From contig CM020618.1 in the NCBI GenBank assembly GCA_009829735.1, positions 16,849,346 to 16,913,345 on the forward strand: DNA of 64,000 nucleotides, given 5' to 3'. Under the pieces are notes generated by a model, which was not told the origin of the DNA, did not search any database, and worked only from the letters and a program-made list of their open reading frames with translations. Shown here in pieces: positions 1 through 64,000 of this stretch. This DNA is from Pyropia yezoensis. Lineage: Eukaryota; Rhodophyta; Bangiophyceae; Bangiales; Bangiaceae. The translations under genes were made by a program, and so were the position numbers. Numbering within the stretch: the stretch's first letter is position 1; each line of letters starts with the position of its first letter.

Positions 1-549
1 ACACGTGTCAATGTCCCTCGGGGGAAAGGGACAGGTAACACAGAAAGGGGAACTACGAGAGTTGTATGCCTGTTGCCTCACGTGCCTGCTCGGAGAGCAA
101 ACAGATACGCACGGTAGTGCACACGGGGAAGAGGAAAGCAAACGCGCAGTTGTCTTTTCCTGAGGGCGCGGGCCAAAGGCGCCTCGCTGTCCCTCTTAAC
201 GTGCATCTGGGGGAGCCTCGGCGCGTTGGCCAGGGAGCCCCCCCCCCCCCTCACCCCGAGTGGCCCCAACCCGAGTCTAACCTCGTCAGGTCTGGGGCCA
301 CTTGCACGACTAAATCTATTCCCACTCACTAATCTCACACTCAAACTTTCTCAATTCAAGTCCCTGACAAATATGCAAGAACCCATCAGAAATCCCTCTC
401 CCACGTGTGGATAGCGTAGTCCACTGCATCCCAGTGCCGGGCACGGGCCACGGCCGCCAACCATCACCACACAGCGGGCGTGTTCTGGCACCTGGTACCC
501 TCTGGTCGGCATCCCAGGTCGGCGCCAAGTCGGGGCCAGGGATGCTACA
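1..549 (-). repeat. 3' LTR of element A (family 1), outer end cut by window
   Basis: Matches 18739-19283 base for base apart from scattered changes, lacking only the outer 26 bp that fall before the window. The inner end is the LTR terminus GGGATGCTACA in plus sense, so the LTR reads TGTAGC...CCACA on the minus strand. A purine-rich tract (AGGTAGGGAGCTA on the minus strand) abuts it, as expected for the plus-strand primer next to a 3' LTR. Confidence 0.93.
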
Positions 550-732
550 TAGCTCCCTACCTAGTCCGGCACGTCTTCGGGCCGTACCAGGTGCCACCGT
601 ACACAGCCTCGAGCACGTCCACACCGGTGCCGAGGTCGAGCGTCATCACCCCAGGCGTGATCACCTTCTCCAGCCCTGCACCCCCCCCTCTCCTTCACCT
701 CGACCTTTCCGCTCCCCCGGATTCTGGACGAC

Positions 733-2849
733 ATGTCCAGCTCTGAGGTCCTGGTTGGGCCCGCGGCTCCGGCGGCGAGTGTTGCGGAGGAGAGTTCGGG
801 TGGCCTTGCCCCTCTCCTGCCTCCGGTTCCTCGGATGTCGGTGCCGGCGCCGGTCGTCACGGCGGAGACGGATCGAGTGCCCCCGGCTTCAGCGTCGCGC
901 CCGGTCGAGGCCTCGCCGGCGGGTCTCCCGGAGATGCTTCTTGGGCAGGATCCTCTGGCGGCCCGGCGCTCCTCCACGGTGGTCGGCAACGCCAGCGCGG
1001 CCCAGTGCCAGCAAGATTGTCTGGTCATCTGGCGCAAGGAACTCCAGCGCGGGGTCTTGACGGAGATGGACAAGACGCGTCTCCACGTGGCGGACCAGAT
1101 GCGCCTGGCTCAAGACCGCTCCCAGAGCTTTTCGGGTTCCTCTTGGGTTGCCCGTCTGGAGGATCTCCCCTTCGCGCTGGTGCTGGATCTTTCCCTGACC
1201 GAGCGTCGCGTGTCTGCGTCCGTTCTCCGGTGGCCGGAGGAGGACGGTTACGTCCGTCGGGCGCTCCAGGTCTGGGACGAGGCGCTCAAGGGGTCGGGGA
1301 GTCTGAATTGTGACCCCCGTCCGAGCATGGTCGCTCTGGAGCCGCCGTTCTTGACCCGGAAGTACTTTATGTTGTCGCCGGCGCGGGAGCGAGGTGAGCG
1401 GCGTGGGCGCCGGCGGGACTACATCGCGAGCTGCAACCACCAGAATTCTCGAAGCTGGACAAGGCCAACTGGGCGGCGTACTACCCCAAGGTCATCCCGC
1501 AGCAGCAGGAAGTCGAGATCCCGGTCGGGTTTGCTCCGTCCAGCATCCCCTTTACGTGGTACTTCCTGAACGCCCTGACCTAGGCGTCGATCAAGGGCTT
1601 TTTCCATTCCATCCCGTACATGATGTACACCTCCGAGATGACGGTCTTGGCTGCCAACCACTGGCTCCACGAGGTCTTGGTGTCTAACCGGCTCTGGCTT
1701 CTCCCAGACCTCATGATGGTCTGGATCGTCAACAAGCTGACCGTCGACTTCCTGTGCAGCCAGGACGAGGAATAAAAGGAGCGCTTCCAGGCGATGATCG
1801 ACTTCCGGCGTCAACTCCCGGTGCATGACCGGAGCTTCTTGAATCTGATTGCCGACCAGAACAGCCCGCATCGGGATGGCCCGGGTTGTGTGCAGGTGGT
1901 CTACCAGTCTTCTCCGGCCAAGGTGCAGCTGGCGACGCCGCTGCCGGCGTGGCCGCGGCTGGGAGGTCTTCCTGCGCCGGCCGCTCTGGATCCTCCGCCG
2001 ACTGGGCCGCCGGTGCAAGAGTCGGGATGGGCCGCGGCGGTCGGTCGGGCGTCTGCAGCGGCTCAACTTCCTCCAGCTGCGCCTGTCGCACCCGTTGCTT
2101 CGCCTTTGCCGTCGCCGGCGCGTGTGCGCCCAGCTCTACCTGTACCGGTGCTCCAGGCTCCTCCGGCACCGCGCTTGTCTGCTGCGGCTCTTGGCGTTGT
2201 CATCCGGTCGCCAACTACTCCGGTCGTTCCTCCTCGAGGGCCTTCTACGGTGGGCGTTGGCTCGGTGCCCACCCTCGAATTGGGGACTCCTGTTTCCGGC
2301 GCCGCTGCTAGCCGTCCGGGTGTGGCAACCTCGGGTCGGATCGAGATCCCGGCGCCGACTCTGCGCCTTTCCCGCGTTCGGGTGCCCGACTGGTACCTAA
2401 CCTAAGGTGGCCCGGCGTGTGACCAGTATGACGTCGGCATGATCGAGGACCAGCTGGGCCGTCATCCGGTGCAGGTCGAGGACATCGGGTCTCCCTTGGT
2501 GCTGGGCACGTATGCCAGCATCCTGAACGACGTGGTTGACCAGGTGTTTGCTAGCGCGGATAGCGGCCAGATGTCGGACAGTCCTGTGGTTGGGGAGCTT
2601 TTGGCAGCCTTGACCCGGCATGGCTTGGCCCAAAGTTGGTCGAGGACCTTCACTAGCTTCCAAGGGCGCCGGCAGGCGTATCTGGAGGAGCGGGAGCGCC
2701 CGGCGAATACTGGTGCTGTTCCGATGGTGGAGTACGTGGAAGCGCCTCGCCCGCCGCACTACGTCATCCCGTCGTCCTCTGGGTCCCGTCGTGTTGCGGA
2801 GGTGGCGCTGGAGGACGCTCCCGCGGCGCAGAGTCCGCGCCGGGAGTAG
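733..2849 (+). pseudogene. Antisense gene of element A (family 1), broken copy
   Basis: Plus-strand relative of the intact antisense gene in element B (7500-9617), starting at the equivalent ATG (MSSSEV...). It lies between the 3' LTR and the end of pol, opposite in sense to gag-pol. Long blocks match B closely, for example the stretch with ELQRGVLTEMDK and the one with SQSFSGSSWVARLEDLPFA, and the C-terminal block with YDVGMIEDQLGR. Many of the differences from B fall at third codon positions. About three breaks. Function unknown; no retroelement domain recognised. Confidence 0.8.
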
Positions 2850-2995
2850 CACTTGGAGGCAAGGGAGGTGAGAGTCCAGGGAGAAGGGAGCAGGGAAGAG
2901 GCGGAGAGAAGGGTTGCTCGAGCGGGTGCTTGCTTGCTTTCTGGTAGTTCCATGCTTGTATTGCTTGTTTTCCTTGATACACCCGTTCCCTTCTC
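2850..2995. other. Convergent gap between antisense gene and pol in element A
   Basis: About 146 bp separating the ends of two genes that point at each other. It holds a purine-rich run on the plus strand (gaggtgagagtccaggg and following) and then a T/C-rich stretch. The equivalent gap in B (9618-9762) has the same length and composition, so it is an inherited part of the family and a candidate 3'-end-formation region for both transcripts. No known signal is certain. Confidence 0.5.
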
Positions 2996-5900
2996 TCAAG
3001 CCTCTTGTTCCGCGTCCGTTGCGGGTGAGCTCGGCTCGTCCCGCAGGTCCTGATCAGCTCCTCCCTTCTCGTCATCCTCCGAGTCCGATTCCATGATCTT
3101 GTCAGCTCTGGCCACTGGGGTGCCTTCAATCCCGTTCCGCCGCGTGTAGGCGGAAACATCCGCAATTAGCAACCGGTTGGAGGGTTCCCAGATATCATCA
3201 GCCGGGTTGATGCCGAACCAGCGTACTCGCAGGTACAGGCGTCCCTCCCTCCAGGCATGGTCAACGAACTTGACGTAGACATATTCTCGGCCTTCTTCTT
3301 GGGATAACCAGGGTACTGCAGCCCGCTTGCGCCTGGTCAGGTCCCGTTTGCTTGGCGGTGGAGCTCGGGTGACGTGGTCGCTGCTCACCCGGTACGGGGA
3401 GCCATCCACGTCAAGAAGGAATGTCCAGCCGTCCGTACTCAGGATCTCGTAGGGCCCGTCCGTCTTGGAGTCCAGCTTCCCCCGGGTCTTGCTATGATTG
3501 CCCACGAAAACCCAGTCGCCACCACCCAGTTCCTTGTTCTTTTCCCGAACACCCTTTTCGTAGTCCCGCTTGTATCGCTCCTGGGTCTTCGCGATTGACT
3601 CCTTGACTCGTGGGAGCAGGAGCTTCAGTTGTTCCAGGAACTCGTCCTTCGCCTTGGGGCCCGACCTCAGTGCAGGCTGGAGACCGTCCGGTATTCCTTC
3701 CAGGGAGAAGTTGGTCAGCCGCCTTGGGGTGGCAAAGTCTAGTGGAGCGACCCCTGTTGTCCGGTGAACACGAGAGTTGTAGGCTAGCGTGAGGACGGCC
3801 AGGAGCTCGTCCAAGGCTTCTTGAGGCTCCTCAACATAGTGCCGCAGCATGTCGACGTGGGTCCGGTTGAATTACTCCACCTGGCCGTTCGTTAGTCGGT
3901 GATACGTCGTAGTGAACAAGTTCTTGATACCCATCAGGTCACAGACTCCTTGGAAGGACAGGGATGCAAACTGGGGACCGTTGTCAGTCAAGACGGATTC
4001 CGGAGGGCCGTAGGCAGCTATCCAGTACTCGCAGAAGGCCGACGTAACATCCAGGGCCGTGATGGTTCTCAGTGGGATTGCGCGGGGGAACTTGGAGAGC
4101 CGGTCACAGATAATGAGCAGGTAAAGGTTGCCACTGGATGTCTCAGGTAGGGGCCCCAGGATGTCCATGCTCAAGCTTGCAAAAGGCTCCGCCGCAGAGA
4201 ACGGGCGTAGCTGAGAAGTCTTCTTTCTCTGGGTCAACCGGTTCCTTGCACAGGAGACACAAGCCTCTAGATGCTTGTGGACGTCACTTGCCATGTTATC
4301 CCAGTAGTAGTGTCGCCGCATCGAGGCATACATCCGGTTGATGCCAGGGTGTCCGGCCTGGGGAGACGAATACTCCAGGCGGAGGATGTCAGCTCGTAGA
4401 CTTCGGGGTACGTAGACTTGAGTTGCTCCATCGAAGGGTGACACCCGTACCAGGAGTCCATCTGTAGACTCGGAGAAACGACTGTTCCGATTCAGGTCCA
4501 TCTGGTGGCGAAGCTCCAAGCAATAAGGATCCGTTAGCTGTGCCTCCAGCATCCGGTGAATGGTTACCGGCTGGTGCGCTTCAGGTGACTCATTCAAAGG
4601 AGCATGCCAGCCACGCCCGACATTCGGGAGGATGAAACAAGGTATTTCCTCCGGGACAGGGCCTGTTTCGGCTGCAGGAGTATCCAGCTGGGATATGGTG
4701 TCGGCGCAGTGGTGCTCCCTCGCTGCTCTGGTGCACACCCTGTACTTGAATTCCGAAAGGCGTAGGCGCCACCGGGCGACCCTTCCTTGGCAGCCGTCCA
4801 TGCATAGCAGCCACCTCAAGCTGGAGTGGTCCGTCCGGATGAGGAACTCTTGTCTTTCCAGATAGGGGTGTAAAAGGAAGCAAGCCCAGACGACCGCCAA
4901 GCATTCGCGCTCCGTTGTGGAATAGTTCCTCTCGGCGGGAGTCAGGACGCGACTGTAGTAGCCTATCGGGAGGAAGTGCCCATCAGGTTGTTGCTGGAGT
5001 AGAGAGCACCCCACCCGGACGCCACAGGCGTCAGTCTCTAGGACAAACTGGCCCTCCCGCTTGGGTACCGCCAGTACTAGAGTCGTGGTCAGGCGCTTCT
5101 TGAGCTCCTTGAAGGCAGCTGTCTGCTTCTCGTCGAACACCAGGAGCTGTGCGGGGAGCTTCTTGCTGGTGAGCTTGGTCAACGGCCGGGCAATTAGGGC
5201 ATAGTCCCGTACAAACCGGCGGTGGACGTTGCACATACCCAGAAAGCTATTGAGTTCCGTCTGGATCTTAGGTTGCCGGGCTTGCCAAAGAGCCTTGATA
5301 TTCTTTTCGTTGACTCGAAGCTCCCCCGGACTCAGCACGTGCCCCAGGTACTCCACTTCCGTCTCAAACAGGTGGCACTACTCGGCGTTCAGGGTAACTC
5401 CAGCCTTAGACAGGAGAGCCAGAACCTCTCGAAGGTGCTTTAGGTGTTCCGATGGGGTCTTGGAGATGACAATGATGTCGTCCAGGTAGACCAAACATGT
5501 TCTCCACCTTCGCCCCGACAGGATTACGTCAATGGCTCTCTGGAAGGTAGCCGGAGCGTTGGTGAGACCAAAAGGAAGACGCTTGCACCGGAATAGCCCC
5601 ATATGGCACGTCGAGGAGGTCTTGTCCTTGTCCTCGTCAGCCAGGGGGATCTGCCAGTAACCGGCATTACAATCCAGCGTTGAGAAGAGGGTGGCATCAC
5701 CAAGGAAGTCGATGCAATCGTCCATCCGGGGTATCGGGTATACATCCTTGACTGTCATCTCGTTCAGGCGCCTGTAGTCCACTCAGAAGCGGATGTGACC
5801 GCCAGGTTTCGGGACGACTACCACCGGGAAGGCCCACTCGCCATCAGACGGCTCGATAACATCCATCCTGAGCATCTTTTTAACCTGCTTCTCGATCTCA

Positions 5901-6744
5901 TCCCGGCGATGGGGTCCAGCCCGATAAGGTTGGAGGTGCACTGGCTTGGCATTCGGCTTCAGTTGAATCCGGTGTAGGGTGGCGTCCATCTTGCCCAGCT
6001 CTCCAGACCATAGGTGCCGACATTCCTGGAGAAGCTTCTTTAGTACCTCCTTCAGGTCGGGAAGGACATTTACTTGGTTGACATTCGGCATCCTGGGTGG
6101 TGCTTGATCGGGTTTCGGGGTAACGCTGCCGGCCTGCTCTTGTCCCGGAGGTACGTCTAGGGCGGTTAGGTTGGATGCCAGTTCGTGTTGCAGGTTCAAA
6201 AGGTCCTCCTTGCTCATGGCACGGGCATACCCTCGGTAAGGTTCTGCTTTTCCAACTCGAGTGCTCTTAGCGAGAGTTATCGGTTTCCGGCTCACGTTGA
6301 CGACTAGCACCGAGAATGGGGTATGCCTTTCCACCTTCTTGTGATGTCCGTGGGCCAAGTATAACCGGTGTTTCGCCAGAAATCCCTTACGTCCGTAGAT
6401 CAGGCATTGACCTGCAATCCGGGTCGTTACTTGAACCTTGGTCTCCGAGCGAGGAGGTAGGAGCACCGGTTTGAAGAGAGTCAAGGTAGAGGGTGGGATG
6501 CGTTCCCTCTTGCTCTTGGCTACACGAACCTTGGCGTCCAGATGCTCCAATACCGGTGACACAAACCCATGGTTGAACTGGACCTTCCCTTCTCCGGGTA
6601 GGATGCTCTTGACATGCTGCTTCTGGAAGTCCCAGCCTAGGATGAGGGGGACCGAGAGGGTCTTCACTACCAGAAAGGGAGAAAGCATTCCTTCATTGTT
6701 GACATAGATGGCGACAGGAAGGCGGCCAAGTGGTCGTAGGGTTT
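2996..6744 (-). pseudogene. pol: pol of element A, main part (protease C-terminus to chromodomain)
   Basis: Fossil polyprotein coding region of a chromovirus. Reading from 6744 leftward I see the end of the protease (LSVPLILGWDFQKQHVK), reverse transcriptase with the palm motif YLDD near 5.5 kb, RNase H with TERECLAVVWA near 4.9 kb, integrase with the zinc-binding region near 4.3 kb and a DNGPQF core near 4.0 kb, and a chromodomain (EYVYVKFVDHAW) near 3.3 kb. It closely follows the intact copy in element B. About four breaks. The protease N-terminus lies at 16400-16617 because B is inserted in the protease-coding part. Confidence 0.9.
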
Positions 6745-7315
6745 TGTGGTATCAAACTCGATCCTCTCAGACACGTGTCAATATCCCTCGGGGGAAAGGG
6801 ACAGGTAACACAGAAAGGGGAACTACGAGAATGGTATGCCTGTTGCCTCACGTGCCTGCTCGCAGAGCAAACAGATACGCACGGTAGTGCACACGGGGAA
6901 GAGGAAAGCAAACGCGCAGTTGTCTTTTTCCTGAGGGCGCGGGCCAAAGGCGCCTCGCTGTCCCTCTTAACGTGCATCTGGGGGAGCCTCGGCACGTTGG
7001 CCAGGTAGCCCCCCCATAACCCCGAGTGGCCCCGACCCGAGTCTAACCTCGTCAGGTCGGGGGCCACTATCACTACTAATTCTATTCCCACCCGCTAATC
7101 TCACACTCAAATTCTCTCAAATCAAGTCCCTCACAAGTATGCAAAAACCCATCAGAAATCCCTCTCTCACGTGTGGATAGCGTAGTCCACCGCATCCCAG
7201 TGCCGGGCACGGGCCACGGCCGCCAACCATCACCACACGGCGGGCGTGTTCTGGCACCTGGTGCCCTCTGGTTGTAGTCCCGGGTCGGCGCCAAGTCGGG
7301 GCCAGGGATGCTACA
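6745..7315 (-). repeat. 3' LTR of element B (family 1, 571 bp)
   Basis: Bounded by TGTGG...CTACA on the plus strand, that is TGTAG...CCACA on the coding strand, matching 15824-16394 with about ten changes. Like the other family 1 LTRs it carries three CACGTG hexamers. The antisense gene starts only about 185 bp from its inner end, so this LTR is the nearest possible promoter for that gene. Confidence 0.96.
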
Positions 7316-7499
7316 TAGCTCCCTCCCTAGTCCGGCACGTCCTTGGGCCGAACCAGGTGCCACCGTGCACAGCCTCGAGCACGTCCACACCGGTGCCGAG
7401 GTCGAGCGTCTTCACCCCGGTTACGACCACCTGCTCCGATTCTGCCCCCCCCCATTCTCCTTCACCTTGGCCCTCTCGTTCCCCCGGAGTCTGGACGTC

Positions 7500-9617
7500 A
7501 TGTCCAGTTCCGAGATCCAAGCTGGGCCCGTGGTTCCGGCGGCGAGTGTTGCGGAGGAGAACTCGGGTAGTCGCGCCCCTCTCCTGCCTCCGGTTCCTCG
7601 GGTGTCGATGTCAGCGCAGGTCGCCACGGCGGGGACGGATCGGGTTCCCCCGGCTTCTGTGATGCACCCGGTCGAGACCCCCCCGGTGGGTCTCCCGGAG
7701 ATGCTTCTTGGGCAGGATCCTCTGGCGGGCCGGCGCTACTCCACGGTGGTCGGCAACGCCGGCGCGGCCCAGTGCGAGCAGGATTGCTTGGACCTCTGGC
7801 GCAAGGAACTCCAGCGCGGGGTCCTGACCGAGATGGATAAGGCTCGTCTTCACACGGCGGACCAGATGCGCCTGGCACAAGACCGCTCCCAGAGCTTCTC
7901 GGGTTCCTCTTGGGTTGCTCGTCTGGAGGATCTCCCCTTCGCGCTGGTGCTGGATCTACCCTTGACCGAGCGTCGCGTGTCCGCGTCCGTTCTCCGGTGG
8001 CCGGAGGAGGAAGGGTACGTCCACCGGGCGCTCAAGGTCTGGGACGAGGCGCTCAAGGGGTCGGGGAGCCTGAACTGCGACCCCCGTCCGAGCATGGTCG
8101 CTCTGGAGCCGCCTTTCCTGACCTGGAAGTACTCCAAGTTGTCACCGGCACGGGAGCAAGGCGAGCGACGCGGTCGTCAGCGTGACTTCCTCGTGAGCTG
8201 CAACCATCAGGAGTTCTGGAAGCTGGATAAGGCTAACCGGGCGGCGTACTACCCCAAGGTCATCCCGCAGCAGCAGGAAGTCGAGATCCCGGTCGGGTTT
8301 GCTCCTTCCAGCATCCCCTTCACCTGGTACTTCTTGAACGCCTTGACTCAGGCGTCGATCAAGGGCTTCTTCCACTCGATCCCGTACATAATGTACACGT
8401 CCGAGATGACAGTCTTGGCGGCCAACCACTGGCTTCACGAGGTCTTGGTGTCCAACCGGCTTTGGTTTCTCCCTGACCTCCTGATGGTCTGGATTGTCGA
8501 CAAGTTGACCGTCGACTTCCTGTGCAGCCAGGACGAAGAGTACAAGGGGCTCTTCCAGGCGATGATTGACTTCCGGCGTCTGGTGCCGGTGCATGACCGG
8601 AACTTCTTGAACGCGATTGCTGACCAGAACCGCCCGCGTCGGGATGGCTTCGGTTGGGCGCAGGTGGTCTACCGGTCTTCTCCGGCCAAGGTGCAGCTGG
8701 CGACGCCGCTTCCGGCGTGGCCGCAGCTAGGTAGCTTTCCTGCCCCGGCCGCCCTTGATCTTCTGCCAGTTGGGCCGCCGGTGCAGGAGTCGGGATGGGC
8801 CGCGGCGGTCGGTCAGGCGTCTGCGGCGGCTCCGCTTCCTCCTGTTGCACCTATCGCCCCGGTGGCCTCGCCTGAACCGTCGCCGGCGCGTTTACGCCCT
8901 GTTCCGGCTGTACCGGTACTTCAAGCTCCTCCGGCACCGCGCCTGTCTGCGGCGAGGCTGGGGGTGACTGTGCGGTCGCCTACCACTCCGGCCGCTCCGC
9001 CTCGGACGCCTTCTTCCAACGCCGGCGGCGCTGTGCCTCCGCTGGAGTTGGGTACTCCGGTTTCGGGGGCCGTTGTGGACCGTCCGGTGGTGTCATTCTC
9101 GGGGCGGTTCGAGATTCCGGCGCCGACTCAGCGCCTTACCCGCTTCCGGGTGCCTGACTGGTACCTGAACCAAGGTGGCCCGACATGCGACCAGTACGAC
9201 GTCGGTATGATTGAAGACCAGCTGGGTCGTCTTCCGGTGCAGGTTGAGGGCGTCGGGTCTTCCCTGGTGCTGGGCACTTACGCCAGCGTCTTGAACAACG
9301 TGGTTGACCGGGTGTTTGCTTGCGCGGACAGCGGCCAGATGTCGAACAGCCCGGTGGTTGGCGAACTTCTGGCGACCTTGACGCGGCATGGCTTGGCCCA
9401 GCAGTGGTCAGAAACCTTCACTGGCTTCCAGGGGCGCCGACGGGCATATCTGGATGAGCGGGAGCCCCCGGCAACTACCGGTACTACTCCGATGGCGTCA
9501 TACCGGGATGCACCGCGTCCACCGCACTACGTCATCCCGTCTTCCTCCGGTTCCCGTCGTGCCGCGGAGGCAGCGCTGGAGGACACTCCCGCGGCTCAGC
9601 GTCCGCGCCGGGAGTAG
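7500..9617 (+). CDS. Antisense gene of family 1, intact, unknown function (705 aa)
   Basis: Open frame of 705 codons on the plus strand, opposite to gag-pol, between pol and the 3' LTR. I chose the ATG at 7500 (MSSSEI...) because element A keeps the same start; an upstream ATG at 7308 lies inside the LTR. Three parts show: a conserved block at about residues 60-395 rich in aromatic and charged residues, a Pro/Ala-rich linker at about 395-545, and a second block at about 545-670 (YDVGMIEDQLGR...), then a Ser/Pro/Arg tail. I see no signal peptide, transmembrane segment, Cys/His finger or retroviral motif, so it does not look like an envelope. The strand opposite has no frame over about 165 codons here. 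Antisense extra ORFs are known in some plant LTR elements, but I cannot match this protein to any. Inference: it regulates or assists the element. Confidence 0.85.
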   Translation: MSSSEIQAGPVVPAASVAEENSGSRAPLLPPVPRVSMSAQVATAGTDRVPPASVMHPVETPPVGLPEMLLGQDPLAGRRYSTVVGNAGAAQCEQDCLDLWRKELQRGVLTEMDKARLHTADQMRLAQDRSQSFSGSSWVARLEDLPFALVLDLPLTERRVSASVLRWPEEEGYVHRALKVWDEALKGSGSLNCDPRPSMVALEPPFLTWKYSKLSPAREQGERRGRQRDFLVSCNHQEFWKLDKANRAAYYPKVIPQQQEVEIPVGFAPSSIPFTWYFLNALTQASIKGFFHSIPYIMYTSEMTVLAANHWLHEVLVSNRLWFLPDLLMVWIVDKLTVDFLCSQDEEYKGLFQAMIDFRRLVPVHDRNFLNAIADQNRPRRDGFGWAQVVYRSSPAKVQLATPLPAWPQLGSFPAPAALDLLPVGPPVQESGWAAAVGQASAAAPLPPVAPIAPVASPEPSPARLRPVPAVPVLQAPPAPRLSAARLGVTVRSPTTPAAPPRTPSSNAGGAVPPLELGTPVSGAVVDRPVVSFSGRFEIPAPTQRLTRFRVPDWYLNQGGPTCDQYDVGMIEDQLGRLPVQVEGVGSSLVLGTYASVLNNVVDRVFACADSGQMSNSPVVGELLATLTRHGLAQQWSETFTGFQGRRRAYLDEREPPATTGTTPMASYRDAPRPPHYVIPSSSGSRRAAEAALEDTPAAQRPRRE

Positions 9618-9762
9618 TAGTTGGAGGCAAGGAGGGTGAGGGTCTTGGGAGAAGCGAGGAGGGAAGAGGCGGAGAGAAGGGTTGCCCGAGCGGGTGCTCG
9701 TTTTCCTTGATTGTTCCATGCTTGTATTGCGTGTTCTCCTTGATATACTCGTTCCCTTCTTC
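9618..9762. other. Convergent gap between antisense gene and pol in element B
   Basis: Holds a purine-rich stretch just after the antisense stop and a pyrimidine-rich stretch before the pol stop, the same layout as in element A. Short enough that the two transcripts probably overlap at their 3' ends. No terminator or poly(A) signal can be named with confidence. Confidence 0.45.
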
Positions 9763-12700
9763 TCAATCCTCTTGTTCCGCATCCGTTGCGGATGAACTCG
9801 GCTCGTCCCGAGGGTCTTGGTTGGCCCCATCCTCTTGGTCCTCCTCCGAGTCCGACTCCAGAATCTTGCCGGCTCTGGCCACTGGAGTGCCCTCTATCCC
9901 GTTCTGTCGCGTGTAGGCACAGACATCCGCGATGGGTAGCCGGTTTGAGGGTTCCCAGGTATCATCTGCCGGGTTAAAACCGAACCAGCGTACTCGCAGG
10001 TACAGGCGTCCGTCTCTCCAGGCATGGTCCACAAACTTGACGTAGACATATTCCCGACCTTCTTGTTGGGATAGCCAGGGTACTGCGGCCCGCTTGCGCC
10101 GGGTCAAGTCCCGTTGGCTTGGCGGTGGAGCTCGGGTGACATGGTCGCTGCTCACGCGGTACGGGGTGCTATCCACGTCTAGAAGAAAGGTCCAACCGTC
10201 CGTATTCAGGATCTCAAAAGGTCCATCCGTCTTCGAGTCCAGCTTCCCCCGGGTCTTGCTATGGTTGTCCACAAAAACCCAGTCGCCACCACCCAGTTCC
10301 TTGTTCTTTTCCCGAACGCCCTTGTCATAGCCCCGCTTGTATCGCTCCTGGGTCTTCGAGATTGACTCCTTGACTCTTGGGAGCAGGAGCTTCAGTTGTT
10401 CCAGGAACTCATCCTTTGCCTTGGGACCTGACTTCAGTGCAGGCTGGAGACCGTCTGGTATTCTTTCCAGGGAGAAGTTGGTCAGCCGCCTTGGGGTGAC
10501 AAAGTCGAGTGGAGCGACCCCCGTTGTCCGGTGAACTCGGGAGTTGTAGGCTAGAGTGAGGACAGCCAGGAGCTCGTCCCAGTCTTCTCGGTGCTCCTCC
10601 ACGTAGTGCCGTAGCATGTCTACTAGGGTCCGGTTGAATCGTTCCACCTGGCCGTTCGTTTGAGGGTGGTACGTCGTAGTGTACAAGTTCTTGATGCCCA
10701 TCAGGTCACAGACTCCTTGGAAGAACAGGGATGCAAACTGGGGACCGTTGTCGGTTAAGACGGAGTCTGGAGGGCCGTAGGCAGCTATCCAGTACTCGCA
10801 GAAGGCTGACGTGACATCCAGAGCCGTGATGGTCCTCAGCAAGATTGCTCGAGTGAACATGGAGAGCCGGTCACATATGATGAGCAGGTATATGTTGCCA
10901 CTGGATGTTTCAGGTAGGGGCCCCAGGATGTCCATGCTTAAGCTTGCAAAGGGCTCCGCCGCAGGGAATACGCGTAGCTTAGAAGTCTTCTTCCTCTGGG
11001 ACAACCGGTTCCTTGCACACGAAACACAAGCCTCCAGGTACTTATGGACGTCACTGGCCATGGTTTCCCAGTAATAGTGTCGTCTCATGGAAGCATACAT
11101 CCGATGGATACCAGGATGTCCGGCCTGGGGAGACGAGTGCTCCAGGCGTAGGATGTCAGCTCGTAGGCCCCGGGGTACGTAGACTTGAGTGGCCCCATCG
11201 AAGGGTGACACCCGTACTAGGAGTCCGTCCGTAGACTCGGAGAAACGACTGTTCCGGTTCAGGTCCATTTGGTGGCGAAGCTCCAAGCAATAAGGATCCG
11301 TTAGCTGTGCCTCCAGCATCCGGTGAATGGTTACCGGCTGGTGCGCTTCAGGTGACTCATTCAAAGGAGCATGCCAGCCACGTCCGACATTTGGGAGGAT
11401 GAAGCAAGGTATTTCCTCCGGGATAGGACCGGTATCGGCTGCAGGAGTCTCCAGCCGGGACATGGTGTCGGCGCAGTGGTGCTCCCTCCCTGCTCTGGTG
11501 CACACCTTGTACTTGAACTCCGAAAGGCGTAGGCGCCACCGGGCGACCCTTCCTTGACTGCTGTCCATGCATAGCAGCCACCTTAGACTGGCATGATCCG
11601 TCCGGATGAGGAACTCTTGTCCTTCAAGATATGGCCGTAACAGGAAGCAAGCCCAGACGACTGCCAAGCACTCGCGCTCCGTCGTGGAATAGTTCTTCTC
11701 GGCTGGAGTCAAGACGCGACTGTAGTAGCCTATCGGGAGGAAGTGCCCATCAGGTTGCTGCTGGAGTAGTGAGCACCCCACCTGGACGCCACAGGCGTCA
11801 GTCTCTAGAACAAACTGGCCCTCCCGCTTGGGTAACGCCAGTACTGGAGTGGTGGTCAGGCGCTTCTTGAGCTCTTCGAAGGCCGCGGTCTGCTTCTCGT
11901 CGAACACCGGGAGTTGTGCGGGAAGCTTCTTGCTGGTAAGCTTGGTCAATGGCCGGGCAATCAGAGCATAGTCCCGTACAAACCGGCGATAGACGTTGCA
12001 CATACCCAGGAAGCTTTTGAGTTCCGTCTGGGTTTTGGGTTGTCGTGCATGCCGGAGGGCCTTGATGTTTTTCTCATTGACTCGGAGCTCCCCCGGACTC
12101 AGCACGTGCCCCAGATACTCCACCTCAGTCTCAAACAGGTGGCACTTCTCGGCCTTGAGGGTAACTCCAGCCTTGGACAGGAGGGCCAGGACCTCCCGAA
12201 GGTGCTCCAGGTGTTCCGCTGGGGTCTTGGAGAGAACGATAATGTCGTCCAGGTAGACCAAACATGTTCTCCACCTTAGCCCGGACAGGATTATGTCGAT
12301 GGCTCTTTGGAAGGTTGCCGGAGCATTGGTGAGACCAAAAGGAAGACGATTGCACCGGAATAGTCCCAGGTGGCACGTGAAGGTGGTCTTGTCCTTGTCC
12401 TCGTCAGCCAGAGGGATCTGCCAGTATCCGGCATTACAATCCAGCGTTGAGAAGAGGGTGGCATCACCAAGAAAGTCGAGGCAATCATCCATCCGGGGTA
12501 TCGGGTATACGTCCTTGACTGTCATCTCGTTCAGGCGCCGGTAGTCAACGCAGAAACGGAAGTGACCGCCGGTTTTCGGGACGACTACCACCGGGAAAGC
12601 CCACTCGCCATCAGACGGCTCGATAACATCCATCTTGAGCATCTTGTTAACCTGCTTCTCAATCTCATTCCGGCGATGAGGTCCGGCCCGATATGGTTGC

Positions 12701-13722
12701 ATGTGCACTGGCTTAGCTTCCGGCTTGAGTTGAATCCGGTGTAGAGTGGCGTCCATCTTGCCCAGCTCTCCCGACCACAGGTGCTGATATTCCTGGAGAA
12801 GCTTCTCCAGTGCCTCCTTCAAGTCGAGAGGGACATTTTCTTGGTTGACCTTCGGCATCCCGGGTGGTGCTTGATCGGGTTTCGGAGTAGCGCTGCCAGC
12901 CTGCTCTTGTTTCGGAGGTACGTCTAAGGCCGTCAAGTTGGATGCCAGTTCGTGTTGCAGGTTCAGGAGGTCTTCCTTGCTCATAGCACGGGCGGATCCC
13001 CGGTAAGGTTCTGCTTTTCCAACTCGAGTGCTCTTAGCGAGAGTTATCGGTTTCCGGCTCACGTTGACGACTAGCACCGAGAATGGGGTACGCCTTTCCA
13101 CCTTCTTGTGATGTCCGTGGGCCAAGTATAACCGGTGTTTCGCCAGAAATCCCTTACGTCCGTAGATCAGGCATTGACCTGCAATCCGGGTCGTTACTTG
13201 AACCTTGGTCTCCGAGCGAGGAGGTAGGAGCACCGGTTTGAAGAGAGTCAAGGTAGAGGGTGGGATGCGTTCCCTCTTGCTCTTGGCTACACGAACCTTG
13301 GCGTCCAGATGCTCCAATACCGGTGACACAAACCCATGGTTGAACTGGACCTTCCCTTCTCCGGGTAGGATGCTCTTGACATGCTGCTTCTGGAAGTCCC
13401 AGCCTAGGATGAGGGGGACTGACAGGGCCTTGACTACCAGAAAGGGAAATAGCATTGGTTCATTGTTGACATAGATGGCGACAGGAAGACGGCCAAGCGG
13501 TCGTAGGGTTTGACCCGAAGCGTCGACGATATGGGTCCGGGTAGGCGCTCTCCAGGCATGTCGACGCCAGCCCGGAGGTAACAGGTTCTCAGTGATGACG
13601 CTTGGTCCGGCTCCCGTGTCAACCACCGGCGTAACAGATTGGGGGAGGCTATCCCCCACACGCATACGAACATTAATCTTGAGGTTTTCTTTACGCAGGA
13701 CGAGCAATGTCCCCTTGAACAA
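9763..13722 (-). CDS. pol: pol polyprotein of element B (protease-RT-RNase H-integrase-chromodomain)
   Basis: About 1319 residues. Aspartic protease with DTGAG at residues 35-39; reverse transcriptase at about 310-530 with LPFGLTNAP and YLDD (490-493); RNase H at about 630-755 with TDAC, TEREC and RTDH; integrase with the His/Cys zinc region at about 860-902 and the catalytic triad seen as D931, D991 (TDNGPQF) and E1027 (NGQVERFN); C-terminal chromodomain at about 1220-1275 (EYVYVKFVDHAW...RVRWFGFNPADDTWEP). Order RT-RH-IN plus chromodomain places it in the chromovirus branch of Ty3/gypsy. The frame has no early ATG and lies in the -1 phase relative to gag, slightly overlapping its end, fitting the programmed frameshifting the group is known to use. 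Copies DNA from the RNA genome and integrates it; the chromodomain probably steers it to modified histones. Confidence 0.96.
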   Translation of the reverse strand: MFKGTLLVLRKENLKINVRMRVGDSLPQSVTPVVDTGAGPSVITENLLPPGWRRHAWRAPTRTHIVDASGQTLRPLGRLPVAIYVNNEPMLFPFLVVKALSVPLILGWDFQKQHVKSILPGEGKVQFNHGFVSPVLEHLDAKVRVAKSKRERIPPSTLTLFKPVLLPPRSETKVQVTTRIAGQCLIYGRKGFLAKHRLYLAHGHHKKVERRTPFSVLVVNVSRKPITLAKSTRVGKAEPYRGSARAMSKEDLLNLQHELASNLTALDVPPKQEQAGSATPKPDQAPPGMPKVNQENVPLDLKEALEKLLQEYQHLWSGELGKMDATLHRIQLKPEAKPVHMQPYRAGPHRRNEIEKQVNKMLKMDVIEPSDGEWAFPVVVVPKTGGHFRFCVDYRRLNEMTVKDVYPIPRMDDCLDFLGDATLFSTLDCNAGYWQIPLADEDKDKTTFTCHLGLFRCNRLPFGLTNAPATFQRAIDIILSGLRWRTCLVYLDDIIVLSKTPAEHLEHLREVLALLSKAGVTLKAEKCHLFETEVEYLGHVLSPGELRVNEKNIKALRHARQPKTQTELKSFLGMCNVYRRFVRDYALIARPLTKLTSKKLPAQLPVFDEKQTAAFEELKKRLTTTPVLALPKREGQFVLETDACGVQVGCSLLQQQPDGHFLPIGYYSRVLTPAEKNYSTTERECLAVVWACFLLRPYLEGQEFLIRTDHASLRWLLCMDSSQGRVARWRLRLSEFKYKVCTRAGREHHCADTMSRLETPAADTGPIPEEIPCFILPNVGRGWHAPLNESPEAHQPVTIHRMLEAQLTDPYCLELRHQMDLNRNSRFSESTDGLLVRVSPFDGATQVYVPRGLRADILRLEHSSPQAGHPGIHRMYASMRRHYYWETMASDVHKYLEACVSCARNRLSQRKKTSKLRVFPAAEPFASLSMDILGPLPETSSGNIYLLIICDRLSMFTRAILLRTITALDVTSAFCEYWIAAYGPPDSVLTDNGPQFASLFFQGVCDLMGIKNLYTTTYHPQTNGQVERFNRTLVDMLRHYVEEHREDWDELLAVLTLAYNSRVHRTTGVAPLDFVTPRRLTNFSLERIPDGLQPALKSGPKAKDEFLEQLKLLLPRVKESISKTQERYKRGYDKGVREKNKELGGGDWVFVDNHSKTRGKLDSKTDGPFEILNTDGWTFLLDVDSTPYRVSSDHVTRAPPPSQRDLTRRKRAAVPWLSQQEGREYVYVKFVDHAWRDGRLYLRVRWFGFNPADDTWEPSNRLPIADVCAYTRQNGIEGTPVARAGKILESDSEEDQEDGANQDPRDEPSSSATDAEQED

Positions 13723-13739
13723 ACTGGGTGTCCAGGCGG

Positions 13740-15611
13740 CTACCGGTTGAGCAGGTAACCGCCGTCCTTTCTCCCGGCACGCAAGGTGAGAACAGGTAGA
13801 AGTTCCCTGCCGTTGGAGGTTCGGGAAGACACTTGGGGAGAGCGCCTGCCCAACTCGCTTCCCGGGTCCGAGGAGTCCTTAGAGGTTTCGGTCTCCAGGT
13901 CAAAGTCCGTAGGAGCTTCCCTTGCCAGAGCCTCCGTGATGCTCTGTAAGGTCGCCACTCGGATTGCGTGTACCTGTGCCTGGTCCATCTTGGAGGGTGC
14001 TCGCCGGTCAGCCCAGTTGACCGCCTTTGCAAACACCAGTCCTTGACGCTTGAGTTTCTCCTGGAGGTCCTTAGGAATGGTCGGGCACTGGTAGGACATG
14101 TGATCCTCCTTCTGGCACAGCCAACAAGACCGGAACCGCTGGTTCTTGACTTGCTTGGGGGCGACCAGGGATAGTTGCTCCTTGGAAACGAAGCCGCCCC
14201 ACTTTTCCCCTGACCCCCTGGGTGAGGCCTCGCCAACTGCGAGTACCGGTACAGGGCTATCACCTCCCTTATACTTGTCGGGTCCGGGTCGAACTCGCGA
14301 CAACGGCTTGGAAGTTGATACCATGGGAGCTTGGAGGGCCCTGGCTTGCCGGTAATTGCCCTGGGTGTAGGCCATCAACTGCTGGAAGGTATTTTCTTGG
14401 TGTTCCTGGTTGTAATTCTCCGCATCCACTTGAAGATATTCAGGAAGCCCTTCCGAGAAGATCATCTTGAGCTGGTCCTCAGGGTAAACGTTGCCACAAG
14501 CATCGCTCATCTCCCGGACACGACGGGCAAACGCCTCTGGAGTCTCTTGTCTTTCCATGGTTGCCCGGTTCAGCCTGCCGACTGCTTTACGCAGAGAGTC
14601 CGCGTCAGCGTAGTTGGACAGGAGCCAGTTGACCGCCTCCGGATAGCTCCCAACGGTACGTCCGACAATGTGTCCGGCAGAGTCTGGTAGAACCTGTGCA
14701 AACCGCTGTTCCGCTTCTCTGGTCATGAAGTTAACCAGGAGGTAGAGAGCCTTGCCCTCGGACACATCGTTGTCATTGCATGCCTTGACAAACCGGCGCA
14801 GGAAGGCAAAGATAAGCGCCGGTCTCATCCCGGAAAACTTAGGATGTCCCCCGAAGCTCGGCTGCATTCGTCGGTTCAGGGACGCCATCTTCTTGGCCAT
14901 CTTCCGGGTGTAACCTTGGTCTTGGTTCTCCAGCCGGTAGTTACCCCAATACGTGACCTTGTTCAGGGTGGCATCTCCTACTTGGTGGGCAGGGAAGTCA
15001 AACTCGACTAGCCTGCGCCGGGTGGGACCGGGAGATGCATCCCAATCATATCCCTCCTCAGAGCTGGAGGAACTGGTCTCGCTGGTGCTAGAGCGACGGC
15101 GATGACGCCGACGCCTTCGGCTGCTCCGGGTACCGGTCCTGGAGCTCCCCGCTCCATAGGATGCAAGGGGAGGGAAAGCTTGGCCGGTCCCAGGAGTCGA
15201 GGTCTCAGGGAGACCCGTAGAACCAGTCACAACGGTGCCTCTGGCATCGCTAGTGCCCACAGGAAGAGGTGTATACACCCAGCTGCCATGTGTGGGTCCA
15301 GGAGTAAACACACCAGGGGCTATCCCTGGAGGTTGAGGAGTAGAACCGACAGGAGGGAGACGTCTGCTGCGAGCGGACTCAAACGCTGTTGACCCCGGGG
15401 TGGCTCCCACAGGAGGAACAGCCGGAGGAGCGGGAGCAGGTGGTGCTTGGCCGCCTGTGGACTCCAGTCCGCTACCGGATGTCACACCCAGGTCTGCATC
15501 ACCCGTAGGGAGAACGCCGGGTTGGGCACCGCACCCCGCGGTGACCAGGGATGCATCAAGGGACGCGAAGTCTTCCCCTTCGGGCACCGTCGTGCCAGGG
15601 AGGGTAGCCAT
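13740..15611 (-). CDS. gag: gag structural protein of element B (623 aa)
   Basis: Start set at the first ATG of the frame (15611, MATLPGTTVPEGEDF); element A keeps the same start. Residues 1-230 are Pro/Ser/Thr-rich and end in an Arg-rich and Ser-rich patch. The middle (about 240-420) resembles the retrotransposon gag capsid domain (FLRRFVKACNDNDVSEGKALYLLVNFM... and EAFARRVREMSDACG). A zinc knuckle of the CX2CX4HX4C type (CWLCQKEDHMSYQC) lies at about residues 494-507 and should bind the element RNA. Forms the cytoplasmic virus-like particle in this family. The leader from the LTR to this ATG is about 210 bp. Confidence 0.95.
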   Translation of the reverse strand: MATLPGTTVPEGEDFASLDASLVTAGCGAQPGVLPTGDADLGVTSGSGLESTGGQAPPAPAPPAVPPVGATPGSTAFESARSRRLPPVGSTPQPPGIAPGVFTPGPTHGSWVYTPLPVGTSDARGTVVTGSTGLPETSTPGTGQAFPPLASYGAGSSRTGTRSSRRRRRHRRRSSTSETSSSSSEEGYDWDASPGPTRRRLVEFDFPAHQVGDATLNKVTYWGNYRLENQDQGYTRKMAKKMASLNRRMQPSFGGHPKFSGMRPALIFAFLRRFVKACNDNDVSEGKALYLLVNFMTREAEQRFAQVLPDSAGHIVGRTVGSYPEAVNWLLSNYADADSLRKAVGRLNRATMERQETPEAFARRVREMSDACGNVYPEDQLKMIFSEGLPEYLQVDAENYNQEHQENTFQQLMAYTQGNYRQARALQAPMVSTSKPLSRVRPGPDKYKGGDSPVPVLAVGEASPRGSGEKWGGFVSKEQLSLVAPKQVKNQRFRSCWLCQKEDHMSYQCPTIPKDLQEKLKRQGLVFAKAVNWADRRAPSKMDQAQVHAIRVATLQSITEALAREAPTDFDLETETSKDSSDPGSELGRRSPQVSSRTSNGRELLPVLTLRAGRKDGGYLLNR

Positions 15612-15801
15612 GTTGGTCTCTTGACAGCCACAGTCCAGTTGCCTGCGTGTCCAAAGATCGCCAGACCACAAGAGAGGGGTTGGAGAGCCAGGAATGGGAT
15701 TCCCGTGAACGGGTGCAAATAATTCCCAAACCACCGAAAAAGACAGAACAGGAACAACCCAACCGCTGCTCCCAAATGTCTCTTCTCAAACACTCCAATC
15801 A

Positions 15802-15819
15802 TCCCCTGCTGCTCCACCA
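15802..15819 (-). other. Primer-binding site of element B
   Basis: On the minus strand TGGTGGAGCAGCAGGGGA starts four bases inside the 5' LTR. Its complement ends in CCA, as a tRNA 3' end must, and the same 18 nt serve the other families in this window. Confidence 0.88.
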
Positions 15820-15823
15820 AATA

Positions 15824-16394
15824 TGTGCTATAAAACTCGATCCTCTCAGACACGTGTCAATATCCCTCGGGGGAAAGGGACAGGTACCACAGAAAGGGGA
15901 ACTACGAGAATGGTATGCCTGTTGCCTCACGTGCCTGCTCGCAGAGCAAACAGATACGCACGGTAGTGCACACGGGGAAGAGGAAAGCAAACGCGCAGTT
16001 GTCTTTTTCCTGAGGGCGCGGGCCAAGGGCGCCTCGCTGTCCCTCTTAACGTGCATCTGCGGGAGCCTCGGCACGTTGGCCAGGTAGCCCCCCCATAACC
16101 CCGAGTGGCCCCGACCCGAGTCTAACCTCGTCAGGTCGGGGGCCACTATCACTACTAATTCTATTCCCACCCACTAATCTCACACTCAAATTCTCTCAAA
16201 TCAAGTCCCTCACAAGTATGCAAAAACCCATCAGAAATCCCTCTCTCACGTGTGGATAGCGTAATCCACCGCATCCCAGTGCCCGGCACGGGCCACGGCC
16301 GCCAACCATCACCACACGGCGGGCGTGTTCTGGCACCTGGTGCCCTCTGGTTGTAGTCCCGGGTCGGCGCCAAGTCGGGGCCCGGGATGCTACA
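15824..16394 (-). repeat. 5' LTR of element B (family 1, 571 bp)
   Basis: Same ends and length as 6745-7315. The target duplication ggttt follows at 16395-16399 and the interrupted protease sequence of element A resumes there. Confidence 0.96.
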
Positions 16395-16399
16395 GGTTT

Positions 16400-16617
16400 G
16401 ACCCGAAGCGTCTACAATCCGGGTCTTGGTAGGAGCTCTCCAGGCATGTCGACGCCAGCCCGGAGGTAGCAGGTTTTCAGTGATGACGCTTGGCCCGGCT
16501 CCCGTGTCAACCACCGGAGTAACAGCTTGGGGGCGACGATCCCCCACACGCATACGAGCATTGATCTTGAGGTTCTCATTACGCAGGACGAGCAATGTCC
16601 CCTTGAACAAACAGGGT
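16400..16617 (-). pseudogene. pol: pol of element A, protease N-terminal part
   Basis: Start of the element A pol frame, cut off from its remainder by element B. It matches the first 70 or so residues of the B polyprotein (FKGTLLVLR... and VDTGAGPSVITENLLPPGW), including the aspartic protease DTGAG motif. The join with 6744 across B agrees with the ggttt duplication. Confidence 0.92.
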
Positions 16618-16627
16618 GTCCAGTCGG

Positions 16628-18503
16628 CTACCAGTTGATCAGGTAACTGCCGTCCTTTCTCCCGGCACGCAAGGGGAGAACGGGTAGAAGTACCCTGTTG
16701 TCGGAGATTCGGGAAGACACTTGGGGAGAGCGCCTGCCCTACTCTTTTCCAGGGTCCGAGGATTCCGTGGAGGTCTCGGTCTCCAGGTCAAAGTCCGTAG
16801 GAGCTTCCTTGGTCAGAGCCTCCGTGATGCTCTGCTACGTTGCCACCCGGATTGCGTGTACCTGTGCCTTGTCCGTCTTGGAAAGTGCTCGCCGGTCAGC
16901 CCAGTTGACTGCCTTCGCAAACACCAGTCCTAGACGCTTGAGCTTCTCCTAATGATCCTTGGGAATGGTCGGGCACTGGTAGGACATGTGGTCCTCTTTC
17001 TGGCACAGCCAACAAGACCGGAAACGCTGGCTCTTGACCTGCTTAGGGGCGACCAAGGAAGGTTGCTCCTTAAAGACAAAGCCGCACCTTTTGTCACTGA
17101 ACACCACGGGTGAGGTCTCACCAACTGCCAGCACCGGTACAGGATTATCACCTCCCTTATACGTGTCGGGTCCGGGTCGAACTCGCGACAACGGCTTGGA
17201 AGTTGATACCATGGGAGCTTGGAGGGCCCTGGCTTGCCGGTAATTGCCCTGGGTGTAGGCCATCAACTGCTGGAAGGTATTTTCTTGGTGTTCCTGGTTG
17301 TAATTCTCCGCATCCACTTGAAGATATTCAGGAAGCCCTTCCGAGAAGACCATCTTGAGCCTGTCCTTGGGGTAAACGGTGCCACAAGCATCGCTTATCT
17401 CCCGGACACGGCGGGCGAAGGCCTCTGGCGTTTCTTGTCGTTCCATGGTAGCCCGGTTTAACTTGCCCACTACCTTTCGCAGGGAGTCCGCGTCCGCGTA
17501 ATTGGACAGGAGCAAGTTTGACCGCTTCCGGATAGCTCCCAACGGTACGCCCAACAATGTGTCTGGCTGATTCTGGAAGAGCCTGTGCGAACCGCTGTTC
17601 CGCTTCTCTGGTCATGAAGTTAACCAGGAGGTAGAAGGCCTTGCCCTCGGACACATGATTGTCGTTGCATGCCTTGAAAAACCGGTGCAGGAAGGCAAAG
17701 GTAAGCGCGGGCTTCTGCCCGGAAAACTTAGGTTGTCCTGCGAAACTCGGCTGCATGCGCCGGTTCAGGGATGCCATCTTCTTGGCCAGCTCCCGGGTGT
17801 AACCTTGGTCTTGGTTCTCCAGCCGGTAGTTACCCCAATACGTGACCTTGTTCAGGGTGGCATCTCCTACTTGGTGGGCAGGGAAGTCAAACTCGACTAG
17901 CCTGCGCCGGGTGGGACCAGGGGACGCGTCCCAGCCGTATCCCTCCTTAGAGCTGGAGGAACTGGTCTCGCTGGTGCTAGAGCGACGACGACGACGACGC
18001 CGCCGCCTCCGGCTGTTCTGGTTACCGGTCTTGGAGCTCCCCGCCCCATAAGATGCCAGGGGGGGGACAGCTTGGCCGGTCCAAGGAGTCAAGGTCTCAG
18101 GGGGACCCATAGAACCAGTCGTAGCGGTGCCTCTGGCCTTGCTGGCGCCCACAGGAAGAGGAGTATACACCCAGCTGCCATGTGTAGGTCCAGGAGTAAA
18201 CACACCAGGGGCTATCCCCGGAAGTTCAGGAGTAGATCTGACAAGAGGGAGTCTTCTGCTTCGCGCGGACTCGAACGCCGTTGACCCCGGGGTGGCTCCC
18301 GCAGAAGGGACAGCCGGAAGAACGGGAGCAGAAGGTACTTGGCCGCCTGTGGGCTCCAGTCCGCTACCAGGTGTCACGCCCAGGTCTGCTTCGCCCGTAG
18401 GGATAACGGCTGGTTGGGCACCGCCCCCCGCGGTGAGCAGGGATGCGTCAAGGGACGCGAAGTCTTCCCCTTCGGACACCGTCGTGCCGGGCGGGGTAGC
18501 CAT
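16628..18503 (-). pseudogene. gag: gag of element A, broken copy
   Basis: Closely related to the intact gag of element B over its full length: ATG at 18503 (MATPPGTTVSEGEDF), Pro/Ser-rich N-terminus, Arg-rich patch, capsid-like middle, and zinc knuckle CWLCQKEDHMSYQC near 17.0 kb. About two breaks. It lies directly after the 5' LTR and primer-binding site of element A. Confidence 0.9.
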
Positions 18504-18690
18504 GTTGGTCTCTTGACAGCCACAGTCCAGTTGCCTGCGTGTCCAAAGATCGCAAGACCACAAAAGAGGGGTTGGGGAGCCAGGAATGGGATTCCCGTGA
18601 ACAGGTGCAAATAATTCCCAAACCACAGAAGAGGGCAGAACAGGAACATCCCAACCGCTGCTCCAAAATGTCGCTTCTCAAACACTCCAA

Positions 18691-18708
18691 TCCCCTGCTG
18701 CTCCACCA
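18691..18708 (-). other. Primer-binding site of element A
   Basis: Identical 18 nt to the site in element B (TGGTGGAGCAGCAGGGGA on the minus strand), four bases inside the LTR edge. Confidence 0.88.
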
Positions 18709-18712
18709 AATA

Positions 18713-19283
18713 TGTGGTATAAAACTCGATCCTCTCAGACACGTGTCAATGTCCCTCGGGGGAAAGGGACAGGTAACACAGAAAGGGGAACTACGAGAGT
18801 GGTATGCTTGTTGCCTCACGTGCCTGCTCGGAGAGCAAACAGATACGCACGGTAGTGCACACGGGGAAGAGGAAAGCAAACGCGCAGTTGTCTTTTTCCT
18901 GAGGGCGCGGGCCAAGGGCGCCTCGCTGTCCCTCTTAACGTGCATCTGGGGGAGCCTCGGCACGTTGGCCAGGTAGCCCCCCCATAACCCCGAGTAGCCC
19001 CGACCCGAGTCTAACCTCGTCAGGTCGGGGGCCACTATCACTACTAATTCTATTCCCACCCACTAATCTCACACTCAAATTCTCTCAAATCAAGTCCCTC
19101 ACAAGTATGCAAAAACCCATCAGAAATCCCTCTCTCACGTGTGGATAGCGTAATCCACCGCATCCCAGTGCCGGGCACGGGCCACGGCCACTAACCACCA
19201 CCACACGGCGGGCGTGTTCCGGCACCAGGTGCCCTCTGGTCGCCATCCCAGGTCGGCGCCAAGTCGGGGCCAGGGATGCTACA
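18713..19283 (-). repeat. 5' LTR of element A (family 1, 571 bp)
   Basis: Full-length LTR, TGTGGTATAAAACTC...GGGATGCTACA on the plus strand. Three CACGTG hexamers lie at 18740, 18817 and 19136. Right of it the sequence switches to the upstream region of the family 2 antisense gene in element C. Confidence 0.96.
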
Positions 19284-19591
19284 GTGGCAGGGGAGCCCCT
19301 TTCGTGTGGACGAGTGAGTGGGGGCGAAGACTGTCCGCGTTTCGCGGGGGCGGTTTTGGGGTGACCCCCCTTGATTACCCCGTGTGGGGCCGTGGCCCAT
19401 ACCCAGGTGCCTGGGTGGAGTGACCTCGTAGCTCCATTGGCGCGGGTCTCCCGCGTATCGCCCGTGCCGGGCTGTGTGGTTATAAGCGCGGGTGCCCTCG
19501 CTTCCCTGGCTCGTCCCTGTTCGCTCACCGTACCGGGTAGAGCCGGAAGCGGCTTCTTGGCACGGGGGACCCCTGCCACCCCGGATTCACC
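19284..19591 (+). promoter_or_regulatory. Upstream region of the family 2 antisense gene in element C
   Basis: Contains TATAAG at 19481-19486 followed about 20 bp later by the pyrimidine-rich cttccctggctcgtcc, which is nearly identical in elements E and G. The ATG of the antisense gene is about 110 bp further on, in the context caccATG. The layout fits an RNA polymerase II core promoter (TATA box plus initiator). The 5' part of the region is lost to the insertion of element A. Confidence 0.5.
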
Positions 19592-21979
19592 ATGTCAGAC
19601 CCCCAGGTGCCCGGAGGCACGGACGACCTCCTGCTTGAGGAGGAGGAGGTGATGCAGGACGAAGCGCCCTTCGCTGCTACCGCCGCCGAGTGCTTCCTCG
19701 CTTGCTCGTCGGAGGACTCCGGGGACCGTGTCACCGTCCGCGTGTCGGCGGCGGGTCCACCGGGCGGGCTGTCGTCCGTGTGCAGCGGAACGACGGCGCC
19801 GTCGGTGGGCGGTCAACCGTGTGTGTCGATTCCTCTTCCTACTCCTCCGGCTGCCCGGATGGGCCCTGTCGCCTGTGCCGGCGCGGCTCTTTCGCCTGTG
19901 CCGGCGCGGCTCTTTTTAAAGATTGGGCAGCCGCTGCTGTTGATATTCGGAGCGGCGCCCAGGCCGGTGCGGCGGGGCAAGATGGTGCGGGTACCCGCCC
20001 GGTAGGTGCTCCGGACGCGGGGGTGGTTGAAGGGCCTGTCCCATCCGTCGCCTTTGTGCCCTCTTCGGGCCGGGGTAGAGGTGATGCACTTCCCGCGGAT
20101 CGGCGGGCTTTTGTCAGTCAAGACGTACCTTCCCCGATGGCTGTGGACTCCGGGAACTACTCCGGGCGGGTGCCCGCCCTTCTTCTTCCTCCGCGTTCCC
20201 GTGCGCCTGCGGCGCCAGCCCATCTGCCGGTGGGGCTTCCCCCGGTGCCGACGATCCTTCCCGGGCCGGCCCGGGTTCCCCCGCTGGGTGGCGGCGTCGC
20301 CTTGTTGGTGGGACACCCCCCTATGTCGGTGTCCGACTTGGTGGCTCGGGTTCGTGGCCTTACCGTTCAAGAGCCCATGGACTCTGCTGGCCGGATGCGG
20401 GTGGAATTCCACCCGCCGAGCCACCGTGGAGGCTCCTTCCTTCGAGTCAAGCTGGAACCGTGTTGGGAGCGGGAGTTGGCGCGGCTGGTCAACCAGCCGA
20501 ATGCGGTACGTGTTGTGCATCATTGGATACTGAGTCAGCCAGACGACCGGCATGCCTAACTCTGGCGCACCGTGTCGGGCGGGGTGAGGTCTTCCTCAAC
20601 CCCGCGTTAGGAATACACGACTTGGCTGCTACCGCGTTGGCGCCGGACGTTGACTACCCGGCTAGTGCTCGGGGGGTTGCGGCTTCTGTGACCCCCGCTG
20701 CATCCGGGCAGACCGTGTTCGATACCAACCGGTATCCCGGGTTTGAGTACTTCCCGGAGATATCCCCGTATTTGACGTTGACGGCGCCGTACCCGCCCAT
20801 GGCTAGGCTGAAGTCGGCGTCGAGCTGGCGTCGCAACCATGGTGGTATGGCGGATGTGTTCCGCACCGACATGACGTGTGTGTTGCAGACCGGTAGCGGT
20901 CGCGCGTCAGTGTACACTCTAGTGCGCCCGCCTCTATGGCAGGAGGGGTGGGAACCCGCCCGGCTTTCCAGTTTGACACCGGCTGATGCCTCCGATACTT
21001 CGGTAGCGTGTTGGCCTCTCTGCCTGTCCACCCGTTGCAGAGGACCTTAACACTGGAGGATACCCTCGGGCAGGCTTCCTCTTTCCTGTTGTACGTCCGT
21101 CCGCAGGGTCGGCTGTTTCATCTTCCGACGGGTGTCCGTCGGCATATTGGGCAGCTGGGCGTTGACATAATTGCTGCTAAAACGGGGTTGGCCCGTGAGG
21201 TCGAGGCCCTCTTGGCTGTTCACGATGCCGTGAACGGGGCGGAGTTGTTGAACCTACCCCCGTATCGGGACCCGCAGGCTGGGGCTGTCCCCTTGCCCCG
21301 TCGCTCGTTACGCATCCAGCGCACTCAGCCGGGTGAGCCTAGTTACCGTGGGTGGGTGTCCACCGAGGCTGTTCCTGCCCTGGGTATTCCCATGGTTATC
21401 CATGACCTTCTTCAGGTCAAAGCCCCATGGTTCGGTTATCCGATACCGGTGGGGGCTGATCGTCGTCGCCGTCGGTGGGACTCTACGGGTGGGGAGCGTG
21501 AGATGTCCCGTCGTCGGGCGGACTCCCGCCGGGTTTACGGTGGTGCCCCTTCCATGGGGTCTTACCGTGCCTCGTACCGGGCGGCACCGGCTCCGGTGGT
21601 AGCCGTCTCGGCTCCTGCGGCTCCTCTGGCCGCGCCGGTACCTAATTCTGCCCCTGTCATGCCGGACGGGGGTCCCCGTCTATGGTGTGAGGGCGTTGAC
21701 GCCCTCATCACCCGCGAGCTGCGGGAAAGTCTATCAGTTAGCTGGGGGGATATCCCCCCAGGTGCTGCGCTGGTTGGTACCGCGCGCTGCTTCGGTGGTG
21801 TACTAGACCGCATCCGGCTAGCCCTGGAGGAGGTGGAGGCTGGTCGCAGCACTCTCGTGGAGCTATGCACTGAGGTAACTCAAGCGGTTGACCGTCATGA
21901 GATTGCCGACCGGTGGAGTATGGAAGTGTACACGTCTTCGCATGAGTGGCCTCCTTCGGCGAGCGGGAGTACCCCCTGA
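19592..21979 (+). pseudogene. Antisense gene of element C (family 2), broken copy
   Basis: Relative of the intact antisense gene in element G (31625-33994). It starts at the same ATG (MSDPQVPGGTDD), has the same acidic N-terminus, Pro/Ala-rich stretch, long middle block (for example ELARLVNQPNAVRVVHHWILSQPDDRHA and LTAPYPPMARLKSASSWRRNHG) and C-terminal block (ALVGTARCFGGVLDRIRLALEEVEAGRSTLVELCTEV in part). About three breaks. A local doubling of a 25-bp unit is visible near 19.87-19.92 kb. Function unknown. Confidence 0.85.
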
Positions 21980-22448
21980 GAAGTGCTGTTGCTATGCGGG
22001 AGAGGGACCCGGTGACCCTTATGGTGGCCTGGTAGAAGTGAGTATAAACTCATCCCCCGCTGGGGCGTTTGCATGACTCTGATGGCTGCCTTCGGGCAGT
22101 ACACCGTCTGCCTTAGCCGTGGCCTGCCTCGGTTTATCTCGCGCCCCAACCCATGATGGTTCGGTAATACCCGTGAAGGTCAACCTTCCTCAATCCGTCA
22201 CTTGCCTCCATGGATGAAGGTTTATCTTGGTGTAAGCCTCAGGTTACCTTGAAATTATCGCAGGTATTCATCTTCTTCAAGTAGAACTTGTTAAAATCAG
22301 TAGGCCACTTAGCTTGCTTTAGTTCGCTCCGACGTAGTGAACCTAAGTCTTGCCGAATCCATGTGACACCGTACTTCTTAGGTATAAGGCTCACCACCCA
22401 ACAGCCGAAGTCGGTGTCGGTTGGGTTGTTACAGTAGGCGGCGTCGCC
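21980..22448. other. Convergent region between antisense gene and pol, element C
   Basis: About 470 bp with no gene. It includes two degenerate copies of a roughly 24-bp unit near 22.31-22.36 kb that occurs four times in element G, and an inverted repeat at 22397-22425 (CCCAAC ... GTTGGG with an inner GCCGA/TCGGT pairing) just before the pol stop. The inverted repeat is kept in element G at the same place, so it may mark the 3' ends of the two converging transcripts. Confidence 0.5.
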
Positions 22449-23957
22449 TCATGTAAGGCATGAGGAGCTGGCAGGGTATATTTGCCGCCTTTCCCGGGTT
22501 GGTGAGTCGTATCCGACCCACATTATCTTGACGTACCAGGGTCCTGGTAGGTCCGGGTCGGTGTGTCCGACCACGCTCTCCACTTGGTATGGAATCCCAT
22601 CCGGCCCCTCCGGGTCATCTGACCGGTGGGACGTAAGAGCTTTATGTAGCAACCCAGCCGGTACCGGCTGAGGTTGTTCCGGCTTCGGAGCAGGTGTCAA
22701 ATCATTGAGATTGATGCGTTGTATCTCCGTATCGGAGTGCAGGATGACAGAGTGATCATCTCTGTGCAGTATTTGGTACGGTCCCTTGACTGGTTTTATG
22801 AGCTTGCTCCTCCGGAACTTCTGGTGTCTGATGTAGACCCAGTCACCTGTTACCAGGGTCGCGTTGCGCACCCGTAGTCGGGCGTCGAAGTTCTTCTTGT
22901 ATCGAAGATGTGTTCGGTCAAGGCCACTCTTGAGCTTAGGTATCATCCACGATAGCTTGGCCAACCAAGCTAAGTGGATCCGTTCGGCCGGCCGGCCCTT
23001 CGGTATCTCAGACCGGGTGCATCTGCCCGGTGGCAGCGTCAGGTTACCGACGCCCATCGGCATGACCCACTCCAGTGGAGCAATATTCGTGCTCCGGTGG
23101 GGCCTGGCATTGTATGCCAGGGTCAGTACGGACAGGAGCCTGTCCCACGTGTTCGTGTGTTCCGCTACGCAGCATTGGAGCATCTTGACGGTGGTGCGGT
23201 TGGACCGCTCCACCAGCCCGTTGGATTGCGGGTGGTAGTCGGATGCCCGACGGGGTTCGATACCGAACATGTCCATGACCGTAGTGCAGAACGCTGAAGT
23301 CAGGTTTGCTCCGTTGTCGGAGGATAAATTCTTCATTACTCCGTAAGCACTGGTCCAGTGGTCAGCCACTGCGTTCATGATCGTGTATGCCGTGTCATTC
23401 AGGATGGCTGCCACTCGTGACAGCTTGGTGAAGCGGTCAGACATGACCAGGATGTGCTTGTTCCCTTCTTCTGTTACCGGAAGTGGCCAAAGTATATCGA
23501 TAGCGACTTGCTCGTTGGGCCCATCGGGTGGGAATCGTCTCATAGCGGATGCCCGCTTAATAAGACACATACGATTACGTGCACACGGGTGGCATCCCTG
23601 TACGTTGTGGACTACGTCGACAGCCATTGCTGGCCAGTAGAAGAACCTTCGCATTGCTGCGAACATGCGCGAACCCCCTGGGTGCCCGGCTGTAGGGTTC
23701 TCGTGTTCTCGTTCCATGACGGCTTGTCGTAAGGACACGGGACCCACGACTTGATGTCGTCCATCGGCGGGTGCCCGCCGGTATGTGAGTCCGTCTTCAT
23801 TCTCGGAGAAGATGCCGGCCGTGCCGGCCAGGAGGTTAGCGCGGTGGCGATTACTGTCATGGTCATTGGCCTGTGCCTCGCGAAAGTCCGCGAGAGTCAA
23901 TGGGCACGCGCGGTGTGCCATGGTATGGTCAACCATACCTTTGGTGGCGTTACCCAC
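22449..23957 (-). pseudogene. pol: pol of element C, integrase to C-terminus
   Basis: Family 2 pol fragment. It covers the end of the RNase H connection, the integrase zinc region (HPGGSRMFAAMRRFFYWPAMAVDVVHNVQGCHPCARNR), the catalytic core (SDRFTKLSRVAAI and SDNGANLTSAF) and the C-terminal tail with VESVVGHTDPDLPGPWYVKIMWVGYDSPT, a chromodomain-like strand pattern. Upstream pol and gag are not in the window because element D is inserted here. Few breaks within the visible part. Confidence 0.9.
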
Positions 23958-24426
23958 TGTGGCAGTATTGATCCCAGGTACGGGGGCAACACGTGCCATG
24001 CAAAGGGCGGCAGGCAGCTAGCCTGACCCGTTCCTCCCCATGCATTTTGGTCCCTATTCTCTAAGTTAGGGATAGTCAGCTTCGTAGTAAATCCAACGTG
24101 GATTTGAGGGTTTTCTGCATCTTATCGTCTTAAATGTTCGTGTGGCCCGGTAGGCACGTGCTGGGGCGGGAGATTTCGAGTGGCGAGATTCTGAGGGGAC
24201 CCTGGGGGGATAAGGGGAGGGATAGCGGGGCTTGGTCTCGCTTCCCCGTCCCGACGAAGAAACTGTTGGTTTACACACCATCTTCTTGTTTTGTCGTGGG
24301 GGGTTTGACCCACGGCAGGGATAGAGTGTGCGCAACTTGCACTTCTTCCGGTTCCCCCGACACGGGAGGCAGCCCTCGTACACCGCCCCAACTTGGGTGC
24401 CGTGTGTGCGTGTGGTTTTTTCCACA
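23958..24426 (+). repeat. 5' LTR of element D (family 3, 469 bp)
   Basis: Reads TGTGGCAGTATTGAT...GTGGTTTTTTCCACA. It matches the minus-oriented family 3 LTRs at 30516-30670 plus 40402-40714, 43477-43944 and 62622-63083, but is the most diverged of the four, which fits an old outer element. Confidence 0.93.
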
Positions 24427-24428
24427 TT

Positions 24429-24446
24429 TGGTTGAGCAGCAGGGGA
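24429..24446 (+). other. Primer-binding site of element D
   Basis: TGGTTGAGCAGCAGGGGA, one base different from the 18-nt site shared by the other elements, two bases inside the LTR. Confidence 0.85.
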
Positions 24447-24448
24447 CA

Positions 24449-24503
24449 GAGGTAAACTTTACCTCCGGGTGCACCCGGGTGTAGGGGGCCCTCTGTCTCA
24501 GAG
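24449..24503 (+). other. Palindromic leader of family 3 element D
   Basis: Three inverted repeats in a row after the primer-binding site: GAGGTAAA-c-TTTACCTC (24449-24465), the perfect palindrome CCGGGTGCACCCGG (24465-24478), and CCTCTG-tct-CAGAGG just after. The CCGGGTGCACCCGG palindrome is unchanged in element F at 43425-43438. A GTGCAC loop is the type of palindrome retroviruses use to start RNA dimerisation, so a dimer or packaging signal is possible; that is inference. Confidence 0.5.
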
Positions 24504-24545
24504 GAACGGTGGACTTGGGCCGTGTCATACGGATCTTTCGCCAAC

Positions 24546-26400
24546 ATGGCTGGTTCGGACCCCCCGTCGTCTGGGGAGTACACGGGTGACGCACGCACTC
24601 GAGTGCCTTTGAATACTGGGGAGACACAGGTAGGTGTACCTGGGGTCGCAGAGGGACTAGAGGTCCCTCAAGCCAGCAGGACTGTGAGTACGAGCGGGCA
24701 ACAGGCCACCCCGACTCAGTCGGGAGTTCATTCGGGTGACACTTCTGATGTTGGTGGGCCCTAGTCCGGCCACCGTGTGGTACACTGAACGGGAACGTCC
24801 CAAGGTGAGAGGACTGTCCCCGCGGGATCCACTCGGGTTGGAGCCAACTTCGGCTTGGAACCGTCGCCAACCAGGCTTTCGGAGGACGGCGGACCTCCGT
24901 TGGTCGGCGATGGGCTCGCGCCCATGCCCCCAGTTGAGACCCCTGAGGATCGTGGTTAACCCACAGGTGGAATCCCGGAGGCGGACTGAGACTCAACTGG
25001 AGTCGATAATCCACTCCTCGCGGAAACTGTCCGTCGGGAGGCGACCAATGTGTTGCGGCAGACTTTGCCGGACCTGGTGGTCTCGATGACAAATACCATT
25101 CTGAAACATATTGTGGCGAGTTTGCCAGATGGTCTCAATGTCCAGACCGGATTGGGGCTTTCGCGCCCACAGACGCAGGGGGAATCCCTGCCTACGCCTG
25201 TCTCGGGTCGCCCTGAACAGGGGGCGACCCCTGTGACTCCCAACGAGGGAGCCACACCATTCTCGGTGGGGCGTATGCCCTTCACGGGGGAGTTCCCCTC
25301 GGAAACGCCGGTGGCTACACCAAGCTCGCCGCGGCAGACGACAGGCGCTGTGGGTCAACTCACCTGATTGCCTCAGCGGCTGTTCCCTCAACGTGAGGTG
25401 CCGCCCAAGATCCAGGTAGCCAACCCGGTCTACGAAAGGACCTATGACTGTGAGACCTACGCCCTCCACAATAAGTCGGTGGCGTACGGTCCTATTCAGG
25501 GCCGAGCTATGGGCCGTGCCAAGAAGAATGCACTTCACTCTTTTGGGCACAAAGAGGAGTGGGATGGAACTCCCCCACTCCGTGTCTTTGAGCTTCTACA
25601 TCGTTTCTCAAAAGCCTGTGACGACAATGCCATACGTGAGGGCATGGCTTTCTACATGCTACAGGAGTTTACCAAGGGCGACCTAGGGACAGAGATCATG
25701 TCCGTCATGCCCAGTTCCTCAAGTGGAGGCGCTGGCGAGGTGACGTCCTACTTGGAGCTCGTCAACTGGCTGTTGAAAGCTATGGTGGATGAAGCAGCGT
25801 TGGTTTCTCAAGTCGAGGAGTGTACGCAAGCTCATCAGGAAGAGACTGAGGACGAGTTGTCCTTTGCGGAGCGGGTCCGTAAGAGCTTACGCTCAATAAT
25901 CTTTGTGGCTTTCTTCATCCACAAGCTGTGGTGAAGAGTCGGTTTGTGGAGGGACTCCATTAGTCAGCCCGTATGGAGACCCGGGAGCATAATACTGCAC
26001 GGGCGACACTAGCCAAGTTGGCCAGGCTCGCCTACCGCAGCGGTGAGGCCTATTGCAAGTTGCGGGAGGAACAACGCCAGGAGCGTCAGGCCGAGTCGGC
26101 CAAGGAACGAGAAGAGGCGCGCCAGGCCAGAGAGCTACGCGAGGCACGCTGTATCCGCAAGGATAAGGTAGTAGCTGCCAAGGGAGCTTCACAGGGTACC
26201 TCATCTACTTCCCAAGTCGGGAAGACCCCTCCGGGAGCTGACCATCGGTGTTGGACCTGCAACTCCGATGGACACTGGGCATGTGATTTCCCTATGCTTA
26301 GTAAACGCATTCAGCAACTCGTTAAGAATTCGAGTAAGAAGACGGCTACGAACGAAGTACGTTAACGCCGCGAGGGTGGACCTCGACCAGTAGTAGCGGT
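24546..26400 (+). pseudogene. gag: gag of element D (family 3), broken copy
   Basis: Starts at the ATG of MAGSDPPSSGEYTGD, about 120 bp after the 5' LTR. The N-terminus is Gly/Thr/Pro-rich; a capsid-like middle follows at about 25.5-25.9 kb (LRVFELLHRFSKACDDNAIREGMAFYMLQEFTKGD), resembling the family 1 motif LRRFVKACNDNDVSEGKALYLL. A Lys/Arg/Glu-rich helix and a zinc-knuckle-like stretch (CWTCNSDGHWACDF) come near 26.1-26.3 kb. About three breaks. Packages the element RNA in intact relatives. Confidence 0.85.
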
Positions 26401-26599
26401 CGCCACATTTTCGGCGAAGGGGGCGGACACGTCGTCCTCGGACTCGTCGTCTTCCCCTTCGCCCTCGGATTCAGACGCCAAGTCGGCGGGAAACGAATGA
26501 CCGTTGGAGCTGGCCGTCCTAAGCTCACAACGGCAGCCTCGGCCAAGTGGGACAAGAGGACGACCTGACCCTGCCGGATACAAAGGGGACCTGAGCGAG

Positions 26600-29500
26600 T
26601 CCGCCCACCTCGCGTAGGAATCCCCAAGAACGTAAACCCACGTCGGGTCATCGCGGTGCTGACGGGTGAGAACTTTCAGGCGGCTGGACGGGTGCAACCA
26701 GCCCCCGGCCGTGCCTGTTGTGCCCGTATCGTACTTGACACCGGATCAGGAGCCTCTTTGATACGCAAATCGCTATCACCGAAAGAGATGAAGCTCCAAC
26801 GCTAGAGGTCTAAGGCCGACCATATGATTGACATCAATGGTGGGGTACTTCCCATTGTTTGTGCCTTGACCCTACCAACTAGGTTGGGAACCCATGAGGT
26901 CGACGTGACCTATGGAGTAGTCGAGAGTATATGGGTACCCCTGCTTCTGGGTACCCCTTATGTTGTAACACAAGTGCCTCTGACTTGTGGCCCGGAGTAT
27001 TGGGTCAAGCTGAGGAATGGGGAGACTGTCCCCATCCTTGTTAAGGGAATGTCTGTGGCTCCTGTGATAGTCTCACAGTCGACGCCTGTTTGCTCCGTGA
27101 GAGAAGGGCTTACTGCTACTCTGCGTTTAGCCCGTAAAGTCACGTTTCCTCCCAACTTGGTGGCGCACGTTGACGTTGTCACTGATCATACGGGGAACGG
27201 GTTGGTGCACCTTAACCCCCGCCTTGCTCGTAAGCACCAAGTGCATGTTGCCCTTGGCACGATGGACTCCAAAGCCGGAGTCCCGTGGAGGATCCAGGTG
27301 ATCAACTTGAGCTCGTCGCCCAAGTACTTCAAGTCGGGAGCCAAGTTCGGCTATATCGACCAACATGAGGGCCCAGTAGTAGCGGTAACCCTCAACGCGG
27401 GCGCGTGTTGCGACCCGAAGTCCGGAAAGGAGAAGCACCAAGCCAAGCCGGCCGCCTCTCCTCGACCCCACGTGAACATGGAGAATGTTCCACCCAGGTT
27501 GAGGGTTCAAGTTGAACGCCTCTTGGACCAATATCACAAGTTGTGGGATGGTCAATTGGGACTCATGAGAGCCAACCAACACCGGATCGAGTTGAAACCC
27601 GGTGCACCCCCTATACGCCAACAACCGCATAGGGGAGGGCCCCGTTCAAGGGCCCTCTTCAAGGAGCAAGTCGCTCGCATGGAGGCCCTTGATGTGATTG
27701 AGGCCAGCAACGCCGAGTGCGCGAGTCCGGTGGTCATTGTCCCCAAAGCTGATGGGACCCCACGGTTCTGTATCGACTACCGTAAGCTCAACGAGAGCAC
27801 GGTGAAGGACAGTTATCCCCTCCCTAGGGTGGACGACTGTCTGGACTCTCTGCGGGAGGCAAACGTGTTCTCTACCCTAGACTGAAGCGCGGGGTACTGG
27901 CAAATTCCCATTGCCCCGGAAGACTGGCATAAAACTACCTTAACCTGTCACTGTGGTACCTGCCAGTGCAAGCGACTACCGTTTGGACTGTGCAACGCGC
28001 CGGCATCTTTCCAGCGCGCCATGGACATGATCCTGGCCGGAGTACGGTGGCAGATCTGTCTTGTGTACCTAGACGATATCATTGTGTTCTCCCGAAGTCC
28101 GGAGGAGCACATTGGCCATCTTGGCCAGGTGTTCAAGCTACTTGCTGACGCCGGTGTTTCACTGAAGGCGAGCAAGTGCCACCTCCTCACTCAGGAAGTG
28201 GAACACTTGGGACATGTTGTCCGTCCGGGGCGCCTCAGTGTCAATGAGAAGAACTTGAGAGCCATCCGTAAGGCTCAGTATCCCCGGACTCAGACCGAGA
28301 TAAGGAGCTTCCTCGGGATGTGCACCGTGGACAGACGTTTCACCAAGAGCTTCGCCAACGTGGCAAAGCCGCTGAATGAGCTAGTTAGCTCGACGTTACC
28401 GAAGAACGTGCCTCCCCCAAGTCGGGTGGAGCAGGAACCCTTTCAGACTCTTCGGGACCTACTGCTGAAGCCCCCCATGATGACTATTCCCAGGTTGGGA
28501 CGCCACTACATCTTAGCCGTGGATGCTAGCTACGACGAACTTGGCCGTGTGTTGCTTCAGCAGCAGCCGGACAAGGAGTACTTGCCGGTGGGATACTTCA
28601 GCAAGGGGCTGAACTCGGCTGAGAAGAACTATGGAGTCTCCGAGTTGGAAGGACTCGCAGTGGTATTGGCGGTGACGTCACTTCGTCCCTACCCAGAGGA
28701 TGAGAACTTCCTCATCCGCTGTGACCACCGCGCGTTGCAGTTCATCTTTAAGACGGACTGTACGAAAACTCGTCTCAACCGGTGGAGGGTGCGACTGGCA
28801 CCCTTCAACTTTGATATTGAGTACCGACCTGGCAGGCAACATGCCCTTGCCGACGACCTTTCTCGGGTACCTACCGAGGGGCTGGACACTAAATCAGTCG
28901 ATGAGGACATCCCCATCGTGGGGGTAGTCTCGCGCTCGGGTCAGGCGTTGGACCCCGAGGCGCCAGGGAGCAAGAAGTACTTGCCCCAGTCCCTGGACGA
29001 GGTGGTGAAGGCCCAGGCCGAGGACCCCTTCTGCAAGTCGCAGAGGGATACGCTGGATACAGTGGCGGAGACGCGGTTCTTTATCGGAGACGATGGCCTC
29101 CTCATGAGGAGGGGGGGAATTCAGTGGACTGAACAAATTGTCGACCCCGTATCCCGCAAGGACAGTATCCTTGAGAGGGAGCATAACGCTCCCACAGGTG
29201 GACACCTGGGGTCTAGTACTCTGTACCAGACCCTGAGGACCAGGTACTACTGGCCGTCCATGGTGGTGGACATCTACAGTTGGGTGGCTGCCTGCACAAG
29301 ATGTGCGCAGAACCGTCTGATGGAACGGCGGCCTACTACGGCTATGTTACTGCTCCCGGCCAAGGAGCCCCTTGCCGCGTTGGAAATGGACATCCTAGGG
29401 CCCCTGCCAGTGACAGAAGATGGCAATCAGTACCTCCTGGTCATCTGCGATCGCTTCACGAAACTTACGCGAGCGATCCCTCTGGCAGAGATCACGGCCA

Positions 29501-30103
29501 TGTCGGTCGTGTCAGCCTTCCTAGATCATTGGGTTCCCGCGTATGGCGTCCCGGACAGTACACTATCGGACAATGGACCGCAACTTGCGTCCGTACTCTT
29601 TCAGGAAGTGCTGGATATGTTCGGTGGTCAGGCAAACTATGCCACCCCCTATCACCCCCAAACTAATGGGCAGGTGGAGCGCTTCAACGAAACTGTTTTT
29701 CGGCAGCTGCGCCACTATATGAGTGAGCACGTGAAAACGTGGGACCAATACATTTCTATTCTTACGACCGCCTACAATTCGCAGGTTCACTCATCTACCG
29801 GGGAAGTACCCCTCGCTTTTGTGACCCCTCGTCGCATGTGGTCTATTGCCGTACAGCCGCCGCTCCCAAGTAGGGAGGCCGATGGCAGTACACCCATTCC
29901 GACTGAGAGTAAGGCGGAGTTCGCTGCTAGGCTCGAAAGTCTCATCCCTAAAGTCAGGGCTGAGATGGACAAAGCGCAAAAGCGCTACAAGCGTACTATT
30001 GACAAAAATGGTGCGTAACGCCAAGCATGTCCCCGAGCAGGGTGACTGGGTACTGGCTCACTCACACACCCCAACTGTGGGTGAGTTGGTCTTGCAGACG
30101 AAG
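26600..30103 (+). pseudogene. pol: pol of element D (family 3), protease to integrase
   Basis: Aspartic protease motif LDTGSG near 26.73 kb; reverse transcriptase with FCIDYRKLNESTVKDSYPLPR near 27.8 kb and YLDD near 28.07 kb; RNase H with AVDASYDELGRVLLQQQ and IRCDHRALQ near 28.5-28.7 kb; integrase zinc region near 29.2-29.3 kb (HLGSSTLYQTLRTRYYWP ... CTRCAQNR) and core near 29.4-29.7 kb (MDILGPLPVTEDGNQYL, SDNGPQLAS, NGQVERFN). The chromodomain end lies at 54244-54621 on the far side of element E. About three breaks. Most similar in layout to pol of family 1, but clearly a different family. Confidence 0.93.
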
Positions 30104-30465
30104 TGTAGCAATATGGATGACCGTATCGGGACCCTCGTATAGGGGGACCATTTCTAACCCTTAACTTTCAATTTTTGAGTCCGTATTGGTCACTGTATCT
30201 ATAAGTTACGCATGACAAAAGGGACTTGCATCTTGTGGTGGAGGGTAGTTAGAAGTGTCGCCGAGGGTTTTCAACGAGGGGGCCGGCGGCGAATCCACCG
30301 CCGGCCATGGCAGAACAATAAACCCCTCCCATTTGGTCTCCCATCTTGGTCCCGTGGCTGGCGCTCCAAGGACAGCAACCTCGGCCCCCCGGTGACGTTG
30401 GTGCCGATCCCCCTTGGTGAGCATTCTCTGAGAGTGGACGTGCAGCGGATACCTATTGTGCTACA
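30104..30465 (+). repeat. 5' LTR of element E (family 2, 362 bp)
   Basis: Reads TGTAGCAATATGG...CTATTGTGCTACA. It contains the GC-rich inverted repeat GGCCGGCGG ... CCGCCGGCC at about 30281-30306 in the middle of the LTR, also present in the other family 2 LTRs. Confidence 0.95.
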
Positions 30466-30466
30466 T

Positions 30467-30484
30467 TGGTGGAGCAGCAGGGGA
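30467..30484 (+). other. Primer-binding site of element E
   Basis: TGGTGGAGCAGCAGGGGA, one base after the LTR, identical to the sites of elements A, B, F and H. Confidence 0.9.
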
Positions 30485-30515
30485 CGGATTTCCGTCACCA
30501 TTGTGGTGACGCCGT

Positions 30516-30670
30516 TGTGGCAAAAACCACTTGCACACACGACACCCAAGTTGGGGCGGTGTACAAGGGCTGCCTCCCGTGTCGGGGGAACCGGAAGAAG
30601 TGCAAGTCGCACACACTCTGTCCCTGTTGTGGAGCAAACCCCCCACGGACAAAGAAGAGGATGGTGTGTG
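30516..30670 (-). repeat. 3' LTR of element F, left piece (split by G)
   Basis: First 155 bp (plus sense) of the family 3 LTR, TGTGGCAAAAACCAC...; it ends with gtgtg, which is repeated at 40397-40401 after element G. The other 313 bp are at 40402-40714. Confidence 0.94.
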
Positions 30671-31033
30671 TGTAGCACAATAGGGATCCGTCGCACGTCC
30701 ACTCTCAGGGAACACTCACCAAGGGGGATCGGCACCAACGTCACCGGGAGGCCAAGGTTGCTGTCCTTGGAGCGCAAGCCACTGGACCAAGATGGGAGCC
30801 AAAATGGGAGGGGTTTGTTGTTCTACCTTGGCCGGCGGTGGATTCGCCGCCGGCCCCCACGTTATAAACCCTCGGAGACACTACTAACTACCCTTCACCC
30901 CAAGATGCAAGTCCCTCTGGTCATACGTAACTTATAGATACCGTGACCAGTACGAACTATCAAATTGAAAGTTAAGGGTTAGAAGTAGCCCCCCTAATAT
31001 TAGGGTTACAATACGGCCAACCATATTGCAACA
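30671..31033 (-). repeat. 3' LTR of element G (family 2, 363 bp)
   Basis: TGTAGCACAATAGG...ATATTGCAACA on the plus strand. A polypurine tract, AAGGGGGGGATA on the minus strand, abuts it at 31034-31045; element E has the same tract before its 3' LTR. The GC-rich inverted repeat lies at about 30830-30855. Confidence 0.96.
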
Positions 31034-31045
31034 TATCCCCCCCTT

Positions 31046-31624
31046 GGATTCGGCCCGTCCTCGGGTCGAGTTGCATTCGGGTTACCGAATGTAAGTGGGT
31101 CGCGTGACCGTTTACCAGTCGGGTGGGGCTTTGCGCCCTGTCGCGGCAGACACTCCTTGTCGGGGTTGATTGAGGAGGGTGCCCCCCTTTGTGTGGTACA
31201 CACACGATCCGTTTTCCGGACCGTTAAATTCCCGATGCGGGTTCTGTTCACGACCCCCCTGTCCGAGGGGTGGTGCAAGCGGATCCGCCACCAGGTGTCT
31301 GGTGGTAGGGGAGCCTCTCTCGTGTTACCGAGTGAATGGGGGCGGCCGCTCCCGCTTTTCGCGGGGGCGGTTTCGGGGTGAACCCCTTTTGGTTGCCCCG
31401 TACGGGGGTGTGGCCCCGGCCCGCCCAGGTGCCTGGGTGGAGCCCGTTCGTAGCCTCGTGGGGCGCGGGTTGACCCGTGCGCCTGCGGCGCTTCTCGTGG
31501 CCGTTTGTGGTCATAAGTGTGGGCGCCCGCGCTTCCCTGGCTCGTCCGCGCGAGCGTTCCTCGTTCCGGGTCGAGCCGGCCTCGGCTTTTCTGCAAGGGG
31601 CGCCCCTGCCACCCCGGTTGCACC
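31046..31624 (+). promoter_or_regulatory. Upstream region and putative promoter of the antisense gene in element G
   Basis: About 580 bp without a supported gene between the polypurine tract and the antisense ATG. Near its end is CATAAGT (31512-31518), the position where elements C and E have TATAAG, followed by cgcgcttccctggctcgtcc. The ATG at 31625 has the context caccATG. The run from this box to the ATG is the best conserved non-coding part of family 2, which fits a promoter reading away from the LTR. Confidence 0.5.
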
Positions 31625-33994
31625 ATGTCGGACCCCCAGGTACCCGGGGGCGAGGACGACCTCCTGCCTGAAGAGGGGGAAGAGGTGATGGTGGACGACG
31701 TTCCCGTCTCCGCCACCGCCGCGGAGTGCTTCCTAACGAGCTCGTCGGAGGACGAGGACGACCGGGTGACCGTTCGTGTGGCTCCGGACGGCGCGCCGGG
31801 CGGGTTGTCGTCCGTGTGTAGCGGCACGACGGCTCCGTCGGGTGGCGGACAACCGCGTGCGGCGGTGGCTTCTACCGCTTCTCCTCCGGCGGCCCGGATG
31901 GCTGATGTCGCCGGTACCGGCGTGGCTCTACCTCAAGACGGTGTCGCCGGCGTGGCGGATGGTGGTGTTGGCACCCCGTCCAGTCCGGCGGGTCAAGACG
32001 GCGCGGGTGCCCGCCCGGTTGGTGTGTCCGCTGCGGCGGGTAGCGGGTCTACCCGTGCTGCCCCCGTGGTACCCACGTCGGGTCCGGGTGGCGGCGATGC
32101 TCTGCCCGCGGTGCCGCGGGCGTCTGGTGGTCAAGGTGGGTCTACACCGATGGCAGTGGACTCCGGTAGTTACTCCGGGCGGGCGCCCGCCCTTCTTCTT
32201 CCTCCTCGGCCGCGTGCGACTCCGGCGCCGGCCCCTCTTCCGGTGGGGCATCGCCCGGCGCCCCCTATTCTTCCTGGTCCTGCCCGGGTTGCCCCGTTGG
32301 GTGGCGGCGTCGCCGTGGCGGCGGGTCAACCCGCCATGTCGATGTTCGACTTGGTGGCTCGGGTTCGAGGCCTGACTGTGCAAGAGTCAATGGAGTCCGA
32401 TGGGCGGATGCGGGTGGACTTCCACCTGCCCCATCCCCGTGGAGAGTCCTCCCGGCGCGTCAAGGTGGACCCGAGTTGGGAGCGGGAGTTGGTGCGGCTG
32501 GTCAACCAGCCGAACGCGGTGCGAGTGGAACACCATTGGATCCTGAGTCAGCCGGACGACCGGCATGCGCAGCTCTGGCGTACTCGGGTGGGACGGGGTG
32601 AGGTCTACCTCGACCCCGCCTTCGGGGTATGCGACCTGATTGCTCCCATGTTGCCGCGGGAGGTTGACTACCCGGCTAGTGCTCGGGGGATTGCGGCGGC
32701 GGCGGAGCCGGTTGCGTTTGGGGAGACGGTGGGCAGTATCGGTTGGTATCCCGACTTTGATTACTACCCGGGGGTATCCCCGTATCTGTCGTTGACGGCC
32801 CCCTACCCGCCTATGGCGGGGTTGAAGTCGGCGTCGAGCTGGCGACGTAACCATGGTGTCATGGCGGATGCGTTCCGCACGGATATAACGTGTGCGTTGC
32901 AGACCGGCAACGGTCGTGCGCCGGTATACACTCCCGTGCGCCCTCCTCTGTGGCAGGAGGGGTGGGAACCCGCCCCTGCTTTCCGGTTTGACACCGGCTC
33001 CTGTCTCCGATACTTCGGGAGTGCGTTGGCCTCCCGGCCGGTCCACCCGTTGCAGGGTACCTTCACCCTTGAGGTTACCCTCGGGCAGGCTTCCTCCTTC
33101 TTGCTGTCCGTCCGCCGGCAGGGGCGCCTGTTTCATCTTCCGACGGGTGTCCGTCGGCACATCGCGCAGTTGAGCGTGGACCTGATAGCTGCCAAGACCG
33201 GGTTGGCCCGGGAGTTCGAGGCCCTGCTGGCTGTTCACGATGCCGTGAACTGGGCTGGGGTGTTGGCCCTTCCCCCGTACCGGGACCCGCAGGCTGGGGC
33301 TACCCCCTTGCCTCGTCACTCGTTGCGTATCCGGCGTACTCGGCCGGTTGAGCCTAGTTGCCATGGGTGGGCGTCCACCGAGGCCGTTCCTGACCTGGGT
33401 ATTCCCATGGTTATCCATGACCTTCTTCAGGTCCTTACCCCGTGGTTCAGTAACCCGATACCGGCGGCGGTTGGCCGTCGTCCCCGAGAGTGGGGCTCTG
33501 CGGGTGGGGAGCGTGAGGTGTCCCCTCGTCGGGCGGAGCCCCGCCGGGGTTACGGTGGAGCCCCTTCGGTAGGGTCCTACCGAGCCTCGTATCAGGTGCC
33601 ACCGGCTCCGGTGGTAGCCGTGTCGGCTCCTGTGGCTCCTCTGGCTGCGCCAGTGTCACCTTTCGCCCCTGTCATACAGGACGGGGGTCCCCGTCTCTGG
33701 TATGAGGGCGTTGACGCCCTTGTTGCCCGCGCAATGCGGGAGGGTCTCTCTGTTAGCTGGGGGGATATCCCCCCAGGTGCTGCGCTGGTTGGGTCAGCGC
33801 GTTGCTTCGGTGGTGTGCTTGACCGCCTCCAGAAAGCTCTGGAGGACGTGGAGGCTGGCCGCAGCACCCTCGTTCAGCTATGCACCGAGGTAGCTCGGGT
33901 GATTGACCGTCGTGAGATTGCCGACCGTTGGAGCACGGAGGTATACGCGCTTACGCGTGAGTGGCCTCCCTCGGGCAGTGGGTCTACCCACTGA
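31625..33994 (+). CDS. Antisense gene of family 2, intact, unknown function (789 aa)
   Basis: Open frame of 789 codons on the plus strand, opposite to gag-pol of element G. I chose the ATG at 31625 (MSDPQVPGGEDDLLPEEGEE), shared with elements C and E. Residues 1-50 are strongly acidic and Ser-rich; about 60-235 is Pro/Ala/Gly-rich; about 237-600 is a long block with conserved Trp, Tyr and Arg (MSMFDLVARVRGLTVQ..., ELVRLVNQPNAVRVEHHW..., WQEGWEPAPAFRFDTG...); about 685-775 is a second block (SVSWGDIPPGAALVGSARC...). No transmembrane segment, zinc finger or enzyme motif that I recognise. Its plan of disordered acidic N-terminus plus two folded blocks resembles the family 1 antisense protein in outline, but I cannot align the two by eye. 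It could be a regulator, a particle accessory protein or an acquired host gene. Confidence 0.85.
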   Translation: MSDPQVPGGEDDLLPEEGEEVMVDDVPVSATAAECFLTSSSEDEDDRVTVRVAPDGAPGGLSSVCSGTTAPSGGGQPRAAVASTASPPAARMADVAGTGVALPQDGVAGVADGGVGTPSSPAGQDGAGARPVGVSAAAGSGSTRAAPVVPTSGPGGGDALPAVPRASGGQGGSTPMAVDSGSYSGRAPALLLPPRPRATPAPAPLPVGHRPAPPILPGPARVAPLGGGVAVAAGQPAMSMFDLVARVRGLTVQESMESDGRMRVDFHLPHPRGESSRRVKVDPSWERELVRLVNQPNAVRVEHHWILSQPDDRHAQLWRTRVGRGEVYLDPAFGVCDLIAPMLPREVDYPASARGIAAAAEPVAFGETVGSIGWYPDFDYYPGVSPYLSLTAPYPPMAGLKSASSWRRNHGVMADAFRTDITCALQTGNGRAPVYTPVRPPLWQEGWEPAPAFRFDTGSCLRYFGSALASRPVHPLQGTFTLEVTLGQASSFLLSVRRQGRLFHLPTGVRRHIAQLSVDLIAAKTGLAREFEALLAVHDAVNWAGVLALPPYRDPQAGATPLPRHSLRIRRTRPVEPSCHGWASTEAVPDLGIPMVIHDLLQVLTPWFSNPIPAAVGRRPREWGSAGGEREVSPRRAEPRRGYGGAPSVGSYRASYQVPPAPVVAVSAPVAPLAAPVSPFAPVIQDGGPRLWYEGVDALVARAMREGLSVSWGDIPPGAALVGSARCFGGVLDRLQKALEDVEAGRSTLVQLCTEVARVIDRREIADRWSTEVYALTREWPPSGSGSTH

Positions 33995-34472
33995 GGAGTG
34001 TTATTGTTTGTACGGGAGAGGGACCCGGTGGGCCTTATGGTAGCCGGGTAGTAGTGAGTATAAACTCATCCCCTTTGGGGGCATTGCTTGCCTCTGTTTG
34101 CTGCCCTGGGGAGTACCCCTTCTGGCTCAGTGGTGCCTTGCCTCCCGTCCAACTTCTTCCGGTTGGTTCATGCTTGGGGAGGTCATCCTCCCTCACTTTG
34201 TGTCTTGGCTTCGGGAGGTCATCCTCCCGTGTAAGCCCCCTAGTTACTTCGATATTATCGAAGTTAGCCTTTACCTTTAAGTTAATTTATTAAGGTTCAG
34301 GTTTTACTTAGTTACCTAAGCTTGACTCTACTTAGATGCCTAAGCTTGGTTCGACTTAGAAACCTACGTCTGATTTGACTTAGAAACCTGAGTCTGCCGT
34401 AACCATGTCACACCCTACTTAGTAGGTATAAGCCTCACCCCCCAACAGCCGAAGTCGGTGTCGGTTGGGTTG
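33995..34472. other. Convergent region between antisense gene and pol, element G
   Basis: About 480 bp without a gene. It holds a tandem repeat (34306-34401) and, next to the pol stop, the inverted repeat at 34441-34469 (CCCAAC ... GTTGGG around GCCGA/TCGGT) also seen in element C. The position, between two 3' ends that face each other, suggests a two-way 3'-end signal. Confidence 0.5.
34306..34401. repeat. Four tandem copies of a 24-bp unit
   Basis: Units begin with ACTTAG at 34306, 34330, 34354 and 34378, an exact 24-bp period, each followed by a CCT(A/G)(A/C)G-type core. Elements C and E have only two diverged units in the same place. Confidence 0.85.
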
Positions 34473-37400
34473 TTACAGTAGGCGTCGTCGCCTCATGTAA
34501 GACATGAGGAGTTCGCGGGATATATTTGCCGCCTGTTCCCAGGTGGGTGAGTCGTATCCGACCCACATAACCTTGACGTACCAGGGTCCTGGTAGGTCCG
34601 GGTCGGTGTGTCCGACCACGCTCTCGACTTGGAATGGAATCCCATCCGGTCCCACCGGGTCATCTGACCGGTGGGTTGTAAGAGCTTCATGTAGCAACCC
34701 AGCCGGTACCGGCTGAGGCTGTTCCGGCTTCGGAGCAGGTGTGACATCATTCACACTGATGCGTTGTATCTCCGTATCGGAGTGTAAGATAACAGAGTGG
34801 TCATCTCTGTGGAGAATCTGGTACGGTCCCTTGACCGGTTGCATGAGCTTGTTCCCCCGGAACTTCTGGTGTCTGATGTAGACCCAGTCACCTGTTATCA
34901 GGGTAGCGTTGCGCACCCGTAGTCGGGCGTCGAAGTTCTTCTTATATCGAAGTTGTGTTCTGTCAAGGGCACCCTTGAGCTTAGGAATCATCCACGATAG
35001 CTTGGCCAACCAAGCTAGGTGGATACGTTCGGCCGGTCGGCCTTTCGGTGTATCATACCGAGTGCACCTGCCTGGTGGCAGCGTCAGGTTACCGACGCCT
35101 AGTGGCATGAACCACTCCAGCGGAGCGATGTTTGTGCTCCGATGTGGCCTGGCATTGTATGCCAGGGTGAGTACGAACAGAAGCCTGTCCCAAGTGTTCG
35201 TGTGCTCGGCCACGTAGCACTGTAGCATCTTGACGATGGTGCAGTTGAACCGCTCCACCTGCCCGTTGGTTTGCGGGTGGTAGTCGGATGCCCGACGTGG
35301 TTCGATACCGAACATGCCCAGGACCTTAGTGCAGAATGCTGACGTAAGGTTTGCTCCGTTGTCGGAGAGGAGTTGCTTCATGACTCCGTATGCACTGATC
35401 CAGTGGTCAACCACTGCGTTCATGATGGTGTATGCCGTATCATTCGGGATGGCTGCCGCTCGTGACAGCTTAGTGAACCGGTCAGACATGACCAGGATGT
35501 ACCTTGTTCCCTTCTTCCGTTACCGGAAGTGGCCCGAGTATGTTGATAGCGACCTGCTCGTTGGGCCCATCAGGTGGGAATAGCTTCATGGCAGACGCCT
35601 GCCTATGCAGACTCATGCGGTTACGTGCACAGGGGTGGCGTCCCCTTACGAGGTCGACCACGTCGACGGCCATTGCTGGCCAGTAGAAGAACCTTCGCAT
35701 TGCTGCGAACATACGTGAACCCCCCGGGTGTCCGGCTGTGGGGTTCTCGTGTTCTCGTTCCATGACGGCTTGCCGTAAGGACACGGGAACCACGACTTGA
35801 TGTCGTCCATCGGCGGGTGCCCGCCGGTATATGAGTCCGTCTTCGTTCTCGGAGAAGATGCCGGCCGTACCGGCCAGGAGGTTAGCGCGATGACGTCTAC
35901 AGTCGTCGTCATTGGCTTGTGCCTCGCGGAAGTCCGCGAGGGTTAGTGGGCATGCTCGGTGTGCCATGTTATGGTCAACCATACCTTGGGTAGCGTTACC
36001 CACCATGCAGACCGGTACCACCGGGATGTCCTCGTCCACCGAGCGGGTATCCCCGCTCGGGGTGTCGAGTCGAGACAATGCGTCTCCGAGATGGTGGGTT
36101 GACCCAGCCTTATACACGGTACGGTAGTCGTGCTTGGCCATTTTTAGCCTCCATCGGGCTAGCCTCCCATGGCTATCGGAATCCTTGTCATAAAGGTTGA
36201 GGAGCCATCGTAGGGGTTCGTGGTCGGACCTTACGATGAACCTGGAGCCCTCCAGGTATGGACGGAGCAGTTGCACTGCCCATATAACTCCGAGGCATTC
36301 ACGCTCGGTGGCACTATAGTTACGCTCAGCCGGGTTGAGTGTCCGGCTGAAGTATCCTACCGGACGTAGGTCCGGGATAACGTTATCGGTACCGATCAAC
36401 GTCTCTCCCTGTAACAGGGTGCATCCCACTTGTGTATCGCATGCATCGACATCGATGACGAAGGTACCCCGTCGGTGCGGTAACGCAAGGACGGGTGGGG
36501 ATAGTAGGGCTCGCTTCAGCGACGCGAAGGCCTCCTCTTCGCTAGGCGAAGGGGGTTGGAGTACCTTGGGCAGGGTACTGCTCGTAAGAACCGTTAACGG
36601 TTTAGCTATCCGAGCGAAGTCCTTGACGAACCGTCGGTATACACTGCACATTCCCAGGAAGCTCTTGAGCTGTGTCTGGGTGTTAGGGAACCGGGCATCC
36701 CGGAGTGCCCGGGTATTGGCTTCGAGTACCCCTAGTTTACCAGGGGTTATCTCGTGGCCAAGATACTCGACCGTCTGTTGGAAGAAGGCGCACTTCTTCA
36801 GACGCAGGGTTACCCCGGCGTTCCGCAAGAGGGTGAGTACCTCGTCCACATGTTGCAGATGGTCATCCATGTTACGCGAGAAGACGATAACGTCATCGAG
36901 GTACACTAGGCAGTTACGCCACTTCACCCCCGACAGTATAATGTCGATAGCCCGCTGGAATGTAGCGGGGGCATTGGACAATCCGAAGGGCATCCTTAGG
37001 AACTCGTACACTCCACTTTGACAGACGAATGCCGTCTTGGGAATATCCTCGTCCGCCACCGGGATCTGCCAGTATCCGGCATTGCAGTCGATGGTGGTAA
37101 ACACCGTAGCTTCCCCCAGGGAGTCGATGCATTCATCCATCCTTGGTAAAGGGTAGGAGTCCTTCTTGGTAACCAAGTTGAGGCGTCGATAATCGATGCA
37201 AAACCGAGGGGTTTGATCCTTCTTCGGTACGATAACGACTGGGGCACCCCACTCCGACATCGAAGGTCGTATCACCTTAGCTTCACTCATCCTCTTCACT
37301 TCTCCATCAACGATCTCTCGTTGCATAGGTCCCGCTCGGTGCGGTTGTGACCGGGCGGGGCATGCGCCTGGTACCAGGTCAATACGATGTTGGGTTGCCC

Positions 37401-38640
37401 AAATGGTACCCAAGGCTCCGCCTGTCCACATGACGTCATGCTTTCTTAACATCCGTCGTACCCCTTCGGCTACGGAAGGGGGAAGGTGGTCGAGGTCAGC
37501 CTCGGCCAGTGCCTTCAAGGCTTCTTGGTCCTTCGGCGGAATATCCGCCGGTAATGATGGTCGACTAGGCTTCCCGTCATCGGGTTGCTGTCGCTCGGTG
37601 GTCTCGGCGGCCGCCAGCACCTCAAGTGGTTCCACTTGACCTTCCTTGTCAGGGGTAAGGATATCTCCTTCGTAGAGCCCGGCAATCCCGAGGATAGTTC
37701 CCTTCGGGAGGGTGACTGCCTTACGGCGATAGTTCGCCATCACTAGGAGCGACGACCCTCCGGCTGGGAGGTCTATGAGACCGTTGGCCATGGTCAACCC
37801 ATGGCGCTTGTACGTCCGAAAGTTGGACTTGACTCTGCAGATGCCTGCGAGGTCACAGTTAACCGGGAGGACTCTCTCCGACAACGGCTCAAAGCGAGTT
37901 CGCTTGGCCAACCGAAGTGTCTTCGGCTCGACACTTGCGTACACGTCAGCCACGTGAACGTGGCTCCCTTGTAGCGTCAGGTCCCTGACGATAGCCGTGT
38001 GTCCTCGCTTCGTCCCGTCGGCTTCTTGAAGCTCGACGGTCCTCCGGCCTGGCCGGATTGCATCAACGTGAACGTTGATGAAGGTGCACCCCAGTATGCA
38101 GGGCACCGATAGGGTCTCACACACCAGGAAGTCTACTTCCGTGGTGAGTTCCCCGATGGTCACCCGCAGCGACATCGCTGCGGTCGTACGAATGAGGCGA
38201 CCATTCGCGTTCTTGATGGTGGGTCCCCGAGTCACTCTGACTCGCGGAAGCCACTTGTCCGGGAGAGTATCCTTCCGGATAAGGTTGGGTCCAGCCCCTG
38301 TATCCAGTACAGGGTAGTACGATCGTGTCGACTGGGGGTCAACCCCCAGTGTGGCTGATACCTTGAAGTTCTCCAAGGCAAACAGCACGTGGCCTACACC
38401 GATATCTGGTGTAGCTCGGGCATCCTGAACAGGACCCTTGTCTGGTTCCATGTGACGGGGCTTCCCGTCCTCTCCTCCCAACCTTGGAGGTTGGTCATCA
38501 ATCCCCTGACGCCGTGTCGTCGGGGCCGGAAGGTGTACCCGGGGGTTGATGCGGCGTCGGCTCAACCGCGCTCTCCGTGGGGCTTTCCCCGCGGTACTCC
38601 GGGGTGGCTTGCTTGGGTTACCCCAGCGCCCCCCGGTCAT
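34473..38640 (-). pseudogene. pol: pol of element G (family 2)
   Basis: Near-complete chromovirus polyprotein. Protease with LDTGAGPNLI near 38.3 kb; reverse transcriptase with FCIDYRRLNLVTKKDSYPLPRMDE in part near 37.2 kb, LPFGL-type motif MPFGLSNAPATFQ and YLDD near 36.9 kb; RNase H with VDACDTQVGC, TERECLGV and RSDHEPLRW near 36.2-36.5 kb; integrase zinc region (HPGGSRMFAAMRRFFYW ... CARNRM) near 35.7 kb and core (SDRFTKLSR, SDNGANLTS, NGQVERFN) near 35.2-35.5 kb; C-terminal tail with VVGHTDPDLPGPWYVKVMWVGYD near 34.6 kb, a diverged chromodomain. It starts in the -1 phase just after gag, as in family 1. About one break. Confidence 0.93.
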
Positions 38641-38648
38641 CCTTCCTC

Positions 38649-40293
38649 TTACTCGTTTCCCGCCCTTGGTAGGGTGCTGTCCGCCGGGACATCCGGCTGC
38701 GGAGGTGCCTCCTCGACGGCCAGTACTCCACCTGGGGCTGTCTGCCTACCCGGTGCGGGTCCGGGTGCTCTGGCGGGATGCCCTCCGGTGGATGCCTTGC
38801 GGTGCGCCGCTGCCCGCCGAGACTTCTCGGGGATGAGTGGGCAGGAAGACACCCAGTGCTGGGGATCCCCACACAACATACATCCGGACGTGCCGGTCCC
38901 TCCTTGAGTTCGCATCGGGGTAGCCCCGTAGCTGCGGTTGCCTCCCTCGGGCGCCCGAGTGCCTGCTCCCTGGTAGGCCTTGGGTCCTTGGGTCAACCGG
39001 AACATGGACTCCCCCAACCGGTTGGGTCGACCCGCAATCTGCGGAGGTGCCTCCGTACGTACTGCCCATGTAGGCAGGGGCTGGTGGGGGTTACCCGTAA
39101 CCGGGGCATACCCAGTCGTCCGCACATACGGGACGCGCTGTCCCGCTCCCTCGTTGACCTGGAACTGGGTCCCAGCCGGGGCGATGTACGCTACCGTACC
39201 GTGCTCATCAATCACCGGCGTCGCCGGTAGCAACAGGTGGCCCTGTTGGTCAACTAGAGGTTCATCCTCGCCCGTAGGGGTATGTTTGGTCGCCACCAGT
39301 ACTGGTGCGGCCTTACGTTCCACCTTCTCTTGCCTCAATACCGGGGTAAGACTGGGCTTGCCTCCCTCACCCTTGGGCTTCGGGGCCAAGGCACACACCG
39401 GGTGTAGAATCCGGTAAACGTCCCCTAGGGACTTGCACGTATGCATCAGTCGACTGAAGTTCGTCCGGGCCGTATTGGCTCCCCGAGCGGATATCCGAAC
39501 GTAGTTGGGTACTCTTGCGAACAGGATGGCCCGTAGCTCCCCTTCGCCGAGGAGCTTCCCCAGCTCGTAGGCGAGCTCTTGAATCCGTCGTCCGAACATC
39601 TCTTCATCCTCCCAGCTCTGGGCGGTGGCAGTGCGCAGGGCCCGGTAGTGGTCCTCGCACTTGTCCTCACTGAGGTAACTGCTCAGCAGCTCCTTGAGGA
39701 TCCCACGGTAATCCATAGGGGTGGCCGCGACCCTCATTCCCGGCATCGGGGATGCCTGGCGAAGGATGCCTCGCACCCGTTCATTAACAAAGAACGGGAG
39801 GATCTCCAGGGCCAGCCCCTCGTTAACCAGGGCCTTGTCCGCGGCTGCCTTGAAGCTATTCAAGAAGCCGATGACTGCCAACGGACGTCCGTTGGGGCCC
39901 CCGAACATAGGGACTCCTTTCATAAGGGTCTGCATAGAGCGGATCGCTCGGTGCGACGTATTACACATCGATTCCGATACGGTGGTAGATCGGTCTTCCA
40001 AACGATAACGTTCGGGAGTCAGTACCGACCTGAAGACTTCGTTGACGATCTCCGTGTCAGCGTCCTGGATATTCAGTCGCTTATCCAGTTGATGAGCAAA
40101 CTCATCGGACTCCATCCGCTTCAGTAGGCTCGCAGTGACCTGCGGGGTCATAGCTTCCACCACTGAAGATGGTACTTCAGGCGTCGGCACCTCGGGAACC
40201 CGAGTTGCCTGGCCTCCTTTGTCGTGGGGATACTGTGAGAGGGTACCCCCTCCGCCAATAACCGACTCTCCACCGGCGTAAGTATCCGCCGGA
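38649..40293 (-). pseudogene. gag: gag of element G (family 2), missing its beginning
   Basis: Carries the capsid-like part (PLAVIGFLNSFKAAADKALVNEGLALEILPFFVNERVRG in part) near 39.8 kb and a zinc knuckle of type CX2CX4HX4C (CMLCGDPQHWVSSC) near 38.85 kb. Compared with the gag of element E it lacks the N-terminal part and the ATG, so it is not a complete gene. The end (VLAVEEAPPQPDVPAD) lies just before pol. Confidence 0.9.
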
Positions 40294-40396
40294 CTTATAG
40301 ATACCGTGACCAGCACGAACTATCAAATTGAAAGATAAGGGTTAGAAGTAGCCCCCCTAATATTAGGGTTACAATACGGCCAACCATATTGCAACA
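40294..40396 (-). repeat. 5' LTR remnant of element G (family 2)
   Basis: About 103 bp matching the outer end of the 3' LTR of G (30931-31033) with about two differences; the rest of this LTR is not present. It ends in GCAACA, followed by the gtgtg target duplication. Confidence 0.92.
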
Positions 40397-40401
40397 GTGT
40401 G

Positions 40402-40714
40402 GTCCGACGGTTTCTTGGTCGGGATGGGGAAGCAGGGCCAAGCCCCGCTTTCCCTCCCCTTATCCCCCCAGGGTGTACTCAGAATATCGCCACTCAGAAT
40501 CTCCCACCCCAGCAGCTGCCCACCGGGCCACACGAAATTCAAGACGATAAATGCAGACAACCCTCAAATCCAAGTTGGATTTACTACTAAGCTAACTAGC
40601 CCAAACTTAGGGAATATGGACCCAAATGCAGGGGGAGGAACGGATCAGGCTAGTGGCCTGCCGCCCCTTGCATGGCACGTGTTGCCCCCCTACCTGGGGG
40701 TCAATACTGCCACA
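40402..40714 (-). repeat. 3' LTR of element F, right piece
   Basis: Continues the family 3 LTR interrupted at 30670 and ends TCAATACTGCCACA. On the minus strand the purine tract GAGGAGAGGGGAG abuts it, which marks this as the 3' LTR of F. Confidence 0.94.
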
Positions 40715-41053
40715 CTCCCCTCTCCTCAGTTCCGACCGACTCGGTCGGCCCTGCAAGGGGGCGTAGATACGCACATCGCGGCGTTGGGGGCGCAACTTGC
40801 TGTCCCCCTGGTACGTCACGTGGACGTGGAGGCGGTCACGTTGACCGCCCCCCTCCTCAAGCTTGCCCACTCGGCAGCTTGCTCTTATCGGTACTCACTT
40901 CACCACCACCAAACCATCCTCTTCACCTTACCCTGGGCCGCCCCACGCTGGGGAGGCCACCCATCAACCCGGGATCCGAGCCCCCCCCCTCAACTGGAGG
41001 TGGTTCTCGTGCAGCTGCAGCCGCGTTGTCTCTCCCGAACTTGGGGAGAGCCA
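40715..41053 (+). promoter_or_regulatory. Region between 3' LTR and antisense gene, element F
   Basis: About 340 bp with no supported gene, placed where family 2 has the upstream region of its antisense gene. I see several short inverted repeats (for example ccgaccgactcggtcgg) but no clear TATA box. It may carry the promoter of the antisense gene; the evidence is position only. Confidence 0.3.
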
Positions 41054-42456
41054 TGATGACCCAGGGGTTGGAGTCTGACTCCCTGGATGAACGGATGGAG
41101 GATACATCCTGCGATGTGGCGCCCGCCGGGACTTCCGGCGGGGGCCCCGCGGTCGCTCCGGGGGATGGTATGCCCGCGTCACCCGGCGCTATTACCACGG
41201 TTGCTCGACCACTTCGGCTCCGTCATGTTGACGGCTAGCCCGGACCACCTGGTGTTCGCCATGTTGGCAATCCAGTGGCTCCTCGAGGTCATGTCGACCT
41301 GGGTGTCTTGTGTCCGGCGGCGGAGGATGCTCTGGCATTTATCCCCCTGGCTTATCCAAGGTTTGGAGCAGCTCACCCCTCAGCCTGTTGCTGAGGGGTG
41401 CTCATCGGGACAGCTCACTCTACTCGAGGAGATGCTGCGCCTCCATAAACTCATCGAGTGGGAGTGCATCGAGCACAAGTTGCGCCGATCTTCCCGCGGG
41501 CCCAAGGACGATGGCACACTTCGCCAGTTCGTCTGGGTCGGTCGTGAACTTCACGACGGCCGTGTGGTACTTCGAGAGGGGTTGGGCATCGGGGACTACC
41601 CGTATGCCCCGGGGGTGGATCGCCACACCGCGCCTCCCCCGGACAAGGCCATCGTTATGGCCGTGCCATCTCACGATGAGTACATGACTCAACCCACTGC
41701 GGGGGCCCGAGTAGGGGTCGCAGTTACTCTCGGGCTCCGCCAACTCGGCGAGCCCCCCCGCTTCCTCCTGTCCCACTCCAGCCGCACGGGGACATCCCGA
41801 TAAGCGTTGCTGTTGAGACATCCACCCCGGTGTCCCCCAACTTGGGGGCCACCCTACTCACGGTCCACCCCAAGTTGGTACTGCCGGCCATGCCCTTGAC
41901 CGCCGAGATGATGATCACCACGTTGGTGCGCACCATATCTTGGTTGGCCGCGTCGGCTATAACCCTTCAAGCTTCCGAGACTCCTCAACTTGAGGAGCGC
42001 GTTCGTACTGCTGTGGCGACCGCAAGTTGCGAGTCGGTAGCGGTGTTCATGACTACCGAGGTGGCTCGTATTGGGTCGATTGTGCCCCAGACGGCCCCAC
42101 TTGGGCGCGGCAAGCGTCGGGCAAGCCGGGCGTACTCGCCTCCTCGCCGTCGTCGCCGTCACTCACGGCGGTCTCCCTCCGTATCGGAAGACGAGTTGTC
42201 TTACTCCGTCTCGGAGTCTTCTACCCCGTCGGAGACGGAGTCTGTCCGGCGTCTGCGTCGCAAACTTGCGCGCAAGACCAAGCAGAAGAGTAGCCGCGGT
42301 CGTCGCCACTTGCGCGACCGTGAGGGGCGCGACGGTTCCGACTTGGAGCCGCCGCCCCCTCCTACGGGTGGGGAACGTTATCGGCGTGGGTCTCGCCGCT
42401 CGCCTCCACGTGAGGGCGAGGGCCGTGGTGTTGGGGAGTCTAGCACGCGTGCCTAG
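41054..42456 (+). pseudogene. Antisense gene of family 3 in element F, basic Arg/Ser-rich C-terminus
   Basis: Plus-strand gene opposite to the gag-pol remnants of F. From a likely ATG at 41054 (MMTQGLESDSLDERMEDTSCD, acidic) it runs through a middle part to a conserved block (PLTAEMMITTLVRTISW...) also seen in element D at 54733-55442. The last 130 or so residues are strongly basic and Arg/Ser-rich: RRRRRHSRRSPSVSEDELSYSVSESS..., then RKLARKTKQKSSRGRRHLRDRE. Such tails occur in RS-type RNA-binding and nuclear proteins, but the pattern is low complexity and proves nothing. About two breaks. Not alignable by eye with the family 1 or 2 antisense proteins. Confidence 0.75.
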
Positions 42457-42499
42457 TTGGCAGCTGCCTTTGTTGTGAGAGTGTGTGGGTTAGGGCTGC

Positions 42500-43420
42500 A
42501 GTTATAAACCACTTTGGGTACCACTTCGACTTAAAGCACTCTCTGGTTACTGTCACTTGGCCTTCGCTCACGTTGAGGGAAGGCAGGTATGGTCGATATC
42601 ATTCCGGGCGCAGTTCGCCCGGACCTTCTCAGCCGAAGGATCCTCCACGTGTCATTTTTGGCCTGATAGCCGAACCAACGCACCCTCAACATGAGGCGGT
42701 TAGTGTCCTCATTCCACAACTTGTGAAATTCGTCCAAGAGGCGTTCAACTCGAACCCTCAACCTGGGTGGAACATCTCCCATGTTCACATGGGGTCGAGG
42801 AGAGGCAGCTGGCTTGGCTTGGTGCTTTTCCTCTCCAGACTTCGGGTCGCTACTCGCGCCCGCGTTGAGGGTGACCGCTACTGCCGGTCCCTCATGTTGG
42901 TCGATATAGCCGAACTTGGCTCCCGATCAAAGATACTTTCTTTGAGGGTGGCGGGGGTAACAACTTGCTACGACCCCTGTCACAGGCTCGAGCCCATCAC
43001 CGACGAGTGAAGGTCCGCCGTCCTCCACCCGCCTAGTTGGCGACGGCTCTATGCCGAATTTGAATCCAACCCGAGTGGATCTCGCGGGGACAGTCCTCTC
43101 ACCTTGGGACGTCCCCTTTGAGTATACCACCCGGTGGCCGAAGTGCGAACCACCGGTCCGGAAGACCCTCAGGGTGAACACCCGACTTGGTCGGGGTGGC
43201 ATACCGCCCGCACCGATACCCACGGCCCTGCTGGCTGGAGTGCCTCTAGCACCTCCGCGACCCCAGGTACACCCTGTGTCTGGCCAGTATTCAAAGGCGC
43301 CGGAGTAAAGTCGTCACCGAAGAGTTTCCCGAACGTCCGGAGGTCCGATCCAGCCGTGTTGGCTAACGATCCACACGACACAGTCCAAGACCACCGTTCC
43401 TCTGAGACAGAGGGCCCCCT
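42500..43420 (-). pseudogene. gag and pol remnants of element F
   Basis: The reduced coding interior of F. Near 43.0-43.4 kb are pieces like the family 3 gag N-terminus (compare element D after 24546). Near 42.7-42.8 kb is a piece like the pol stretch before RT (PPRLRVRVERLLDEFHKLW), and at about 42.6-42.7 kb a chromodomain piece (RVRWFGYQAKNDTW). Most of pol, including all catalytic domains, is absent. Several breaks. Confidence 0.8.
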
Positions 43421-43456
43421 ACACCCGGGTGCACCCGGAGGTAAAGTACACCTCTG

Positions 43457-43474
43457 TCCCCTGCTGCTCCACCA
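43457..43474 (-). other. Primer-binding site of element F
   Basis: On the minus strand TGGTGGAGCAGCAGGGGA, two bases from the 5' LTR. The leader palindrome CCGGGTGCACCCGG follows at 43425-43438, as in element D. Confidence 0.9.
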
Positions 43475-43476
43475 AA

Positions 43477-43944
43477 TGTGGCAAAAACCACTAGCACACA
43501 CGGCACCCAAGTTGGGACGGTGTACATGGGCTGCCTCCCGTGTCGGGGGAACCGGAAGAAGTGCAAGTCGCACACACTCTGTCCCTGTTGTGGGGCAAAC
43601 CCCCCACGGACAAACAAGAGGATGGTGTGTGGTCCAACAGTTTCTTGGTCGGGACGGGGAAGCAGGGCCAAGCCCCGCTGTCCCTCCCCTTATCCCCCCA
43701 GGGTGTACTCAGAATCTCTCCACTCAGAGTCTCCCACCCCAGCACCTGGCCACCGGGCCACACGAAATTCAAGACGATAAAAGCAGAAAACCCTCAAATC
43801 CAAGTTGGATTTACTACTAAGCTAACTATCCCAAACTTAGGGAATATGGACCCAAATGCAGGGGGAGGAACGGGTCAGGCTAGTGGCCTGCCGCCCCTTG
43901 CATGGCACGTGTTGCCCCCCTACCTGGGGGTCAATTCTGCCACA
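43477..43944 (-). repeat. 5' LTR of element F (family 3, 468 bp)
   Basis: TGTGGCAAAAACCACTAG...TCAATTCTGCCACA on the plus strand, about 4% different from the split 3' LTR. The target duplication gccgt follows at 43945-43949, where the leader of element E resumes. Confidence 0.95.
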
Positions 43945-44125
43945 GCCGTCTTCGGCCCTGGCACACGGATAGGGATCCGGTCCTTCTCTTTTACTCGTGG
44001 TGTTGCGATCTGGTTGATTGTGTTGAGTGGTTACGTTTGACTGCGAGCTACTGTTACTCTCCTCCGTCCCACTCCTTCGCTCTCTTATTCGTGCTGACCG
44101 TTACGTCGGTTGACTGATTGTGACT

Positions 44126-46300
44126 ATGTCTACCCAAGAGACGGGGAACGTTCAAGATGACGGATCGGCGTCGACGCTGACCCCGGAGGTGACTACGGGA
44201 GCCGGGATCGGGAGCCCGATCGACAGCATTGAGACGCCAATGCTCTCCGGTGCCGGATCGACGTTTGGCACGGCACGGACGGCCGGGGGCGACGGACCGC
44301 CTCAACCGTCTTCTGCCGACCTCACTCCGCCGCCACCTTCACCAGGGGACTCCCTGATGGCATCATTGGCTCGCATCGAGGCCCGGCTCACCGGGCTCGA
44401 CGCCCGTCAAGAGCGTACGGAGGACGCAATGGCTGTGCTGATGTCAACACGCCACACGACGGCACCCCGTCGTGTTCCTCCCACACCGGTACGGTTCAAA
44501 CCGACCGGACTACTTTCGGAGTCCACCAGGGTCGACCCCGGTGTTGCTACTCCTGGGAAACCCCCGGACACGGCGGGTTATGGATCAGACTCGTCAGCCG
44601 AGTTGGACCGTAGCCATACGGAGCGCTACGCTCGGAGCACCCAAAGCGGGCTCCGCGGACATGGTCCGGCGGATACTTACGCTGGAACAGAGTCGGGGAT
44701 GGGGGGAGGCGGTACCGTATCGCAGTGCCCCCTCGACGACGGAAGCCAAGCAACTCGGGTACCCGAGGCGCCGACGCCGGAAGTTCCAGCGTCACTGGTG
44801 CAAGCGATGACAGCGCAGGTGACTGCGAGGTTACTGAAGCGGACGGAGTCCGATCAGTTTACTCACCAACTGCCCAAGCGACTGGATATCCAGGACGCGG
44901 ACACGGAGATTGTAAACGAAGTCTTCAGCTCGGTTCTGACTCCTGAACGTTATCGTTTAAAAGACCGATTCACTGCCGTATGGGAATCGATGCGTACTAC
45001 CTTGCACCGAGCTATCCGCTCTATGCAGACCCTTATGAAGGGAGTCCCAATGCTCGGAGGCCCGCACGGACGCCCGTTGGCAGTCACTGGCTTCCTGACT
45101 AGCTTCAAGGCAGCCGCAGACAAGGCACTCGTTAACGAGGGGCTGGCTCTGGAGATCCGCCCGTTCTTTGTTGATGAACGGGTACGAGGCATCCTCCGCC
45201 AGGCATCCCCGATGCCGGGAATGAGGGTCGCAGCCACCCCCATGGATTACCGTGGTATTCTGAAGGAGCTGCTTAGCAGCTACCTCAGTGACGACAAGTG
45301 CGAAGACCACTATCGGGCCCTTTGCACCGTCACCGTCCAGTCCTGGGAGGATAAGGAGATTTTTGGACGCCGGATCCAAGAGCTCGACCACGAGCTGGGG
45401 AAGCTCCTCGGCGAAGGGGAGCTACGGGCCATCCTGTTCGCAGGAGTACCCAACTATGTGCGGATATCCGCACGGGGAGCCAACACGGCTCGAACGAACT
45501 TCAGTCGACTGATGCACATGTGCAAGTCCCTGGGGGACGCCTACCGGGTGCTTCACCCGGAATGTGCCTTGGCCCCGAAGCCCAAGGGTGAAAGAGGCAA
45601 ACCCGGTCTTACCCCGGTACCGAGGCAAGAGAAGTGGAGCGTAAGGCCGCACCAGTACTGGTGGCGACCGAGTATGCCCCCACGGGTGAGAAGAAACCTC
45701 TAGTCGACCGACAGGGCCACCTGTTACGGGCGACGCCGGTGATTGATGAGCAAGGTACGGAAGCGTACATCGCCCCAGCTCGCACCCAGTTCCAGGTCAA
45801 CGAGGGAGCGGGTCGACGCGTCCCGTATGTACGGACCACGGGGTATGCCCCGGTTACGGGTAGCCCCCGCCAACCCCTGCCGACATGGGCGGTGCGTACG
45901 GAGGCACCTCCACACATCGCTGGTAGAACGAACCAGCTGGAGAGTCCATGTTTCATTTGGCGCCGGGACCCAAAGCCTACCCAAGGAGCAGGCACTCGGG
46001 CGCCCAAGGCAGGCAACCGGACCTACGGAGCCAACCCGACGCGGACGCCCGGGACGGCCGGCACTTTCGGATGTATGCTGTGCGGAGACCCCCACCACTG
46101 AATGTCCTCATGCCCGCTCACCCCAGAGGAGTCTTGACGGGCAGCGGCGCAACGCAAGGCATCCATTGGGGGGTATCCCGCCAGAGCACCGGCACCGGGT
46201 AGGCAGCAAGCTCCAGGAGGAGTACTGGCAGTCGAGGAAACACCTCCTCCACCGGATATCTCGGAAGACAGTGCCGGCGGAGCGCGGGAAAGGAGTAAGA
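44126..46300 (+). pseudogene. gag: gag of element E (family 2), broken copy
   Basis: Starts at the ATG in MSTQETGNVQDDGSAS. The N-terminus is acidic and Pro/Thr-rich with a short heptad-like stretch (MASLARIEARLTGLDARQERTED in part) that could form a coiled coil near residues 75-105. The capsid-like part is near 45.0-45.4 kb (GFLTSFKAAADKALVNEGLALEIRPFFVDERV in part), and the zinc knuckle region (CMLCGDPHH) near 46.08 kb. This is the only family 2 gag in the window with its N-terminus. About two to three breaks. Confidence 0.9.
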
Positions 46301-46304
46301 GGAA

Positions 46305-49300
46305 GGACGACACGGGGTCGCTGGGGCAACCCTAGCAAGCCACCCCGGACTGCCGCGGGAAAAGCCCCACGGAGAGCGCGGTTGAGCCGACGCCGCATCA
46401 ATCCCCGGGTACACCTTCCGGCCCCGACGATACGGCGTCAGGGGATTGATGACCAACCTCCAAGGTTGGGAGGAGAGGACGGGAAGTCCCGTCACATTGA
46501 ACCAGACAAGGGCCCTGTCCAGGATGCCCGAGCTACACCTGATATCGGTGTAGGCCACGTACTGTTCACCTTGGAGAACTTCAAGGTATCAGCCACACTG
46601 GGGGTTGACCCCCAGTCGACCCGATCGTATTACCCTGTACTGGACACAGGGGCTCGACCGAACCTGATCCGGGAGGATACCCTCCCGGACAAGTGGCTCC
46701 CGCGAGTCAGAGTCACTCGGCGACCCACGATCAAGGATGCGAATGGTCGTCTCATTCGTACTACCGCAGCTATGTCGCTGCAGTTCACCATCGGGGAACT
46801 CACCACGGAAGTCGACTTCCTGGTGTGTGAGACTCTATCTGTGCCCTGCATACTGGGGTGCACCTTCATCAACGTTCACGTTGATGCAATTCGGCCGGGC
46901 CGGAGGACCGTCGAGCTGCATGAGGCCGACGGGACGAAGAGAGGACAGACAGCTATCGTCAGGGACCAGACGCTACAAGGGAGCCACGTTAACGTGGCTG
47001 AGGTATACGCAGGCGTAGATCCGAAGACACTCCGGCTGGCCAAGCGGACCCGCTCTGGGCCGTTATCGGAGACCTTCCTCCCGGTTAACTGTGACCTCGC
47101 AGGCATCTGCAGAGTCCAGTCCAACCTACGAACCTACAAGCGCCATGGGTTGATCATGGCCAACGGTATCGTAGACCTCCGAGCGGGGGGGTCATCACTG
47201 CTCGTGATGGCGAACTATCGCCGTAAGGCGGTCACCCTCCCGAATGGAGCTATCCTCGGGATCGCCGAGCTCTACGAAGGAGACATCCTTACCCCTGACA
47301 AGGAAGGTCAAGTGGAACCACTTGAGGTACTGGCGGTCACCGAGACCACCGAGCTGCAGGAACCCGATGACGGGAAACCTAACCCATCAACAGCTCGGGC
47401 GGACTTTCCGCCAAAGGACCAAGAAGCCTTGAAGGCACTGGCCGAGGCTGACCTCGACCATCTTCCTCCTTCGGTAGCCGAATGGGTACGACGGATGCCA
47501 AGAAAGCATGACGTCATGTGGACCGGCGGGGCTCTGGGTACCATTGGGGCAACCCAACACCGTATAAACCTGGTACCAGGTGCTCGACCAGCGCGGTCTC
47601 AACCGCATCGCGCGGGACCTATGCAACGAGAGATCGTCGATAGGGAAGTGAAGAGAATGAGCGAAGCTAAGGTGATCTGACCTTCGATGTCGGAGTGGGG
47701 CGCCCCAGTCGTGATCGTACCGAAGAAGGATCAAACCCCTCGGTTCTGCATCGATTATCGACGCCTCAACTTGGTAACCAAGAAAGACTCATACCCTTTA
47801 CCAAGGATGGACGAGTGTATCGACTCCCTGGAGGAAGCCACCGTGTTAAGCACTATCGACTGCAATGCCAGGTACTGGCAGATCCCAGTTGCATAGGAGG
47901 ATATCCCCAAGACGGCGCTCGTCTGTCACAGTGGAGTGTACGAGTTCCTAAGGATGCCCTTCGGAGTGTCCAACGCCCCTGCCACCTTCCAGCGGGCCAT
48001 CGACATTATACTGTCGGGAGTGAAGTGGCGTAACTGCCTGGTGTACCTGGACGATGTCATTGTCTTCTCGCGTAACATGAATGACCATGTGCAACATGTC
48101 GACGAGGTACTCACCCTCTTGCGCAACGCCGGGGTAACTCTGCGCCTCAAGAAGTGCGCCTTCTTTCATCAGACCGCCGAGTATGTGGGTCACCAGATCA
48201 CACCAGGTCAACTGGGAGTGCTTGAAGCTAATACCCAGGCACTCCGGGATGTGCGATACCGGACCACCCAGACACGGCTAAAAAGCTTCCTAGGGATGTG
48301 CACAGTATATTGACGGTTCTTCAAGGACTTTGCTCGCATAGCCAAACCGTTAACGGTTCTGACGAGCAGCGCCTTGCCAAAGGTACTCCAACCTCCCTTG
48401 CCTAGCGAGGGAGAGGCATTCGAGCTGCTCAAGCAAGCTCTGCTAGCCCCACCCGTGCTTGCGTTGCCACATAGACGTGGGACCTTCGTCATCGACGTCG
48501 ATGCCTGCGATACCCAAGTGGGATGCACCCTGTTACAGGGAGAGACAATCATTGGTACCGATAATGCTATCCCGGACCTACACCCGGTAGGGTACTTCAG
48601 CCGGACACTCAACCCGGCTGAGCGTAACTATAGTGCCACCGAGCGTGAGTGCCTCGGAGTCATATAGGCAGTGCAACTGCTCCGGCCTTACCTGGAAGGT
48701 TCCAGGTTCATCGTGAGGTCCGACCACGAACCTTTACGGCGGCTTCTCGACCTTGGTGACAAGGATTTCGACAGCCATGGACGACTAGCCCGGTGGAGGC
48801 TGAAGATTGCCGAGCACGACTATCGGACCATATATAAGGCCGGCTCTACCCATCATCTGGGAGACGCGCTGTCGCGACTCGACACACCGAGCGGGGACAC
48901 CCGACAGTTGGACGAGGACATCCCGGTTGTACCGGTTTGCATGGTGGGTAACGCCACCCAAGGTATGGTTGACCATACCATGACACACCTTGCGTGCCCA
49001 TTAGCTCTCGCGGACTTCCGCGAGGCGCAGGTCAATGCCGATGACTGTAAACGCCGTCGCGCTAGCCTCCTGGCCGGCACGGCCGACAACTTCTCCGAGA
49101 ATGAGGACGGACTCATATACCGGCGGGCACCCGCCGATGGACGGCATCAGGTCGTGGTCCCCGTGCCCTCACAACAAGCCGTCATGGAACGAGAACACGA
49201 GAACCCTACAGCCGGACACCCGGGGGGTTCGCGCATGTTTGCAGCAATGCGGAGGTTCTTTCAATGGCCAGCAATGGCCGCCGACGTAGTCGACCACGTG

Positions 49301-50420
49301 CGGGGGTGCCACCCGTGTGCACGGAATCGTATGAGTCTTCATAGGCGGGCATCCGCTATGGAGCTATTCCCTCCGGATGGGCCCCACGAGCAAGTCGCTA
49401 TCGACATACTCGGGCCGCTTCCGGTAACGGGAGAAGAAGTGAACAGGTACATCCTGGTCATGTCGGACCGCTTTACTAAGCTGTCACGAGCAGTAGCGAT
49501 CCCAATCGACACGGCCTACACGATCATGAACGCAGTGGTTGACCACTGGATCAGTGCTGACGGAGTAAGTAGGCAACTCCTCTCCGACATCGGAGCAAAC
49601 TTTCTGTCAGCATTCTGCACTAAGGTCATGGGCGTGTCCGGTATCGAACCCCGTCGGGCATCCGACTACCACCCGCAAACCAACGGGCAGGTGGAGCGGT
49701 TCAACCGCACCATCGTCAAGATGCTACAGTGCTATGTGGCGGAACACACGAACACGTGGGACAAGCTTCTGTCCGTATTGACCCTAGCATACAATTCCAG
49801 GCTCCACCGGAGTACCAACATTGCTCCACTGAAGTGGGTCATGCCGATGGGCGTCGGAAATCTCACACTGCCACCAGGCAGATGCACCCGGTATGACATA
49901 CCGAAGGGCCGGCCGGCCGAACGGATCCACTTAGCTTGGTTGACCAAGCTATCGTGGATGATACCTAAGCTCAAGGGTGCCCTTGACTGTACACAGCTTC
50001 GATACAAGAAGAACTTCGACGCCCGACTATGGGTACGCAACGCGACTCTCATAACAGGTCACTGGGTCGACATCAGACACCAGAAGCTCCGAGGGAACAA
50101 GCTTATGCAACCGGTCAAGGGACCATACCAGATCCTACACAGAGATGATCACTCTGTAATCCTGCACTCCGATACGGAGATACAACGCATCAATCTCAAT
50201 GATGTGACACCTGCTCTGAAGCCGAAACAGCCTCAGCCGGTACCGGCTGGGTTGCTACATGAAGGTCTTGCAACCCACCGCTCAGATGGCCCGGTGGGGC
50301 CAGATGGGATTCCATACCAGGAAGAGAGCGTGGTCGGACACACCGACCCGGACCTACCAGTACACTGGTTCGTCAAGGTGATGTGGGTCGGATACGACGC
50401 ACCCACCTGAGAACAGGCGG
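46305..50420 (+). pseudogene. pol: pol of element E (family 2), broken copy
   Basis: Follows the pol of element G throughout: protease motif near 46.64 kb (VLDTGARPNLI), reverse transcriptase near 47.7-48.1 kb with YLDD at about 48.04 kb, RNase H near 48.5-48.8 kb (VDACDTQVGC, RSDHEPL), integrase zinc region near 49.2-49.3 kb and core near 49.4-49.7 kb (SDRFTKLSRAVAI, NGQVERFNRTIVKM), C-terminal tail near 50.3-50.4 kb (VVGHTDPDLP). About four to five breaks. Older than G, in line with its position outside F. Confidence 0.93.
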
Positions 50421-50925
50421 CGAATATACCCCGCCAGCTCCGCATGCCTTACATGAGGCGACGACGCCTACTGTAACAACCCAACCGACACCGGCATCGG
50501 CTGGCGGGGGGTGAGGCTTATACCTACTACGTAGGATGTCATATGGATTTCGCAAGACTTAGGTTCACTAAGTCGGAGCGGACTTAGGCAAACTAAGTGG
50601 CCTACTGATTTTGACAAGTCATACTTGAAGGATAAGAATTACTCCGATAATTTCAAAGAAACCTGAGGCTTACACCAAGGTAAACCTTCATCCATGGGCA
50701 AGTGACTGAGCGAGGAAGGTTGGCCTTCATGAGGATAAACCAACTAGGATAGGTTGAGGGCGCAAGAAAAACCAAGGCAAGCCACTGATATGGCAGACGG
50801 GGTACTCCCCACAGGCAGCCATCGGTATCATGTAAACGCCCCAGCGGGGGGTGAGTTTTTACTCACTAGTACCCGGCCACCATAAGGGTCACCGGGTCCC
50901 TCTCCCTCACACACAATAGCACTCC
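50421..50925. other. Convergent region between pol and antisense gene, element E
   Basis: About 500 bp without a gene. It contains the family 2 inverted-repeat region near 50480-50510 in diverged form, two diverged 24-bp units near 50.56-50.60 kb, and otherwise nothing I can name. Confidence 0.45.
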
Positions 50926-53286
50926 TCAGTGGGTAGACCCGCTGCCCGAGGGAGGCCACTCACGCGTAAACGCGTACACCTCCATGCTCCACCGGTCGGC
51001 AATCTCGCGACGGTCAATCGCACGAGTTACCTCGGTGCATAGCTCGACAAGGGTGCTCCGGCCAGCCTCCACTTCATCCAGAGCTGTCTGGATGCGGTCC
51101 AGCACACCACCGAAGCAACGCGCGCAACCAACGAGCGCAGCACCTGGGGGGATATCCCTCCAGCTAACAGAGAGACCCTCCCGCAGCTCACGGGCAAAGA
51201 AGGCGTCAACGCCCTCACACCATAGACGGGGACCCCCGTCACGCATGACAGGGGCGGAAGGTGACACTGGCGCAGCCAGAGGGGCTACAGGAGCCGACAC
51301 GGCTACCACCGGAGCCGGTGGCGCATGATACGAGGCCCGGTAGGACCCCACTGAAGGGGATCCACCGTAAACCCGGCGGGACTCCGCCCGACGACGGGAC
51401 ATCTCACGCTCCCCACCCGCAGAGTCCCACTCTCGGGGACGACGGCCAACCGCCACCGGTATCGGGTCACCGAACCACGGGGCGAGGACCTGAAGAGGGT
51501 CATGGATAACCATGGGAATACCCAGGTCAGGAACAGCCGCGGTGGACACCCACCCACGGCAATTGGGCTCACCCGGCTGAGTACGCCGGATGCGCACCGA
51601 GTGACGAGGCAAGGGGGCAGCCGCAGCCTGCGGATCCCGGTACGGGGGAAGGGTCAACACCCCAGCCCAGTTCACGGCATCGTGAACGGCCAGAAAGGCC
51701 TCGAACTCCCGGGCCAACCTGGTCTTTGCAGCAATCATGTCTACGCCCAGCTGCCCGATATGCCGACGGACACCCGTCGGAAGATGAAACAGCCGCCCCT
51801 GCCGACGGACGGACAGCAGGAAGGAGGAAGCCTGCCCGAGGGTAACCTCGAGAGTGAAGGTCCCCTGCAGCGGGTGGACAGGCCGGGAGGCCAACACACT
51901 GCCGAAGTATCGGAGACGGGAACCGGTGTCAAACCGGAAAGCAGGGGCGGGCTCCCACCCCTCCTACCACAGAAGCGGACTCACGGGAGTGTACACCGGC
52001 GCGCGACCGTTGCCGGCCTGCAACGCACACGTTATATCGGTGCGGAACGCATCCGCCATGAAACCATGGTTGCGTCGCCAGCTCGACGCCGACTTCAGCC
52101 CCGCCATGGGCGGGTACGGAGCCGTCAACGTCAGATACGGGGATACCCCCGGGAAGTACTCAAACCCGGGATACCGGCCGATATCGGCCACCGTCTCCCC
52201 AAACGCAACCGGCTCCGCCGCCGCCGCAATCCCCCGAGCACTAGCCGGGTAGTCAACCTCCCGCGGCAACGCCGGGGCAACCGAGTCGCATATGCTGAAG
52301 ACGAGGTCGAGAAAGACTTCACCCCGCCCCACCCGGGTGCACCAGAGCTGCGCGTGCCGGTCGTCCGGCTGACTCAGGATCCAATGATGCTCCACCCGGA
52401 CTGCATGCGGCTGGTTAACCAGCAGCACCAACTCCCGCTCCCCACTCGGGTCCAACTTGACGCGCCGGGCGGGCCCTCCACGGTGGCTCGGTGCGTGGAA
52501 GTCCGCCCGCATCCGCCCAGCGGAGTCCATGGACTCCTGCACGGTGAGGCCTCGGACCCGGGTAACCAAGTCGGACATCGACATTCAGGGTTGACCCACC
52601 ACCAGGGCGGCGCCGCCACTCAGCGGGGCAACCCTTGCGGGCCCAGGAAGAACCCGTGGCGCCGGGGGAAGCCCCACCGGCAGATGGGCCGGTGCCGCAG
52701 GCGCACGGGGCCGAGGAGGAAGAAGAAGGGCGGACGCCCGCCCGGAGTAGTTCCCGGAGTCCACCGCCATCGGGGAAGACACGTCTTGACCACCTGTCGC
52801 CCGCGGCACCGCGGGCAGAGCGTCGCCGCCACCCGGGCCTGGCGAAGGCACAACGGGGACGGCGGGAGTAGACCCGTTCACCACCTCCGCGGACGGACCA
52901 CTACCCGGGCGGGAGCCCGCGCCGTCTTGACCCGCCGTCCCGGCCGGGGTGCCGCCACGACTGTCGGAAGCACCGGCTGCACCGTCCTGGAGTAGAGCTG
53001 CGCCGGCACCGGCGACAGAAGCCATTCGGGCCGCCGGAGGAGTAGGGGTAGAAGCCGCCACACGCGGTTGCCCGCCCCCCGACGGAGCCGTCGTGCCGCT
53101 GCACACGGACGACAACCCGCCCGGCGCGCCTTCCGAAGCCACACGAACGGTCACCCGATCGTCGTCGTCCGACGAGCTCGCCAGGAAGCACTCGGCAGCG
53201 GTGGCGGAGACGGGAACGTCGTCCTGCACCTCCTCCTCCTCAAGCAGGAGGTCGTCCTCGCCCCCGGGCACCTCGGGGTCCGACAT
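50926..53286 (-). pseudogene. Antisense gene of element E (family 2), broken copy
   Basis: Minus-strand relative of the intact gene in element G, with the same ATG (MSDPEVPGGEDDLLLEEEE at 53286), acidic start, Pro/Ala-rich stretch, long middle block and C-terminal block. Long parts remain open and close to G at the protein level, for example LVLLVNQPHAVRVEHHWILSQPDDRHAQLW in part and ALVGCARCFGGVLDRIQTALDEVE in part. About two breaks, fewer per kilobase than in gag-pol of the same element. Confidence 0.88.
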
Positions 53287-53876
53287 GGTGGATCCGGGGT
53301 AGCAGGGGCACCCCTTGCAGAAAAGCCGCAGCCGGCTCGACCCGGTACAAGAAGCGCTCACGGACGAGCCAGGGAAGCGCGGGCACCCGCGCTTATAACC
53401 TCACAGCTAATCACGAGCGATTCGGCAGCGCGGGACGACCCGCGCCAGCCGAGCTACGAGGTCGCTCCAACCAGGCACCCAGGTCGGGGCCACGCCCCCC
53501 CCTACACGAGGAAATCAAGGGGGGTCACCCCACAACCGCCCCCACGCAACGCGGGCAGCCCCCGCCCCCCACTCAATCGTCCACACGAGAGGGGCCCCCC
53601 TACCACCAGACGCCTGGTGGCGGATCCGCTTGCACCACCCCTCGGACAGGGGGGTCGTGAACAAAAACCCAGATCGGGAATTCAACGGTCCGGAAAGCGG
53701 ATCGTGTGTGTACCACACAAAGGGGGGCACCCCCCTCAGACAACCCCGAAAAAGGGGTGTCTGTCGCGACAGGGCGCAAAGCCCCACCCGACTGGTAAAC
53801 GGTCACGCGACCCACTTACATTTGGAAACCCGAATGCAACTCGATCCGAGGACGGGCCGAATCTAAGGGGGGGATA
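53287..53876 (-). promoter_or_regulatory. Upstream region of the antisense gene in element E
   Basis: About 590 bp without a gene. On the minus strand GGTTATAAGC (53391-53400) lies about 110 bp before the ATG and is followed by the same cgcgcttccctggctcgtcc as in elements C and G. The far end is the polypurine tract aagggggggata next to the 3' LTR. Confidence 0.5.
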
Positions 53877-54238
53877 TGTCGCAATATCGATGACCGTATT
53901 GGGACCCTAATATAGGGGAAGTACTTCTAACCCTTAACTTTCAATTTGGGAGTCCGTATTGATCACGGTATCTATAAGTTACGTATGACAAGGGGGACTT
54001 GCATCTTGTGGTGGAGGGTAGTTAGTAGTGTCTCCGAGGGTTTATAACGAGGGAGCCGGCGGCGAATCCACCGCCGGCCATGGCAGAACAAGAATCCCCC
54101 CCCATTTGGGCTCCCATCTTGGTCCCGTGGCTTGCGCTCCAAGAACAGCAACCTTGGCCTCCCGGTGACGTTGGTGCCGATCCTCCTTGGTGAGTGTTCC
54201 CTGAGAGTGGACGTGCAGCGGATATCTATCGTGCTAGA
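53877..54238 (+). repeat. 3' LTR of element E (family 2, 362 bp)
   Basis: Begins TGTCGCAATATCGATG; matches 30104-30465 at about 89% by eye. TTTATAACG at 54041-54049 is a possible TATA box and is followed at once by the inverted repeat GCCGGCGG ... CCGCCGGC (54055-54062 and 54071-54078). The target duplication cgaag follows at 54239-54243. Confidence 0.95.
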
Positions 54239-54243
54239 CGAAG

Positions 54244-54621
54244 GGGCCATGCTAGGTCCTTGGTACAGATGGACGGCGGTTCAACATCGAAAGTGAGGAT
54301 GGGGTCCGCACAGTAAGCGGACAGGACGTGGTCAAAGTTGCACCACCTTCGGCAGGCGACCCGGCTTGGGTGCGTGCGCTGAAGGCGTGGCGCCTGCCTT
54401 CGCTACCTGCGACCAAACAGGGCCCGCAGGAATACGTGTTCGATAAGTTCATCGACTACGGGTGGGATGAGGACACTAACCGCCTCACGTTGAAGGTGAG
54501 TTGGTTCGGCTACAATGCGACGGATGATACGTGGGAACACCTGGAGAATCTTCCTACTGAGAACGTCCGGGCATACTGCGCCCGGAATGATATCGACCCT
54601 AACTGCCCTTCTTCAACGTGA
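54244..54621 (+). pseudogene. pol: pol of element D, chromodomain end
   Basis: Continues the family 3 pol left at 30103, after element E. It holds a short linker (WRLPSLPATKQGPQ in part) and a clear chromodomain: EYVFDKFIDYGWDEDTNRLTLKVSWFGYNATDDTWEHLENLP, ending soon after. In intact relatives this domain binds methylated histone tails and guides integration. Confidence 0.9.
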
Positions 54622-54732
54622 GGGAAGGCCAAGTGACAGTGCCAAGAGAGTCCTTCAAGTCGAAGTGTTACGCAGAGTGGCTTTTAACTACAGCCCTAAC
54701 CCACACACTCTCACAACAAAGTCAGCTGCCAA

Positions 54733-55442
54733 CTAGGCACGCATGCTAGACTCCCCAACACCACGGCCCTCGCCCTCACGTGGAGGCGAGAGGCGAGACC
54801 CACGCCGATAACGTTCCCCACCCGTAGGAGGGGGCGGCGGCTCTAAGTCGGAACCGTCGCGCCCCTCACGGTCGCGCAAGTGGCGACGACCGCGGCTACT
54901 CTTCTGCTTGGTCTTGCGCGCAAGTTTGCGACGCAGACGCCGGACAGACTCCGTCTCCGACGGGGTAGAAGACTCCGAGACGGAGTAAGACAACTCGTCT
55001 TCCGATACGGAGGGAGACCGCCGTGAGTGACGGCGACGACGGCGAGGAGGCGAGTACGCCCGGCTTGCGCGACGCTTGCCGCGCCCAAGTGGGGCCGGCT
55101 GGGGCACAATTGACCCAATACGAGCCAGCTCGGTCGTCATGAACCCCGCAACCGACTTGCAACTCGCGGTCGCCACAGCAGTACGAACGCGCTCCTCAAG
55201 ATGAGGAGTCTCGAAAACTTGAAGGGTTGCAGTCGACGCGGCCGACCAAGAAATGGTGCGCACCAACGTGGTGATCATCATCTCGGCCGTCAAGGGCGTG
55301 GCCGGCAATACCATCTTGGAATAGACCGTCGAGAGGGTGGCCCCCCAGTTGGGGGACACCAGGGTGGACAACTCAACATCAACGCTCATCGGGATGTCCC
55401 CGTGCGGCTGGCATGGGACAGGAGGAAGCGGAAAAGCTCGCC
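54733..55442 (-). pseudogene. Antisense gene of element D (family 3), C-terminal part
   Basis: Minus-strand frame converging on the end of pol with a gap of about 110 bp. It matches the antisense gene of element F from SVDVELSTLVSPNWGAT... through LTAEMMITTLVRTISWSAAS to the same Arg/Ser-rich tail. The N-terminal part is not in the window because element H is inserted at 55442; the open frame that continues to 55896 runs into the H LTR and is not part of the gene. Within the visible part I see no obvious break. Confidence 0.82.
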
Positions 55443-56086
55443 TGTGGCGTTCTGAGCCGCTGGGACCGTTGGAACCCGGGAGACTGATTTGGGACCGGGC
55501 TGGCAGCGTTACGTGGAACCACGCGCTGGCCGAGGATCCCTGCATTGGTGGCCCGGGGCAGTGGCGACACGTCCGGTGCCCTGATTGGTCACCCGGAGCG
55601 GTGGACTTGCCGGGTTGGGGCATACTGAGCTTCGAGTTATTTGTTTGATTTTTCGCAATTGTTTTCCTTGCGTGATTTCGTGTCTTTCCCCTTTTTCCCA
55701 CTGGGTTTTTTTCGGGGACTGACATTTGTGTGTGGGGGGATTTCGCTTGCTTTTTGTGTGTTGGCCCGGTGAGCGGCCGGTGCCTTGCTGGCACTTGGCC
55801 CGCTGGGGGCGCCCTCTGGGGGCCTCGCTCAGGGCCCCTGGAGGGGCCAGGGGGGGAGGTTCTTGAGGGGTGCTCCGGGGTTCTCCCCGGGGCCATCTTG
55901 TGAAATCAACAGTACTTTGGGTTCCTTCTCCCTCGGGCTTTTGTCCTGTTTACCTTCACCTCGTATCGTGGCGGGCGAGTGGATCAGCAAGGGCTCTTAC
56001 CTGTTCCTTCCTGGGCTTCGGACTGTGGTCTCTGCGTGTGTGGTTGTGGTTTCTGGGTCCGGGAATCTGGGTCCCATTACGCTACA
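55443..56086 (+). repeat. 5' LTR of element H (family 4, about 644 bp)
   Basis: Ends in CCATTACGCTACA, four bases before a primer-binding site. The left end, TGTGGCGTTCTGAGCC, was placed where similarity to the family 3 antisense gene of element F runs out and a TGT start is found; with no second copy in the window, the left edge is less sure than the right. Confidence 0.75.
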
Positions 56087-56090
56087 TTTC

Positions 56091-56108
56091 TGGTGGAGCA
56101 GCAGGGGA
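56091..56108 (+). other. Primer-binding site of element H
   Basis: TGGTGGAGCAGCAGGGGA followed by gggc; identical over the 17 nt TGGTGGAGCAGCAGGGG plus A to the site used by families 1-3. Confidence 0.9.
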
Positions 56109-56227
56109 GGGCTTTACTCTTCTCCCGTATCGGGACAGCCGTCTTCTTTCTCTGTGGCGTTTGGTTTCCTGGTTCCCGTCTCTGGTAACGAGATCGTTTG
56201 GTTCAGGTCGAGTGCCGCACGGCCAAC

Positions 56228-57933
56228 ATGACGGACCCTGTCCCTTCGGGCGGTTGGGGCCGTGGTGCGCCGTCGGACGTTTCGATGGTTACTCCCGCTG
56301 GCCGTGGCCGCGGCGGTCCCTCGGGTCCGTCGAACCGTGGTGGAGGCGGGCCGACAATGATTCCTCGTCGGGGGACGGCGCCCCCGGGTGGGACCCGGGC
56401 TACTACGGGTCAGGATTGACGTGGGAACGCGGGTTCCGAGTCAGAGACCCGAGTTCCACCTTCGGCTACTGTTACTGGGTCCCCGGACATTGTGTCCACA
56501 CTGGAACCGTTTCGAGATGAGATTATGGCTACTGCTTCCTAGGCCCTGAGCCAAAGTCCTGCTGCCCAGGATGGGTCCCGTGATACCAGTCGTTCCGATC
56601 GTTCTCGTTCCCGCCGTCGCCGGCGTCGACATCATTCGAGTGGCTCCTCTTCCTCTTCTTCCTCTGGTACCACATTTTCATCCGTCTTTGACGAGGAGGA
56701 CCTGGAACCCATTCGGAATCCACGAACCGAGCCCCAGGTGATCAAGTGTTCCGATGATCGTTTTGCTCGGGTCCTGGACTATCGTACGTACCGCCTACGG
56801 AACAAGAAATCGACCTATGAAACGCGAGAAGCACGCAAGATGGGACGGGTTGCTCGTAACATGAGACACTCTTTTGCTGGGTACCCTAACTTCTCTAGGA
56901 AAGAGGCCCTCAAGGTGTTTCGTGGCTCCGCAAACTGGTTAAGGCATGTAACGATAATGGGGTTTCCCAGGGCATGGCCCTCTACGCGATTCCTCATTTC
57001 CTGTCTGGGGACGCGGAACTGCGGTACACTCGGGCCCTTCCGGTCTCCTCAAGCGCGTCAGGTGGCGCTTCGATCACGAGTTACCCCGAGGCTGCAAACT
57101 GGTTCCTTGAAACGTACGCTGAACCCCATGCGTTGGCACTGGCGCAGAATAAGTTCAGTCGGGCCGCCAAGGAACCAGATGAGGGTATCGAGGCCTTTGC
57201 GGTACGCTTACGGGGTCTGACGGAACTGTGCGGTAACATCCACACCGAAGGTACCATGAAGCAGCAGCTGATCCAAGGGCTCCCTGAGTACCTACGTACG
57301 GACGCATTCGTCTACAATATCCCTGACCGTACGTACCAGCAGCTGGTAACGTTTACTGCGGGCAAGAATAAGGCGGCTACCGAGGTTATCAAGATGGCCC
57401 GAGGGTCCTCTGTGATCAAGGCTGGCCGCTCTGGAACCGTTCGCAGACCCACCGAGCCGAGGCCTAATCGTCCGTTGGACTCGTCCCCGTTGATGGCTGT
57501 TAATCCTATGGGCCCCCCTACGATCCTTCAGGGCCCACTCGAGAAGGAAACTGAGAAGAGCGGGTCGGGTCAAGCTCTTGGGCTCAAGGGACTTACGCTC
57601 CAGTTCGTGGGAGTACGTACCATGGACAGTCGACGCCCGTACCGTTTTTACCTTTGTTGGGAACCGGGTCACATGGGCCATCAATGTTCCATGTTGTCTG
57701 AGGTCCAACGAAAAGCGGTTCTCCAGGCCAGGGATTCGTTCCTTGCGGCCACTCGTGCACGGTGTCAGAGCACCGATGTAAAGCCGAACGCGGACCGCCA
57801 GTTCCATCGTCAGATCCGGGTTGCTATGGTTCAGGCCCTTTGTGAAAGGATAAAACTCTCGAAGGACGTGGCGGACCAAGGGTACCAAGTGAACAACGGT
57901 TCCCAGGAGCCGGGACCCTCGGGAAAAGAGTAA
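56228..57933 (+). pseudogene. gag: gag of element H (family 4), broken copy
   Basis: Starts at the ATG in MTDPVPSGGWGRGAPSD. A Gly/Arg/Ser-rich N-terminus with an Arg and Ser patch near 56.6 kb is followed by a capsid-like part near 56.9-57.3 kb (AFAVRLRGLTELCGNIHTEGTMKQQLIQGLPEYLRTDA in part), which matches family 1 EAFARRVREMSDACG...SEGLPEYLQVDA quite well. A zinc-knuckle-like stretch (CWEPGHMGHQC) is near 57.65 kb. About three breaks. Families 1 and 4 look like sister lineages. Confidence 0.88.
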
Positions 57934-57999
57934 CGGGGGGCGGATCGAAACGGTCCCCTCCCCATCGTCGGGATAGTACCTGCTCGTTTGCAACTGCGT

Positions 58000-60900
58000 T
58001 GGGGTTCTCCTAGATCTTTAAGGGCCCCGTTATACCTGTGTGTTCTAAGTCTTCTTTTGCTTTGACCACCCCTTGTCCCTGTTTACCCTCTCTGGCACGA
58101 CGATCCAAGTCTGGGCTCCGACGTCGGATGGGGATGAAGAAACCCTATGGGTTCAAGGGTACCTTGCTTGTACTGCGTAAAAGAAACGTTGCTCTGAACG
58201 CTTTGATTCGACTGGACAAGGAAGAACCGAAGGACACCACTGCTATCCTGGACACTGGTGCTGGGCCAAGCGTGGTACGCGAGGACGTCCTTCTTGACGG
58301 GTGGCGACGACTGGCGTCGAGAGCCCCCAAGTCGACGCATGAGTGTGACGCCTCAGGTCAGTTGTTACGGGCCCGTGGGATCGTGGAACTATCGGTTATT
58401 GTGAACGGGAAGCCAGTGGAGTTCGAGTTCCTTGTGGTCAGAGCCCTCTCGGTACCGTTGATCCTCGGGATGGACTTTCAGAAGGAACACGTTAAGGCGA
58501 TCTACCCTGGAACAGAGTCTGTGCTTTGGAACCTGGGTTTCCTGACGTACGCCAAGAGAACGTGGGACGAAAAGACCCAGAACGCTTTTCCTGTGAAGGG
58601 TAGCCCCGTACGCCAAGATCCTTCTGCTCTGTACCTTTCTAGGTGTGTAACTTTGGCACCCCGATCCCTCCATGCGGTCTACGTCAAGTGCAGAACGAAT
58701 GGACGTTGTTTCCTTCATGAACGACCGCACAAGATTCCTGAGAAGCGGCTCCGTCTGCATAACGCCCTGGTTAACGTACGGACCCGGCGGGACTTCCGGA
58801 TCCATATCATGAACATCTCGAACCGGGCGGTTAACTTGCCCAAGAACTTCACCGTAGGCCTCGCTATCCCGGACGACGGACCCGTGCTCGAGGTCCTCAC
58901 TGGTTACTTGCCGGCCCCTAGTAAAGGGGCCGACCCTATTGCTACGCTGGGAACCGAGCCAGGGAGCACGTCGGGCCAAGCGTCGTCACCGGGGGGCGAG
59001 ACCCCAGAAGGATCCGATGGAACCACGGTACCCGAGCCGGATACGAAGGGAAAGTCGTCAGACGGCACCCTGGTCAAGATGCCCGAAGTGGCGTACGAGC
59101 TGATCCCGCCTTCACCAGGCTGTAATTGAACTTTTGGAACGCTACAAGGGTCTTTGGGACGGACAACTGGGACGTATTGACGTGACACCCCACCGGATCA
59201 CTTTGAAGGACGGGGCCAAGCCTATTCGTTCCCAACCGTACCGTACCGGGCTCCATCGTCGAGACCTGATCAAGGAACAAGTGGAAAAGCAGGCCAAGCT
59301 CGGGGTCATTGAACCGTCTCAGGCTGAGTGGTCGTTCCCGGTCGTCGTCGTCCCCAAGCCCGATGGTACCCCGCGGTTCTGTGTTGACTATCGCAGACTG
59401 AACGATGTGACGGTTAAGGACACGTACCCGTTACCGAGGATGGACAATTGTATCGACTTTCTGGGAGAAGCAACCGTGTTCTTGATGTTGGACGCGAACT
59501 GTGGTTACTGGCAGATCCCTGTTGCTGCCGAGGACCAGGATAAGACGACGTTCATATGTCACGAAGGAACCTTCCGGTACATCAGGCTCCCCTTTGGTCT
59601 TACGAACGCTTCGTCTACGTTTCATCGGGCCATCGATATGCTCCTGTCCGGGGTTAAGTGGAAGACGTGCCTCGTGTACCTGGACGACATTATTGTTTTC
59701 TCTAAGAACGCTACGGAGCACCTGGAACACCTGGAAGGGATCTCTCGGCTACTCGCTAAGGCCGGCGTTTCCCTAAAGGCCAGCAAGTGCTTTTTGCTCC
59801 ATGACGAGGTTGAGTTCCTTGGCCACATCGTCGGCAAGGGCCAGCTCCGCGTGAACGAGAAGAATCTTGTCGGGCTACGGGAACCTAAGACACCGAGAGC
59901 CAAGAAGGACCTACGCAGTTTCCTGGGAATGTGTAACGTTTACCGTCGCTTTGTTATGGACTATGCTCAGGTGGCCCGCCCTCTGTTGGCTATGACAAGT
60001 ACCAAGGTACCCGACCCTCTGCCTCCTTTCACTCCGGCTCAGACGGACGCGTTCGAGGAACTCAAGTACCGTCTGACCGACATGCCGATCCTAGCGCTTC
60101 CGCGACGCTCGGGCCAGTTTGTTGTGGATACCGACGCGAGCGCTGCCCAGATTGGTTGCGTTGTGCTAAAGGAGCAAGAGGACGGGGCCTACAAGCCCGT
60201 GGGATACTGCAGCAAGGTCCTTACACAAGCGGAACGGAACTATTGTACCACGGAACGCGAGTGTCTTGCCGTTGTCTGGGCTCTTTTTCTGTTACGACTG
60301 TACCTAGAGGGGACACGCTTCGGTGTACGCACGGACCACACCGCATTAAAGTGGATGTTACACATGGACGGAGCCCATGGACGTTTGGCTCGTTGGCGAC
60401 TCCGGTTGACGGAGTACACTTATACCGTTGAGTCCCGTCCTGGTCAACACCACCATGCTGCAGACTTTATGTCAAGGCTAGAAACAACGGGACACGACCG
60501 AGGACCTATACCTAAGGAGACACCTTCCCTGTTAACCATGGCCAACTTTGTTACCGGATGGATCCGCCCGAACTTCAAGACACACATGAGGTACCCACCG
60601 TTGTCGGTTGACAGGATCCTTAAGGCTGAGGGAAACGACAAGCGTTGCAAGGAACTTCAGGAAGAGATGAACCGGAACGCTAACTCGCGGTACGGGGAAA
60701 CACATGAAGGGTTACTTGTGCGACTGGCTCCTCTGGACTGAGCCGTTTAGGTTGTGGTCCCCAGGGAACTACAGAAGGAGGTACTGACTTTCGAACATGA
60801 ACCAGGCCACGCGGGACACCCAGGGATCAATAAGATGTATACCTCTATGAGACAAACGTTCTACTGGGAAACTATGGTGGCCGACGTGCACGCTTTTGTT

Positions 60901-62178
60901 ACCAACAGTACCGCTTGTTCCAAGGGCAAGGTTCAAGGAAGGCGAAGTACCAATCCGTTGAAGCTGTTCCCCGCCACGGATCCATTTAAAGACGTATGCC
61001 TTGACCTGTTCGGACCCTTGCCCGAGACAGTGAACGGGAACAAGTACCTTTTGGTTATCGTGGACAGGTTTACCAAGCTTACCAGAGTGGTACCCATCAC
61101 TAGTCAGGACGCGGAAGTGGTGGCCTGGGCCTTTTTGGATACATGGGTCACTTCTTACGGGCCCCCGGAAACGTTACTGACAGACAACGGTCCCCAGCTG
61201 GTGTCCACGCACTTCCGTGGCGTCTGCAATACGCCTGAAATCAAACACGTAACGTCTACCACGTACCATCCGCAGAGCCAGGGGCAAGTGGAACGCTTTA
61301 ACCGTACTATTGTGTCCCAGCTACGTACGTACATCGAGGACCATAAGGACCAGTGGGACGAATTGGTTTCCGTGCTTACCGTGGCATATAACACAAGGCC
61401 ACAACAGAGTACCGGCGTGGCCCCGTTTGAGTTCGTTATCCCTGAACGCGTGCGTACCTTTGCACTGGACCGGCTCCCAGGGACCCCGTATCCCAAGGAA
61501 ATCAGTGGCAACGCACGCCAGGTACGCGAGATGAGACGGGCCCACCTGAGGAACCTAGCCTTGACGGTACGCAAGAACCTTGACCTGGCCCAGCGTCGGT
61601 ACAAGAGGGGGTACGATAAGCGGGTTACGCCTGTGCGCGAGACCCTTTGCGTGGGAGACTGGGTGTACGTGGATACCATCGACGACAGTCGGAAGAAACT
61701 GGACCAGAGGGTCAAGGGTCCCTATCGGATCGTGGACCGGGAAGGGCACACGTTCACGGTTCTGGTTGAAGGGATCCGTGACCGGGTAAGTAGTGACCAT
61801 GTGGCCCGTGCGCCCACACCCTCTGGCCAGACGGACTCCACGTCCATGTTGTATGGTTCGCAAGAACCGGTTGTACCCCTGGACCACGAGGACTCTGGCA
61901 CCCCTTTCGTTTGGGAACGTTTCTTGGGGCACGACAGGGACCAGGAAGGGAATCTTTGGCTCTTGGTACGCTGGTGGAGTTACGCCTAGTCCGAGGATAC
62001 CTGGGAACCTTACCACAAGTTTGACAGGGCAAAGGTTATCCAGTACTGTGAACGCGTTGGTACCGAACCTCCACTGCGGGAGGAGGATGCCATCGTACTA
62101 CTGGAACCCTTCAAAGCTATCCATGCTGCGTGGCCCTGGAACCTTGAACCGGGTGCAGATATGTGGCCCCGTTGCTAA
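58000..62178 (+). pseudogene. pol: pol of element H (family 4)
   Basis: Protease with LDTGAGPSVV near 58.25 kb and the LSVPLILGMDFQKEHVK stretch typical of family 1; reverse transcriptase with FCVDYRRLNDVTVKDTYPLPRMDN in part near 59.4 kb and YLDD near 59.68 kb; RNase H with DTDASAAQIGC, TERECLAVVWA and RTDHTALKW near 60.1-60.35 kb; integrase with HPGIN zinc region near 60.8 kb and core near 61.0-61.3 kb (DLFGPLPETVNGNKYLL, TDNGPQLVS, GQVERFN); chromodomain near 61.9-62.05 kb (FVWERFLGHDRDQEGNLWLLVRWW) and a short tail. About three breaks. By motif wording it is closest to family 1. Confidence 0.93.
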
Positions 62179-62616
62179 CCCTGGGCCACGCAGCCTTTAC
62201 CTGGTCAGCCGGTTCCCCAAGGCCAAGTGCTGGTTAAGACACCCGAGTAGGTGGGCAGGTTGGTGGTTCGACTCGGGTCACCAAGGGCAACGTTTAGTTC
62301 CTGCAAGTTTTTTGATGGGGGGCCACTTTATTGTAACCGTCGTGGCGACCATCGTGTTCCCCGGCATCGAAATCGCCTAAGTCGCATCTTCTTCCCCGGG
62401 CGCGGCAGCGGATTAGAGGCGTGGCAAGAATGTGGGATCAAAGATTTATCACTACTTGGCGTTGCAACGCGGAGGTTGCTTACACCAATTTCCACCCATG
62501 TCTCTCCCCCCGACTACCCCTTGCGACCCTGGACGCCCTCCTCCGTGGTGCTGGGCACGGTGGCAGACCTCTGTGTCCTTGACCTGGGTCCGCGTGAACC
62601 TTGACGGGACCCTCAT
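62179..62616. other. Region after pol of element H, no gene seen
   Basis: About 440 bp of unique-looking sequence between the pol stop and the solo LTR. In the other families this place holds the end of the antisense gene. I find no convincing long frame on the minus strand here, so either family 4 lacks the gene, the copy is too decayed, or it starts further right. Confidence 0.4.
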
Positions 62617-62621
62617 GACTG

Positions 62622-63083
62622 TGTGGCAAAAACCACTAGCACACACGGCACCCAAGTTGGGGCGGTGTGCTAGGGCTGCCTCCCGTGTCGGGGGAACCGG
62701 AAGAAGTGCAAGTCGCACAAACTCTGTCCCTGTTGTGGGGCAAACCCCCCACGGACAAACAAGAGGATGGTGTGTGGTCCAACAGTTTCTTGGTCGGGAC
62801 GGGGACGCAGGGCCAAGCCCCGCTGTCCCTCCCCTTATCCCCCCAGGGTCCACTCAGAATCTCGCCACTCAGAATCTCCCACCCCAGCACCTGGCCACCG
62901 GGCCACACGAAAATTCAAGACGATAAAAGCAGAAAACCCTCAAATCCAAGTTGGATTTACTACTAAGCTAACTATCCCAAACTTAGGGAATATGGACCCA
63001 AATGCAAAGGGAGGATCAGTAGTGGCCTGCCGCCCCTTGCATGGCACGTGTTGCCCCCCTACCTGGGGGTCAATACTGCCACA
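62622..63083 (-). repeat. Solo LTR of family 3
   Basis: A single 462-bp family 3 LTR in minus orientation with a perfect 5-bp duplication, gactg (62617-62621 and 63084-63088). There is no primer-binding site or coding sequence beside it, so it is what remains after recombination between the two LTRs of a complete insertion. It is close in sequence to the LTRs of element F. Confidence 0.95.
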
Positions 63084-63088
63084 GACTG

Positions 63089-63894
63089 TCCTTGACCCTT
63101 CCACGTTGTTGCCCTTGGTGCCTTGCCTCGCGGCGGGTGCCTGGTCCCACGCCGTGGCGTACTTGGTCCTCGTCTCCCTTGTTTCCTTGGGTCCCTCGTA
63201 CCTTGTCCTGTTGTACCCGTTGACTTCTTGGTTCCACGTTCCGTCGTTACCCGGCCTGTTAAACGCTTCCTTGACGGTCTCCTACGTCCCGTGAACCCGT
63301 TGGTGCTTGGACATGTTGCCGCCTCGTACGGGTTGCCTGGACGGTTGCACGTCGGTACCAGCACTTGGTTGCGGGAGCCCGTCGGTACCACGTCCGTCGT
63401 TCGTCTTGTTCCCGTCGGTCTCCTCGGAGCCCATATGGTTGCCGGGCCCCACACGACCTGGGCTCCCTTCGGGGGCGTGACGACCGCGTACAACTGGCCC
63501 ACCCCGGTTTTCTCTTGGTTCGCAGGTAGAACGCCTGACCCAGAAGCGGGGCCTCCTTGAACCGCTCGGTCACCTTGAAGGTTGGGGGCCCCAGGGCCCG
63601 CGCCAGCAGGCGAACCCGCCGCGGCGCTACCGTTATCCATGGGGGCCCGGGTGGAGGGGAACGTGGTGGTACGTGTGGTGGGGTACGTGGGCACGGAGAC
63701 GGAGAAGGGGAACGGGGTAACGAAGGAGAACGTGGTGGTCACGGGAAGCGCCGCGGGGACGATGGTACAACGGGACCCGGGTGCTGGGGACGAGGGAACC
63801 CGTGAGGGTGCTCATATCCACTGACCCCCCGCGTTCCAACTGGTACCTGGGCTGCGCCCACGTTCCGCTGGCCCCCGCCTGTGCCTGTATCACC
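63089..63894. other. Undetermined region right of the solo LTR
   Basis: GC-rich, low-complexity sequence. A minus-strand frame from the ATG at 63640 (MDNGSAAAGSPAGAGPGAPN), rich in Pro, Gly, Thr and Arg, stays open until the solo LTR. It lies where families 1-3 have their antisense gene and runs in the matching direction, so it could be a family 4 version, but I see no similarity to the others and the composition alone can keep a frame open. I report it without calling a gene. Confidence 0.3.
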
Positions 63895-64000
63895 ATGGCC
63901 CTTCTGGCCTAGGGTCCACACACACAAGAAACCACAACGGGGTCAGGAAGGAACGGGTAAAGGTCCCAGCGTGATCCACTCGCCCGCCCCTTCAGAGGCA
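63895..64000 (-). repeat. Family 4-like LTR fragment in inverse orientation at the window edge
   Basis: The reverse complement of the last 105 bp resembles 55967-56060 in the LTR of element H: GGCGGGCGAGTGGATCA is exact, and TTACC.GTTCCTTCCTG and GTGTGTGG follow in the same order. It is diverged and cut by the window end, so it may be the edge of another family 4 copy in minus orientation. Confidence 0.5.

What the first reader, a model, noticed from the sequence alone, without database searches (positions are those of the whole stretch)
7500..9617. A conserved convergent gene on the opposite strand between pol and the 3' LTR
Families 1, 2 and 3 all carry a second gene in the same place and always antisense to gag-pol: intact in B (7500-9617, 705 aa) and G (31625-33994, 789 aa), and as fossils in A (733-2849), C (19592-21979), E (50926-53286), D (54733-55442) and F (41054-42456). 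That is seven of the eight elements, in both orientations of the window. The proteins have no retroelement motif I recognise and no membrane segments, so they are not envelopes. Antisense extra ORFs are known from some plant LTR elements; a convergent gene of this size in three families sharing one genome is unusual. It may regulate, protect or target the element.
Basis: partly seen in the sequence, partly recalled or inferred. Interest (0 to 1): 0.88.

Follow-up and report, generated by a model that had tools for sequence, protein, structure and literature searches.

The report
Antisense accessory gene in algal retrotransposons
Three families of jumping genetic elements in the genome of an edible red seaweed carry an extra gene that runs backwards against their main genes; the gene is under selection and seems to come from one common ancestor, but its job is still unknown.

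Summary
The window lies in the nori alga Pyropia yezoensis: scaffold sizes match the published assembly. All seven antisense ORFs (aORFs) lie at the stated coordinates, antisense to gag-pol.

Tools add three things. (1) The aORFs of families 1, 2 and 3 (F1-F3) are distant homologues: F1-F3 39.7 bits and F2-F3 40.4 bits, against at most 27.3 and 28.5 in 1000 shuffles each. F1-F2 is linked only through F3. (2) In copies chosen by pol, or by another part of the gene, variants shared between copies show 0.19-0.35 of the neutral N/S and no stops; private variants show 0.68-0.76. Of six frames the aORF frame is best in each family. (3) Pyropia vietnamensis has proteins 44-57% identical to F2.

The elements are Ty3/gypsy with a sub-threshold C-terminal chromodomain match. 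The protein has no known domain and no membrane segment; its fold was not resolved.

The architecture is known (Grande, RIRE2, Retand, PvRetro13, Boty). New here: the protein family, the red-algal setting, and homology across families. A nuclear regulatory role is my best guess, untested. No transcript was examined.

The parts
7500..9617 (+). aORF of element B (family 1), 705 aa
6745..7315 (-). 3' LTR of B (571 bp), 184 bases from the aORF start codon; possible site of an antisense promoter (inferred)
15824..16394 (-). 5' LTR of B
9618..9762 (.). 145-nt gap between the facing stop codons of aORF and pol in B
9763..13878 (-). pol of B (stop-to-stop frame): protease, RT, RNase H, integrase, weak chromodomain
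13740..15785 (-). gag frame of B (stop-to-stop), weak CCHC zinc knuckle
733..2846 (+). aORF fossil of element A (family 1)
31625..33994 (+). aORF of element G (family 2), 789 aa
34473..38745 (-). pol of G, in two overlapping frames; weak C-terminal chromodomain
19592..21973 (+). aORF fossil of element C (family 2)
50929..53286 (-). aORF fossil of element E (family 2)
41053..42453 (+). aORF fossil of element F (family 3, internal-deletion subfamily)
54736..55443 (-). aORF fossil of element D (family 3, C-terminal part)
26806..30018 (+). family-3 pol, perhaps of the element to which D belongs (inference)

Best explanation
The 7500-9617 ORF is a genuine protein-coding accessory gene of a Ty3/gypsy LTR retrotransposon with a chromodomain-like end. 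It lies between pol and the 3' LTR and is read on the opposite strand. The aORFs of the three families descend from one gene that was probably already in their common ancestor (homology and purifying selection are shown; the single origin with pol is inferred). It is probably expressed from an antisense promoter in or next to the 3' LTR (inferred) and makes a soluble protein with a Pro/Ala-rich, probably flexible N-terminal part, a conserved core of about 130-200 residues (helical in a weak model), and a family-specific C-terminal part that is Arg/Ser-rich in family 3. Most likely it acts in the nucleus as a regulator of the element's own transcription or chromatin state, comparable to the nuclear GENE23 protein of maize Grande (inferred). 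Selection against amino-acid change despite many sister copies suggests that it helps mainly the copy that encodes it (inferred). Odds: protein-coding gene under selection about 0.95; shared origin of the three about 0.9; nuclear regulator about 0.4.
For: Coding and selected: shared variants at 0.21 (F1 by pol, 13 rows), 0.35 (F2 by pol, 5 rows) and 0.19 (F3 residues 1-390, 13 rows) of the neutral N/S, with no stops; private variants at 0.70-0.76. Best of six frames in each family. Pairwise dN/dS mostly 0.05-0.5. F1 pol shows the same pattern: shared 0.10, private 1.11. Shared origin: F1-F3 and F2-F3 scores above 1000 shuffles each; same position and strand. Conserved across species: P. vietnamensis relatives. 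Not an envelope: no membrane segment. F3 has NLS-like basic runs. Literature analogy: nuclear GENE23 with its own promoter (PMC7264820).
Against: No transcript, promoter or protein was seen. F1 and F2 show no NLS-like run by the pattern used. No domain or fold was identified. F1-F2 homology is not significant directly, and the profile matches that do appear have modest probabilities (52.8-72.8%). The family-4 element, closest to F1 in RT, shows no relative in the two degraded copies seen. Private variants also fall below the neutral ratio, so the two classes are not cleanly split. The F2 sample by pol has only 5 rows. A first estimate gave pN/pS 1.08 for the last 185 codons of pol in the aORF-chosen F1 loci.
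Confidence: 0.5

Rival explanations
1. The protein antagonises host silencing (of dsRNA made by the two converging transcripts, or of chromatin silencing) and does not regulate the element itself.
For: The aORF mRNA would be complementary to the 3' part of the genomic RNA, so dsRNA is likely if both are made (geometry). The aORF has diverged far more than pol (22-26% against 40-47% identity), as expected of a protein in an arms race.
Against: Core regions change little among F1 and F2 copies (F1 201-400 ratio 0.10, F2 336-546 ratio 0.08). No small-RNA data were available.
Confidence: 0.2
2. It is a structural or particle protein (a second capsid-like protein or an envelope substitute).
For: Mostly helical weak prediction; large size; basic Arg/Ser-rich tail in F3.
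Against: gag is present in B; no Pfam capsid or envelope match; no membrane segment. The model is too poor for a fold test.
Confidence: 0.12
3. The three families gained the gene by exchange or separate capture, not by descent with pol.
For: Family 4 is closer to F1 in RT (59%) than F2 (43%) or F3 (44%) are, and shows no aORF relative in the two degraded copies seen. No tree of aORF against pol was made.
Against: Same position and orientation in the three families; the three are about equally distant from each other in pol (40-47%) and in aORF (22-26%).
Confidence: 0.12
4. Only the antisense RNA matters, or the ORF is a by-product of GC-rich sequence; the protein has no role.
For: High GC (0.651 in the B aORF) favours long frames; long frames on the other strand occur in several F1 copies.
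Against: Amino-acid-specific selection in three families, best of six frames, no stops among shared variants; relatives in a second species.
Confidence: 0.03

Closest known systems
Antisense additional ORFs (aORF-3R) of plant Ty3/gypsy elements: maize Grande GENE23, rice RIRE2, Silene Retand, PvRetro13 (PMC7264820, parts 1 and 2 of 3 read; PMC11963269, passages)
   Same: Between pol and the 3' LTR, antisense, present in many copies, no clear relatives among known proteins, function unknown
   Different: Red algae, elements with a chromodomain-like end (Retand is a non-chromovirus lineage by PMC11963269), and no match to TRP28 (PF04195), which 97% of Retand clusters carry
brtn of Boty-like elements of the fungus Botrytis cinerea (named in PMC7264820; title of Zhao et al. 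2011 seen in the reference list of PMC8365987)
   Same: An additional antisense gene in an LTR element outside plants
Antisense genes of human T-cell leukaemia viruses (HBZ, APH-2; passages in PMC7264820 and PMC11963269)
   Same: Antisense gene; HTLV has an antisense promoter in the 3' LTR; nuclear proteins
   Different: Analogy only; no homology tested or claimed

Membership tests
aORF-3R (antisense additional ORF of LTR retrotransposons) | ORF between pol and the 3' LTR, antisense to gag-pol | tested here: met
   Position and strand in B with mapped LTRs; antisense next to pol in G and in family-3 loci
aORF-3R (antisense additional ORF of LTR retrotransposons) | Present in most copies of the family and conserved like other element proteins | tested here: met
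   12 of 16 F1 loci chosen by pol hold the whole aORF, 4 hold a part; of 14 F2 loci, 12 hold the F2 or F2b form over most of its length, 1 a part, 1 none; shared-variant ratios
aORF-3R (antisense additional ORF of LTR retrotransposons) | Antisense transcript from its own promoter (known for Grande) | not testable with these tools
   No RNA data were available
Retand-type TRP28 antisense protein | TRP28 domain (PF04195) | tested here: not met
   No PF04195 match up to E 1 in P0001, P0002 or the 10 members of A4
Chromovirus (chromodomain Ty3/gypsy) | Chromodomain at the C-terminal end of integrase | tested here: inconclusive
   Chromo E 1.3e-4 (F1), 0.016 (F2), 0.0018 (F3), all below the Pfam cut-off but all near the C-terminal end
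Chromovirus (chromodomain Ty3/gypsy) | RT groups with chromoviruses in a tree | not tested
   No reference RT set was at hand
Retroviral-type envelope | Transmembrane segment | tested here: not met
   Highest 19-residue hydropathy 1.54 (F1), 1.60 (F2, in an Ala/Pro/Val stretch), 1.23 (F3)
Retroviral-type envelope | Sense orientation | tested here: not met
   Antisense to gag-pol

The most novel reading that the evidence does not exclude
An ancient, vertically inherited antisense regulator, already present in the ancestor of the main Ty3/gypsy lineages of Bangiales red algae, acts preferentially on the copy that encodes it. It sets the balance between sense genomic RNA and antisense RNA, or shields the element from silencing, and is one reason why LTR elements fill much of the Pyropia genome.
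Probability: 0.15. Interest if true: 0.75.

Novelty: new variant of a known kind. Interest (0 to 1): 0.52.

Why it matters
Antisense accessory genes are reported in flowering-plant and fungal LTR elements, with unknown function (PMC7264820). Here is one in red algae, with many copies, relatives in two species, and three element families whose proteins are homologous, plus a test that separates transmitted from decayed mutations. The conserved core (F1 about 230-362, F2 about 335-546, F3 about 95-319) is a defined target for structure and localisation work. The open question of what antisense retrotransposon genes are for becomes testable in a seaweed with a chromosome-level genome.

Full report
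What is there. The window is C1:16849346-16913345 of a 107,475,971-base genome in 11 contigs. The three large contigs (43.6, 34.3 and 29.4 Mb) have the sizes of the three scaffolds of Pyropia yezoensis, the nori alga, as read in passages of PMC7423979. The same passages say that 48.0% of that genome is repeats, mostly LTR retrotransposons. Named relatives of the protein come from Pyropia vietnamensis.

Anatomy. Element B runs from 6745 to 16394 with LTRs of 571 bp that are 98.4% identical. It is flanked by GGTTT on both sides and sits inside element A. On the minus strand it has a gag frame (13740-15785) and pol (9763-13878) with protease, RT, RNase H and integrase, plus a sub-threshold chromodomain match at the end. 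On the plus strand, between the 3' LTR and pol, lies the 705-codon aORF at 7500-9617. The two stop codons face each other across 145 nt. In G (family 2) the gap is 478 nt; in the family-3 locus L033 it is 111 nt.

Other copies keep the frame. Searches with the protein list 63 F1, 57 F2 and 147 F3 (C-terminal 258 aa) matches, all lower bounds because only the best candidates are scored; 48, 43 and 143 of them have no stop inside. Since these lists are ranked by the aORF, I also chose F1 loci by the pol tail (150 matches listed) and fetched the adjoining stretch for 16, picked by hand. The whole aORF was present in 12 and a part in 4; 9 of the 12 had no stop, and 8 of these had no indel in the alignment either. 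For F2, of 14 loci picked by hand from 116 pol matches, 4 match G over the full length (3 of 4 without a stop), 8 belong to a second subfamily (F2b) that is about 91-92% identical over roughly the last 2060 bases with a diverged N-terminal part, 1 is partial and 1 has no match. Of the 8 F2b, 6 have open frames of 761-789 codons.

Selection. Variants carried by two or more copies must mostly have passed through replication; private variants include decay after insertion. For each class I compared N and S with the same base changes placed at random in the gene. F1 by pol (13 rows: B and 12 loci): shared S78 N34 stop0, ratio 0.21; private S81 N137 stop4, ratio 0.76. F2 by pol (5 rows: G and 4 loci): shared S36 N28 stop0, 0.35; private S50 N81 stop2, 0.70. 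F3 residues 1-390, in loci chosen by the C-terminal part (13 rows kept of 25; 9 with an internal deletion and 3 incomplete ones dropped): shared S69 N31 stop0, 0.19; private S54 N90 stop4, 0.73. Samples chosen by the aORF itself gave shared ratios of 0.26 (F1, S20 N11), 0.30 (F2, S14 N10) and 0.29 (F3 C-part, S42 N28), and private ratios of 0.52, 0.56 and 0.74. The C-terminal 449 codons of F1 pol gave shared S12 N3 (0.10) and private S37 N95 (1.11). Over all six frames of the region the aORF frame has the lowest shared ratio in each family and is the only one without stops among shared variants. The mirror frame on the other strand follows at 0.27-0.37, as expected from shared third positions, but the reference copy holds 14-25 stops in it. 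Pairwise dN/dS is 0.20-0.51 over five F1 pairs (0.20 for B against L058 and against L061), 0.38-0.45 for G against the six open F2b copies (last 480 codons), and 0.05-0.44 among 15 F3 pairs. By region the shared ratio is lowest at F1 67-200 (0.07, S16 N2) and 201-400 (0.10, S21 N4), and near neutral at F1 1-66 (0.86, S6 N13); F2 336-546 gives 0.08 but on S5 N1 only. Against this: the first estimate on 20 F1 loci chosen by the aORF gave pN/pS 0.27 for the aORF but 1.08 for the last 185 codons of pol. Private ratios below 1 show that the split into classes is not clean.

One ancestral gene. BLASTP with low-complexity filtering gives F1-F3 E 2.1e-6, F2-F3 8.1e-8, and F3 against the P. vietnamensis protein 1.2e-6; F1-F2 is 0.018. 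Against 1000 locally shuffled versions each, the real scores of 39.7 (F3-F1) and 40.4 bits (F3-F2) exceed the best shuffles (27.3 and 28.5); F1-F2 (24.6 bits) does not exceed its best shuffle (29.3). Profile comparison agrees but modestly: F1-F3 E 6.8e-5 at 63.5% probability, F2-F3 1.4e-4 at 52.8%, F1-F2 0.019 at 2.5%; with the P. vietnamensis proteins added, F2-F3 is 3.2e-5 at 72.8% and F1-F2 shows nothing. An F2 profile finds F3 at 14.0 bits, above all shuffled controls (best 5.6), while F1 does not stand out in the listed part. The matching region is F1 230-362, F2 335-546, F3 95-319. Pol identity is 43% F1-F2, 44% F1-F3, 40% F2-F3, so the aORF (22-26%) has diverged more than pol. The fourth family is 59% identical to F1 in RT and has no aORF relative in the two degraded copies seen: loss, exchange and decay cannot be told apart.

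What it might do. Pfam, PDB sequences and viral contigs gave no credible relative; protein searches found only Pyropia sequences or unnamed near-identical ones (two of the three searches scored only the candidates that share most words). The F2 AlphaFold2 model is poor (mean pLDDT 32.7, pTM 0.24); only residues about 721-770 reach 62-79, as helices, and the core helices about 50-60. The C-terminal helices match many unrelated helical bundles. There is no membrane segment, and F3 ends in an Arg/Ser-rich tail with NLS-like runs; F1 and F2 show none by the pattern used. A family-3 subfamily has lost residues 46-223, with a frame change between the old start and the core, yet it has several copies, and its remaining part still shows S15 N10 among shared variants, ratio 0.27 (9 rows). 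So the N-terminal part may be dispensable or supplied by others. My best guess, a nuclear regulator acting mainly for its own copy, rests on analogy with Grande GENE23 and with retroviral antisense genes as reviewed in PMC7264820 (parts 1 and 2 of 3 read) and PMC11963269 (passages). It is inference.

Comparison with the known. Antisense ORFs between pol and the 3' LTR are described for several flowering-plant families and for Boty in Botrytis, with unknown function. Retand ORFs carry TRP28, which was not found here. I therefore file this as a new variant of a known kind: a new protein family in red-algal elements, shared across three element families and with relatives in two species of one genus.

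Noticed in passing
window 6745-16394 within about 1-19283: Element B is inserted in element A, splitting A's pol/gag; 5-bp duplication GGTTT.
   Followed up: yes
window 30670-40294 and 44664-54239: Two family-2 elements (G and E) lie in opposite orientation and are 86% alike over 9.6 kb.
   Followed up: no
window 41053-42453; L021-L027, L029, L031: A family-3 subfamily lacks aORF residues 46-223, with a frame change, but several copies exist.
   Followed up: partly
L072, L073, L074, L076, L078, L081, L082, L084: A second family-2 subfamily (F2b) has a strongly diverged aORF N-terminal part.
   Followed up: partly
window 13740-13878: The gag and pol stop-to-stop frames of B overlap by 139 nt in different frames, so a ribosomal frameshift between gag and pol is possible.
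   Followed up: no
genome list: Many F1 pol tails share the same score (402.0 bits) and a 1371-codon open frame, as expected of a recent burst of one subfamily.
   Followed up: no
window 56899-62178 and L070: A fourth Ty3/gypsy family, with a relative about 70% alike at DNA level on the opposite strand in L070.
   Followed up: partly
window 63062-63811, minus strand: A 250-aa open frame without similarity to the aORFs, overlapping the end of an LTR-like stretch at 62622-63099.
   Followed up: no
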